DNA from: Cynocephalus volans
Lineage: Eukaryota > Chordata > Mammalia > Dermoptera > Cynocephalidae
Assembly (NCBI RefSeq): GCF_027409185.1
Contig: NC_084460.1
Location: forward strand, 60,710,501 to 60,774,500
Reading direction: 5' to 3'
Length of the DNA: 64,000 nucleotides
Under the pieces are notes generated by a model. It saw only the letters and a program-made list of their open reading frames with translations, made no database searches and was not told where the DNA came from. Below, piece by piece: positions 1-64,000 of the stretch. Position 1 is the first letter of the stretch. The number at the start of each line of letters is the position of its first letter. The translations under genes and the position numbers were made by a program.

Positions 1-616
1 AGACCCAACCTCCTTCTCCTCACTTGGCTCATTTGGAAGTTGTGATAAGGCCAGAGGCCAGGATGATGCTTACCTCTGCTCCACTGATGAAAGTTGGGTC
101 TGTGGAGCAAACTACTAGTACAGTGAACAGAGCAAGTGAGAGGACAGACACATCAGCAGTGTGCTTTTGCCCCCGAGTGACACCAGCCTGGCTGCAAAGC
201 AGTCTGACCTGTGCATTAGTTCGTTCAGGCCCCAGGGACCTCTCCTGGTGGAACCTTGATGCCCTTTGAATGAAAGAAGTGGGTGGGCTTGAGCAGTGGT
301 TTTACGGCTGGGTTCTGAGGTCCTGGAGTTTGAGGTGGTGCCTCAGGGACCATGTGAGGGTAGGGACGAGGCAAAAACCTCTCCTATCCAGGCCTCTGAT
401 TGTCTCTGGGAAGGAAAAGCCCTGGCTGGTTGATTGCTAGTCAGCCGACGTTTTAAAATCTTTTATGTTAGCACAAAATATGTTGATCTGGATAAGTGCT
501 GGCAAGACAAGGTTTACTTGGCTTCTGTGAGGTGCTTGCCCTGTGAGGGTAGGCAGAGCTGGGCCCTCTGAGCCCAGCTGGGCCTGTGATAACCTTCCCT
601 TGTGGGATGTGTGCAG
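1..616 (+). other. MYO7B intron (left part)
   Basis: Intronic sequence before the first visible exon. No exon, RNA gene or clear repeat is recognised here. Confidence 0.6.
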
Positions 617-787
617 GGACTGCTGGTCACCCCAGCCGAAGAGCCGAAGAGCCAAAGCACCCTCCCCACCAAGAAGCGCAAGTCCATCTACGACACCATC
701 ACCGACACAGAGCTGGTAGAGAAGGTGTTCGGCTTCCTCCCTGCCATGATTATGGGGCAGGAGGGCCAGACCTCGCCGGGCTTCAAG
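617..787 (+). CDS. MYO7B: MYO7B window exon 1
   Basis: Fragment residues 1-57, from GLLVTP to SPGFK. The acceptor is tgtgcag and the donor gtaaga; both ends are phase 0. It encodes the basic linker ([10 protein letters not shown]) leading into the first MyTH4 region. Confidence 0.9.
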
Positions 788-3700
788 GTAAGACAAGCCT
801 GTTGTTCTCAGTCTAGCCCCAGGAGGGGATGGAAGCACCTGCCCAGTCCCTGACCTCAGCCAAACTCTAGGCTCCTTGAGAAGCTGAGACAGCTGGGGGA
901 GCCGTTGGAGCAGGTGGCCATGGTGTGCTGCAGCCCTGGGTGGTCATGCAAGAAGGGGAGCAAGCATGGGTTTCTGTGGTCAAGCCCTTTTGAGTCAAGC
1001 AGGTTTCTCAGCTGCAAGACTTCCCAGAGCCTTTACTATGTGAATGGTACTGGGCTCTCAGTCATGCAGCATCCCCTGCATATATTTGACTCCCCAGCCC
1101 CCAGAGCACCTTGGAGGCTGCTCTTCTGCAGAATGTGACTGGAGAAACTGAGGTCGAGGACAATGAATGCAGCAGAAGGGTGGGGTGTCTGAGGGTAGTG
1201 GTGCAAGGAAAGGGGAGTGGCCAGGAACAGCAGTGTCCCCAGGGTGGTCCTGCCATAGACCCCCACTGCACCCTGCTCTGGGCCCTGAGACTTGGTGACC
1301 TAGGTTCCCTGCCCCTCACCATGCTCATGGCCTCAGGCCCCCTCTGCCCCTTCACCCTGTGCAGTAGGGGTGGCTAGGACCACCTCCTCCAGAGGAACAC
1401 TGCCCCCTGCTCTGTGGGGAGTATGGCATGGGGGAAGTGTAGAGACCCCACAACTGCAGAACAGGGGACTCAAGGTCACGCTGCCAGATAGCCAGCACAT
1501 GGCAGCCCACCTGAGTGTGGGGGGAGGGAAAGGTGTCCAACACAGGGGGAGTGGACACATGCCACTGCACCTGGTGGACACCTGGGCAGACCCTTCTTGA
1601 GCTCTCTGGCCTTCAGAGAGGCTCACATCACTGGTGGCTAGCTGACAGGTTGGCTATTATCTGAAAGGGCTGCTGACCAATGTCCCTCCCTCTGCTGGCC
1701 CCCAGGATATGGAAGCAAAGACCCAGAAGCTGCCTGAGGTTGACCTGGACACAGTCCCCATGGTGGAAGAGCCAGAGGAGGACATGGATGACCTGGCTGA
1801 GTACACCTTCCCCAAGTTTGCTGCAACTTACTTCCAGAAATCGGCCAGCCACACACACATCCAGCGACCCCTGCGATACCCATTGCTCTACCACGAGGAC
1901 GATGCTGACTGCGCGGTACCCAGTGGTTCTCTGATTTCCAGGGGCTCAGGCCTCCCCCCCAGAGCCTGAAGTCTAAGCTGTGGTTCAGAGGGAAGAAGGA
2001 AGGGTTGGGGTCACTGTGGGTCCCAGTGTTGGGAGCTGGGTTCCAGCCAGGCCGTGCGTCTCATTTCTCCAGTCCTCCCTGGCCGTATGGAACATCATCC
2101 TGAGGTTCATGGGTGACCTTCCAGAGCCAGTGCTCTATGCCAAAAACAGCCTGCATGGCAGCTCAGTGATGCAGCAGCTCCGCGACATGCTGGGCAGGGA
2201 GAGCGGCGCCCAACGTCCACAGCACGGTGAGGCTGCACAGGTGAGTGGTGCATGGGCAGCAGGGAGGGGAGGCTGGATGGGAAGGGGAGACAAGACCTGA
2301 AGCCCTTTCATTGGCATTACCTGCTGAACCCAGCTCCCAAGCCTGGGCACCCGAGCATTTTCAGTCTTTTTTGTTGTTGTTGTTGTTAGCTGGCCATTAT
2401 GGGGATCCAAATCCTTGACCTTGGTGCACTCTAACCAACTGAGCTAACCGGCCAGCACATGTTTATTATCTCACACAGTCTCTGAGGATCAGGAGCAGCT
2501 TAGTTGATTAGTTCTGGTTTAGGGTTTCTCATGAGGTTGCTGTCAAGTGGACCCAGGGCTGGAGGGTCCACTCCCAGGATGGCTCACTCACAGGGCTGTT
2601 GGCAGGAGGCCTCAGTTCTTTGCTACATGGGCCTCTCCACAGAGCTGCCTGAGCATCTGCACAACATGGCTTCCCCCAGGATGAGTGACCCCAGAAGGAA
2701 GATGCCATGGCTCATCTTGGAAGTCACATATCACTGTGGGAGGTCACCTTGGATGCCGGCAGCCACTCAGGGAAGGGACTCTGGGAGGTGGCCCAGCCAC
2801 CCTGCACCTCTGGAGGGTGGAAGCAGGACTGGCTTCCCAGAGGTCAGATCTGAGGTTTTCCTTATGGCACGTTAAGTGCAGGAGGTCCCACCATGTGCCC
2901 CACTCACAGAGCAGCAGGCAGGCCCCACCACCCTCACGGAACTTGCCAGCTAATGTGTCTCAAGTTCAGTCCCTGTGTGGCAAGCTAGCGTTTCTCCAGC
3001 CAAAGCTGGTGCCTGGCCCTGGACACAGGCTGATCCCAATCCAAGCCCAGTCCTACACTTAGCTCTAATTTTGGCAGCAAATTCTTCCTATGACACCATC
3101 ATGACAAGGTGCAGCCTCTGCCTAGGTAGACCAGCAGACCCTAAAGGCTGGGGTCAAGCCCCTCCCTGCTCAGCCCCAGCCTGGCAGCCTGGGCTCCCCT
3201 GATCCTCTGCAGACCTCCACGTGCAGTGGGCAGAGCATCCTCTGATTCATCCACCAAATTTTTCCTGAGAATGACCATGGCTTGGGGCTGTCCTGTGCAC
3301 CCAGGCTCAGACCCAGCTCCGCCTCCGACGGCTTTCCTGAGGAGGGGCACAAGCTTTGGTAACTGGCTGGACAGATTTTGTCTCGTCTCTTGCCTTGCAT
3401 GAGCCTATTTCCTCATCTGGAAGTGAGGATGACGATGCGCACCTGCAAGAGTATAAAGCGAGGCCAAGACAAGGCACTGCACGTGGCTTTGTAAATTGGG
3501 CCAGGAAGTGGCTGGGTGAGAGGGACATTTGCCCACCCTAGGTGGCTGTAGGGTCAGCATCATCAAAGTACTGCCCAGGCTCACCTTCCCTCAGGAACTG
3601 TCTCCTTCCACAGAGGCCCAGCCACAGGGACAGAGTGACCAAGGAGATCTCCTCCATGAAGCTGAAGCGGTCCTCCTGGATCACAGGCCAGGTGAGCCCA

Positions 3701-6700
3701 AGGCAAGGGGACCTCAGTCTGGCCAGGATTCCAGGCTTTCACTTTTCCTCCCTGACAAATGGGGAGAATCACAGCTATCCTGACGGTCGTCTTTGGGCTT
3801 CAAGGTCGCCAGCCAGCTGAACATCGGAGAGGAGGCCTTCGAGTCTGATGGCGCCATCTCAGACCGCCCCATGTCCAACTTGGAGAAGGTGCACTTCATT
3901 GTGGGCTGTGCCATCCTGCGGCCCACGCTCAGGTCAGTCCCCACTCGCCCCTCACCCTGTTCACAGCTTCAGATCCCCTTGCTGGCTTCCAGCCTGTGGC
4001 CCCAACACACCTCCTCTCCTCCCAGCTTCCTGTCCTGGGGCCTGCAGGCTGGGTCTTAGTACCGCAGATGTTAGGGCCAGCAAGGGCTCTTCATTTGCTC
4101 TGCGTTAAGAAAATCCATGGGTAAAACCCAGTTTTAGGAAAACAGACTCATCATGGGTTGGACATTCATTTTAGAGCAGGCTCAGTGCCAGCACCCTGTA
4201 AATGAGCAAGTCCCTCATTCGTATTATGTGTATTTTGCTTCATATACAATTTGCTTTATAGGAATTGGGTTTTCATACAAATTACAAGAAACATGTATAT
4301 TGCTTTAAGGGACAGACTACTGTATTTTAGGGATTCAATTACTTTAATATTTTTAACCAGATTTTGGAAGTTGTTGGTCATTATTCCTTCAAATATTTTT
4401 TCTATCCCATTCTCTTTCTCTTTTCCTTCACACTCTAATTAAACCTATGCATGTGTTTTGTATATTGTCTCTCAGGTTCCTGGGGTCTGCTCATCTTTTC
4501 TTTCTTTTCATTTTCTCTCTGTTCTTTAGATTGAATAGTTTTTATTGATCTAGCTTCAAATTCACCAGTCTTTTTCTTTCTTCCGCAATCTGCTGTCATG
4601 CCCAACTAGCAATATTTTTATTTTAGAGATATTTTTAGTTCTAGATTTTGCACTTGGTTCTTTCCTACACTTCTATTTCTCTGCCAAGATTTTCTGTTCG
4701 TTCATTTACTCTGAGCATATTTTCCTTTATGTCCTCGAACAGAGTTATAGTAGTTTTAAAACCTTTTCTGGAAATCCAATATCTGGGTCATCTGGGGTCA
4801 GTCTCCATTGGCTGTCTTTTCTCTTGAGGATGGTCATGTTTTTCCATTCCCTCCAGTATTTGGTACTTGAGTGTTATCTCCTCATAAATCTGGTACTTAT
4901 GGGTTGTATTCCCAGCAGGCAGAGGAGGGAAAGTGTAAACAGGTCACAGAGCCTTGACACAGCCTGAAGGGTCTGGAATTCTAAGTGGATTCTCACAGGT
5001 GGAGCATGGAGTTTGGATTCAAGCCTATGGGCACTGGGGGAAAGTTTTAAGCAAGAGAGGACCATGATCATATTTGACTTCCAGAAATATCTCCCTGGCA
5101 ATAACATGGTGGGGTGGAGCCTGGGGGTGGGAGGCCAGGAAGGGGCTGTGACGGAGATCCAGAGAGAGATGATGAGGAATGGCCCCAGCAGCAGGAGCAG
5201 AGAGGAGGGTTCAGAGAAAACGTGCAGGAGACGGACGGCGATGGGATTGGGAGATGGAGGGATGGGAGGCGTCGAGGATGACTCCCAGGTTTCCGGTGTG
5301 GGTGCGCGGTGGGTGGTGGTGCCCGTAGCCTGCAGGAGGAGGCGGTGTGCTGGAGCCGATCCTCCCCCGCTCACAGAGCCCACTGTGCTTGTCTTCACCC
5401 AGCTCTGTGGTCAGCAAAGTCATGCTGGCAGCTGAAATTGGCCTTAGTGGGAACATGGACACCACAGAAATTGGCATCTGCGACAAGTCCAGGCTTTTTT
5501 TCAAGGGAGAGATGTTTGATAAGCATTTACCAGGACACCACTGAGTATTAGGGGAAAGATACTGGCCTCTGGATATATGGGGTTTGACAGAGGCTGGAGT
5601 CTGTGGGAAAGGATTCAGGAGGACCCCTTGGCCAAGAGCAGACCGGGTGTGTTGGGGAGGAGTTCATGAGCCTGTGGGGATGGGTTCTGGTCAGGAGGTA
5701 AGGGTCTGAGGGGTTCTTCCATGAAGTCACGCTTTTCCCTGCAGGAGAGGGGGGTGGCTGTGTTTAGGAAGGAGGGTTGGGGAAAGGAGCAGATCAGGTT
5801 GGGCAAAGGCTGGGCTACTGAGGGCGGGGCTGTGGCTGAGAGACCCGGGCGCCACTGCTGGAGGGCCATGCCCCGCTGCTGGAGGGCCGGGGCAGAGAGG
5901 CTGAGGGAAGCACACAGGGCCAGGGTGTTGTGGGGCAGAGTGGGAGGGAGCAAGGGCCTGAGGGACGAGGTGATGGAAGGGTGGGCTGAAGGGAGTGGGG
6001 ACACGGAGCCTGGAGAGACATCGGAGGTGGCACAGTCCTGGGAGGTGAGGAGGCTGGGGGGCCAGAGTACTGAGGGACCCTACCTAGGGGGCAAGAGGAT
6101 GGTGTGCCCAGGCACCCCTGTCTCCTCTCCTCCCCCAGAGCTAGCCCCCAGTCCACCCTCCCCATGGTCTGTGTCTTTCAGAGATGAAATTTACTGCCAG
6201 ATCTGCAAGCAGCTCTCAGAGAACTTCAAAATGAGCAGCGTGGCCCGGGGCTGGATCCTGCTCAGCCTCTGCCTGGGCTGCTTCCCACCCTCGGAGAGGT
6301 TCATGAAGGTGGGGAGGGCCTGGGGGGAGTGGTTACATCGGGAGCATGGGTGGACCCTGGGTCCATGCCTGGTTCTCCTGCATCTGTAGGCAGCAGTGCC
6401 TGCACTTCTCTGGGCCTCAGTATTCCCATCTGTAAAAGAGGACACTGTGTCTGGCTCCTTCCAGCCCCTATCCAGGGTCTGCAGGACCATTTCACTTGGG
6501 CTAAGGCACCAGAATGGCTCTTCAAGACTAAAATGAGACAGTAGATTAAATGTGCCTTGAAAAGACAGGAGTCCTAGGAATGGGCCCTGCCTGGAGATGG
6601 GCCGCAGTGCCTCTTTGAGTCCTTAGAACTAAAATAGTGGCGGTTGGCAGATGCTTCCAAGTGGGAGAAGCCCCAGGCTTTGCAGCTTTAGTGTAGTTCT

Positions 6701-9700
6701 GATTATGACAGTAATATGCAGAACTGCAGAAAGCCTAAAACAAAAATAAGTCATCCCTACTCCCAGAGGTAACTGTCATTGATATTTTCTCTGGTCTTTT
6801 GTGGTGTTATAGTGTCATACTTGTGATCATACAGAAAACACTCCCTTCCTGGTGGACAGCAGGAACCATGGTCACCTCAGTGGTCTGTTCTGGGCACTCG
6901 GGCCATTTCCGGCACCAGGAAACCCTTCCAGCTGTATCTCCCCACCCCACCACAGGAAGGAATGAAATCTCTCTGAGAGGCGAAAAGATTTTCAATACAT
7001 TTTGTCAAACGTACTTTGGACATTGGCTCCCTGCATTTTTCGCTTTCTTATCTCTATAATGTTCTCAGGTATAAACTTCCCAAATGCCAGCTTTCACAAC
7101 TGGCTGTCCCAGAGGGTATTGAGCTTGTTGGTGGACATTTGGGGCCCATCTTCCAATTTTACATCACCCTAGATACCACTGTGATCAAAAAATACATAAG
7201 TGCCTTTAGAATAGGTTTGAATTATTGGGTTAGAGGACATGCACGTCTTAAAACTATGCACTATTTAAAACATACTGTCAAGCTGCTGCCCAGAAACATA
7301 CCAATTTCTGTTCCTTCTCGTGGGGCACGAGAGCATCCATTTCATGTGCCTTTACAAACTGAGTGTGATAATTTAAAAGATCTGTTGGGCAGTGAACAGA
7401 AATCGCCTCCATTCTGAGTGTTTTCCCTCCTTTCTCTTCCTCACCCACCAGTATCTGCTGAACTTCATTGGTCAAGGGCCAGTGGGCTACGGGCCCTTCT
7501 GTACTGAGCGCCTGAGACGCACCTATGCCAATGGGGTGCGCACAGAGCCCCCCACCTGGCTGGAGCTGCAGGTAGGGGCCAGCAGGGGTGGGGTGGGACA
7601 GGCCCCCATGGCTCCTTCAGCACGACTCAAGTGGTGCCTTCTCCTACAACAGGACTTGACCTCCTCCCCTCTGTGTCCCCTGTGGTACCTTCTGTGCCAA
7701 TGGTCCCTGTGAGTCCCCCTGGGGCTCAGCCTCCCCAGGCATGGCCCAGGCTTCAAAGATGCTCTCCCCATCTCTAAATTCACATTCCTCTAGGGCCCTA
7801 CTAACTGCAGGGGAAACCAAATCTGACATATTCATTAGCATTAGGGTGTGAATGACAGCTAATTGCTTCAAGTATTACCGTCCCAAGGGCATCTGCACTT
7901 TGTAAAGTAGGCAGTGGTTATGCTGAGTTTGCTCTCCTTGGTGGCATTGCTGTCAGGAGCAGGTGCCACCTCTACCTGCTTTGGCAGCTATGTCACCTGC
8001 GAGATCCTGAAGTGTCCTCGGGAAGGGCCATTCAGAGCAGCCAGGGTGAAGGGGGCATCCCCAGCACTCTGCTGTACCCGCAGCTCTGGGCCCAGCCCAA
8101 GCCTGGAAGGTGCTCACTCCTGTGGCCCCATGGTGTCCTATGTGGAGAACTGAAGCTGAGTGTGTTCACACAGTGTTGTGCACAGACAGGATCAATAGCT
8201 TTCAAGGACCCCAGAATGTCCCAAGTACTGGACTCAGGGATTCCCAAGAGCTCTCGTGAGTCTAAGTCACTTAACCTTGCCAAGCTTAGAGTTCTCATCT
8301 GAAAGTGGGACCATTACAGCCTGCAGGCTGCACCCCAGAGGCTGCAGAGGTGGACCTGGAGAAGCACACAAATCACTGGTGTATGTGGGCAGCATTGCTC
8401 TTGTCCCTGATGGCTGTCTGCTCGGCAACAAACAACTGGCCTGAACTTTGTAAACTCCATGCTGAGCCAAGCCAGCGCAGGGCTTCTAAAGGCCCTGCCC
8501 TTGGGAATCCAGGGGATGGGGAAGGAGGGGCAATGGGTTCCGGGAGCACCAAGGCAGGCAGCTGAGCCCAGGGGCTTCTGGGACAGAGGGGCCTGAGTCT
8601 ATCTGTCGCCAGGCTGTCAAGTCCAAGAAGCATATCCCTATCCAAGTCATGTTGGTGACTGGACGGAGCCTGACTGTCATGGTCGACTCAGCCTCCACGT
8701 CGCGGGAGATCTGCCTGCATATTGCCAGCAAGCAGGGCCTCAGTGACCACCTAGGCTTCTCCCTCCAGGTCTCTGTGTATGACAAGGTACTGACCATGAG
8801 TCCCATCCATCGCCTGCCTCCCTCACATCCCCAGGCCAGAGCACCCTGAAGCTCTAGCCCTTACACCTCCCAACCTGGCCACCGCCCCTCCCAGCCACCA
8901 AACACATGCAGGTGCACACACGGGAAATGCCTCAGGCCAGGCAGCCTGTCCTGCCCAGTTGGCTATACCTCAGCCCCCAAAAACAGCCCATGCGGTACAC
9001 ACCTTGTCACGCCCCTGCCACATCCGAGCAGACCACACACAGACAGCAGGCACTCACACCAGCAGCCTGCTCCAACCTCCCTCACACCCTGGGGGCTGCA
9101 CATACCACCCCTGCAGCAGATATGGGGGGTTGCACTGGCACAGAACCACCTGAATCCCATCAGCACCCACCCAGGGGCCTCCACTCCCACACCCACACCC
9201 TCATCTCAGATGCACTTATGCCAGTCAGCCAACCCCAGTGCCATGGTCCTGGTCACATCAGCCAGCATCAATCTCTGCCTTCTTTGGGAGGGGCTGGCAG
9301 GGAGGAGTTTGGGAGTGATGGACAGGCTGCGTCAGGTGGCCAGGTGGACTCAATATCCACTCAGCCCATGCTGGGTTCCAAGGGTCCCAATCCCTGTCTT
9401 CCACATGCAAGTACTGAGGGTGGGCATCCCCATGGGGTGGGGCACACAGCAGCTGCTAACCCCTGCTGTCCTGATTCTGGCCTCAGTTCTGGTCCCTGGG
9501 CAGCGGGCGTGACCACGTGATGGACGCTCTTGCCCAGTGTGAGCAGCTGACCCAGGAGAGGGGCGAGAGCCAGCGCCAGTCACCCTGGCACATCTACTTC
9601 CGGAAGGAGTTCTTCACCCCCTGGCATGACTCCCGGGAAGACCCTGTCAGCACCGACCTCATTTACTGCCAAGTCCTCCGTGGAGTCTGGTCCGGCGAGT

Positions 9701-12700
9701 ACAGCTTCCAGAAGGTGAGGAGCCTGGGAAGGACCACATTCCAGGGCCAGCCTGGTCTGCAGCCACCAGGAAACACTCACAGAGAAGAGACCCAGCCAGG
9801 AACAGAGTGATGTAGAATGCGCAGGATGCAGAGGACAGAGGGAAGGTGGTTGCAGGGGTGCAGGTGCAGCTGTCCCTCCCAAGCCCTACTCCCTTGGCTC
9901 CTCCCTTGGGCCCCGGGCCTGTCTGGCCTCACCACAGTAGCTCTGTTTAGGGGGCAGCAGAGCCTTGTGGTCAAGAACGTGGCCTTGGAACCCTAGTGCC
10001 TGAGTTCAAGTCCCACTTCTACCTCCTCCTGGCATTGTAACCTTGGAAAGTTCTGCCACCTCTCTGAGCCTCGGGCCCTCGTGTGGAATGTACAGAGTAC
10101 TGAGAGCCCTTTTGTAGGGGAGATGTGAGAACTGAGGGCGAGAATGTACCTGAAGCTCTGGGAGCAGCAGGTGCAAATCTCCCTGTGCTGTCAGGAGGAT
10201 GCAGTCCTGGAGACCTGCCTGGAATGAGCATTGGCAGGGAGCAGCAGGGGCAGGGGGCTTTGTGAGGCTGTGGTCCCCCAGAGAGAATGGGCTGGTAGGA
10301 TCCCTGCATGTGCCATGCTGGTGCCTTGCACAGCATCCTGCCCAGCTGAGTCCTTGCAGAAGCCCTGAAGGGTTGACCACTGGTCTCCCTTGACAAGTGA
10401 GGACAGAGCTAAGACAGGGGAGAGGCCTTGCCCACCTTCATTCTACTCAGAGCAGTAATGCTGGGGTTCCACCCAGGAACTCAGAGAGGAGTACCCCCTA
10501 TTCTCAGGCAGAGGGCCTGCAGGGCTCGGGCCAGGGCTGCCTGGAACTCCTGGCCTGCCACCAGGAGTGCATCCTGTGTGAGGCCCAGTCAGGGCATGTG
10601 CTGGTTCCCTTTGGAGATGGCAGGACAATGTGGCTGCTTGCACTCCCAGGTCCTGCCTGAGCTGCTGGTCAGCTGCACTGTGCTGGGGCAGGGGAGGTGT
10701 CATGGGAGAGGGTGGGCTCTCATCACCCCCCCATGTGCCCCTGGAATGTGCAGGAGGAAGAGCTGGTGGAGCTGCTGGCCCAGCACTGCTACGTGCAGCT
10801 GGGTGCCTCAGTAGGGAGTGAGGCTGTCCAGGGGCTGCTGCCCAGCTGTGTCCCCCAGAAGCTGTACAGGACCAAGCCCCCAGAGAGATGGGCTAGCCTC
10901 ATCACTGCTGCCCATGCCAAGGTCAGCCCCGAACTCTCCTCCATGGTGGTGGGGGCCCCAGGTATGCAGAGGGGGTGGGTTCCCTCCCCACAAGCCCTCA
11001 CCCACTAGGGGAACAGGAAGCTTAAACTTGACAGTTGAGCATAGTCCTGTCTCCTCAAGTTTAAACAGTCTCATTCAGTTCAACTCTCTATCACAGGCCT
11101 GCGTCACCTTCCCTCCTCCTCTCAAGTAGGTACTTTGGGTGGTGCCTGTGCTGGTCTGTGCTGCAGCGTCTGGCCGGACCGTGACCCCTTGGTGTGAAGG
11201 AGTTCACAGCTGCTGACCGTTGACCATGCCATTGCCCCAGCATCAGTCCTGCCCCCAGGGGCACACTGTTCCCCAATAGGCACGTGGGAAGCCCTGGATC
11301 AGAGTGTATGGACAGTCTAAACGTCTGACACATATCGTGTATCATCAGCTGTGGTGCATCGATTTACATTCCCAGAGCTGGTATTTGAATGTTACCCAGC
11401 CACTTTGTAAAGCAGGAACAAGAGAAATAACGTTTTATCCAACAGTGAAGAGAAAGTTCAGTTGGGTATTACAGCCAGTTATGGACACAGGGACACAGGG
11501 ACACAGCGCAGTGGGGACGGGAGAGGAGAGGCTAAAGCTGGGGAGGAGTAGAGAAAGGGGAGGAAGGAAACTTGAAGACAAGGAACTAGAGGGCACGGCT
11601 GAGATGGAGGTGCCTGAGAGAGGCCCCAAATACGCAGGAGAAGGACTGCAGAGAAGAGAGAGGTGCTGAGCACAGAGACACGCAGCGAGACCAGACCCAC
11701 GGGGCTGCGGGGGCAGGAGCAGCCGTCTCGCCGGCCCGCAGACACCAGATGCCGGCTTTGCATGCCCAGACGCGCCAGCAGTGCCTCTGGCGTCCCACCG
11801 CTGATGGGGAAAGGTCTTCCTCCCTTCTCAAAACCGTGTCCCAAAGGGTCCTCCTCCTGGAGGGCACCGTAGGACTGTGTCAGCCCCCAGCATCCCCAGA
11901 GGATCCCTCGCTGGGCACTGACATCACTTTAGGTAGAGGCTTCATATTGGCGGGATGATCCACTGACTAATCACCCTGAGAGCTGGGTGAGGGGTCAGTA
12001 GGGGAGGAAGGGTGACGGAGGTGACACCTGGTGTCTGTCCCCCTGCCCCCACAGGCCCCATACACCCAGGCGCGAGTCCCGCCGCAGGCTGTGCGGGAGC
12101 AGGTGGTGGACGCTGCCCGCCTGCAGTGGCCGCTGCTCTTCTCCCGGCTCTTCCAAGTCACCACACTCTCCGGTAACAGCATCTGGCTGTGGGGGCAGGC
12201 GCAGGCTGGGTGTCCCTGGGCGGTGCAGCTTCACACTGCTGTCTCCTCTGGCCAGGCCCCCGCCTGCCCAAGGCGCACCTGATCTTAGCCATTAACTGGA
12301 AGGGGCTGTACTTCCTGAACCAGAAAGAGAAGATGCTGCTGGAACTCTCTTTCACAGAGATCATGGGTCTGGCCACCAACAGGTGGGGGCCCTGAGGGAG
12401 GATGTCCCCAAATCTCTCTCCTTACAACCTGAGTCCTTGGGATCGATGCATCTGTGGGCTCAGGGACAGACAGGGAGAAGGGGTGGCATGATGTACCATG
12501 GAGCCGGGCTGGGGTGGAGGGATAGCAGCCACCGGACTCAGGAGCCCCACCCTCTCTACCAGGCCATGCTGCCCCACTAAGTGCTCCATTTGTGCATCGG
12601 GCGTTGACCCGGGAGCTTCTCTTTGAAACCCAGACCCCGCTGGACAGGGAGCACTGCCTGCAGTCTCCGTGGCCTGCATCCATTTGCAGGCTCTTTCTCT

Positions 12701-15700
12701 TCCCATGGGCAAGAATCGGCCACACAGAGAGAACAGAATGTCTCGGGGGGAAGCCAAAGACAGGTCCTGGTGTGCCGGGGTTGCCTCTCAGGCCAGGGCA
12801 GACCCCAATACTTCCACTCCCGTGGCTCTCCAAGGCTCCCACCTACTGGGAACTCCTCCAGGCCATCATAATCATGACCGCGGGGCTGTGCCAGTACACA
12901 CTGGCCACCACTCAGCAAGGCTGACTCTGCTGGGCACTTTCCTGGATTCCATGAAGTGCTCACAGCATTCTGCATGCTGCAGATGAATAAAATGAGGCAC
13001 ACAGGCCTGTTTTGTCCCTGCACACCAGCCACTTTATCACTGCCCAGAGCTAACCCCACACTGGGTGCTGGCACCCCCACTGCCTCTGAGGCCCAAGGGG
13101 CCCCAAGCTCTGGCCGCCACTCACTCACCACCCACAGTGGAGCCCAAGATGTGGGCCATCCTGGGCTCAGACCCTGGCCCTGCCATGGCCCTGGACGAGC
13201 CACTCTGTTTCCTTCTCTGTGGCTCAGGAGAGTCCCCACTCTGAGGCTGCAGAGGGGCTGAAGTGGGGACAGGGCGGAGGAGGGCTGGGGTCACACTGCA
13301 CCCTCCATGCCCTCAGGGAGGCCCGGGGTGGGCACCGGCTGCTGCTGTCCTCGCTGCACGAAGAGTACGAGTTCGTGTCCCCCAGCGTCGTGGCCATTGC
13401 CGAGCTGGTGGCCCTGTTTCTGGAGGGTCTGAAGGAGAGGTCCGTGTTTGCCATGGCCCTGGAGGACAGGAAGGCCACAGGTACCCAGCCAGGAGCGGGG
13501 AGCCAGCGGGGGGTGGCTTGTGCATCCCCACATCACGGCAGCTATGCTGCACGGAGCAGTACTCAGGGACACCAGTAGAGGGAGAGAGGGAGCGTCACAA
13601 AGCTGGCAGGGGCGGCTTTGGGCAAGGCCGTGCTCCCTCAGGAAACTCTTCTACAAAATAAGGGGACTGAAGGACGTGGTCTCAAACCCTCAAGGCAAGC
13701 CTTGCGCAGGACTTCACTGCTGCAGAAGAACCTGGAAGGGCTGACACCCCCCAGCCCCCAGCCAGTGGAGTTTGAGCACCGTCCCCATAGCCACCCCATT
13801 ACCCCATTTTACAGACACGGAACCGGAGGCTCAGAGAGGAAATTAGCTCACCCAGGGTCACAGGTCACAGCACACAGAGGGCGGGAGCTAGTTCTCAGCC
13901 ACAGCCTCCCTGCAAGTCAGCATTCCAGCAGGGTTGAGCTGTGGGCTGTGGGGGTCATGACCAAGACCCAGGACCTCCACCTGGCACAGCTGATTGGGAA
14001 GACATGCCGGGCTGGGCGTTCATGGGCCATGCAGTGGTGTGGTTGGTGCAGGGGCTTCAGAAGCGGGGAGGGGAGGTTCCCTAAGATGCAGAGGAAGGGC
14101 CTGTGCATGGGGTCTCACGATGGTGAGAAACATCAGCCTGGGATGTGTTACCCTGTCGCCCATCAGTCCTCTAGCCACCCCAGCGTGGAGGGATAATATC
14201 TCCATTTTACCGATGGGAAAACGTGCTCGGAGAGGTCATGCAGTGCTCAGGCCAGGCTCTGAGGGCCCTGGCTCCCCGGGCTGGGGCCAAGGTCGGAGCT
14301 CTGGAGCCCCTGCCCACCTGGGCTGTGTGCCTATGCAGGTGCAGCACGTGGCAGCCCTCTGGGCCCCCGAGGTTCCTGTCCCACCACCACTCACTCTCCT
14401 AGTGGCCTTGCACCCACCATTCCGTGCCTCAGTTTCCTCATCTGTCAATGGAGACAGCCCAGGAAATGCCAGCACAACCTTTGGCCCTATAGAGCCCTCA
14501 GCAAATGACTTTTTTGTCCCTGTGTGTGTGACCTGGACTTGCAGATGATGCCACCCTCCTACCTTTCAAGAAGGGGGACTTGTTGATCCTGACGAAGAAG
14601 CAGGGGCTATTAGCCTCTGAGAACTGGGCGGAAGGCCAGAACGACAGGACAGGCAGGACAGGGCTGGTGCACACGGCCTGCCTCTACACCATCCCCGCAG
14701 TCATCAAGCCCTCGGCGCAGCTACTGGTAACTCGAACGCTCCCCTCTTCTCAGCCCAGGCACCCACAGGCACAAGGGAAGCAGCCCCAGGTCACCCAGCC
14801 TGGGCCCCTAGGCCAGGAGGGCCACCTGCGCATCGGGTCAGCTCTGCCAGGCCCCATTGTCCCTGTGGGGCGACTGTGCAGTGCCCAGCTTGGCACTTAG
14901 TAGGTGATCAATAAATGGGTATTTTCTTTCTCCCACCATGGGTGTGTCCTGAGAATAAACCCAACGTCACCATGGGCTGCCTCATTTAAACCTGACCCAG
15001 AGCTGGCCCCTGAGGTTCCCATCCCACCACCACCACTCACTCTCTGTGCCCACCACTCTGCCTTGGTTTCCTCATCTGTCAAAGGAGACAACCAGGAAAT
15101 GCCAGCACAGCCTTTGGATAGAGCATGGTGCTGAAAACACCAAGGGCCAGGGTTGAATCCCTGTACCAGACAGCATAAAAACAAACAAAGAAATAAATAA
15201 ACCCTGACCCAAGGGGCCTAAGTCTCCTTCCCCACGAGAAACACCCCCTCCTCCAATCCCCAAGAGCAGCTTCGCAGGGAGGCAGGGATGGCAGGCATTC
15301 AACACACACGCACTGAGTGCCGAGCGTGCCCTGTGCCTGCAACACAGAGGATACAACAGCAGCTCTACCTGCAGGGAGCGTGCAGGTATTTGGGTAAATA
15401 ATGACAGAGTGATGGTAAGTGTGCCAAGTGCCACCAAGAATAAGCACTGGTTGTCGTGAGGTCTTGTAATAGGGTGGGGCTCGCCCTGTGTGGGAAGGCA
15501 TCCCTGAGGGAGTGACGTTTGTGCTGGGCCTGAAGCTATTGGGGACCAGGCAGGGCTAGGCCGAGGGGTGCCCCTGAGGAGAGGCAGCCTGGAAGGTCTG
15601 AGAAGCCCAAGGTGACTGAGCCCCAGAACAGGTGGTCCTGGCTTCATAGACAGTGGTGCTAATCCTCCTGAGGGAAAGGCAACCGGCTCAGAGAGGTTTA

Positions 15701-18700
15701 GTCACCAGTTCTGGGTCACACAGCAGGTGTCCAGCCCTGTGGTCTGACCCCTCCCAAGTCACTGAGGCAACCAGGCCAGGAGGAGCAATGGGAAGGGCCT
15801 TTTGGGCGGTGCTCCTGGGTGCCTACAGGCCTGTGTCCGCTGCAGAGCTTGCTGGCCATGTCACCAGAGAAGCGGAAGCTGGCAGCCCAGGAGGGGCGGC
15901 CCACAGAGCCACTGCCTGAGGAGCAGCCCAAGGAGAAGCCGCACACCCTGGAGGAGTTCTCCTACAAGTTCTTCAGGTGCCCACCTCCTGCACCCCTGAG
16001 GGCTGCGGGGAGGCCAAAGGGGCAGATGCCGAGCCTGCTGGGCCTCCCCAGGGCAGGGGAAGCCAGGAGGGGCTTGTGGCAAGGAGGGGACCCCCTGACC
16101 CTTCCACAACCATCCTGGGAGGTCAAACAGAGGAGAAGCATGGAGCAGAGAAGACCACAAGGCAGTTCCTCATGCTGGCTTCTGCCCCTGACAGGGCCCC
16201 AGAGAAGGAGACAGTCAGCAGAGCCATGCTCTCCCTGGCTCGCACCCAGGGCCACCTGTGGGCCTACTCTGCTGAACCACTGCGGCAGCCGCTGCTCAAG
16301 CGCGTCCATGCCAACGCTGAGCTGCGGGACATCGCCTGCCAGATCTTCCTCGATATCCTTCCCCAGCCAGCCCACCCCTGCTGCATACCAGCCTCATGGG
16401 CACAGGCACCACAGTCCCCTCTCAGCCCCACAGCTGCCCCATGAGTGGGGCTGGGCCTTACCTCACTGAGCACAGGGCAGAACTGACACACAGCTTACTG
16501 CAGGGCTGGTCAGGGGTCAGTGTGGGGCTGGGGCCAGGGGTCAGTGTCTATCCCTGGTCAGGGATCAGCGTGGGGCCACCTCCAGCACTGTTCTCCTTGA
16601 CGGCTGCACCCATCCTCAGGTACATGGGCGACTACCCTTCTCGTCAGGCCTGGCCCACCCTGGAGCTCACCGACCAGATCTTCTCATTGGCCCTGCAGGA
16701 CTCAGCCCTGCAGGACGAGGTCTACTGCCAGATCCTGAAGCAGCTGACACACAACTCCAACAGGTGTGCCAGGGACAGCAGGGCGGAGGGCACTGGCCCC
16801 TCAGTCCCCGTCCCAACCTCCCAGGTTGGGTCCAATGCTCAGAGTGGAAGTGGCAGCTGGTGGCAGCTGAACACAAGGCCGGCACCTGCAGCAGCAGTGG
16901 GAAGCGCTGGGCCCCCGGCTACTCTGCTGACCTCCTGGGGGCAGTCAGAGCAGGGCGGAATGGTCCTGCCCTGGGACCTGCCCACCTCCACCCTCTTTGT
17001 GTGACCTGAGTGGGCCATGGCCTCTCTGAACCTCAGTGTCCTCCTCCACAAAATGGGTGCAGTGGTGCCCTCCTCTTCTCGAGGGTGGGAAAGCCCTGTG
17101 GCACCAGACAGCCGGGTGGTGGGCTGGCATGATGTGGCCTTGCTAGTGCCCACTGCACCCTCCCCTGGGTCCCCCAGACCCCAGGCTCAGGCAGGTCTCA
17201 TGTCCCTGCTCCCTGAGCTGCCTGGCTGACAGGAACCACCCCCCAGGTACAGCGAGGAGCGAGGCTGGCAACTGCTGTTTCTCTGCACGGGCCTCTTTCC
17301 TCCCGGCAAGGCGCTGCTGCCCCACGCCCAGAAGTTCATAGACACTCGGAGGAAAAAGCTGCTGGCCCCAGACTGCAGCCGCCGCATCCAGAGGGTCCTG
17401 AGGTGAGCCTTGGGCCAGCAGAGCCTGGGTGCTGAGAGGCCCAGCCCAGAGTGGCTGAGGTCAGAGGCCAGGCCCTCCCACCCCATGTGCCCTCTCCCTC
17501 ATCCCTGCCATGGTCAGGGAGTCCTTCCTTAGCTGTCTGTCTTCTCCTCCATGCCTCTTGCCTCCTCTGTGGCCGTGGGGAGGGTGTTCGACCATGAGTG
17601 GCCAGGATTTTCATGGCTGCCGTGGTGGGCACCCTCGTGGTGGGCACCCTCAGAGTGGGCACCCTCGGAGAGAAGCTGTTGGAGTCCCCAGCCCCGCCCC
17701 CCAGTGCCCCGCTGCCCCATGCCCTGCCCCCCAGTGCCTTGCCCAGGTGCCACTGGCCCCCTCCCCGTGTGTGTCCCAGCCTACCAGGGCCTGCTCAGGA
17801 CTGGGGTCATCTGGGAGGAGAGACCAGGCCTGCCTCTGCCATCACCTCCTCTGGGGCCATGTACTGAGCCCGCCAGGCAGGGTCAGCCCCCTGGGAAGTG
17901 CAAGGGTTGGAGCCCCAGCAGTAATCACTGGGGTTATTTTTTGTTTTGTCTCTGGCACGTAGTTTACGGCCCACGTGGAGGCTGGGGGAGTAGGGGCGGG
18001 GTGGCATCTGCAGCAAGTGCTGTCCTGTTCAGGGCGGGGCCCCGGAAGCAGCCCCCACACCAGGTGGAAGTGGAGGCCGCCAAGCAAAATGTGTCCCACA
18101 TCTGCCACAAGATCTACTTCCCCAATGACACCAACGAGGTGAGTCCCCAACCCTTGGCCCACAGCAAGTCTCAGGCCTCGGGAAACTGCAAGGCACACTC
18201 TCCATCAGCCCAACGAGCTCCTGGTCACCCAAGGGTTTCAAGGGGACATCTCACCTTCACCACTCTCCTACTTCCCCTGCCCCACCCCCCATCTCCCCCT
18301 GGTGCACAGGCCCCTCCCACCTTTGCCCTTGCTGCAGAGGTGGTGCTGCCCCCAAGGGGAACAGAGGGGTAGCAGGGAGGAGTGGGGGGAAGCGGCAGGT
18401 GCAGTTGGAAGTCAGGACTGTCCCAAGGTGCGGGTTGAGAATTCCAGACCAAGGACACAGGAGGAAGGCCAGAAGGGTGGGTAGAAGGTTGATTCCCAGG
18501 CTTGGGGGCCCCTAGGGGCTTCTGACCATCCTGTGGCATGGCGAGCAGCTGCCACCATTGGGTGTGCCTTGTGGACAGAGCCCGCCATGGCTGCTGGGGA
18601 GGGTGGAGGGGACCCAGCCATGAGGGTGAGGCCATCAGCAAGAGGCAGCAAAGGAGAGAGGGGCTGAGGAGGTTGAGGTGGTTGATGCCACCCTCACAGC

Positions 18701-21700
18701 CTCCCCAGTGCCGTGTAAGCCTTTATAACAGAAAGTCCCCACCATCTGGCTGCAGGGCACAAAGCAAGTTCGAAAGGCAGTGCCTCCTGGGTCCCAAGAC
18801 AGCGAATGCTGTGACTGAGCAGCATAAACTCAGGGCCAGTGTTCTGCAGGGGAGGCCTGCCCTGCTCAGGACAGAGCACAGCCCAGGCTTTATGAGGGAC
18901 CAAAAGCGCCAGGCAATGAAGGGCCATTCCAGGCTGTGCTTTGGGAATGTGTGGCCCCAGGCCAGGCTCTGGGCCTCACTGCCACCTCTCTGCCCAGATG
19001 CTGGAGGTGGGCGCCAATACGCGGGTGCGGGACATGTGTGACAGCATTGCCACCAGGCTGCAGCTGGCCTCCTGGGAGGGCTGCAGCCTCTTCATCAAGA
19101 TCACAGACAAGGTGCACCATCCTGACAGCAGGGACAGGGAGGATGGCAAGCGGGGTCCCCTGTGTGAGGTGCTCTCCTGACAACTGAACGGACTGCAGCC
19201 TGCCCAGCATGCCTGTGTGGGCTGGCTTGGGCTTGAGTCAGACAAAGGTCGCGGGGGTGGGTATCAGAGCCAGAGCCCTCGCCCCGCACACCCAGGGTGG
19301 CCCGCAGGCGGCTGCCTCCAGCCGACCCTGAGCAGGCCCTGAGTGAGCCCGCACCAGTGCGGCACCAGCCCGCCAGGCCATAGAAAGCCACTGGACCCAA
19401 GGACGCTCCCCTAGAAGCCGCTCCTCCTGCCTGCAGCCCTTACCTTTCCCACCCAGGTCATCAGCCAGAAGGAGGGAGACTTCTTCTTTGACTCCTTAAG
19501 GCAGGTGTCTGACTGGGTCAAGAAGAACAAGCCCCAGAAAGAAGGTGAGGGTCTCTGTGGAGCAGGGGGTGGGGGAAAGAGGGTGTGGCTGGGATAGAGG
19601 GGCAGGGGCAGGACCATCTGCCTCCCTGGGCAGGTCGCCTCCTGCATTGCGCCAGGCCCATTCATTCATTACCTTGTGTGTCCTGTATGACCCTGGGTAT
19701 ATCCCATGGTGAGGCCAGATGGTGAGGCCCTGCCCTGGGGACACTCCCAGCTTGGCAGGGGCAGGGCATGGGGACAGGCCCAGAACAGGCCCAGAACAGA
19801 TGGCTGTACTGCAAGGTGATAAAGGATGAACAGGAGCTGAGGGGATCTGACCCCCACAGGGAGGTCCAGAAACATTTCTGGAGAAGGTGGTCCCCACACT
19901 AGTCTTGGAGGATGAGGAAGAGTTGGGGCCGGTGAGGCAGAGGGGTGGAGACTTTCCAGGTGGAGGAGCAGGAGGGTGTGCTGCAGGCAGTGCCTTGGGC
20001 ATGGTGGGGGCTTGGCCCAGCGGAGCCTGCTGGGGAGGTTTGGTGCCCACTGCCGCCTCTCGCCCAGGGGGCCCCGTGATGCTCCCCTACCAGGTGTACT
20101 TCATGCGGAAGCTGTGGCTCAACGTGGTCCCAGGGAAGGATGCCAATGCAGACAGCATACTCCATTACCATCAGGTACCCAGACAGGCCCCCTCCTGGTG
20201 GGCATGGGTCTCCCCCTTGCCATGTCACAGCTGCCCTGAGACGTGGAGGAAGCAGCAGGCTGTGGCAGCCCACACCCAGCCCAGGCTCCAACCATGGGAT
20301 CCTATGTGGTGGGCAGGCTGCCAGGGGAGGGAGGGGACAAAGGGTCCTGCCGCCTATGGAGCACTGGCCCGTGCCCAACTACATGGGGGTAGAGTAGGCC
20401 ATTGCCTGCACAATAAGACATCAGGGAGCCCTGCCTGGATTGGGTTTCATTGCACAGGCCAGAGACTACCTGAGGGCCTCAGCTTCGGCCTTCTTAGTCT
20501 CTCCTGGATGAGGGTGGGCTAGCCCCTCAGGCCACAGCCACCTGAGCACGAACAATGAGGTGGGGTGGGTGGGCTGACAGCCTGAAGCCCAGCGTGTCCA
20601 CCACCCAGGAGCTACCCAAGTACCTGCGTGGATTCCACAAGTGCTCACGGGAGGATGCCATCCACCTGGCGGGCCTCATCTACAAGGCCCAGTTTGACAA
20701 TGACCGTTCCCAGCTGGCTAGTGTCCCCAAGATCTTGAGAGAGCTGGTGCCCAAGAACCTCACATGCCTGATGTCCTCAGAGGAATGGAAAAAGGTCCTC
20801 AACAGGGCTGGGGAGGGGGCCCTTGGGTCACTGCCCCTCCGAGGCCCCTCCAAGGGCCCCACCTGGGCACAGTGAGCCAGTTGCTGGGCATGGAGGGTGG
20901 GCTGGGTCTGTTCACACTATGCCTATCCCCATGCTGTCCCCAATGCTGCTAAGACTTTCTCCCCCCACCTCACTGGCCCTCTCCTTCCCCCAGAGCATCC
21001 TCTTGGCCTATGACAAGCATAGGGACAAGACGGTAGAGGAGGCCAAGGTGGCCTTCCTCAAGTGGATCTGCCGGTGGCCCACCTTCGGGTCTGCCTTCTT
21101 TGAGGTGAAGGTAGGCTTTGCCCAAGCGGGCCCCACTCAGCCCTGGCCCCAGCAGTCCTGAGCTTCTCCCCAAACATGCATCTCAGGGTGGGGCTGGCTG
21201 TCAGGTTTAGAAGGAGTGTGTGTTTGTGTACAGATGTGTACATGTGTGTACGTGCGTGTGTCTCAGGTGAGCTCCTAGACAGTGGCCACCTGGCGACCAC
21301 TGTGCCCCTCTCTCCCCAGCAAACCTCAGAGCCCTCCTATCCAGACATTGTCCTCATCGCCATCAACCGACATGGGGTTCTGCTCATCCACCCCAAGACC
21401 AAGGTAGTGGCAGGGCTGGGGGACTCACCAGGGTCCTGGGACCCTGTGCAAACAGGCCAGTGGTCACCTGCTCTGGTGTGTCATGTGCACCCTCCTGTCC
21501 CCTGACACAGACAGACACACACACACAACCCCTGGGACCCAAAGGCCCCTAGTCCTGCCCAGCTTCAGCTTGCCATGCCCACCTTGCCCCTCTGTCCTCA
21601 GGAGCTGCTCACCACCTACCCCTTCACCAGGATTTCCAGCTGGAGCAGTGGCAGCACCTACTTCCACATGGTGCTGGGCAGCCTGGGCCGGGGCAGCCGC

Positions 21701-22292
21701 TTGCTGTGTGAGACCTCTCTGGTGAGCCCAGGTCCCTTCCCCCAGCTCAGACACTCCGGGCAGAGAGGTGCTGGACACTGGGTTTCCCACCCTCGCTCCT
21801 TGCTGCCACGGGCGAGTTGCTCACTCTGAGGGCTCAGCTGCCCAGGCCCAGGCTGGGCCATCAGAGGCCTGCCGAGAGGCTTGGTGCATCCACCAGGGCC
21901 AGCAGCCAGCAGTGTGGTGGCAAGGGCTGGTGCAAGGCTCCCTGCGGTCCTGGCCTCCCTGAAGAGGGAAGCAGATTCAGCTGGCAGGGAGCCAGGAACA
22001 GGCAGCCCCAGCAGCAAGAGCCCCACCCACCTCACCATGCCCCGCCCACCTCACCATGCCCCGCCCACCTCACCACGCCCCACCCAGTTGTGGGTGCAGA
22101 GTTTGATGCCTCCAGGGGTGTCTGAGTCTGAGACCCCCACCTGCCCTCCCTGCGCCCACAGCCTCTGACCCCACCCTGTTCCTGGTCCAGGGCTACAAGA
22201 TGGACGACCTACTGACTTCCTATGTGCAGCAGCTCCTGAGTGCCATGAACAAGCAGCCGGGCTCCCAGGCCCCAGCCTTGGCCCACCCCTAG
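617..22292 (+). CDS. MYO7B: Unconventional myosin-VIIb, 3' part of gene (27 coding exons)
   Basis: Actin motor of intestinal and kidney brush-border microvilli. By established knowledge its tail binds ANKS4B and USH1C (harmonin), linking it to the CDHR2/CDHR5 intermicrovillar adhesion complex. The 27 exons listed below join in frame to 3786 nt, 1261 residues plus stop. Against a human protein of about 2116 residues (from memory) this is roughly residue 856 to the end. Approximate fragment positions: MyTH4-1 134-337, FERM-1 342-651, SH3 646-712, MyTH4-2 789-938, FERM-2 944-1247. Exons were placed from splice signals, reading phase and close agreement with remembered MYO7A/MYO7B tail sequence. 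No frameshift or internal stop is seen. The motor, IQ and helical exons lie left of the window. Odd points are a probable U12-type intron after exon 16 and a weak donor after exon 23. MYO7A is excluded because diagnostic stretches follow MYO7B. Confidence 0.95.
788..1705 (+). other. MYO7B intron
   Basis: Intron between window exons 1 and 2. No repeat or further exon recognised. Confidence 0.6.
1706..1915 (+). CDS. MYO7B: MYO7B window exon 2
   Basis: Residues 58-127, DMEAKTQ to DDADCA, phase 0 at both ends. It contains the acidic stretch before [12 protein letters not shown], a myosin-VII hallmark at the start of MyTH4-1. Confidence 0.92.
2073..2240 (+). CDS. MYO7B: MYO7B window exon 3
   Basis: Residues 128-183, SSLAVWN to GEAAQ. 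It encodes the MyTH4 core motif [12 protein letters not shown]. The donor is gtgagt, phase 0. Confidence 0.92.
2367..2456 (-). mobile_element. tRNA-Ile-like SINE (CYN-like), monomer
   Basis: Read on the minus strand it starts GCTGGCCGGTTAGCTCAGTTGG, a tRNA A-box context. A B-box-like region follows, then a CAA-repeat tail (gttgttgtt on the plus strand). It is a retroposed element, not a working tRNA gene. Confidence 0.75.
2457..2870. repeat. Ancient interspersed repeat, family uncertain
   Basis: The phrase 'atggctcactcacagggctgttggcaggaggcctcagttc' region (about 2579-2620) and the flanks resemble a common old mammalian interspersed repeat that I recognise but cannot name with confidence. Confidence 0.4.
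3614..3691 (+). CDS. MYO7B: MYO7B window exon 4 (variable MyTH4-1 linker)
   Basis: Residues 184-209, a basic 26-residue insert ([11 protein letters not shown] to SSWITGQ). It lies between consensus splice sites and keeps phase 0. It corresponds to the lysine-rich loop of MYO7A MyTH4-1, which is poorly conserved, so the call rests on splice sites, phase and position more than on identity. Confidence 0.75.
3805..3932 (+). CDS. MYO7B: MYO7B window exon 5
   Basis: Residues 210-252, [10 protein letters not shown] to ILRPTLR. It carries the MyTH4 signature [15 protein letters not shown]. It ends in phase 2 (AG of Arg) before gtcagt. Confidence 0.93.
4180..4910 (-). mobile_element. Degenerate LINE-1-like fragment
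   Basis: An AT-rich block inside a GC-rich intron. Stretches such as ccaatatctgggtcatctggggtcagtctc recall old L1 sequence read in antisense. There is no intact reading frame. The family is uncertain. Confidence 0.4.
4911..6181 (+). other. MYO7B intron, GC-rich part
   Basis: The remainder of the 2.2-kb intron between window exons 5 and 6. It is purine-rich on the plus strand (many gga/gag runs). Open frames here have no recognisable product. Confidence 0.5.
6182..6308 (+). CDS. MYO7B: MYO7B window exon 6
   Basis: Residues 252-294, [12 protein letters not shown] to SERFMK. This is the end of MyTH4-1, with the DEIYCQI and [13 protein letters not shown] motifs. It starts with the last base of a split Arg codon. 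Confidence 0.95.
6690..7370. repeat. Degenerate LINE-like sequence in MYO7B intron
   Basis: An AT-rich stretch that resembles old LINE-derived DNA (for example near 7230-7330). No coding potential. Low certainty on family and limits. Confidence 0.3.
7452..7571 (+). CDS. MYO7B: MYO7B window exon 7
   Basis: Residues 295-334, YLLNFIGQ to WLELQ. It links MyTH4-1 to the first FERM domain and contains the conserved [10 protein letters not shown]. Confidence 0.95.
7572..8612 (+). other. MYO7B intron
   Basis: No exon or confident repeat between window exons 7 and 8. Confidence 0.5.
8613..8786 (+). CDS. MYO7B: MYO7B window exon 8
   Basis: Residues 335-392, [10 protein letters not shown] to SVYDK. 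This is FERM-1 lobe F1, which is ubiquitin-like; the strand pattern [20 protein letters not shown] is visible. Phase 0 at both ends. Confidence 0.94.
8787..9486 (+). other. MYO7B intron, CA-rich
   Basis: An intron with a cytosine/adenine-rich plus strand (about 8880-9200) that lacks a regular repeat unit. No gene seen. Confidence 0.5.
9487..9714 (+). CDS. MYO7B: MYO7B window exon 9
   Basis: Residues 393-468, [12 protein letters not shown] to EYSFQK. This is the F1-F2 junction of FERM-1, with [12 protein letters not shown]. It is the longest exon in the window (228 nt). Confidence 0.95.
9950..10170 (+). mobile_element. MIR element
   Basis: A tRNA-derived ancient SINE. The order 'gcagagccttgtggtcaagaacgtggcc', 'gagttcaagtccca' and 'ctctctgagcctcgg' follows the MIR consensus. 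It lies in the intron between window exons 9 and 10. Confidence 0.75.
10754..10921 (+). CDS. MYO7B: MYO7B window exon 10
   Basis: Residues 469-524, [12 protein letters not shown] to TAAHAK. It encodes lobe F2 of FERM-1. The donor is gtcagc, phase 0. Confidence 0.94.
10922..12054 (+). other. MYO7B intron
   Basis: No exon found. It contains a three-fold gggacaca repeat near 11484-11506 and a purine-rich plus strand around 11510-11670. No mobile element recognised. Confidence 0.5.
12055..12172 (+). CDS. MYO7B: MYO7B window exon 11
   Basis: Residues 525-564, APYTQARV to VTTLSG. This is the F2-F3 region of FERM-1 ([11 protein letters not shown]). It ends in phase 1 inside a Gly codon before gtaaca. 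Confidence 0.94.
12256..12382 (+). CDS. MYO7B: MYO7B window exon 12
   Basis: Residues 564-606, [12 protein letters not shown] to LATNR. It encodes FERM-1 lobe F3 (PH/PTB-like), including [13 protein letters not shown]. The intron before it is only 83 nt. Confidence 0.94.
12383..13316 (+). other. MYO7B intron
   Basis: No exon, RNA gene or clear repeat recognised. Long antisense frames here are chance openings in GC-rich DNA. Confidence 0.5.
13317..13480 (+). CDS. MYO7B: MYO7B window exon 13
   Basis: Residues 606-661, [12 protein letters not shown] to DRKAT. This is the end of FERM-1, leading into SH3. It starts in phase 2 and ends in phase 1. Confidence 0.93.
13780..13905 (-). mobile_element. 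MIR-like fragment
   Basis: 'cattttacagacacggaaccggaggctcagagagg' followed by 'agggtcacaggtcacagca' is the reverse of the MIR core and 3' half. The rest of the intron to 14544 shows a second similar trace near 14195-14250 (ccattttaccgatggg). Confidence 0.55.
14545..14726 (+). CDS. MYO7B: MYO7B window exon 14 (SH3 domain)
   Basis: Residues 661-721, [14 protein letters not shown] to PSAQLL. It encodes the SH3 domain between the two MyTH4-FERM units; the LPFKKGDLL and [12 protein letters not shown] strands are recognisable. Confidence 0.94.
14870..14930 (+). mobile_element. MIR 3' end fragment
   Basis: 'gcacttagtaggtgatcaataaatggg' matches the MIR terminal sequence. The AATAAA here belongs to the repeat and is not a gene end. 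Confidence 0.5.
15118..15205 (+). mobile_element. tRNA-Ile-like SINE fragment (CYN-like)
   Basis: It reads gatagagcatggtgctgaaaacaccaagg, then agggttgaatccctgtacc, then an AAAC-rich tail. This is the same head as the dimers at 37061 and 49871, but 5'-truncated and diverged. It follows a MIR-like segment (15060-15117). Confidence 0.7.
15846..15976 (+). CDS. MYO7B: MYO7B window exon 15
   Basis: Residues 722-765, [12 protein letters not shown] to SYKFFR. This is the charged linker between SH3 and MyTH4-2, ending in phase 2. Confidence 0.93.
16195..16352 (+). CDS. MYO7B: MYO7B window exon 16
   Basis: Residues 765-818, RAPEKETVS to CQIFLA. It starts MyTH4-2. The exon must end at 16352, in phase 1 of an Ala codon, because the next bases read ATATCCTT, a U12-type AT-AC donor. 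No usable GT donor exists before a stop in this frame. Confidence 0.85.
16353..16609 (+). other. MYO7B: Probable U12-type AT-AC intron of MYO7B (257 nt)
   Basis: The intron begins ATATCCTT (16353-16360), the full minor-spliceosome donor consensus. A branch-site match TCCTTGAC lies at 16594-16601, and the intron ends in AC at 16608-16609, nine bases past the branch adenosine. Splicing here restores the expected protein order [19 protein letters not shown] alternative does not give that protein. Confidence 0.8.
16610..16763 (+). CDS. MYO7B: MYO7B window exon 17
   Basis: Residues 818-869, [13 protein letters not shown] to HNSNR. This is the MyTH4-2 core. The start at 16610 follows the AC of the minor-class intron. 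The AG inside AILRYMG at 16618-16619 is coding, not an acceptor. It ends in phase 2. Confidence 0.85.
17247..17402 (+). CDS. MYO7B: MYO7B window exon 18
   Basis: Residues 869-921, [12 protein letters not shown] to RRIQRVLR. MyTH4-2 with the [15 protein letters not shown] motif. Confidence 0.95.
17403..18032 (+). other. MYO7B intron with a 15-bp tandem repeat
   Basis: The intron between window exons 18 and 19. Three 15-bp units with the core gtgggcaccctc occupy 17622-17666. Nothing else recognised. Confidence 0.6.
18033..18138 (+). CDS. MYO7B: MYO7B window exon 19
   Basis: Residues 921-956, [13 protein letters not shown] to NDTNE. This is the junction of MyTH4-2 and FERM-2, with the conserved KIYFPNDT. 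Confidence 0.95.
18139..18997 (+). other. MYO7B intron
   Basis: No repeat or exon recognised between window exons 19 and 20. Confidence 0.5.
18998..19111 (+). CDS. MYO7B: MYO7B window exon 20
   Basis: Residues 957-994, [12 protein letters not shown] to IKITDK. FERM-2 lobe F1, phase 0 at both ends. Confidence 0.95.
19457..19544 (+). CDS. MYO7B: MYO7B window exon 21
   Basis: Residues 995-1024, [13 protein letters not shown] to PQKEG. It ends in phase 1 before gtgagg. FERM-2 F1. Confidence 0.94.
20068..20174 (+). CDS. MYO7B: MYO7B window exon 22
   Basis: Residues 1024-1059, [12 protein letters not shown] to LHYHQ. FERM-2 F1-F2, with [10 protein letters not shown]. Confidence 0.94.
20609..20794 (+). 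CDS. MYO7B: MYO7B window exon 23
   Basis: Residues 1060-1121, [12 protein letters not shown] to EEWKK. FERM-2 lobe F2. Homology and phase require the exon to end at AAAAAG, where the donor reads gtcctc, a poor match to consensus. Confidence 0.9.
20994..21110 (+). CDS. MYO7B: MYO7B window exon 24
   Basis: Residues 1122-1160, [12 protein letters not shown] to FFEVK. End of F2 and start of F3 in FERM-2 ([12 protein letters not shown]). Confidence 0.95.
21320..21403 (+). CDS. MYO7B: MYO7B window exon 25
   Basis: Residues 1161-1188, [12 protein letters not shown] to HPKTK. FERM-2 F3. Confidence 0.95.
21602..21721 (+). CDS. MYO7B: MYO7B window exon 26
   Basis: Residues 1189-1228, [12 protein letters not shown] to CETSL. 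FERM-2 F3, with [12 protein letters not shown]. Confidence 0.95.
22020..22087. repeat. 19-bp minisatellite in the last MYO7B intron
   Basis: About three and a half copies of a 19-bp unit, cacctcaccatgccccgcc. The last copy has two substitutions. It lies 103 nt or more before the terminal exon. Confidence 0.8.
22191..22292 (+). CDS. MYO7B: MYO7B terminal coding exon
   Basis: Residues 1229-1261 and the TAG stop: [12 protein letters not shown] to APALAHP. It matches the end of the myosin-VII family, so the C terminus is full length. Confidence 0.95.
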   Translation, partial: GYKMDDLLTSYVQQLLSAMNKQPGSQAPALAHP

Positions 22293-22592
22293 TGGCAGAT
22301 GCCAGCTTGCCCACTCACCCTTCCCAATCTAGGGTCCCGGTGGCTTCCCTAAAGTCCCTCCCCACGTGGCCCAGGGGCTGCCCTCTGCAGACAGCCTTCC
22401 ATGCTGCCCTCCCCCCAAGTCCCCCGACTCCCCTCGGCACCACAGATGACCCCCTCTCTCCTGGGCTCTGACCACAGAGGCCAAAGGAGGGGCCTGGGGC
22501 AGGGCCGGGAGCCTCGGGCCTCCAGGCTGGTAGTGGATGGCTGAGAGGAGCTCCCCCACACAGAATGTTCAGTAAAAATTCATGGAGCAGCA
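22293..22592 (+). other. MYO7B: MYO7B 3' untranslated region with variant poly(A) signal
   Basis: The sequence after the stop is GC-rich. A poly(A) signal variant, AGTAAA, lies at 22571-22576; no AATAAA is nearby. The end at about 22592 is inferred from the usual 10-30 nt spacing, and a GT-containing stretch (gtgagtgtgtccctg) follows. Confidence 0.6.
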
Positions 22593-24082
22593 AGTGAGTG
22601 TGTCCCTGAAGGAACGGGGTGGGGACACCCGGTAGGCAGGAGGCCTGAGAGGCACTGGCTGCAGAGTCCCTTCCAGAAAAAGCAGAACACATTGTGACTT
22701 CTCCAGGGAAAGCCGGATGACCAACGCATTCTCCAGGAATGACTTCACACCCCATGTCGCCTCCCTCCCTTCCTTCCTCTCCCTTCCTCCTCCTCATACT
22801 TTCTCATACTGGGGAGCTCTTGCTTCAAGGCCCGTCTGCACACCTTCTCTCCTTCCCCATGGGGCACTGCAGGAGCAGGCTACTCCCAGGAGGGCCAGGG
22901 TGAGGGTGCCGCTCTCTGGCCGCTGGCTTCCTACTAAAGCCAGCCTGTCCCTGGGCAGTGGGCAGAGCTGGACACCGGACCTTGGAGGCCTGGGTTCCCC
23001 CTGACTTGCCATCAGGCCCTGTCCAAGCCCATCCCCCTCTGCCCAGACTGGCCTTATATCCAAACCCTGATGGCAGCTTGGCCTGAGACAGGGCTGGGTC
23101 CCACCTGAACTCTTTCACCTGCCTGTCTGGTGTCTGTCTCTGCATATGATAATGCCAGCAGCAGTCTGTGTCCACACAGACTGCTGCACCACTCCCCCAC
23201 CCCTGCCACCACAAACCACACAGGCCCTTGTGTTTGTGTGTATAAGCCTTCATTGTGCAAGCATAAGCCCCAATGCCAGGTCTGCGCTGGCCATGGAGGA
23301 AGTGTCCTCCCTGGACGAGGTGAGGATGAGCCACCCGACCCCACTGCCCCCTGGTCCCTGGCCATGCCCAGAGGCTGGATGCAGGCCCTGCAGCAGGGGA
23401 GAGGGAACTGCAGTGGGCTAGGGTCGGGCAGCCAAGGCAGGACTTTAGGAAGGCCTAGTGAGTGACAGGGGGAGTGGGGTCCTGGCTGCTCCAGCCAGTT
23501 TGTGGTGGGAGAGCAGGACTTGCCGGCCCAGTTTGGGCACAGCGATCTTGGCTGAGTGAGTGGCTAAGGATTGAAGAGTGGCTCCCATAGGCCTCTGACT
23601 GTGTGGCCCTGGCCATGGGCATCTCAGGTGCCACATGCATACAGTGGGACCACTGTGGGGTGGAGGCTCCCACGGGAGAGTGTGCCATCAGGCTCCTCTG
23701 GGGAGGGACAGGTCAGGACAGGACAGGTTGGGACTGTTGTCTACACAGGGGCGGGGGACCCCAGGACCTGATTTGCTCCTGTCCCTGGAGGACTGTGGGC
23801 TGAAGCTGTGGGCACAGGTGGACGTGGCTGTCAGGCCCCTGCCTCTGTCCCCTGCCCCTGCATAGAAGGAAGAAAAAGAGAGGCTCTGGGACAAAGGAGA
23901 GCAGGGACACAGAAAGAGGAAATGATGAGCAGAGCAGAGGGGAGGGATCTGCGGAGGAAAAGAGGACACGAGGCCTCAGAGAGCAGAAGCAGAGTGGGAG
24001 GTGACAGAGAGGGAAGCCAGCAGAGGGGCAAAGGCGAGGCCCTGGGAGAGGGAGGAGGGAGAGCTGTGCAGGCGGATGGCTG
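22593..24082 (-). other. LIMS2: MYO7B-LIMS2 convergent interval, includes LIMS2 3' UTR
   Basis: Sequence between the probable MYO7B poly(A) site and the LIMS2 stop codon. The LIMS2 3' UTR must lie here on the minus strand. I found no antisense AATAAA or ATTAAA (plus-strand TTTATT or TTTAAT), so the end of the transcript cannot be set. Confidence 0.5.
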
Positions 24083-24230
24083 TCAGGCAGAGTTGAGGTC
24101 CATAGCCTTGGGCTGGGCCTTGCGGGAGGTCAGCTCTGACAGCTTCTTCAGCCGCTTCTTCAGCTCCAGCGGGAACCTCTCGTAGCACTTCTTACACACG
24201 GGCTTCATGTCGAACTCCACAAACTTGTTC
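24083..24230 (-). CDS. LIMS2: LIMS2 terminal coding exon (end of LIM5)
   Basis: It encodes [15 protein letters not shown] to the end (MDLNSA, TGA at 24085-24083). The acceptor on the minus strand is cttag, and the exon starts with the last base of a Lys codon. The basic tail [14 protein letters not shown] is a PINCH C-terminal feature. Confidence 0.95.
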
Positions 24231-27200
24231 CTAAGCACAGGCCCAGCCATCAGGAGAGTGCCCCTGCCGGCTCTGGCCCCGACAGGTGACGGGGAGTCAG
24301 AGAGCCGGCTTCCCTCAGCCCCCCGCCCACAGCCCCGCCTGGCCTGCTCCCAGCCCGAGGCCGGGCCCGGCGGGCTTCTGGCATGGTGGATGAGAGATGG
24401 GCCTCGAGGCCTCCCTTCCCTCCTAAAGGCTTCTCTTGGGGTTCTGGCACCCCAAGAGAGGCTCTCTGCTGCCCTCAGACCCGGGCCCCGTCTCTCCCCC
24501 ACAGCTCCAGCCATCCCACGCCCCTACGGCTTCCTGGACGAGCCCGAGTCTGTCTGCCTCCTTCGCATATGCTGTCCCGTGGGCTCCGATGCCCTTCCGT
24601 CCCCTCTAGGGTGTGTGACTCCTCCTCTCACCATGCCCTGGGGTTCCTAGATGTGCCCCCATCTCCCTTGGCTGCCCCTTGCCCCCACTGCATCCCCAGG
24701 GCCTGACTGTGGTGGGCATGTGGGGAGGACCGATGGCAGGAATGACGCCCACGCACCCGCGGGCCTCACACATGCCCCGTGGCAGGGGTGACTTACTTCA
24801 GGGTGAGCTTGCTGTTGCAGGTGGAGCAGGAGAAGCAGCTCACACACCAGGCCTTGTTGAGGGCCGACACCACTGTGAGGGCAGAGCGGGAGCTCAGCAG
24901 GCCCCACCCAGGCCCCACCCAGGCCCCGCGGGGCAAAGCCAAGAACCCTGGGGAGGGAGAGCGGGTGGGGGTGGGGGCCTCACCGTCACCCTCTATGACG
25001 CGGCTGCAGGTGTAGCAGACGTCCCCAAAGAGCTGTGGACCAAGCAGGCTGTCAGTCACGCCCCGGCCTGGGGCCAGAGCGCAGCCCGGCCCAGCCCTTC
25101 CCCACGTTGCCACTCCCAGGCATCTTTCTGCCCTTCCTGCCAGGCACAGCCAGAGGCGTCAGGTGAGGGCACCTCTGCCCACTAGAATCACCCCAGGAAG
25201 GGAAATAGGCTGAGGCACTTCTCCCCAAAAGGCCTCTTTGCTCCTGCTGGTGTCCCACCCCATCATCCTCTGTCTTCTTTCTGTTCCAGAGCGGCAGGTG
25301 GGAGAAGGGTGCTGGCAATGTCACCCGCCGCACCCAGGACCTCACATCGTCATTTCATTCAGTCCTCACAACAGGCTTGGGCCACCACGGCACATTTTCC
25401 AAATGAGGACACAGACCTGGCGTGCAGGCTGGCCATAGCACTGCGGCAGGGCTCCAGGAGGGCTGCCCGCACTCAGCCTCTCCTGCTCACCAGCAGCTAC
25501 CAGGTCCCCCTGCCGCCCTTCCTGACCTGTGTCCTTTCAGGCTCTGCCCTCGCCTCACCTGGTTGTAGTGGGTCTCACAGTAGGCCAGGCCCTTCTTCTC
25601 ATAGTGCCGGTGCCCCAGGAATGGCTTCTCACACTTGGCACAGACAAAATGCTGGGAGGAGAGAGGGCAGGCCAGGGCAGCTTCAGGGCTGGAGCGATAA
25701 CCCCAGGAGACATCAGTCACCCCAGAAGACAGGAAACAGAGGCCAGGCAAGGCAGAGGCCTTGCAGGGCTCACAGCTGGGCAGAGGGGCTGACACCTCCA
25801 TGAAGGGGACTCTGCTCCTCCTCTAACACACGCACAGTGACATCTTAATGCCATCATCCTCTCCTGGCCTGGTCTCCCACTCAGCAACCTTAACCTGAGG
25901 GGTCAGGTGCCAGCCAGGTGCTGCAGAGGGTCCTCACAGGTGGAAGGGACCTGCTTAGCAGGGTGCCTCCTGTGGCCTCCCCTCGAGCTTGAGGTCACTG
26001 GGAAGCACCTTCCTGTTGCAAGAGGACGCAGCATGTGAGGACACACCCTCCCCAGGGGCTGGGAGCCTGGGCCTGCACCAGGGCAGGATGGCTGTGGCCT
26101 CTTGCCGATCTTCTCAAACAGGTCACCCAGGCACAGCTTCAGGACACAGGGCTGGCCAGGTCGTCGGAGGACACAAACCTCCTTTCCAAATGTGTCTCTA
26201 AGAACATTAGAGCCCTCAGTCCAGGGGTGAGGGGTGCCCAGGTACACACACCTGAGCAGCTCACCAACTCTGTGTCCACACGGGCTGTACACACAGCCGG
26301 TTCTGTCAACCACAGTCCCAAGGGGAACCCAGGGCAGACTGTCCCCAAGATTTTCTCCTGACTTTGGAATCCTCTAGAATGCCAGGAGGGGATTGACCAT
26401 GAAAGTGACCATGGCTTTCAGGCTCAGGTCTCCTGGCTGCATGGACGGGCTGGGGTCCTGGCTGAGTACAAGGAGGGACAGCACCCAAGAGGAAGGTCCT
26501 CGCCAGGAGCCAGCAGCAGCCTGGGCTGGAGTGGGGAGGGGCTGCTTGGCCAGCCTCTGACCGTGGCCAAGAGCCAGGGCATCTGCACCTGAGGCCACGC
26601 GCCTGCCAGCCTGGCTCACCTCCACATGCCACTGCTTGCCCAGCGCATTGACCACGCGGCCCTCGATGGGTCGGCGGCAGGCCCCGCAGATGGGGACGCC
26701 CATCTTGTCGTGGCAGGGCAAGCAGTAGAGCTCACCCTTCAGTTCACGAGCCTCGGCAGTCAGCTCCTTCCTGGAAGACAGTGCAGAGCCCCCAGGTTAG
26801 TCCCAGCCCTTCTGCAGAGCGCCAAGGCGGATGGCTCTCTCTGATCTCTGGTCTCTTCGGAGACTTCCTGTGTGTGCCCCAGACGGGCCCTGGAGCACAG
26901 AATTCCTGCACAGGCCCAGCAGAAGGGCAGCCTGTGTTCTGCACCGCCTGGCCCTCTGAGAAGCAGGCCTGTTCTCAGGCCCCCCTCCTCCTCCAAACCA
27001 GACTGGGTGTCTGGGCCAGAACAGAGGGGGCCTCTGGGGGTGACTCCACAGCGTCTCTCCTTTCCTCCTCTGTCTCCAACACCAGCACCAACCCCACTCT
27101 GGGAGCCACCACATCTCACCCTCACTCTCTACGCCTTTGGTCCCTTTCTCCCTGCTCTGTCTCAACCATCACCCCCCACCCCTGACCCCAAGCCTTAAAT

Positions 27201-30200
27201 GCCCTGAACAGAACCCCGGAGAGCGGAGCTTCCTGCTGAAGCCAGTCTTGGCCCCATTCCACCTCCAACCTGCAGCCCTGCAGCCCTCTCTCCACCCCTC
27301 TGCCCACCTGGCTCACCTCTCCTGCCTCATCACTGCCTGGGGTGGGGGACTCGTTGCCCATCTGTGACAGCCCTGGCTCCTTGCCTGCCCCCATCACAGG
27401 GACCAGGCCATGACCTACCCACAATGGGTGCAGCTGAAGTGGTCCGGGTGGTAGGCGTCATTCCTGAACATGAGGGGCTGCTCATCAATGACCAGGTGGC
27501 ACCGCTGACAGATGTATTTGCCCAGGCCCTTGGCCTTCTCACGGTTGTGGCAAGGCCGGCAGAGGTGCCTGTGCGAAGCAACAGAGGTGTCAGGGGCAGA
27601 CGCCCCCTCCTGCTCCTCCTCCCTAGACAGCCCAGGCCACCTCCAGAAGAGAGCTCTGGACCCCTTCCTGCTCCTCCTCCCTAGACAGCCCAGGCCACCT
27701 CCAGAAGAGAGCTCTGGACCCCCACCTGCGGCTTTGAGAGTGCCTGGGTGCTACAAAGGGGTCTGCCCAGGGGCACAGAGCAGCAAACTGCCCAGTCATG
27801 TGGCCTAGAAGGCCACAGTCCTGCCCTCTAAAAGGAACCGGTGCTCAGGAAAAAGACTAGACGAAATACAGTTGAATGTTCGCGTTTGCTGCCTTTGGGA
27901 GGTATTTTCCTTCTTTCCACTTTTTCTGAGCCTGGAACATTGTGTGGAATAGAGCAGACATTTAATTAATAGTGAAAAATTAGTTTTATTTTTAAAATGT
28001 TTTTTAACACACACAAGTTATAGTGAATGTTAGCCTTAAAAACCCACTGTGCCCAACAGAGTGGCCAGTGACTGCAGGACAGGCAGGCCTGCTCATCCCG
28101 TTCCTTTGGGGTCCACCAGATGAAGAGGAGCCCAAACATGTACAGGCACTTTCTGTCTCCAAAAACAGGCATGGCTCTGTCAGACAGAGGTCCTCACACC
28201 CAGGCACTGTCATTACAGAGTCTTTTTTATAAAGACCTTAAAGTAATTTCTGATGCTACTCCCTGTGTTGGGCAACAGCTGTGGCCTCAACAGAGCGAGA
28301 AATCAACATGGTTTCTGTTCTTCAGGCCTCAAAGGTGGCAAGAATTTAGATCCAGGATCCAAAGACGCACAAAGGCCCCCATCTATCATCCATCGCTCCC
28401 CCTTCCCCACCTGCCAGCCCGATCCAAAAGTGCTCTGGATGCACCCAGGCCCCCTTCTCTGGCCCCGTCCACAGGGAAGCCCCTGCACCCCTCCCTGGCC
28501 TCCACGGAGACCTGACACCCAGTATTGGCTCCTTCCACAGTCCAGTCAGGGAGTCTCCTTAAGAGATTAACTCTCAGACTCTCAAGATCCCCCAACCGGA
28601 TTGCAGGAGGCAGATCCCAGACACCAGGGCAGACAACTCAGTGTGCCTGCCCTGACCCCAATCCCTGCTACCCCAGTTTTGGTCTGGACTCCACCCCGCA
28701 CAGCACAGCTCTCTGCTTGCCCTGGGTGTCTATCTTCCCAGCTGGTGTGCAGGGCGAGGAGCCCGAGCCAGGTGCCCAGTAGCCACTGGCTGAGTTGCTG
28801 AATAGATTCCAGCTGTGCCTCCACCAGATCCTACATGCCCAGCACAGGACCAGTTTGTTGAAGACGTGAGTGAATGAATGACTGTGCAAGAGAGGAAGGG
28901 GGACGGTGGGCATCATCTCCTCAAGACAGCGTGGCCAGGCCCAGACTAGAAGCCAGTCTCCCGGTCCGGGACCCCTGGCCCTCTCTACCTACACAGTGGG
29001 CAGCAGATGCGGCCTGTGGCTGCAGTCTTCATCACCATGGTGCCCGAAGCCCACCCTCACCCAGACCTCTGTCCCCTGGCCCCCTCCCAGGCCACCTCTA
29101 CAGCAGGCCCAGGGCTGAGCCACCCCACCCAGCCACCCACTGTGGCTAACCCATTCCCCTCACCTGTGTCTCAATCACGGTCACAGCATTTATTTCCCAT
29201 AACCCACTCCCAATTTTGGTGACCACTCCTTAGCTTAAGGATAACATTCAACCCATATGGAATAACTTCTGTTTCAAAAAAAAAAGTAGCTCGACTCCCC
29301 AAAATTCTATTGCAGCAGTCAGTGCCCTTGAAGACACCATCAGTGATCACCCTGGTGACAGGTTTGTGAGCCCAGAAATGCCCCACTCAGGACAGCCACT
29401 TTCAAACACTCATGTTTCCAGTCAGTGTAAGCCAGTCCTTCCCAACAGCCCCTCACGGGGCACAGCAGGAGAGGGAGCCAGGCCCAGGCTCAGACACTCA
29501 CATACCCCACTGGCTCCCAGGCGAGACGAACAGGGAAGCCCACCTCTCCTGGAAGACCCCAGATGGGGAACAGCTTCTCAACAGACCCGACCTTCAGAAT
29601 TTTTTTCCAGGTAGAATTAAGATGAAACCAAGAATTCTAGTATCAAGATGCAGCAGGAAAAAAAAGATCAAAACAAAACACACACACGAAGTGTAAGTTC
29701 TGGAGTGACATACGCTTGGACTCAAATCCTGGCTCTGCTACTTCTAGCATTTGCTATTGGGTGAGTTACCTCATCTCTCAGAGCCTCAGTTTCCTTGTCT
29801 GTAAAATGTGGCAATAAACCCAGCTGCACGTGGTTATGTGAAAAGACAAATTTAAGATAGTGCATGTGGTAAGTACTCCCTAAATGCCAGCCACGGACAG
29901 TTTTAACCATTTTAACTAAAAAACTTAAAAGTCTTTTGAAGCTAGGAATAGTGATTTGGTTCCCTGTGTTACTGGATTTATCGTTTTTAGATAACTTTGT
30001 TCATTCAGTCTTGGGAGTGGCCATCGGCAACACCCAAACACATCCCAGCCTTGAGCTACCCCAGGAAGGCATCTTGGGAGCTGGCGGAGTGGGCCACAGC
30101 GACCCTCTTCACATCCCTCCCGTCTAGAGGAGGAGCCCGCACAGGCGAGGCCCAGGCCTCCTGGCTGAGCCGCGTCCCACAGGCAAGACAGCGCCCCATT

Positions 30201-33200
30201 ATGAGGCGGCCCACAGCTGTGCCTCGCTCCAGATAAAGACCATGATTTATTCCACACACCCAAACGGGGCCTAATTATACGGGGCAGGACACAAGGACCC
30301 TACTGCCAGTGTCCTGAAAGAGTCTCCTCTCATGGGGCCCAAGACTCCTCAGCCTCCCGCCCTCTGCACTCACAAGACCCCCTACTGTCGCCTGGGAGCG
30401 CACCCGTGGTCGTCGCCACGGCAGCCGGCCCCTCCGCCCCCGGCGGTAGGAAATCGTCCCCCTCTGAAACGTCCTGTTGTGTCTGTCTGTTCCAGTCAGA
30501 GCCCCCCACCCGGCCCTCGCCCACTCTGAGGCTTCGAAGACAGTCACACACTCGGCCTCTGTGAGGTTCGGTGGCCAAGCTGGGGGGAGGCACGGGCTGG
30601 GGACACACTGGAATATTCACGGTCCCAGTGGCGGCAGAGCAGCCGGAGGAGCAGCCCAGCACACAAGGGACCCCTCAGGAATGAAGTGGCCTTTCAGGGC
30701 CAGAGGGGCTGCAGCCTCCCCACCTCTGCTTAAATAGGCAGCTTTCCACCCAGGGCCTCTCAGAGCTCAGCACTGGTGCCACCACCCACACCGCAGCTCA
30801 CTTGCTGCCCAGGACGCCCGCCCCTTCCTCCTGGACCGGCAGCGAGAGGTAAGGGGCAGGGCGAGGGGGCAGGGAGCCCAGGCCAGGCAGAGGCAAACAC
30901 AGGCGGGGAAGCCCTGCGGGGTGGAGGCCGGGTGTGTCTTGTCCCCATCTCTTTGATGATAGTATGACCTATGTATTGAAGACCAACCATGGTCTGCATT
31001 CACAGAGCACACAAGGCAGTGGCTCTGTCCGTCTGGGAGGCTTACAGAGGGCAAGTGGCTGACCACAGTCCCACACTGCAATGACAGCCAGAGCCAGCAC
31101 CCGCTCCACTAACCACTAGCAACCTGGGCACAAGGAGGAGACAGATAAAGGAGCCGTCTGGGAGCAGTGTGTCAGCGCAGAGGAAACTGCCACCACCTGG
31201 CCATGGCGCTGCCACCATGGCCTCCTCCTGCAGCAACACCGGCCCACCCACCCCTTCCATGAAGGGAGGCCCAAGACGTGGACCAACACTGCCCCAGCCC
31301 AGGCCATGCTCCATGCCCCTCCCCTTGGTGACACGCGCTGCGTGGCAGTCTGAGCAGAATGAGCCTCAGGCTGCCTGCCAGTGAGTCCAGACCAAGGTTT
31401 GTGCATCTAAGGGACGGTCAAGAGTGAAGCAGGGGCTGATCTCAGACCAAACAGCAAAAATCAGTGTGAGAGAGAAATGGAGCGAGAGGCCTCAGCAAGC
31501 CAGAAACAAACCAGAGACAATTTTAAAATCAAGTCTCAGTCCCAGAGACAGCAAGGTGCCAGGTGCTGCTGGCCCACCCAGTGCTGAGGGATATGCGACC
31601 CCTGCAGTCACACGGCCCCTCCATCGGGCTCCATTCAAGCCTCCTCCTTCAGACACTTGCCTGAGCTCCCAATATCACTCTCCCTACATTCTGCGTCCCT
31701 CAACTCTCCACTCCCCCTCACTCCAGTTTTAGCAGCCTTGAGGAAGGTATCAGCTGAGATCATTCAATCCAAGTCAGAGGAGAGAAATAGGTCTCCCCAG
31801 GGGAATCTGCATTTGACTACCTAAGAACAGACCCCTTTCCTGGAAGCAGCAGGAAAATAATCTCTGGTGTTAGAACTTCCAGCATCCTGAACCTCTCTGG
31901 AACTGGGGGCAATATTTTGGGGCAGGAGAATTTCCCTGGATCCCTTAAATTGTTAGAAGGTGATATTATTAGGCAAGTGCCCTTCCCTTGCTTGAAGACG
32001 TCAACTGTCCAGATGCTCAGGCCAGCCAGCCCTTGCCCTCCACATGGGGAGGCACTAAGGGACTCAGAATTGGCTGGTGAGGACTGACAGAGAGGGTCAA
32101 GAGGCTGCTAGGCCAGCTGGTACAGTGCATCAATGGTCAGGAAGGAATGCCACATCCTCCCCAGGGCCACCTGCATGTGTAGGGATGGCCCCTGGCTGCC
32201 TCCTTGAGGGGCTGCTTGCCAAGAGCAGTTACCATACCTGCTCCACCCTGCACCACAGGCACCCTGAGGCCAGCAGGTAGTATTGTGGTCATTAAGAGGA
32301 GAGGAAACTGAGGCTGGGAGAAGTGTGCAAAGAGAACCTGCTCCAGGTAAGTCCCCAGCTGCTCAGTGCAAAGCAGGCTCACCCAGAATAAGGACCCTGC
32401 CGTGGCTGCAGCTTGTGCTCCCTGCTCCCCGCTGCTGTCCTGCAGTGGGTGGATGGGCAGGTGAGGTGTAGCTTCTCTCCTATGAATCCCTCTCCTGCCC
32501 CTTCTGCAGCCCAGCCACGCAGGGCAGGGAGTATGGGTGCTGGGAGGCTGCGCCTCCAGAGAAGCCCCAGAAGCTGAGTGTCTGCCAGGCTGAAGCCCGT
32601 TAGCAACTGCAGGGATGAGAAGGCAGGGCGGGCAGCAGCCTCCCCAGCCAGGCCTGGTATCCTGCCCGGTGCCAGGCTGCTCTGGCTCTGCCACCTGCCC
32701 TCTCCTGCCCACGGCCCCCACTCTCAGGCCCGGGTGAGGAAGGCAGGGTGTTTGGGACCCCTCTCCTTTTGGCCCTCTCATGTTGTCTAAAATCAAAACA
32801 GGAGTCAGTTTCTCTGTCTGCTGGGGAGGGATGGAGAGCATCCTGCCCAGATCTGGGGTTCACCAGACGTGAACAGCTTGTTACCAAGGCCAGCAGGGCT
32901 CTGAGTCACTCCTCAGCGATGGGCAAACCAGGCAGCATCTCTGGGGCTGCCGATCTTCGCCTCTGGGTTAATCAGCTATTTCCCTCCACACACAGCCCCC
33001 AACCCCACCCCACACACACCAAAAAGACTCCATCTCCTGTTTGCTTAACGGCTAGGGGCGGCTAGGGGCGGGAAAATACTCCCTTGTGGCCTGAGGCCCA
33101 GGCACGGGTCTTTCCTAAATACAGGTCTCCACCTGTCAGGATGTCCACATGGAGTAGGTGGGCTGAGTCCAGAAAGCTCCCAAGAGAGACCTGGGACTCT

Positions 33201-36200
33201 CAGACACTGGTGGACTGAGCAAGCTCTGACTTCCCAGGACAGGTCCTCGCTGCCTTCCTGTGTGTTGGATGCTGGGGGCAGCCAGGGTCAGGGGACGGCC
33301 AGGGGGTGGGCAGTGGAAAGTGGTGACACACTGGTCACTGTAATTGTGAGAAGGATGGGGCAGGTGCGTCAGGGAGGGTCCTGGGACTCGGGGGTAGCAG
33401 GGTTCACTTGGCAAGGCTGAGACAGAAGAGGAGCTGGAGAGCTCCAAGCACCGGGCTCTCAGGAATAGATCCCACCCGTCAGGAGTGGGACTCGGGGGCC
33501 CCATGTGCCACCCCCTGTCATTCAGACAGCTCACCTTGGGGGCAGAACAGAAAACATGGGGCCCTTCCTCGGCCCTCCCACCACCCAGAGCCTCCTGCAG
33601 ATGGGCTCACATCCTGCTCCCCTCCCTGGTGCCGACTCCATCCTCCCACCTCTGAGGGATGCACGGAGGAACAGTGCAGGGACGAGCTCCAGATTTCTGG
33701 GTCACCTGGTGCAGGGCTCCTGCCCTCGCCTGCTCAGTAGGGTCACAGCTGCTCAGTGGAGAAGCTCCAAGCCCCAGTTTTGTTTTTGCCTTTTGCTGAA
33801 TGCTCACCCACCCCCAAATGGACACAGTGGGTCCCCTCAGTAGTCCCAGAAGGAGCGCTGGGCTTGGGACAGCTCCGTTCCTCTTGAGTCAGGGGTGGGG
33901 GCTTCTGAAGGCATCGGAGGTCTTACTTCGGACTTCTGGAGAGCGTGGAGCTTCACCATCCCAGGCTGTCCCTGACCTGTTTGCTCGTTCCCTCCAGGCA
34001 CTTCTGTAGAGCGTGGAGCTTCACTGTCCCAGGCTGTCCCTGACCTGTTTGCTCGTTCCCTCCAGGCACTTCTGGAGAGCGTGGAGCTTCACTGTCCCAG
34101 GCTGTCCCTGACCTGTTTGCTCGTTCCCTCCAGGCTCGTCCCCGGCTCTTCCTCCAGCCAAAGCATGAGCAGCCTGGATCTGGCCTCCCCAAGTCTGACC
34201 GCCAACTCCTCCCTGGCTGCCACAGAGCAATGTGGCCAGGAGACGCCGCTGGAGAACGTGCTGTTTGCCTCCTTCTACCTCCTGGATTTCATCCTGGCGT
34301 TTGTTGGCAACGCCCTGGCCCTGTGGCTCTTCATCCGGGACCACAAATCAGGCACCCCGGCCAACGTGTTCCTTCTGCACCTGGCTGTGGCCGACTTGTC
34401 CTGTGTGCTGGTCCTGCCCACCCGCCTCGTCTACCACTTCTCCGGGAACCACTGGCCATTCGGGGAAATCCCATGCCGACTCACCGGCTTCCTCTTCTAC
34501 CTCAACATGTACGCCAGCATCTACTTCCTCACCTGCATCAGCGCTGACCGCTTCCTGGCCATCGTGCACCCGGTCAGGTCCCTCAAGCTCCGTCGGCCCC
34601 TCTACGCTCACCTGGCCTGTGCCTTCCTGTGGGTGGTGGTGGCCGTGGCCATGGCCCCGCTGCTGGTGAGCCCGCAGACGGTGCAGACCAACCACACAGT
34701 CGTCTGCCTGCAGCTGTACCGGGAGAAGGCTTCCCACCACGCCCTCGTGTCCCTGGCTGTGGCCTTCACCTTCCCGTTTGTCACTACGGTCACCTGCTAC
34801 CTGCTGATCATCCGCAGCCTGCGGCAGGGCCCCCGCGTGGAGAAGCGTCTCAAGAACAAAGCCGTCCGCATGACCGCCATGGTGCTTGCCATCTTCCTGG
34901 TCTGCTTCGTGCCCTACCATGTCAACCGCTCGGTCTACGTGCTGCACTACCGTGGTGGCGGGACCTCCTGCGCCACGCAGCGTGTCCTGGCCCTGGGGAA
35001 CCGCATCACCTCCTGCCTCACCAGCCTCAACGGGGCCCTCGACCCAGTCATGTACTTCTTCGTGGCCGAGAAGTTCCGCCACGCCCTGTGCAACTTGCTC
35101 TGTGGCAGGAGGCTCACGGGCCCGCCCCCCAGCCTCGAAGGGAAAACCAACGAGAGCTCGCTGAGCGCCAGGTCAGAGCTGTGAGCGGCGGGAGCCGCCC
35201 CGGAGGGCCCAGACTGCCTCGAAAGGACGACTTGCCAGGGTGCCTGTCACCCAGACTGGACAAGGGAGGTTTGCCTTCCCCCAGCCTCCTGAGCAACAAC
35301 CTGAAATCGCAGTGGCCCTACCCCTCCCTCCAAGCTCTGACTCCCAGGTTGCCCAGCGCTGTGCTCAGTCTCCACCAATGTGCAAACCCTACAAAGGGAG
35401 ACCTAACAGCAGGGATCAAATGGCACCCTCTGCAGGCACCATGTGGGCCCTGCTTACCAAGGCTCCTAGATACGCAGTGACCTCACCCATGGTAAGGGGG
35501 AACAAGGAGGCCAGAGGAACAATTCCTGAACAATGAGGGTCTTTCTTTCCCCGGTAGACTCCCAGCCTCCTTCCCACTATGGGAAAGCACAGTGGCAAAC
35601 TCTGCAGAAAGACCCGGAAGGCAGGCTGCCAATGATCCAGAAGAGACACGCCTGAATCTTGGTGGACGGGTGGAGGGGGAGCTGTCTAAAGATTTCCTTT
35701 AAAGTGCAAGGTGCTTTGAGTTCCCTTTGTGGCACCTTTGCCAGAGAATCATTGATGAATTTAAGAGACGTGGACTATAAATTATAGCTGAAGGCTGTGA
35801 GTACATTACAGGCTGGTTGCACCAGCAGAACACATCGGCTCAGCTCTGGTCCCTCCTGCTGTAAACCCACACAGACCTGCGTTCTGTCTCAGACCTGCAT
35901 GTGGCCTGACAATCCCAAGGGCTTCTCAGCAGGTGCCCAGGCCCTCCCAAGCCATGGTCAAGCACCCGGTGTGGGTGGACAGCCATAGGAGCCAACTTCA
36001 GGCTGGAGCCAGGTGTGTGAACCTGTCTCTCACTAACCTAGAGCAGGCAGAGGTGTCCTGGGCCCCACTCCCTCCCGAGAGGCCTCCACCAGCCCTTCCA
36101 GCCCAGCTGTGAGCCGATTCTCTTGACAGTGTGAGTGTATCAGCCTAACACGCCCTTTTTTGTTATTGTTTGTACTGATCATAAGTATAACTGTAGCTTT

Positions 36201-39200
36201 AAGACTACAGAGGTTATTGTGTTTGGTCAATGTAACATCCTTTCCAGAATGTCTGCCTGCTTTGATCCAAGGATGGCAAAGTGGTGGTGCAGGCAGCAGA
36301 GGCACCAGCAACATGGCTCTCTCACGGTGATCCTGGCAGCCCCACAGCACGTCTGCCCCACAAGGACTCTGATGTTCTGCATGGTGGGGTTCCGAGTGCC
36401 AGCCTGGGATCCCTGGTGGCTGCCCTAGCCCCTGGCATAACCACAACACTTTTCTTTTGTTATGTTTTATGTTCCAAAGGATTTGGGCCTCTTCCTGATT
36501 TCCCCAACCAGCCAGTGTGCAGTGGCCCTGCACTTGGCTCAGGAAGGGGACAGGACTCACTCCGGGTACACATCTGGTCGGGGAACCCCCACCCCTCGAT
36601 GAGCACTGTTCCTTGGCCCCTCCGTGCACTGTCTCTCCCACAGTCCCTTGCTTAGACAACTGCTGAGTTCCAGGCACCGTGCCGGCCCTGCAGACTCCAG
36701 GAGGCCATGGGGCCATGTGCCTTTCTTGTGGAGCAGCATGTGGACAAGGGCACTGGAGGCTGAGTCAGGAAGGAACAACAGAGGAGACACAACAGGGAAC
36801 GGAGCACCCAGACAGGAGAGGGTGTGGATGTCAGGGACAGCAAGAAGGCCTCTGGGCAGCACTGCTGCCTTTTCCTGACATGGAACCACTGTTCTGGGGA
36901 TGCCTGGTGGACACCAGGTGGAGGTGGCTCATGGGTGGTTGAGTGCAGCAAGGGAGAGGATGCGTGGCCCTCTGTGCTATTTAGACATGCATGCTATTTA
37001 GGGCTCTGGCACCCTGCAAAGGCAGTCATGAGGGCAGGCACAGAAACCCAGACCCCCAAGGCCGGCCAGTGGCTCACTCGGGAGAGTACAGTGCTGATAA
37101 CACCAAGGCCACGGGTTTAGATCCTATATAGGGATGGCCGGTTCACTCACTGGCTGAGTGTGGTGCTGACAACAGCAAGCCAGGGGTTGAGATCCCCTTA
37201 CCGGTCATCTTAAAAAAAAAAAGAAAAAGAAAAAGAAAAAGAAACTCAAACCCCCCATGGAGAGCCAGGCGGAGGAAGGTGAGCCAGAAGAAGAGTGTGG
37301 CAGGTGCAACTGGAGGCCAGAGGCACCCCAAGAACATGAGGTCCTGGGCACCAGGAGGAGGGTGCTGCAATGAGAACTGCTGAGAGGTCCAGGGGAGGAC
37401 CTGGGTCCCTGAGCAGACTGAGAAGTGAGAGCACATGGGAAGGGCCAGCAGTTGTGCCAGGAAGGGCTGCAGAGATGCCAGCAGGAGGAAGGCCCAGGCT
37501 GGCCCTTTAGAAAGGCTGAGAGAGGGGTGGAGAAGGGAGCCTTGGAGAGGCATAAGGGCAAGCAGGGCCACGGACACCACAGACAGAGACAGTGGGAAGC
37601 GTGTGCATGTGCTGGGGCAGGGGCACCGCGGAGCTTGTCCCCGGGGAGGTGGGGGCAAGGCCACGCTAGGGGGGTGGGTGTAGAGGACAGTGGCGGGAGG
37701 AGGGGAAGAGGAGAAGGGAGCGAGGCTTCGAGGCTTCTTGGAAGGTGGGAACTTCCTGAGCACCCTGAGGTTCATGGCCCTAAATTTATAGTAAATTCAG
37801 GTCACCTGGTTGACTGTTTTCTTTCCAGCAACATTCGGCCGTGTGGCTACAGGTGGGGAAGGTGGACAGTTGGGGTCAGCAGGGTGGGGTAGTCCGGGGG
37901 GATTAGCTCAACTCAAAGCTCCTGTTCCATCTGCTGCCATCTAATGGCATCTGCTCAGCACCCTCCTCCTTGTGACTCGCTGTCAGCAAGGAGCACCCCT
38001 GAGCCTGGGGGCCCTGACTCACCCCTCGCTCTCTCCAGCCTCCATCCTCACCTGTAAACCGGGACTTGTACTATTGGCCTGCAGGGACGCAGCGGGTGGG
38101 CAGCCACGTCAGTACCAGCTCAGAGCCTGGAATGTGCCTGGCACTCAGCAAGTGGTGCCATGGCGGGTCCCCCTCCACCCAGGGTGCACCTCCTCACCTG
38201 CCCGCATTCTTCACGAAGCCCAGGTCAGCCAGCTCCACATCACACAGCTCACAGCGGAAGCACCCTGGGTGCCAGTTGTTGTTCATGGCCTTGATGACGC
38301 GGCCGATGATGAACTCGCCTGGAAGGGGAACAGCAAGGCACATGGCTTCCTCCCTCACGCCCTCCCAAGCCCAGCCCACACTGGCGCTGCTCCTGCTCTC
38401 AGACTGGCCCAAGGGCCCCCTCCCACTGCAGGGGACCTGAAGGTGGCTGCTCAAAGAGATGGCATAGGGGTAGGGGGTGTTGGGAAAGACGCCCCTGTGC
38501 CAGGCAGTCCCCTACCCTCCTGCCCACTTCCCGGGCATCACAGGCTGTGAGCTGAGGCAGCCCTTACCGCAGGATGCGCAGCACGGAGCAAACAGCATTT
38601 GGAAGTCGTGTTCACAGTACTTCCGGCCTTCGAACTGCAAATGGGGCCAAAGAGAGAGGACAAGCAAACCACCCATCATTCCCACGAGCTGCCCTGGCTT
38701 TTGTCGGCTCAGGACCTGACAGTGGGGACGGTGAGCTGAGAGGAAGGCTTTCCAGACAGAGGCTGGAGCAGCAGCAGCTCCCAGGCCTGGCAACCAGAAG
38801 GGATCAGCCCACTCCACGTGGCGGATGCAAAGTGAGGGTCCTCGCTGGATGCTACGGACCTCGCCCTATTGGGCCTGAGAGCAGGCCGGGTGTGGGTGGG
38901 AGCTTAAGCCCGAGGGATGAGATCATGCTTGAGTTATATGTGTCACTTTGCCCTATTTCCTGTTTCTGCTCTGTGTGAGAAGTCCAGCTCCCCCAGGGGA
39001 CACGAAAGACCCAGGGAGAGAGACAGAAGGAAGGGAGCATAGGAAGGGCCTCGTGGGGCGGGCCCAAGGGAGAGCATCTAGGCCTGTGGCCAGCAGGGGG
39101 CAGCCTGGACCCCCCCCTGGGCAGCGCATGGGCCCCGCACTGGCCTCAAGAGCGGCCAAACCTGCCTCTGCCTTCCTCTCCCTTCACATTTTTATTTTCT

Positions 39201-42200
39201 TTTTAAAAAATTTGTCTTTTCCCTTTTCTCTAAAATCAGTGCCTTATTAGGCTGCAACTGTATGTAGCCCTCCCCGGTGATCTGTCGAGGCAGGGCAGGA
39301 ATAAATTCATTCAGCAGCAACTGTCTCCCGTGCACCTCCCGTGCGCCAGGCTCACAGGAGGCTGGAAGGCACCATGAGGAACAGCTGCCCCTACTCTGCC
39401 AGGCGGACCACACAGCCACGGCCATCCACCAGCCAGTGAGTCCCACCAGCTCTACCTCAAACAGTGCAGCATCTGACCCAGGTCATCAGCTCCACTGCGA
39501 CTACCAGTGCTGTGCTGGTAAAGGTTTAACATCCAACTCTCTGTGGCGGGGAAGGGAGCCCTGATGTGCAGTGTCTGCCAGTTTCTATGGAGTAAATATT
39601 CCCATCACTGCCAATTTCAAGCTGCCAACCTGACGTCACCATGGAGTTCAGAAGAGACGTATAGCAGCCACCACACAGGTACAGGGACAGAAATAGCCTC
39701 AGAAGTATAGATGATAGTAAAATGTAACAAAGTAAGTAGGAAGTGGCAAGTTTCAAGTGTTTGTTACCTTTGTTTTTAATAAAATTTTATCTCATTGTAC
39801 ATTTATCTAATTTAATTTTTAATAATAGCCATGTTTAACAAACGGCTTGCAAGATTGTTGAAGACTGACCTACCTGAGCTGGCACGGGCCAGTCAGGGCC
39901 CCTTCACTTTCATCTGGATGGTGGCAGTAATCCAGTTCCTGTACCCTTGGTCTTCCAGCTTCTGTCCCTGCCCCCCTTACAGAGGGGTCCTTTTCAAACG
40001 TCAGGGAGAGGGTATGATTCCTCTGCTCCACACCCTGGAGTGGCTCCTGTCTCTCACAGAGCAGAAGCCTGAGGCCCTACACCACTGAGCAAGACAGGCC
40101 TCCCTGCCCTCCTCTCTTGCCACTCTCCCCCTCATTCCCTCTACTTCCATCACACCAGCCCCCCTGCCACTCCCCAAATACTCCCGCACGCTCCCACATG
40201 TTCCCACCGCAGGGCCTTCGCATGTGCTGTGCTCCCTGCTGAGTGTTCTTTCTGCAGATGTAAGCACGGGTCCCTCCCCTCCAGGTCTGCTCAAAAATTA
40301 CCTTCTCTGACCACCTACCTTCTACCCTAAGATTCCTTATTACCAGAGCGTCAGCACCATCTGATAGACCATGTAGTCACTGTCTACTGTCTGATCCCAA
40401 TGGAGGCAGGGTCTTCCTAGCCCCAGGGCCTGCCCAGCAACAGCCCAGAGGAGGCTGGATGCAGGGTGACTGTCCTGTAGCACCCATGGCAACCAGGGCG
40501 CACTGTTCACATTTCACAGGTGAGGGATGGGCCCATCCAGGCGTGCCAAGCATGGTTCTGTCCTAGCTCAAGGCCTGGCCCCATCACTGGTCAGAACCAG
40601 AGCCCTCAGCCCAGCCCACAGGCTCCTAGAGGGCAGGCATTGAGCTGAGGCTGAGAAGGAGGCCTGGCCAAGGGTCCCCGGTGCCCACTGCCCCAGGAGC
40701 ATTCTCACCTCATAGAAGAGCCCCTCAGGGAACGGCCGGAAGCACTGGGCACACACGAAGCAGTGCTCGTGGTACAGCTCCCCGTTGCTGTTGACAATGC
40801 GCTCAGTGAGGGCGAAGCGGGCCTGGCAGCGCTGGCACACTGCGTTGGCCAGGGCGTCGGACATGTTGCTGGGGGAGAGGGGAGAGGAGGGACGGGAAGT
40901 CAGGACTGGGTGGTGCAAACATGGAGCAGCCTCACGCTTGATGGACGCACTCCCTTCTGAAAAAGGTAAAATGCTTTACAGGATGAAGAAAGTCCCTCTT
41001 GTTTTTCCCGTCGCCCCCCATGATGGCCTTGGCACTGTGGGGGCTCAGTGCACATGGGCGGGGCCAAGCCATCTGTGCCGGTCACCCAGCACAGCTGCCC
41101 TTACACATCCCCCTTGGCCACTGTGTGCACAGCCTGCCAAGGGCCAGCGTGGGCGAGGGGCTGCAGCGGGCATTCCTGGACAGCAACCCTGCAAGGCCAA
41201 CGTCACATCTCCACTAACACAGGGCTGGAGAGAGTGAGCAGACAGCTCAAGGTCCACAGTAAGTGCAGGCAGAGCCCTGATTGAAAACCTGGCCCCCAAC
41301 TCCGAAGCCCCCAGTCTCTGTGCCATTCCCTGCAGCCCCCAGTACACATCCACAGAGGGCCAGACACAGGGCCAGCCTGTGGCCAGGCGCCCACCACCTG
41401 GTCAGAGCAATCAGGGCTCGAGGCAGAGGCTCTTACTCACTGTGGAGCCTGGGCCAAGGCTCCCAGCTACAGAAGGGTCACAACCACAGCTATGGCGATG
41501 GGTCACAGGCCAGTGAGGTGAGGTACACACCTGAGCACTCAGCAGGGTACCTAGCCCACGGTAAGGCCCCACACAGAATGGCACCACGGTTGCCAACGTC
41601 ACCGACTCGGTCCCCAGGCTGCTCACTCTCCATGGTGCTGGGCCGCCTCTTGGGGTGCCAGTGGCCACCTCAGCTCCCTCTTGTCCCTCCTATTCCCTCT
41701 TCCTCAAGGGACCAGAGTCTCTCGGGTATAGCACATCACCCAGGCACAGGTGAGCCTGTGTATTCACCCTCTTATTTAATCCCGAGGCAACCTTGTAACT
41801 ACTATTGTCATGCTGTCTTCCAGAAAAGGGACCTGAGAGTCAGAGAGGTTAAGTAACTTGCCCAAGCTTACACAGCCAGTGGCAGTGTCCAGATTTGAAC
41901 CCAGATTGGTTAGACTTCAGTGGTTCTTTTCTCTGCACCATGAGTTAGCTGTCCCCCCAAAATGTGTAAGCTCCTTACCATGCAGAAGGCAAGAGTGTGA
42001 CTCTAGGGTGGAGACAGGGGAGGGGAGCAAATCTCATCCATGCTGGGCAACTGCCTGTCCCTAGGGTAAGTGGCGGGCATCCTTCTGGGGAGAGTGGAAC
42101 TCAAACAGAACCACAGGGAAAAGCCCACACTGAACCAGGCCCATGCTCAGTCTGGCATGGGGCACTGGGCATGGCCAGGAGGAGCCTGTCGGACACAAAA

Positions 42201-45200
42201 GTATGGTTAGGAGGTGGCCCCAAACACCCTGACTGCCTGTATGACCTTCCAAGACCCTGACGCCCACACCTTTTGCTAGAAAGGCAGCAAACACGTTCTG
42301 TCTCAAGCATCAACTCCAGGAGATTGGTGGTGGCTGTCTGGAGGGCTGGGCCCAAGGAGTGACGCAGTCAGCTAGTAATGTCTCCCCTGCTGCAGTGGGA
42401 GTGGCACGACACGGGGCGCCTGAATCCCACCCATCACTCACTCACTGCACGGTGTTATGAGAATGCTTGAGCAACTGTGGCTCTTCTAGGGCAGCCTGTG
42501 GCACAGCAGGGCCAGCCTGAAGGGTGCAGCCACAGGGAAGGGGGTCCTCAATCTGAGGCCCAGCTGTGGGGAAGTGAGCTGCCGCTCAGGGTCTGGGTGT
42601 GGGCCGTGGGTGGTGGGTCACCCAGGTGGGGTGTCCTCTAATCTCTGCTTGGGGAGCTGTGTGCCAGGGGCAGGGCCAGAGGCCATTTGGCAAGCCTTGC
42701 CGGGCCCACTGGGCTTCTGTACACCTCCGCCTGCCCTCAAACGTGCTTCAGGTACCAATGCTACCTTCTGTGTCCATACTCGGGCCAGAAGGGGCAAGGA
42801 AGCAGGGATGGTGGCAGCAAGCGTTGGGAAGAGCCCAAAATGAACCAGAGGCTCAGCTCCCAGCAGCTGCTCCCAGGTCCACACTGGCTCCCTGCTGGTC
42901 TCCCAGAGGCGAACCATCAGGATGGAGCACCGGCTCCAAGCCTCCCTAGAGAGCTAGGTTTGATTTTGTTAGGATAGGCATGGTTTGCTTCCCAGAGAAC
43001 ACTGCGTGCCTTCTCTCCCAAAGCATAGAGCCAGGGTGGCAGGGAGGACATTCCAATGCCTGACGATGAACAAACACTTATGAGCCTTGGAGAGGTCAGA
43101 AATGAACAGGAAATCCTGTGAAACCGGGCCTGGAATTTCCCAATCCAAGGACCCAGAAAATGAAGCCAAAATAAGGATTCAAGTCCCGCCCCAGCCTTTC
43201 CAACTGCTCCTTGAACCCAGACCTCTGAACCCTAACCAAGTGGCACCCTGCACAGCTCAGCTTTCCCCTGCCCCTCAAGACCCTCCAGACCTCTATTTTC
43301 TGCTCCAAGGGCTGACATTTAGGGTCCCTCGTCTTCTGCCTTCCAGGTGGGCTAACCCTACCCCACCTGCCGGTTGCTGCTGGAAGGCTGTGCCCTGGGC
43401 TTTGCAGCTATGGTCATGTCCTGCATTGCTAGCCCAGGCACTTCCCAAGTTCTCATCCATTTCCACCTTCGTAAATAGACCCTCTGACCATTTCACCTCA
43501 GTCCCTCCACTTGCCTGTGAAGTGTGCACAAGGCCCCCGACAGCAGCCCGGCCGCACCCCGTCTTCCTCCACCTTCCTGTTCACATTCAAGATGGTGCCC
43601 AGAAGTCAGCCCAAACTAGAGGAGCTGGCCCTTACCCAATCTGCATCTAGTCCCCTGACTGGATCCCTGGGAGCTTTGGGTCAAGGACTTTGTCACTTGT
43701 GCCTTACATGCCTTGCACATGCCCCACACAGAGCAGGTGGGGTATAGGGGTGACCACCTACCTCCTGCGCCCACTGGCTGCCCCAGCCCACGTCTCAGGC
43801 AGCAGAAACCCCAACAGCAGCTCTGTGAGAAGCTCCGTGGCTGCATCCCCGCAACGCCCCACTCAGGAACACAGAGAACATTCTAGCCCACTGGCAAAGA
43901 CAGGTGTCTGAATGGCCTTCACCACCACCTGAGAAAATGCCAGCCATCTCCTGCGGGGAGGAAGAAAGGGAGCTCCCGACAGCCCTGGCCTCCCACCCTG
44001 GGACCTGGGCCTCATTTCCTCTTCCATAAAGAGGCACACAGGGGACAGTAACAACAACCGCCTCGAGGAGCCAAGGTGAAGAGTGAACGACATAAGGCAT
44101 GTCCAGCACAGAGCACAGGCCAGGGAGGTGACACATTGGACACAGAGAGCCATTGTTTTCCAGCAACCCTGGGAGCCTTTCAGAGTCCCTCTGCAATGGC
44201 CGAGCCCCGGGGAACGCCTGCAGGCTGCCTGCACTCCCTGAAATGGGGCAAAGGGTTGGAGACATGCACATTCCACATCCTCCTTCGTGCATTCCAGCAA
44301 GGAACTGGGAGCATAAGGTCTGCCCAGTTATCCCCAGGAGCCGCCACCCCACCCGCAGCCAGACAGCACAGAACACACTGCAGAGGGCATGCCCTGCCTG
44401 GAGGGCCAAACACCAGTGCTGGGGGAGGGCACCCCACCTCGCACCCTTCCCCAACCCTCCCCAGCACCCAAACACTGAGTCTTGACAGCCAACACAAGCC
44501 AATTGGCTGCAGGATGTCCCTGAGCTTTACAATGATTGTGGGTGGGGGGGAGCCCTCTCCACCCCAGCCCCTTGTGAGGGGAGGTTGCCTGTTCCAGATA
44601 ACAAAACTGAAGTGCACAGAGGGTCAGTAGCCTGCTGAGGATTGCACTCATGCTCCCTCCTGCCCCTCAGCTCCTGTGGCATCACACAGTCACGGCCATT
44701 CCAGACTGTTTCTTCAACAATGCTGGACCTTCCTCTGTCCCAGCTTCCTACCCACTCAAGCCTAGAAAGACAGTGTGAGGGCCTGGGAAGGGGCCCTGGC
44801 CAGCCACAGGGTGTCTGGTCACATGCAAGGTGAGCCAGGGCCATGTCAGCCTGGGCAACAATCAGGCCGACAGTGTGTGCTCTACAGCCAGGCAGACTTG
44901 GCTGCAGTCCTGGCTTGGATGCATTTGGCAGCACAGTGTGCTGAATCTCAGCTTCCTCCTCTGTAAAATGGGCCAGCAACAGCTACCCCCCAGGGCTTGT
45001 TGGGAGGGTTAGGTGAGGTAATGCTTGTAAGCACAGCCCATGCTCTGCAAGCAGCAGCCAGCAGCATTTCTTCCCTCCATCAGCGGAGCTTTACTGAGCC
45101 CCTGTGCCATGCCAGACACTATCCCAGGTGCAAGGGGAGTAGAAATCTCACAGCCTCCAAGTCTCCAGTGGAAGCTGCCCAAAGTGAGCAGCTTTGACCC

Positions 45201-48200
45201 CCAGCATTGCCTGGGCCTCCTCCCCGCCCCTCCCCCACGAGGCCAGTGTCAGGGTCACCTGGCTACAGCAGTAAACTGGAATTTACACAAAGCCAGACCC
45301 ATATCCTACCATGGGGACAGTAAAAAGTGAACATGCTGCCTTGAGCTGCTACACACACGATGCATTTACACCATCAGAAACATATTCCAAATCCAATGAA
45401 ACCTGTCTGAAATCACAGAGCTTTTTCTGAAGATCTAGTTGTACCTCTCTGCTCTAGCAGCTTTGTTTACTTTTCAGCAGGTATGCTTTAAACATGTCAC
45501 ACTGAGAACAGAGAACTGGCAAAGGGCATGAACCAGAAATTCAGAGACAAACAAAATCAAGTGGTGTATAAACCTATGTGCACGCATGCCTGGGAACTTC
45601 CCGAAGGCCAATTTTCATTTCCATGCTGGGTCCCTCCATGAATCTTAGCCAGGTTCTTGTGTTGCAGCCACACTGTGAAAATCGCTCTCCAGTATGGCCT
45701 CTGGACCGTCAGTGCCCCAGCCACCCACACACTGGTACCTCAGTTTACACTATAGATCTCCAGGCTCATCCAGAGGCCGGCCAGTGAGGGTTCCCAGTCC
45801 AGCTCTGCCACGCTCAGGTGAGTTCCTTGGTCTCCTGAGCCATGGGTTCCCTACCTGAACAATGGGCTCGTCCAGTCCTGGTGTGTTCCAGCTGCAATGC
45901 CAGTGCAGGTGTGAGCCCAGCTTGCAGCAAGAACTCCACAGATGGCCGCTCTGCCACCTGCAGTTCCCACTCCCCACTTGGTACCCTCCCTCTTTCTTGT
46001 TCTTAGCTGAAGACATCTTTGATGGTGCCAGCCTCTAATTCCCCCTTTGGAAGCCTTCCCTGACCACAGGCACACAAGGAATCAGAGCAGGCTGTTCTCA
46101 CTGGAGCATTAGCCCCTGAACTTCCCTTCCTCTCCAGGCCCTCCCTGCTCTGTGACTGCTCCCTCCTCGGCTCCCCAGCCCCCCACCCCCACCCCCCAGC
46201 TGTAGCCTCCTCTCCCACAGCAGTTCCTTCCCCATCTCCTCCTGTGTCCCCCCCCATCTCACGGATGCCCATGCCAATGATCGCAAGCCCACAGCCCCCA
46301 CTGCTCTCTCTCCCCAGGCTTCTACTGGATGCTTCCACCTAGATGGTCTCCAGGGCACTGCAAAACCACCCTGTCCAGGAGTCCCTCCCCCAGCCCCTGA
46401 CCCTCAAGAGGGGTGAGGTTCCACCACCACCCAGGTGCTCCTGGCACCCTCCCCACCCACCCCAAGCTAACTCATCCTATGAGATGCCATAAGCACCATC
46501 CTGAACCCCTGTGGTCCCACCTCCCAGACCAAAAGGAGGCTGTCTACACTGGCAATTCTCCACGGAATGAAGCAGTTCAGGCTGCAGAGTCGGTCCAACC
46601 TGGGTTCAAATCACAGCTTAGCCGTTTTTCGGTTAGTCTGGCAGGTCCCTTGACCACTTTGAGCCTCAGCTCGCTCATCTGTAGAATGCAATAAAATTAC
46701 CCCAGTCTGAAAGCAGAGATGGGGGTGCCACAGGATAACTCGTCTCTAACATCCCACGCTCAGCACGCCCTGCACAAGAAAGCTGATCACAGACGACATC
46801 AAGTCCCAGTAGTTAAGTCCTGCACGTCCACCCTGTCGCCAGGCGGGCGCCGGCCGGTGGCCGTCGGAAGTCCCGGGCGGGCTTTCCGAGCGAAGGCCTG
46901 CAGCTGCAGCTTCCTGGCCATTGTCCCGGCGACCCCGCCCGGCCTCTCACCACCTACCCGGGCGCGGCGGGCGGCGGGCTCTGCCGGTGCTGGCGCCGCC
47001 GGTACAGCCCCGAGGCTGCGAGCGCACCCAGCCGGGCCGCCATGGCGCGGGGGGCCCGCGTCGTCGTGGTCGCGGGCGGCCTGGTGTAGGGGGCGTCGGA
47101 CCGCCCAGCCTCGGAGGGAGTCGCGGCCCGCACAGCCACCTCCGGTCCGGCCAAGCACCGCGACGGGACGAGCGTGCGGGCGCCTCCCACGTGCCGGACA
47201 GGAGCTCACGTTACCCGCTGAGATCTCCAAAGGGCAGCAGAGTCAACTCCAAATAGAAAGGACATTGTTCCCGACGCACCGCGGGGGCCGCTCACTGGAA
47301 GCTGAGGCTGGCAGGGGTGGGTCCAGACGGGGGAGGGGACTGGGCTGGCAAGGCCCCAAACTGTGCTGAGGTGAGATCCCCAGTGACAGGGCAGGATGCC
47401 CCCAGGTGGTCTCAGGCTGCCACTTGCACAGGAGGAAACCGTAGGCCCCCTGGACGTGCTGATGAGGGCAGTCAGCTGAGGGGGCACGATGGGGCCGGGC
47501 CAGTTTAGGAATGCTGGAAGCAGTTAAACTGAGGAGGGAGCCCAAGCATGCCCACACGCTGCCTTGTTCCCTTCCCTGAAAGCCTGCAGCCATGAATGTC
47601 ACCTTAGGACACTCAGACCTGGGCAGCCCCCATCCTCTAGGACCAGGCCAACAAATAGCCCAGCACCCCATAGAGGTCCACACTGTCAAAACTTAAGAAA
47701 GGTAATCCCCAGCTTGCCAGGGAGAGCAGAAGCAGAGGGATCTGAGGCGGGACCACCAAGAAGGTACCATTTCACATGCAGTTTTCCCTAAAGAGATCGG
47801 TGGGGTTATTCATGATCCGAGTGCAAACACACAGATAGACATCTAAGCTGTGGCCACTGCTGGCGGAGCGCATGGTCAGCAATAAAATCAGGATCCAGAG
47901 CACTCACAGAAATCTTTAACATTGATTCTATTTCCCTAAAAAACCTTTACAGGAAGGTCAGAAAGCCTGTGCAGTATCTTCTGCATTCCCGAAGAGACAG
48001 CAGCCATTGTTCCAGACAGCAGGGCACTGGTCCTAAACTGGGCGGAAGGAAACCTTGGAGGGGGTCCGCTGGCACTCAGATGCCAGGCCCACACAACACA
48101 CACAACCCAGCAAATCAGAACAAGGGCAAGTACTCATTAACCACCTTGGGGTTCAGCCTCAAAATACAGTCAGGTGACTACAAGCATTGGATACAGTATA

Positions 48201-51200
48201 ACTTGCAAATGCAGTCCAATTCCAAAGTTGCCCAACACTGATCAATTCAGCAAATTTTAAAGGTGGTCCGGGGGCTAAAGGGCATAGCGAAGCTGAGCCT
48301 GGAGGAGCCAAAAAGTACAAGGAACGCCTCCCACTCTATGAAGTGAATAGCTAAATGCTTAAGAAAACTTGCCAGAAAGTTTTGTTACAGCAGCTTCAAG
48401 TCAATGCCCTAGGGCCTAGGCCCCTCTTACCACCCCTCCCGTGTGGAAATCCTGAACACTAGAACCCAGAACTCTCATCCAGAGCCACAGTTTGATTTAA
48501 GGAGGGAACATTTATTTAGGGCTCCTAGGGCTACACAGAGACCTGGGAAGGAGGCTACAGCCACAAGTGTTTTATAGGACATCATTTGTAAATGAAGTTC
48601 AAGTACAAGGTTACTAAGTACTGATCAATTCAACAAATATTTACTGTAAAAGGAGACATCAGAGGATAGAAATTGAGAGAGGCTTAGAGTCTGATTGAGC
48701 CCAAATCCCAAATCTCTGCACAGCCTTGCCACCTATCCTGTTGCCACCCATTCCCCAGCCAGCACTCTGGCTCCAGGGGACACAGTTGCAAAAACACAGC
48801 AAGAGTGATGTCAGCAAAAATTGCGGAGTAAGAACCTCTGGAAGTTCATCCCTCCAAAAAGGCAATGAAAAAACTACCAAAAATTGTCAGAATCTACTTT
48901 TTCAGAACTCTACAAATTAACCAGAGGTTTGTAGTAAACCTGGGAGCATTTGGTCAAGAAAAACAGATGAATCTTGGTAAGAATAGTGAGATTTGTGGGG
49001 TTTTAACTTATCCTAGTCCCTTATCTCTGCTCCCTTACTCCATGGCTGCCTTGAAAAATAATAGCCTGTATTCACAGTAAGGAGGGAGCAGAAAAGGATA
49101 CTATGAACAATTGTATGCAGCAAATTAAATAACCTAGCTGAAATGGACAATTTTCTAGAAGGACACAAACTACCAAACTGACTCAAGAAGAAACAGAAAA
49201 TCCCAACAGACAAGTAACAAGAGACTGAGTCAGTAATCAAAAAACTTGCCACAAAGAAAAGGCCAGGACCAGATAGCTTCACTGGTGAATTCTACCAAAA
49301 GTTTAAGTAGAATTAACACCAATCTTCATAAAATCCTCCCCCACACCCAGCAAAAAAAAGACCAGGAGGGAGCACTTTCCAACTCATTCTATGAGGCCAG
49401 TATTACCTTGATACCAAAACCAGACACAAGCATCACAAGAAAACTACAGACCAATATCTCTTATGAATACAGATGCAAACGTCCTCAATATAATACTATA
49501 AACTAAATTTGGCAGTCTATAAAAAGTATTATACACCATGATCAAATGAGATTTATCCTAGGAATACAGGGTTGGTTTAACACCCAAAAATCAATGTTAA
49601 AGAAAGAATAAAGGGAAACACCACATGATCATTTCAATAGATGCAGAAAACACATCCGACAAAATCCAACACCCTTTTGTGATTAAAAAAACAACAAACT
49701 ACGAACAGAGGGGAATTTCTTCAGTCCAATAAATAGCATCCACAAAAACCCACAGCTAACATACTTAGTGGTAAAAAAAAAAAAAAAAAAAAAAAAAAGA
49801 ATGTTTTCCCCCTAAGTTCAGGAACAAGACAAAGAGGTCCAGTCTTGCCACTTCTTTCAACATTGCCTTGAGGGCCAGTCCATGGCTCACTTGGGAGAGT
49901 GTGGTGCTGATAACACCAAGGCCACGGGTTCAGATCCCTATATAGGGATGGCCGGTTTAGCTCACTTCAGAGAGCGTGGTGCTGACAACACCAAGTCAAG
50001 GGTTAAGATCCCCTTACTGGTTATCTTTTAAAAACAAAAAACAAACAAAAAGAACATTGCCTTGGAGGTTCTAGAGAGTACAATTAGACAAGAAAAGGAA
50101 ATAAAAGTCATTGAGATTGGAAAGGAAGAAGTAAAACTATTTCTACTTACATATCACATAACTCTTCCATATAGAAAACCCTAAAGTATTCCTCCCCACA
50201 AAAAAACCTATTACAGCTAGTAAATGAAGTCAGCAAGTCAGCAGGATATAAGATCAATATACAAAAATCACTAGCAACGAGCAATCTGAATATAAAATTA
50301 ATAAAACAATTCCATTTACAATAGCATCAAAAAATGTTAAACTTAGGAATAAGTTTAACAAAATAAGTACAAGACTTATTCACTGAAAACTACAAAACAT
50401 TGTTGAGAGAAATTAAAGAAGACCTAAATAAAGGGAAAGACATCCCATGTTCATGGATTAGAAAACTTAATACTGTTAAGATGGAAATGCTACCCCTCCC
50501 CATTAAGTTGACCTACAGATTTGATGCAATTCCTATCAAAATTCCAACTGCTGTTTTTGTTTTTGTTTTTGTTTTTTACAGAAATATGCAAGTTGATCCT
50601 AAAATTAATATGGAAATGCAAAGGACCCAGAAAACAAAACAACCTGAAAAAGAACAAAGTCCAAGGACTCAGGCTTCCCAATTTCAAAATTTACTACAGA
50701 GTTACAATAATCAAGACAGTGTGGCACTGGCATAGTGATAGACATAGACATCAATAGAATAGAATTGAGAGTCCAGAAATAATCTCATGCATCCATGGTC
50801 AAATGATTATCAACAAGGGTGCCGAGACCCTTTGGTGGGAGAGAACAGTCTTATCAACAAATGATGCTACGACGACTGGATAGCTACATGCAGAAGAATG
50901 ATTTTAAACCATTACTTCATATATAAAAATTGACTCACAATGGATCAAAAATCTAAATGTTAGAGCTAAAACTGAAAGCTAGAAGAAACCATAGGTGTAG
51001 ATCTTCATGACCTAGGATTAGGCAACAGTTTCCTAGATGTGACAGCAAAAACTCAAGCAACTGAAGAATAAGTAAATTGGACTTCATCAAAATTTAAAAT
51101 TTTGGGCCGAGCCCGTGGCGCACTCGGTAGAGTGCTGCGCTGGGAGCGCGGCGACGCTCCCGCCGCGGGTTCGGATCCTATATAAGAATGACCAGTGCAC

Positions 51201-54200
51201 TCACTGGCTGAGTGCCGATCACGAAAAAACGACAAAAAAAAAAAAAAAAAAAAAAAAAAATTTAAAATTTTATGCATCAAAGGACACTATAAGAGAGTGA
51301 AAGACAATCCACGGAATAGGAAAAATATTTACAAATCGTAGATCTGGTAATTGTCTAGTATCTAAATATAAAAAGAACTCTTACAATTCAACAATACAAA
51401 CACAACCTCATTAAAAATGGACATTTCTCCAAAGAAGATATACAGTTGACAAATAAACACATGAGAAGGTGCTCAACACCATTAGTCATTAGGGAAATGA
51501 AAATCAAAACCACAGTGTGACACCACTTCACACCCCCTGAACCAGACAGTAACGAGTGTTAGCAAGGATGTCGAGATACTGGAACCCTCAAACATCCTGG
51601 TGTAAAGTTGTGTAAATGTAAACATAAAATTGTGTAGTTACTTAGAAAACAGCTTTACAATTCCTCAAAATGCTTAACATAGAGTTACCATATGACCTGG
51701 CAATTCTAGTCCTAGGTATGTGCTCAAGAAAGGAGAAAATATATGTGCATACAAAACTTGTATAGGAATGTTCATAGCAGCAATATTCATGATAGCCAAA
51801 AAGTAGAAACAATTCAAATACCCACCACAGATGAATGGATAAACAAAATATGGTGCATGCATACAGGGGAATATTTGCCCAAAAAAGGCATTGATGTACT
51901 GATTCATGCTACAACATGGCTGAACCCTGAAAACGTGCTAAATGAAAGGAGCCAGGCAAAAAACTATACAATGTATGGTTCCATTTATATGAAATGTCCA
52001 GAATTAGGCAAATCTGTAGAGACAGAAAGCATATTAGTAGTTGCCAGGAACTGAGAGGAGCGGGGAATGGGGATTGACCACAAATAGGGACAGGATTTCT
52101 TTGGGGGATGATTAAGTGTTCTGGAATTAGTGGTGATGGTTGCACAATGTTGTAAATGTACCAAAGACCACCAAGTTCTATATTCTAAAAGGTGAATTTT
52201 TACAATATGTAAATTACATCTCAAATTAAAAAAAAAAACATGCACATAGTGGAGAATGCAAGCACATAGCTTACTAGAGCCACGGACTAAGGCGAGGGCA
52301 GCCGCCAGCCAGCTTCAAGGTGGGGCAGCCTCCCTGTGGCTGTGCGGTGAGTGCCCTCCCCGGGAGCAGCCACAAACAAGCCACCACAAACAGGCCCTTC
52401 TCCAGAGCCAGCTTCCCCAGCCCGGGAAGCTCTGTGAAAGGCTGAGGACAACTCGGGGAGGTCCTTTGGTATGCCTCCAGTGAATGTTCCAACCCCAAAG
52501 GAAATTTGATTTTGAATGCTTTCATTTTCTTTGTTTAATGCTCATGTGTCAATGCAGACACATATTTGGTTTCACATCCACACATACGTTCAGTCCCCTC
52601 AGTGAGGTATATTCATCTCACAGGAGGCCCTCACTAATGTGTTCATCTTATTAAGTCATCTCAAGTAAACATTCATCCTCAGAAATTTAAAAGATATGCC
52701 TAAACGGAACAAGGAGGACAGTCACGTGTAGCCCTTTGCCCCTCCCCCAAAACTGGGGATGAGGAACTAAGGCAGGTTAAGCGTGAACCCCGCATGGGAG
52801 ATATGGAAGCAGAGGGAAGCCGCGATACTTGAGAGGTAGAGACGGCCACCGTGCATGGAGCCCGGGCCCCTCTCCATGGTAGCACGCCTGGGCCTTCCTG
52901 TATGGCTCAAAAGTGCTAATTGCTAAATTTTCAGGAATTTTGCAAACGGTTCACATCATGTCAGTAACTTGAAATGAACCAAGGTGGGAGTACCTTGATT
53001 TGGACACACACTGCAATCAAGTGCTCCATCCCCCATAGTGAGGGGCTGTCTGGGAATCAGGGCTCAGCTGTGCCACATCCCTTGTCACCCCCTTCACACT
53101 TGGATCAAACCCCTGACTCCGAGGCAGTCCCCCATACTATCTATCCTGAAGGCTCTGGCCATCCCCTAGCATACCTTGACCGACTCCTTCTGCTGAGGGG
53201 CCACTGGGCATACTCTTTGCAAGACTGATGGGTATGAGGGCAGGAATCCAGCAGCCCTGCTGTGCACGGTATCATGTGGGCAGCTCAGCACACGACCTGC
53301 ATGTGGTGGCTCCTGCGCCTGACATGGTAGGTGGAACTCCATTCTGAGGTGGGCCAAGCCACTGAGCTCACATTGCTGTGGGCGCCAACATCCCAGGTTC
53401 CATTTCGAGGAGTGCCAACAAAGGCTGTGTCCCTAGGCAGGTAGCCTCAATGTCCTCCCTGTAGAACAATGGTAATGCCAAATGTCCCTCCCACTGTGAC
53501 AGTCAAAGATACTAGGGTTTTCCATTCTGAAGTCATTGGCTTGCAGGCTGGGGCTGAGCCCCTGTCTGTTCCCACGGCACACACTCTCCCTCAGCAACTG
53601 CACCATGCTCCAGGCCTCATCTGCTCTCCCTCCCCCAGCTCAGCCCTCTCCTGGGCTTCAGCCCCTCATACCCAAGTGCCTCCCAGTGCTTGCCTTAGAC
53701 CTGTCACAGCTCTTCAAATCCTTCATACCCAAACCAAGCCTACCATCCACTCCACCAGGAACCACCAATGGGGCATCCTCCTGGACTCTGCCCTCTGCTG
53801 CCCACCCCATGGCTGGTCAATCACGTCCTGTCCATTCCACCACCCAGACCCCCTGAGTCTGCCTCCACTTCTCCTCCCCCATCTCTTCCTTAGGAGCCCT
53901 TTATCTACACAGCACCCATGGGTGCATGTGCAATGTGCAAGACCACACATGCACACCATTCAAGTCACTTTGGTGACTCCCCATTGCCCCGCCCCCCACC
54001 CTGGCCTGCTGTGGTCCTGGGAAGAGCTGGCAGACAGAGCCCCAAAGGTGTGGAGCAGAGAAGGTGTTTCCAAGGAGCAGCCTGGCTCCAGGCAGCACGA
54101 AGGCTGTGGGGAGAACCAGGATCCAGTGAGGAACTGTCCCAGCATCACACAGGGGCAGTAGACACGGAGAGGGCACTGTGACATGAACAATGAAAATGAA

Positions 54201-56152
54201 TCTCCACAGCTCCTGGGACAGGAAAACTCTCACCTACTCCAAAGGATGGGACAGATATCCATTCCTCACCGCTGGCCTGGCCCCAATCTCTGCGGGTGGA
54301 GGGGAGGGTGGCCAGCGCTGGCACCCACACCGGGTGCAGTAGGGCAAGCTTCAAAGGAGCTTGTGAGCTGGCTCCCAGAGCGTTCACAGCACGTGAAACA
54401 AATGCATGGGGAAAGACACCATGAGCAAAGAACGGAAGAAAGCCTCCAAAATGTTCACAGCAGGTATCTCTGAGCAGTGGAACTGCAGGTGTTTTCTCTC
54501 TATGTTTCTGTTAACTTTATGTTTCCAGGTTTTTCCTAAAACTCTAAAGTGAGCAGTATTACTTTGACAAGGAAAATCCCGACACAGTGTTCTCCAAAGG
54601 CTGTCCTCCCTGTGGGATCTGATGAGCAGCGTTCCTCCCAGACCCCTGCAGCAGAGAGGGCAGGCGGCCCCATTCCCACCACCTCCTGCCTCCCAGGGAG
54701 CAGAGGTGCAGTGGGTCTCTGATCGCAGCCTTGCTTCCTGCTGGAGTGTGGCTCTGCCTTATTTATGATCTTTCTGCGCCTGAAGTAACTACCTCCCACA
54801 CACCCCACCATCAACCTCCACACTGCTTCTGTGGCTGTTCCCGACTGTCCCTGGTTCTCTCTCTCCTTTCTTTTTCTCCAAAGCTGAGGGTGGGAGCCAA
54901 GCAGCTTGCTGAGGAACCCTTTGGGGAATGGGAGAGCAGGGGCCCCACAAGCACACAAGCAGAGATGACCACAGGCAGTCTGCCACATGACAGCTGCCAC
55001 TCTGCTGAGGCTGGGAAGGGAGGATTGGGAACAGGAATCAAAGCACATCTGAAGGGCAATACTGGCTCCGTGACAGGATACGTCCTGTTTTGAGCTCCTG
55101 GGGCTCCCCTAAGACCTTGGCCCACAATGTTAATGACAATCAGAGGCAATGTGTCCCTTCAGCTGGGGACCACCCTATGCCTCAGTAGGATTTGAGGCCA
55201 CCACCCTGTATTCTTGGGCACTGCCCTCCACTCTCCACACCCTTTTCCAGCAAAGCCACAGGGCCACCCTGCAGGGCCTGGGGCTCCCTTCCTCTGCCCC
55301 AGAACCCCAAGACAAGGGTTCTGAAGAAGAGCATCCTTCTGCCAGGGATTGGCTGGAAGGGGACCCTGTTCCTCAGCACTCAGCCCCTCCCACCCAGTCC
55401 TGAGTCATGCACTTGTACTCAGACATGTTCCAGAAAGGACTTCAGAGGCCAACACTGGCTGGACACTGGTGGACGTGTGACCGGCCTTCTGAGTCACCCA
55501 GCCTCTGTGGCCTCCAGTTACCTCATCTGTGAAATGGCAACGAGGGGCCTGAGAGTGGAGGGCTGCCCAGGCCCAAGGGAGTTCCCTGCCCCCCCCATCC
55601 CACCTCCTCTGCACAGCTGGGGCTGGGGCACAGCTCTGGCCAAGTCTCCACACACCCTTTGCCGTTTTGGACGTTTTTACCACCCCTGGCTTACAGAGGA
55701 AGAAGTGGAAGGCTCCACAAGTGACACTCAACCAGGATCACACAGCGGGGGTCGGGGAAGCGGGTGCTTTCAACGCTTTGCCCTTCAGTTGGCGCGTGAC
55801 CTTGGGCATGCTCCCCAGCCCCGCAGCTCCCCAAGCCCCGGTTTCCCATTAGTCAGGGGACAATTGTCCCATCTCGCAGGGTGAGGGGCGGGGTGGGCAG
55901 GAGCTCCACCTGCCGCCGCCCACGTCCACCCCAGAGGAAGAGATGGGGGTGCGGGGGAAGTGGGGACCCCTGCCCGGACGGGCGCTGCAGCCCAGGGAAC
56001 CGCAGTGTCCGACGGCGCCCGCCGCCCGAGGTCGAGCGGCCGGGGCGGGGGCCGGGACTGGCCAGGGCAGGCCGCCTCTCGAGCGGGGGTCCCGGCGGGG
56101 TCCCGCAGTCCCGCCCAGACACACCGGCGGGGGACTGTTACCTTCCGGTCAT
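24083..56152 (-). CDS. LIMS2: LIM and senescent cell antigen-like-containing domain protein 2 (PINCH-2), whole gene
   Basis: A five-LIM-domain adaptor. By established knowledge LIM1 binds integrin-linked kinase, forming the ILK-PINCH-parvin complex at focal adhesions. Nine shared coding exons (40868 down to 24083) give 1015 nt. They join in frame to either of two first exons: 11 nt at 56152-56142 (ATG ACC GGA AG), for 341 residues, or 86 nt at 47043-46958, for 366 residues. The 341 length equals my recollection of the human protein. All five LIM domains keep their C/H ligand pattern: CQRC, the CCASC region, CQRC, CGAC and CYTC. In LIM5 the usual third-ligand His position is Cys (NKAWCVSC), as in the family. 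The C terminus is [11 protein letters not shown] then LNSA. GPR17 lies on the opposite strand in the intron 27569-38197. LIMS1 is less likely because the residues follow LIMS2. Confidence 0.95.
24797..24872 (-). CDS. LIMS2: LIMS2 exon, LIM5 middle
   Basis: It encodes [26 protein letters not shown] across split end codons. The donor is gtaagt, a perfect consensus. Confidence 0.95.
24984..25032 (-). CDS. LIMS2: LIMS2 exon, LIM5 start
   Basis: A 49-nt microexon encoding [16 protein letters not shown]. It carries the first zinc-binding Cys pair of LIM5. It ends in phase 1 before gtgagg. Confidence 0.95.
25033..26619 (-). other. LIMS2 introns (25033-25558 and 25652-26619)
   Basis: Two introns flanking the exon 25559-25651. 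A MIR-like trace (cattttccaaatgaggacacaga) lies at about 25390-25415. Nothing else recognised. Confidence 0.5.
25559..25651 (-). CDS. LIMS2: LIMS2 exon, LIM4 second half
   Basis: It encodes [14 protein letters not shown] to ETHYNQ (31 residues), phase 0 at both ends. It holds the second zinc module of LIM4, the domain that in PINCH proteins contacts NCK2. Confidence 0.95.
26620..26770 (-). CDS. LIMS2: LIMS2 exon, LIM3 end and LIM4 start
   Basis: It encodes [16 protein letters not shown] to KQWHVE (50 residues plus one leading base). It includes the last ligands of LIM3 (CLPCHD) and the first pair of LIM4 (CGAC). Confidence 0.95.
27419..27568 (-). CDS. LIMS2: LIMS2 exon, LIM2 end and most of LIM3
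   Basis: It encodes [14 protein letters not shown] to DHFSCTHC plus two bases. It ends LIM2 and carries LIM3 (CQRCHLVID). A 58-bp duplication begins 38 nt upstream of its acceptor. Confidence 0.95.
27607..27722. repeat. 58-bp tandem duplication in LIMS2 intron
   Basis: Two nearly identical 58-bp copies (27607-27664 and 27665-27722), each containing tcctgctcctcctccctaga and ending gagagctctggac. Confidence 0.9.
27723..30720 (-). other. LIMS2 intron, part left of GPR17
   Basis: Intronic DNA with an AT-rich segment at 27850-28030 and a MIR at 29695. No further LIMS2 exon seen. Open frames here have no recognisable product. Confidence 0.5.
29695..29865 (+). mobile_element. MIR element
   Basis: It contains 'ttggactcaaatcctggctctgctact', then 'gggtgagttacctcatctctcagagcctcagtttccttgtctgtaaaatg', a good match to the MIR core. 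Confidence 0.85.
30729..30848 (+). promoter_or_regulatory. GPR17: Candidate GPR17 promoter and 5' non-coding exon
   Basis: A TATA-like cttaaatagg is at 30729-30738. About 30 nt on begins a GC-rich stretch that ends AGCGAGAG before a strong donor, gtaagg (30849). It lies 3.3 kb before the GPR17 coding exon on the same strand. The layout fits a first untranslated exon; the link to GPR17 is inference. Confidence 0.4.
30849..33933 (+). other. Interval between candidate GPR17 5' exon and coding exon
   Basis: On this strand a probable GPR17 intron; on the other a LIMS2 intron. A candidate alternative exon starts at 33141 (listed apart). A gctaggggcg unit is doubled near 33051-33071. No mobile element is confidently recognised. 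Confidence 0.4.
33141..33157 (+). CDS. GPR17: Candidate GPR17 upstream coding exon (long-isoform start)
   Basis: The ATG at 33141 opens a frame that reads [16 protein letters not shown]. It agrees at about 11 of 16 positions with the human long GPR17 isoform start as I remember it. No GT lies at the expected end after PRE (33188). A GT at 33158 (AG|GTGGGC) would join in phase 2 to the acceptor at 34133 and add 16 residues (MSTWSR plus [10 protein letters not shown]) before the usual Met. The end given is that alternative. Confidence 0.35.
33934..34137 (+). repeat. 68-bp tandem repeat, three copies, carrying splice acceptors
   Basis: The unit contains gagcgtggagcttcac at 33941, 34009 and 34077, spaced exactly 68 bp. 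Each copy ends with ctgacctgtttgctcgttccctccag, so AG acceptors fall at 33997, 34065 and 34133. Copies differ by only a few bases. Confidence 0.95.
34165..35184 (+). CDS. GPR17: Uracil nucleotide/cysteinyl leukotriene receptor-like GPCR
   Basis: A rhodopsin-family, P2Y-like receptor. It is Gi-coupled by established knowledge and marks oligodendrocyte precursors, where it restrains maturation; its natural ligand is disputed. The frame encodes 339 residues, equal to the human short form. N-glycosylation sites are N14 (NSS) and N176 (NHT). Rough membrane segments are 33-57, 66-90, 104-130, 149-169, 195-218, 234-258 and 273-299. C104-C181 is the likely conserved disulfide; C23-C269 fits the second P2Y-type pair. 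DRF at 128-130 replaces [11 protein letters not shown] is in TM6 and DPVMY at 293-297 replaces NPxxY. The start at 34165 is preferred over the upstream in-frame extension because that part runs through the acceptor repeat and has no ATG. The coding sequence is one exon inside a LIMS2 intron, antisense to it. No poly(A) signal is certain; TATAAA near 35775 is possible. Confidence 0.97.
   Translation: MSSLDLASPSLTANSSLAATEQCGQETPLENVLFASFYLLDFILAFVGNALALWLFIRDHKSGTPANVFLLHLAVADLSCVLVLPTRLVYHFSGNHWPFGEIPCRLTGFLFYLNMYASIYFLTCISADRFLAIVHPVRSLKLRRPLYAHLACAFLWVVVAVAMAPLLVSPQTVQTNHTVVCLQLYREKASHHALVSLAVAFTFPFVTTVTCYLLIIRSLRQGPRVEKRLKNKAVRMTAMVLAIFLVCFVPYHVNRSVYVLHYRGGGTSCATQRVLALGNRITSCLTSLNGALDPVMYFFVAEKFRHALCNLLCGRRLTGPPPSLEGKTNESSLSARSEL
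35185..37058 (+). other. GPR17 3' UTR and adjacent LIMS2 intron
   Basis: The 3' UTR of GPR17 must begin here. No canonical AATAAA is visible in the first kilobase. An AT-richer segment at 35690-35800 holds several CTTTG motifs. No other gene seen. Confidence 0.5.
37061..37243 (+). mobile_element. Dimeric tRNA-Ile-like SINE (CYN-like)
   Basis: Two tRNA-derived units in tandem: a left unit with cactcgggagagtacagtgc and a right unit from about 37135 with cactcactggctgagtgtgg. An A-rich (aaaaag)n tail follows. Flanks agaaacccagaccccca and agaaactcaaaccccc look like an imperfect target-site duplication. Confidence 0.85.
37244..38197 (-). other. LIMS2 intron near LIM2 exon
   Basis: Intron sequence with a MIR-like trace at about 38040-38165 (ctcacctgtaaaccggg, then cctggcactcagcaagtgg). 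No exon. Confidence 0.45.
38198..38318 (-). CDS. LIMS2: LIMS2 exon, LIM2
   Basis: It encodes [16 protein letters not shown] to GFVKNAG with split codons at each end. The 10.6-kb intron after it contains GPR17. Confidence 0.95.
38568..38634 (-). CDS. LIMS2: LIMS2 exon, LIM1 end and LIM2 start
   Basis: It encodes [22 protein letters not shown] plus one base. The YCEHD segment completes LIM1. Confidence 0.95.
38635..39899 (-). other. LIMS2 intron (to 40708)
   Basis: The intron between the 38634 and 40709 exons. There is a short AT-rich patch at 39190-39245 and 39770-39840. Unassigned otherwise until the L2 block. Confidence 0.45.
39900..40480 (+). mobile_element. LINE-2 (L2) 3' region
   Basis: It contains 'ccaccgcagggccttcgcatgtgctgtgctccctgctgagtgttctt' and 'tgctcaaaaattaccttctctgaccacctacctt', in the order of the L2 3' end. 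Strongly diverged, no reading frame. Confidence 0.75.
40709..40868 (-). CDS. LIMS2: LIMS2 first shared coding exon, LIM1
   Basis: It starts C-AAC-ATG, so an internal Met ([14 protein letters not shown]) follows directly. It encodes most of LIM1, the ILK-binding domain, to EGLFYE. Phase 2 joining to AG gives Ser (MTGS form) and joining to GG gives Gly (long form). Confidence 0.95.
41750..41915 (-). mobile_element. MIR element (antisense)
   Basis: 'agaaaagggacctgagagtcagagaggttaagtaacttgcccaag' and 'cacagccagtggcagtgtccagatttgaaccca' are the reverse complement of the MIR core. Confidence 0.85.
44860..45060 (+). mobile_element. MIR element
   Basis: 'ctgaatctcagcttcctcctctgtaaaatgggcc', followed by a 'ttgttgggagggttaggtgagg' stretch, follows the MIR consensus. 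Confidence 0.8.
46570..46700 (+). mobile_element. MIR element
   Basis: 'caacctgggttcaaatcacagctta' and 'ttgagcctcagctcgctcatctgtagaatgcaataaa' match MIR. It is close to the internal LIMS2 promoter. Confidence 0.8.
46840..47290 (-). promoter_or_regulatory. LIMS2: CpG-rich internal promoter of LIMS2
   Basis: Dense CpG around the alternative first exon, unlike the flanks. No TATA box is visible. This suggests an internal promoter for the 366-residue form. Confidence 0.65.
46958..47043 (-). CDS. LIMS2: LIMS2 alternative first coding exon
   Basis: The ATG is at 47043-47041, with G at -3 and G at +4. It encodes 28 residues, [20 protein letters not shown] to SPPPAAP, then GG and the donor gtaggt. 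Joining to the exon at 40868 keeps the frame. From memory human LIMS2 has an isoform with nearly the same N terminus. The basic, non-acidic start could act as a targeting segment, but that is speculation. Confidence 0.85.
47291..48800 (-). other. LIMS2 first intron, promoter-proximal
   Basis: Intronic for the 56-kb promoter form and upstream of the internal promoter. No repeat or exon recognised with confidence. Confidence 0.45.
49871..50052 (+). mobile_element. Dimeric tRNA-Ile-like SINE inserted in the L1
   Basis: The same dimer as at 37061 (gtggtgctgataacaccaagg, then gtggtgctgacaacaccaag). It ends in an AAAAC-rich tail. A perfect 12-bp target-site duplication, aacattgccttg, lies at 49859-49870 and 50053-50064. 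Confidence 0.93.
51104..51258 (+). mobile_element. GC-rich tRNA-derived SINE inserted in the L1
   Basis: The head reads gcccgtggcgcactcggtag with a B box ggttcggatcc. A second part holds gtgcactcactggctgagtg, then a long A tail. A perfect 13-bp target-site duplication, aatttaaaatttt, lies at 51091-51103 and 51259-51271. Confidence 0.93.
52237..55869 (-). other. LIMS2 first intron, right part
   Basis: No exon found. A MIR-like trace is present at about 55500-55760 (ctcatctgtgaaatgg and ttacagaggaagaagtgg). The rest is unassigned. Confidence 0.45.
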
Positions 56153-56770
56153 GGTGGCTGCTCACGCCGAGCCCGGGGTCGCCTCGGACTCCCTCGGCCG
56201 CCAGCGGGTCCGCGGCGCGGAGGAGGAGACGCCCAAAAAAGGCCGAGAGCGGCGCCGCCCGCCCGCGAGGTGGGGGTGCGGGGCGGGGGCTGGAAGGGGG
56301 ACCCGCGAGGTGCGGGGGAGCTGGAGAGGTGACGAGGAGCGGGGTGTGCGCGCCGCCAGCCGCGCGGCACCAGCTCCGGGGACACCCGAGCGTGGCCAGC
56401 GGCCGGCGCGGTCACGTCCACCCCACCCGGGCTCCGCTCGCCACCTCCCGGATTCCGGGCATAGTTTTCCTTTTAAAGGGAGTGAAGTTATAATAAACGC
56501 GAACGAGCCCCCCCAGCACCGCCTGGACGCCCCGCCCCGCGCCCCCCTCCGCCGTCCCGATACCCGCCCGGAGCTCAAACACTTGCAGGGGACAGGGGAC
56601 GTCGGGGGAGGGGCAGTGCTGAGACCACCTCCCCGCGCAGCCTCCCGTCCCCCATCGCCTTCCCACCGCGGCCCGGGGCGGGACAGAGGCGTCGCCTTCG
56701 CGCCTTTATTCCTCCGACAGATGTGTCCGGGCACTGGGGATCCCCAGTCCACGCAGTGCCGCCCCCGGGG
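55870..56770 (-). promoter_or_regulatory. LIMS2: CpG island promoter of LIMS2
   Basis: Very high GC and CpG density spans the canonical start codon. It holds many GC-box-like runs. A CC-W7-GG, CArG-like site is at 56469-56479, about 320 bp upstream of the ATG. The long open frames here are artefacts of GC richness. Confidence 0.75.
56142..56152 (-). CDS. LIMS2: LIMS2 canonical first coding exon (MTGS start)
   Basis: ATG ACC GGA AG on the minus strand, then the donor gtaaca. Joined to the exon at 40868 it gives MTGSNMSDAL, the N terminus I recall for the 341-residue human protein. The context before the ATG is gcagccacc, close to Kozak. The 5' UTR extends to higher coordinates. Confidence 0.88.
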
Positions 56771-57985
56771 AGGCCAAGGTTGAGGGGCGTCCCTGTTCCG
56801 TTACGAGCCTGACTCTGTTGCTTAGGTGCCAGGCCACGGCCCTCCTCGGAGAATACCCATTTCATACAAGTATGTGGGCGATCCCCCTAACTTCACAAAA
56901 GTACTTTTAATACGGCAAAGCCCAACGTCAGTGTTGTGGAGGACCAGGGACTCTTCTGCAATGAAGCGCTGTTGACAAGCTACGATAACAGGCGTTAAAG
57001 TGACCTGGTGATATAAAACCATTCGGGAAATCTGTTCTGAGAGAGTATTAAACATACAAACAGAGCAAAACAAAACACCCTTGCCCCACCTAAAGGCAGT
57101 TATTTCTAGATGGGCAATGGCATGTAGCTCGGAATTGGAAGCAGCCCAAACATCACACTGTGGAGCCAGGGCTGGGCAGCTTGATGTGTTCGCATGATAT
57201 TACCTCTAGTCCTGGCAACAGATAAGGACTATCTAGAAACGACCCTGCAAAGTAGCGATCCACAAATAAACTGACAGTAGAATCAAAAAGATGAGCTGGT
57301 AGTAACATGCAATTCCCTGTGCAGAAATTCACTTGGAAAAGGCACCTGTTCCTGAGTAGCTGCTATCTTTGAACAAGTTCCATTTGCAGTTATTTCTTTT
57401 TGCAATTGTATCTTAGCTGATTCTGTTTAACTGTAATTGGATGGTTGGTTAAGTATAAAGTATGGATGATCTGCCTGAATAGGGAGAAATGCTTTCCCTG
57501 ATTACTGACATAGAGGAGCAGGCACACTGAGGCTGTGAACAGAAATCCACAGCTGGATGGTTCATGGAATACTGGACTCCTGTGGGAGCCAAAGAACATG
57601 AAAAGTAGAAGGCAGAACACCAAAGACCCCTGCTATCTCCTTCAAGGGGACCCCATTCCTTTCCTTGCAGCCTGAAAGCCTCCCTTCATAGGACTGCTGA
57701 GCACACATGGATCTGCCTGTGACCAAACCAGGACTCTCTGCTGCTCCCCCACCTAGCCAGCATGCCTTGTCGCTGGGCCAAGGGCAAACTCAGAGAGAGC
57801 TGGTGCTGGCTGTGGGTATTGCTCAGCCCCGCTGGAGACACAAGGCTCCACAGAGCCACAGTCAGCCTCCTACAGTGCAGCCAAAGGTCAGATTTGCAGG
57901 AAAGAGCTGGCAGTTGTTTGGCAGTGGGTCACTCATACATGCAGTCACTCATTCACCCACTGATTCAAGAGTATAAACTCTATCA
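56771..57985. other. Intergenic sequence beyond LIMS2
   Basis: Mixed composition, no gene recognised. Short open frames have no recognisable product. Confidence 0.45.
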
Positions 57986-57989
57986 AGTT

Positions 57990-58475
57990 CTAGAATAGGC
58001 AAAACTGGTCTATGATGGAAAAATTTTAGAACAGTGGGTGCCTCAGGGTGGGGTGGGACGAGGATCGACTGGGAGAAGGCATGAGGGGACTTCCTGGGGT
58101 AGTATCTTAATAGGGATCTGGGTCACACAGGTGTATATGTGTTTGTCAAAACCCATGGAATACATGATTGATTTGTTCATTTCGCTCTACGTAAATTTTA
58201 CTTCAAAAGAAAAATAAACTGTAAACAGTATTGAGCTCTGATTAATGATGTGCATGCTGAATTGTTTAGGTGGAAAGGTACTGATGTTTGTAATTCACTC
58301 TGAAATACATTTTAAAAGTCAAGTTGGATGAATGGATGGATGGGTAAAGGGATGGACAGATGAACAGAAAGATCGTAAAGTGAGCCTACTTCAATGTTAA
58401 TGGGAGCATCTAGGTGGTGGGTATCTGGGTATTCAACTTTAACGAGTGTTTGAAATTTTTCATAACAAAACAGCA
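57990..58475 (+). mobile_element. LINE-1 3' end fragment
   Basis: 'gctgaattgtttaggtggaaaggtactgatgtttg' and 'atctaggtggtgggtatctgggtattcaactttaa' then 'gaaatttttcataacaaaa' are typical of old L1 3' ends. Confidence 0.7.
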
Positions 58476-61400
58476 GGGGAAGATCTCCTTGCCTGCTGTG
58501 TGAGGGATGGAGTGGACGCAGGAACAGTCTGATTAGAGGCTATTGTGAACATTCAGGAGGGACTGGGGGGTGCCGTGGGCCAGGTGGCAGTAGGGACGGT
58601 GAAAAGGGGTTAGATACAGGATCTATTTTGCAACCAACAGTTTTTGCTGAAGATTTGCACGTGGGTGTGGCTGGCGAGAGTGTCGATACTATGGGCGTGA
58701 GGGGTGTGGGTGTGACAGGTGTAGGTATGGTGGTTGTGTGGCAGGTGCAGGTGAGTGAGGGGAGAAGTTGTGTTTCAGCTGTTTGAGCAGAGAGGCTTCT
58801 GTGCATCCCAGGGGAGATGGGGAAAAGAGGTCCAGTCTCTGGAGTAGATGTGGAAGGTTTGGTGTAGATGGAATTTCGACCCTGGAGCTAGATGGGGCCC
58901 CTGAGTGTGTCTGTGCCAGCTGGGAGCCCTCCAAGGGTGAGATGTCCGGGGGTGCCCATGGAGGGCTGAGCAGGGCAGCCCATATGGAAAGAGCTCAGAG
59001 AAGGAGGGGCGCAGTTGCCCCTGTGTGGACACAAAGGACACGGAGGGATTGGGGTTTGGTGTCAAGAGCAGGTCCATGAGAGTGAAGGGCGCCAAGTCCA
59101 GCTGGAGAGGGGTAGGCAGGTCCCCTGTAATGCTCCACCCTCAGGAGCACCCCTCACAGGGACGAGCATCTGTGCAGATGGTGCTTCCTGGACTGGGGCA
59201 CACAGCGCTCTAGAGGAGGGAATGGAGGCGGCAGAGAATATTATAGCTGCTCTGAAGGGAGGCAGAGAAATGGGCAGCAGATGGGGAGGGGTAGAGGAGG
59301 GGGGCAGTATCCAGGTCAGGGTCATGTAGGGTGGAGTCACCAAGGTACACTCAGAGAGAGGCCTGAATCACACACTTAATGTGGTGATTCAGAGTGAGAC
59401 AGAGACAGAGCTGTCTCAGAAGGCAATGGAGGTGCAGGGTCTCCGCAAGCACAGACCACGCTGCCCTCTGGGGCTCAGGGCAGGGTAGCACCCCCTTCAC
59501 AGGGTAATTACTCCACACACATGCCCCCCGTTCCCCTACTCCAGCCAACGTGCCCAGAGCTCCTGAGGGCCAAGGGCAGGGCTGGGCTTCCCTCAGCTGC
59601 CATGGCCTAATCTAAAAGATGAAGATGGGGAGAACCTGGGCATCTCAAAGCACTTCAAGTGGCCTCTTCTGACATCCAGAGCCAAAGCCATGCCCCCATG
59701 TGACTGCAGGGAATGGAGAATGCCTTGTAGCCCTGAGGAGGTCTCAGGGTCTCTGGCCAGGGCCCAGGTCCTGGGGCAGGAGCTAGGGTGCCTTCTCAGC
59801 AGGCAGGGCAGGTGTCACACCTGTTTAAAGACAGGCCCGTGTGATGTGACGTCACCCTGGCGGCCATTCTACCCGAAGGGTCTCTCTCCTAAATCTAGTT
59901 TTGGCATTTTCCTCTCAGGCCACTGGGGACAGGTAAAACACTGAGCCACTGTTGAGTGTTAACATAGAGCTCAAATTAATTAGCCAGCTCCTTCAAGGCT
60001 GAAGTTTTTCAGGAAGAGGCCTGTGAGAATACCCAGGAAGAGAAGGGAAACACCTGGGCCATTCCAGCTGGAGCCTCTCCCTGTCTGGGCTCCCTGGGCC
60101 AAAAGAACAGTGGACGGCCCACCCGCCTGTGACCCCCACAGACAGAACACCTGCTATTTTGAAAAATAGATGTTCCCTTTAAAAAATATGAGCAAGACCT
60201 CAGAACTGGTATTAGACACACCATCCGACCAGCACAAAATGACCTCACTTCTCACTGGACTATGCAGCACCTCAGGGAAAGAAGTTGGTGGAATGATGAG
60301 CCATTAATTCTTCAACACAGTAGAACAAACGATGAGACTCAGATTCTTTTTAGTCCAAGGTAAACAGAACACTTCTTGAGAGTCTGATTTACTCAGGGGT
60401 AGAACAGGGCCCAAGGGGCTTCACAACTTTCCAAAGATGGCCTGGCCTTGGACCGTGAAGAGAAAAAAACACCATTTCACTGTACCTTAGCTCTGAACAG
60501 ACTTGATCCCACCCACAGGTCTGAAACAAGGGTAGCCAAGAGCATCCCCCAGCAGATATTCAGGAATGAAACATTTTTGCACCTCAAACCATCATGGCCT
60601 TGGTCATCCAACAAGAAACCATTCGGGCACAGTGAGCACAGAGGTCTTCGCTTGCAGGGCCCAGCCTCTAGCATGTTTCATCCACACACTAAGGTTCATT
60701 TGCTTCTTCTTTCCCATGATGATCACCTACCAACCAACTTTCCCATTTGAGTTGCTCCGACCTCTGTCCAGAATAAAGATCATCTACTTGCTCCCAACTT
60801 CAACCCAATTCAGACGTGGCCTCCCCAGCAGAAGGCCCAGCATACGGCCACGGTAAACTAGACCTCCATCGTCCTGACACCACCAGACTGAGGGTGTCTG
60901 AGGCTAACCCAGGAAGGCAGGCCACTCCAGGGCTGTTCCCTGACCCCAACATTGGCAATATTAGCATGACCACTTGGTGGGTACAAGGGAATGGCAGGGA
61001 TGGTGTAGAGGGGCAGAGATCTGCAGGTGAAAAGACAGCTCCCAGGGCCCTGTGCATATCACAGTGTCTCTACCTTTGTGGCTGAGATGCTGCTCCGCCT
61101 CTTCGGGTGCTTCCTTCCTTCCTTGAGCAATGCCAGCAACTTCTCTGAGGGAAATAGCAGCTGCCCGGTCCCTTGGCATGGCCATGTGGAGAAGGACTGG
61201 GCAGCAGCCGGGAGTGTCCAGCCACCACAGGGTCCCCAGGCACTCAAGCCTCACCTCTCCCTGGGCAGGGGGCTTGGCCAGAGGTCCAGAGCTGGAGGGC
61301 GAGGCCGGAGGTACCTTGAGGTCAGGAGAGGACAGAGGAAGCCAAGGAAGGAAAGGCCAGCCTCTCCAGGGAGGTGCTGCACTCTGGCTGGGAGCCAGGC

Positions 61401-62210
61401 CTGGGGAACAAAAGGAGCAACAGCTGCCTTGTGAATTCAGAGGAACTGGCAAAGGGGCAGCTGCTAAAATGAACACTGCCTGAACCCTGGGGCTCATGAG
61501 CCCAGAGGAGCTTGATGTTCACAGCATGCACGTACTCCAAAACTGAGCCCCGCAGCACATGGAGAAAACAACCCTGCAACCAACTCCTTGAATAACCCAA
61601 GAACAGCTACTAATGTGCCTTTTTGCCAATTACTATTTCCCCTGAAAGGCAGAAAATCTCAGGATTCTTTATGTTATTTTAAATGTGTTACTTTATAATC
61701 TTCTGCAATAAACTTTTATTGCATTGGGAAATGCCCAGAAGGAGAAGAAGGAAAAATCATCTTGAGTTTTGCCACCAAAGGTTGGTGCTGACCACAATTC
61801 AGTTCTAGTCTTATCTGTGCATATTTTTTACCTGATAATGATTGTCTTGTGTTTGCAATTTCATATCTATTTCATTATATATACATGGCAACTGTCCATC
61901 ACCATGTCAGTATGCATCAGGCTGCCGTGGTCTTAGAGCTGCCGAGGCACCACTTGCACTGTGCTGCTGTACAAAAACAGTGCCCCAGGATCTCCCTGGT
62001 ATTGTGCTATTTGGGGGAAGGGGTGCTAGGATTCATGTACACTATGTGCACAGTTTGTATACCCAACTTTTATAAGGATAACTGGTTTGTGTTTTTCAAT
62101 CAAATTTTACACCCCTCGAGGGTGGGACTGCTTACTTTTACACAACACGGCACCCAACAGAGTGCTAGCTAGATATACAGGCAATCAAGTATTTGTTGAA
62201 CCAGTGGTGT
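58476..62210. other. Intergenic sequence
   Basis: A GT-rich, loosely repetitive stretch lies at about 58660-58760. No exon, RNA gene or confident repeat seen in the rest. Confidence 0.4.
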
Positions 62211-62254
62211 TATATTATATTGCCATGTTGTTTAAAATACCTGCCTGCATGTTA

Positions 62255-62390
62255 TAAACACACTGCACACCAGAATGTAAACTCTCCAAGAACAGATATG
62301 CCTTCTTCCCGGCTCCGGCTCCTGGACCAAGAACAGGGTTCTAAGAATAATTGCTCAGTGGATATTTGTTAAAGGCACATTGTTTTAAAC
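62255..62390 (+). mobile_element. L2 3' end fragment
   Basis: 'cagaatgtaaactctccaagaacagatatgcc' and 'ctaagaataattgctcagtggatatttgttaaa' match the L2 terminus. Confidence 0.6.
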
Positions 62391-62694
62391 ACTCTGGGTA
62401 AGTTTTATACTCATATGACAAGCTGCCTAAATGTAGAGTATGTATCATATTCCTGTTGCTCAAAGAATCTCAAATATCGTTTAACTCAACCCATCTATTC
62501 CTAAACTGGATTTGCATAAATAAGAAACAGTTTGCACTATGTGCTGGAAAAATCTTGACGGAAAGCATTCTTTTAAACACAGAATCCATTTGAAAAGCCA
62601 ATTCATGCTCAAACTTATTTTTTGTATTCCTTACTTATATAGCTGTACACTAACCTTAGATATGCCCCAGGACAGAGGGTCTCAGAAACCCTAA

Positions 62695-63095
62695 TTGCAG
62701 TGGATTGAATGGCTTCCCAAAGTCATTGAAGCTTAATCCCCACTGTGACTCTTGTGAGTTGGAAATCTTATTACGGTAATTGAAAGGTGGGGCCTTGAAG
62801 AGGTGATTAGATTGTGAGGACCATGCCCTAGGAAATTGGTTAATGGTGGTCATGGGTGTGGTGTTAAGGGCTTTAAAAGGAGAACACATGAGGAGCTATC
62901 TCTCTCTCTGCTTCTGCCTTCTTGCATTGTGATACCCTGTATTACTGAAGCCACCACCAGGGAAGACCCTCACCAAATGCATTCCCTGGACTTTGGACTT
63001 CCCAGCCTTTGAAACTGTAAGCAATAAAATTTGTTTTCTAATAAATTCCCCAGTTCCAGATATTTTTGTTATAAGCCACATAAACAGACTAACAC
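62695..63095 (+). mobile_element. MaLR-type solo LTR (MST/MLT1-like)
   Basis: It runs from tgcagtggattgaatggc through 'gaaaggtggggccttgaagaggtgattagattgtgagg' and 'cccagcctttgaaactgtaagcaataaaa' to 'cataaacagactaacaca'. This is the layout of ERVL-MaLR LTRs, including the AATAAA signal near 63024. No internal coding region is present. Confidence 0.8.
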
Positions 63096-63383
63096 ACCAA
63101 GGCACAGTAACTTGGACCAGCGCTATCATTGTTCCAGAGGATGTGCCTGTGCAAAGGTCTGACCAGCTACGAGAAGGCCCAGTGCTCCGACACAGAACAC
63201 AAAAAGCAGCTGCAATTCCACCTCACACGTCTATCAGTCAGGATCCAGCCCATGAGTGTGAGTACCAAGGATAAGGGCAAAGCAGAGAGCAACCACACAT
63301 CTTCTTCCCAGGGCCACCCAAAGTTGGCAATGTGAAGACACATGGAACCCAAGGATTCTGCTGGCACCTGGGAGAACAGTGTA

Positions 63384-63442
63384 GCATGGTGGATTGATGA
63401 GTATGGACTACTGAGTCAGCCTTCTTGGGTTCAAATATTATT
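63384..63442 (+). mobile_element. MIR 5' fragment cut by L1
   Basis: 'tagcatggtggattgatgagtatgg' then 'cttcttgggttcaaat' match the MIR head. The match stops where L1 sequence starts. Confidence 0.6.
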
Positions 63443-64000
63443 TAGATTTTCCTTAATTTCATTGAACAATGTTTTGTATTTTTCAGTGTACAAGTCTTGC
63501 ACACCTTTAGATAATTTATTCCTAAGTATTTTATTCTTTTTGATGTGATTGTAAATGGACTTGTTTTCTTCATTTCCCTTTCATACTTTTTTTTGCTAGT
63601 GTATAGAAACACAATTAAATTTTATATATTAATTTTGTATCCTACAATCCTGCTGAACTTGTTTATTAATTTTAATGGCTTCTTAAGGGCTTCCTTGGAC
63701 TATGCTATATACACAATCATGTCATCAGCAAATAGAGTTTTACTTCTTTCCTTCCAATCTTGATGCCTTTTATTTCTTTTTCTTGCCTATTTTCCCTGGC
63801 TAGAACCTCCAGGGCACTGTTGAATAGAAATGGAAAGAACAGACATCCTTGTCTTGTTCCTGATCTTAGGCTGAAAGTACACAGTCTTTCACCATTAAAT
63901 ACGATTTTAGCTGTGGGTTTTTCATAGATCCCCTTATCATGATGAGGAAGTCCTCTTCTATTGTTGGTAGAAGTTCTCTTCTAGTCTTGTTTTTGTTTTA
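63443..64000 (-). mobile_element. LINE-1 ORF2 region, antisense, runs off the window
   Basis: 'atcatgtcatcagcaaatagagttttacttctttccttccaatct' and 'agggcactgttgaatagaaatgg' are the reverse complement of the L1 reverse transcriptase region. The right end is outside the window. Confidence 0.9.

Follow-up and report, generated by a model that had tools for sequence, protein, structure and literature searches.

The window, by which we mean the whole stretch of 64,000 nucleotides of DNA analysed here, very probably contains a U12-type AT-AC intron at positions 16353..16609, within the second MyTH4-FERM repeat (MF2) of MYO7B, which encodes a motor of the brush border in gut and kidney. A U12 AT-AC intron in the MYO7B tail had been proposed in a sequence-only reading of the same DNA, and this part of the proposal is strongly supported by the sequence, the reading frame and homology. 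We infer that the intron would be removed by the minor spliceosome. The elements on which this reading is based are the following:

16353..16609, plus strand: predicted U12-type AT-AC intron of the MYO7B tail, 257 bases, phase 1
16353..16360, plus strand: 5' splice site ATATCCTT, 8 of 8 positions matching the U12 consensus RTATCCTT
16594..16601, plus strand: U12-type branch site TCCTTGAC, 7 of 8 positions matching TCCTTAAC
16608..16609, plus strand: terminal AC, the 3' end of the intron
16195..16352, plus strand: exon upstream of the intron, ending in ...CAGATCTTCCTCG, its last base being the first of an Ala codon; supported by frame and homology
16610..16763, plus strand: exon downstream of the intron, starting with CCATCCTCAGGTACATGGGCGAC (CC ATC CTC AGG TAC ATG GGC GAC...); supported by homology
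16442..16444, plus strand: in-frame TGA reached if the intron is retained

The letters and coordinates that had been given for the donor, the branch site and the AC are exact, base for base, and the TGA that had been placed at about 16441 was found at 16442-16444, one base off. The codon split by the intron is G|CC (Ala), in phase 1, and the closing letters at 16609 are ...GGCTGCAC. As had been claimed, the AC at 16608-16609 ends nine bases past the A at 16600, which is the presumed branch point; this is slightly below the optimum of 11-13 given in the part of a review available to us (PMC3584512), and counting conventions may differ between the two figures. A distinct polypyrimidine tract is not expected in U12-type introns; pyrimidines occupy 13 of the 20 positions before the 3' end, a value that does not set this intron apart from its GT-AG neighbours (10 to 17 of 20). 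Within the intron, at 16506-16576, a 23-base unit occurs three times, as CTGGTCAGGGGTCAGTGTGGGGC and variants of it (70% and 91% alike), at a spacing of 24 bases.

Our model of the MYO7B tail begins at 10754, ends with the stop at 22292, and divides this stretch into 18 exons separated by 17 introns; once joined, the exons give a frame of 794 codons in which the terminal stop is the only one. The exon anchors were chosen by hand. Frame and homology served to check the 13 exons that start with the one at 15846, and frame only the five preceding ones; upstream of 10754 only one exon of the first MyTH4-FERM repeat (MF1) is included, seen by motif. Two of these exons are referred to below or mark the start of the region of interest:

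15846..15976, plus strand: second exon upstream of the AT-AC intron, start of the MF2 region, followed by a GT-AG intron; supported by frame and homology
2073-2240: probable exon of the MF1 repeat of MYO7B, by motif and frame

The alignments place the modelled tail in MYO7B: for the last 540 residues of the spliced frame, the gap-free alignment to the solved myosin-VIIb chain 5xbf covers 514 residues (1086 bits) and that to myosin-VIIa 5mv9 covers 510 residues (703 bits), so that this MyTH4-FERM tail is closest to myosin-VIIb, and Pfam matches to MyTH4 and FERM_M were found in it. Across the junction, the sequence is VAILRYMGD in the three solved myosin-VIIb MF2 chains that were aligned and IAVLKYMGD in myosin-VIIa; therefore, the Ala codon produced by the AT-AC splice is the residue to be expected at this place. 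It was also observed that the donor of the exon at 20795, GTCCTCAA, agrees with the U2 consensus at none of the 4 positions +3 to +6, with frame and homology intact across it.

Other ways of joining the exons on either side of the AT-AC intron were compared. We considered every pair of cuts with the upstream one from 16230, the downstream one up to 16759 and a length of at least 60 bases, allowing GT-AG, GC-AG, AT-AC, AT-AG and GT-AC ends, and scored the products against the myosin-VIIb stretch. There were 1975 cut pairs with allowed ends, and 479 of them kept the frame and met no stop (275 GC-AG, 76 AT-AC, 72 AT-AG, 28 GT-AG and 28 GT-AC). The AT-AC pair 16352/16610 reached the top score, 461, followed by an AT-AG pair (443), another AT-AC pair (441) and a GC-AG pair (440). 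Among the 28 GT-AG pairs the highest score was 424, with 17 residues inserted. When any ends were allowed in a neighbourhood of 50 by 50 bases, 16352/16610 was again at the top; the seven further cuts listed, with scores of 455-456, differ from it solely in replacing the Ala by Pro or Asp, and AT-AC, GT-AG and GC-AG ends are absent from all seven. A possible second 3' end is the AG at 16618-16619, 19 bases past the branch A at 16600, which shifts the frame when used with the AT-AC donor. It has been reported, in the portion of the review that we could consult, that AT-AG ends are disfavoured in U12 introns (PMC3584512).

A rival reading is a U2-type GC-AG intron running from 16366 to 16619, which would yield the protein FLDILPQYMGD instead of FLAILRYMGD. 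This intron is in frame and free of stops, has the acceptor CCTCAG, and is the highest-scoring among the GT-AG and GC-AG pairs (440 vs 461 for the AT-AC pair). Even so, we consider it very unlikely: its cut drops the A and the R of FLAILRYMGD and adds one residue, whereas both dropped residues are present in the three aligned myosin-VIIb MF2 chains, the R being K in myosin-VIIa. GC introns need a strong donor, AG|GCAAGT, and the donor in question, CCA|GCCAGC, is far from it. Furthermore, a GC-AG reading leaves a complete U12 donor and branch site without explanation.

With the AT-AC junction preferred, its class has to be determined from the donor and the branch site. The U12 class is defined by these two elements and not by AT-AC ends (PMC3584512, in part), and its 5' consensus is RTATCCTT (PMC2846911, in part). 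The ends of U12-type introns may be AT-AC or GT-AG. In human, the AT-AC subtype makes up about 26% of them according to the text seen of PMC7367187. Of the 12 donors compared in the tail, that of the AT-AC intron is the only one to fit the U12 consensus throughout +3 to +8 (6 of 6), the others fitting at 0 to 4 of 6. The remaining 16 of the 17 modelled tail introns are GT-AG; they resemble the AT-AC intron in size range and in use of frame, but they have neither AT-AC ends nor a full U12 donor, and nothing within their last 45 bases matches the branch site at more than 6 of 8 positions. A U2-type AT-AC intron, removed by the major spliceosome, would have the same ends, and those ends by themselves do not fix the U12 class, as the available part of the same review states (PMC3584512). 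Such an intron is nevertheless highly improbable here, given that the donor agrees with U12 at every position between +3 and +8 and is followed by an almost perfect U12 branch site. The fit of the donor to the U2 consensus from +3 to +6 is low as well (1 of 4); however, this value is not telling alone, because a score of 0 or 1 was also obtained for 5 of the 11 GT donors in the comparison.

It is important to consider whether motifs of this kind could fall together by chance. Single motifs are unremarkable in 64 kb, since ATATCCTT alone occurred at least once in 47 of 100 shuffles of that length, and TCCTTRAY was found 4 times in the window, below the 7.4 expected. The ordered exact set, consisting of the donor, the branch site and an AC 8-20 bases past the branch A, occurs once in the window with 60-3000 bases allowed. 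When either strand of 200 dinucleotide shuffles was considered, with 60-1000 bases allowed, the exact set appeared in 3 of them, and a looser set (RTATCCTT, with an AC or AG end) appeared in 13 of 200. Chance is very unlikely because the sole set sits exactly on the junction that homology requires, which is an independent match. That an ordinary intron is masked by an error in the sequencing or the assembly, or by a local change without function, is an explanation to which we give almost no credence. It could draw on the fact that one genome only is at hand, but the 794-codon tail frame (stop included) is intact, two separate U12 motifs cannot arise from one wrong base, and a G in place of the A at the first base would still leave a U12 donor.

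A scan allowing one mismatch returned other U12-like pairs in the window, at 589-2429 (plus strand), 62474-63467 (plus strand) and 49101-48940 (minus strand), which were set aside, judged by exon overlap and stop positions alone. The MF1 exon 2073-2240 falls inside the first; the second has stops in all three frames on either side; and the third has one frame open before the donor and every frame stopped after the acceptor.

The MyTH4-FERM stretch of the MYO7B protein has weak matches to myosin-X chains, in agreement with Myo10 being a MyTH4-FERM myosin gene. In the part seen of PMC6558932, Myo10 is described as a minor-intron gene, with more retention and less functional mRNA in SMA mice; it resembles MYO7B as read here in that both are myosin genes containing a minor intron, although it is a different gene and the two are likened by description only. 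If the intron is spliced as read, MYO7B would join Myo10 as another MyTH4-FERM myosin gene that carries a minor intron, as far as the text seen of PMC6558932 goes, and the intron would be old if that of Myo10 lies at the same MyTH4 place. A closer likeness in letters comes from SMYD2, for which a phase-1 AT-AC intron with identical ATATCCTT and TCCTTGAC has been reported in human and dog (PMC7367187, in part). According to the same partial source, the SMYD2 intron shares the donor, the branch site, the AC end and phase 1 with that of MYO7B and differs in its host gene and position. Within MYO7B, the stretch of the MF1 MyTH4 repeat corresponding to the junction, in exon 2073-2240, is like that of solved myosin-VIIa 3pvl; the AT-AC intron would thus not be common to MF1 and MF2, because the matching MF1 place lies inside that exon. 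Searches for orthologue DNA gave 5 stretches matching the pattern in viral contigs and 30 in prokaryote genome contigs, with no relatives among either.

On the general understanding of minor splicing, ATATCCTT would be read by U11 and then by U6atac snRNA, and TCCTTGAC would be paired by U12 snRNA with the A at 16600 bulged; the cut after the AC at 16609 would then join G to CC and restore the Ala codon. Retention of the intron would bring the frame to the TGA 30 codons past the exon end, so that the message would lack most of MF2 and would probably be degraded. It has been reported, in the portion consulted of PMC5493754, that MF2 binds harmonin; consequently, loss of MF2 should uncouple the motor from the microvillus adaptor complex. 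If the intron is spliced as read, a correct MYO7B message requires the minor spliceosome, and sequence changes within 16353-16360 or 16594-16601 would be of consequence, even if they are missed by the standard GT-AG rules. The output of this brush-border myosin may, as suggested in the sequence-only reading, be tied to minor-spliceosome activity. The intron could also be one among many contributors to the gut effects of minor-splicing defects.

In the main texts of the open-licence literature searched, we found nothing linking MYO7B with U12, a minor intron or intron retention, nor MYO7A with AT-AC. Likewise, no study that mentions Myo7b along with either Rnpc3 or minor class splicing was among the matches listed, and the titles of the literature on MYO7B and the spliceosome point to none on MYO7B splicing. 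Besides Myo10 (PMC6558932), the passages on myosin consulted in other minor-intron papers include none on a myosin minor intron, and the word 'myosin' is absent from the main texts of PMC6717393, PMC7367187, PMC10639083, PMC2846911 and PMC6865273. Because IAOD, MIDB and U12DB annotate introns genome-wide, the human orthologue, if it is U12, is likely catalogued, and the MYO7B intron may already be listed. As a representative of an intron class that is already known, the MYO7B intron is convincing yet ordinary. A further-reaching proposal would hold that the intron is uncatalogued and that its slow removal brakes full-length MYO7B, with brush-border assembly in gut and kidney falling with minor-spliceosome activity in the manner of Myo10 in SMA mice; we regard this as improbable.

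Other features noted in the window are the following:

34081-35184: GPR17, open frame of 367 codons, 276 of 293 residues matching solved chain 7y89
49951-50022: Rfam tRNA match, 38.5 bits, not called by ARAGORN

MYO7B followed by GPR17 is an order that presumably fits human region 2q14.3. The solved myosin-VIIb and GPR17 chains, which we take to be human, are matched closely but not identically, at 88 of 103 residues for myosin-VIIb and at the 276 of 293 given above for GPR17; a human origin of the sequence is therefore not supported, and the source is probably a placental mammal other than human. None of three Alu patterns matched in the window. The element at 49951-50022 is probably a tRNA-derived SINE, core words like those of this repeat being found at 15128, 37093, 49906 and 49979, and similar copies are, we presume, present in colugos and bats.
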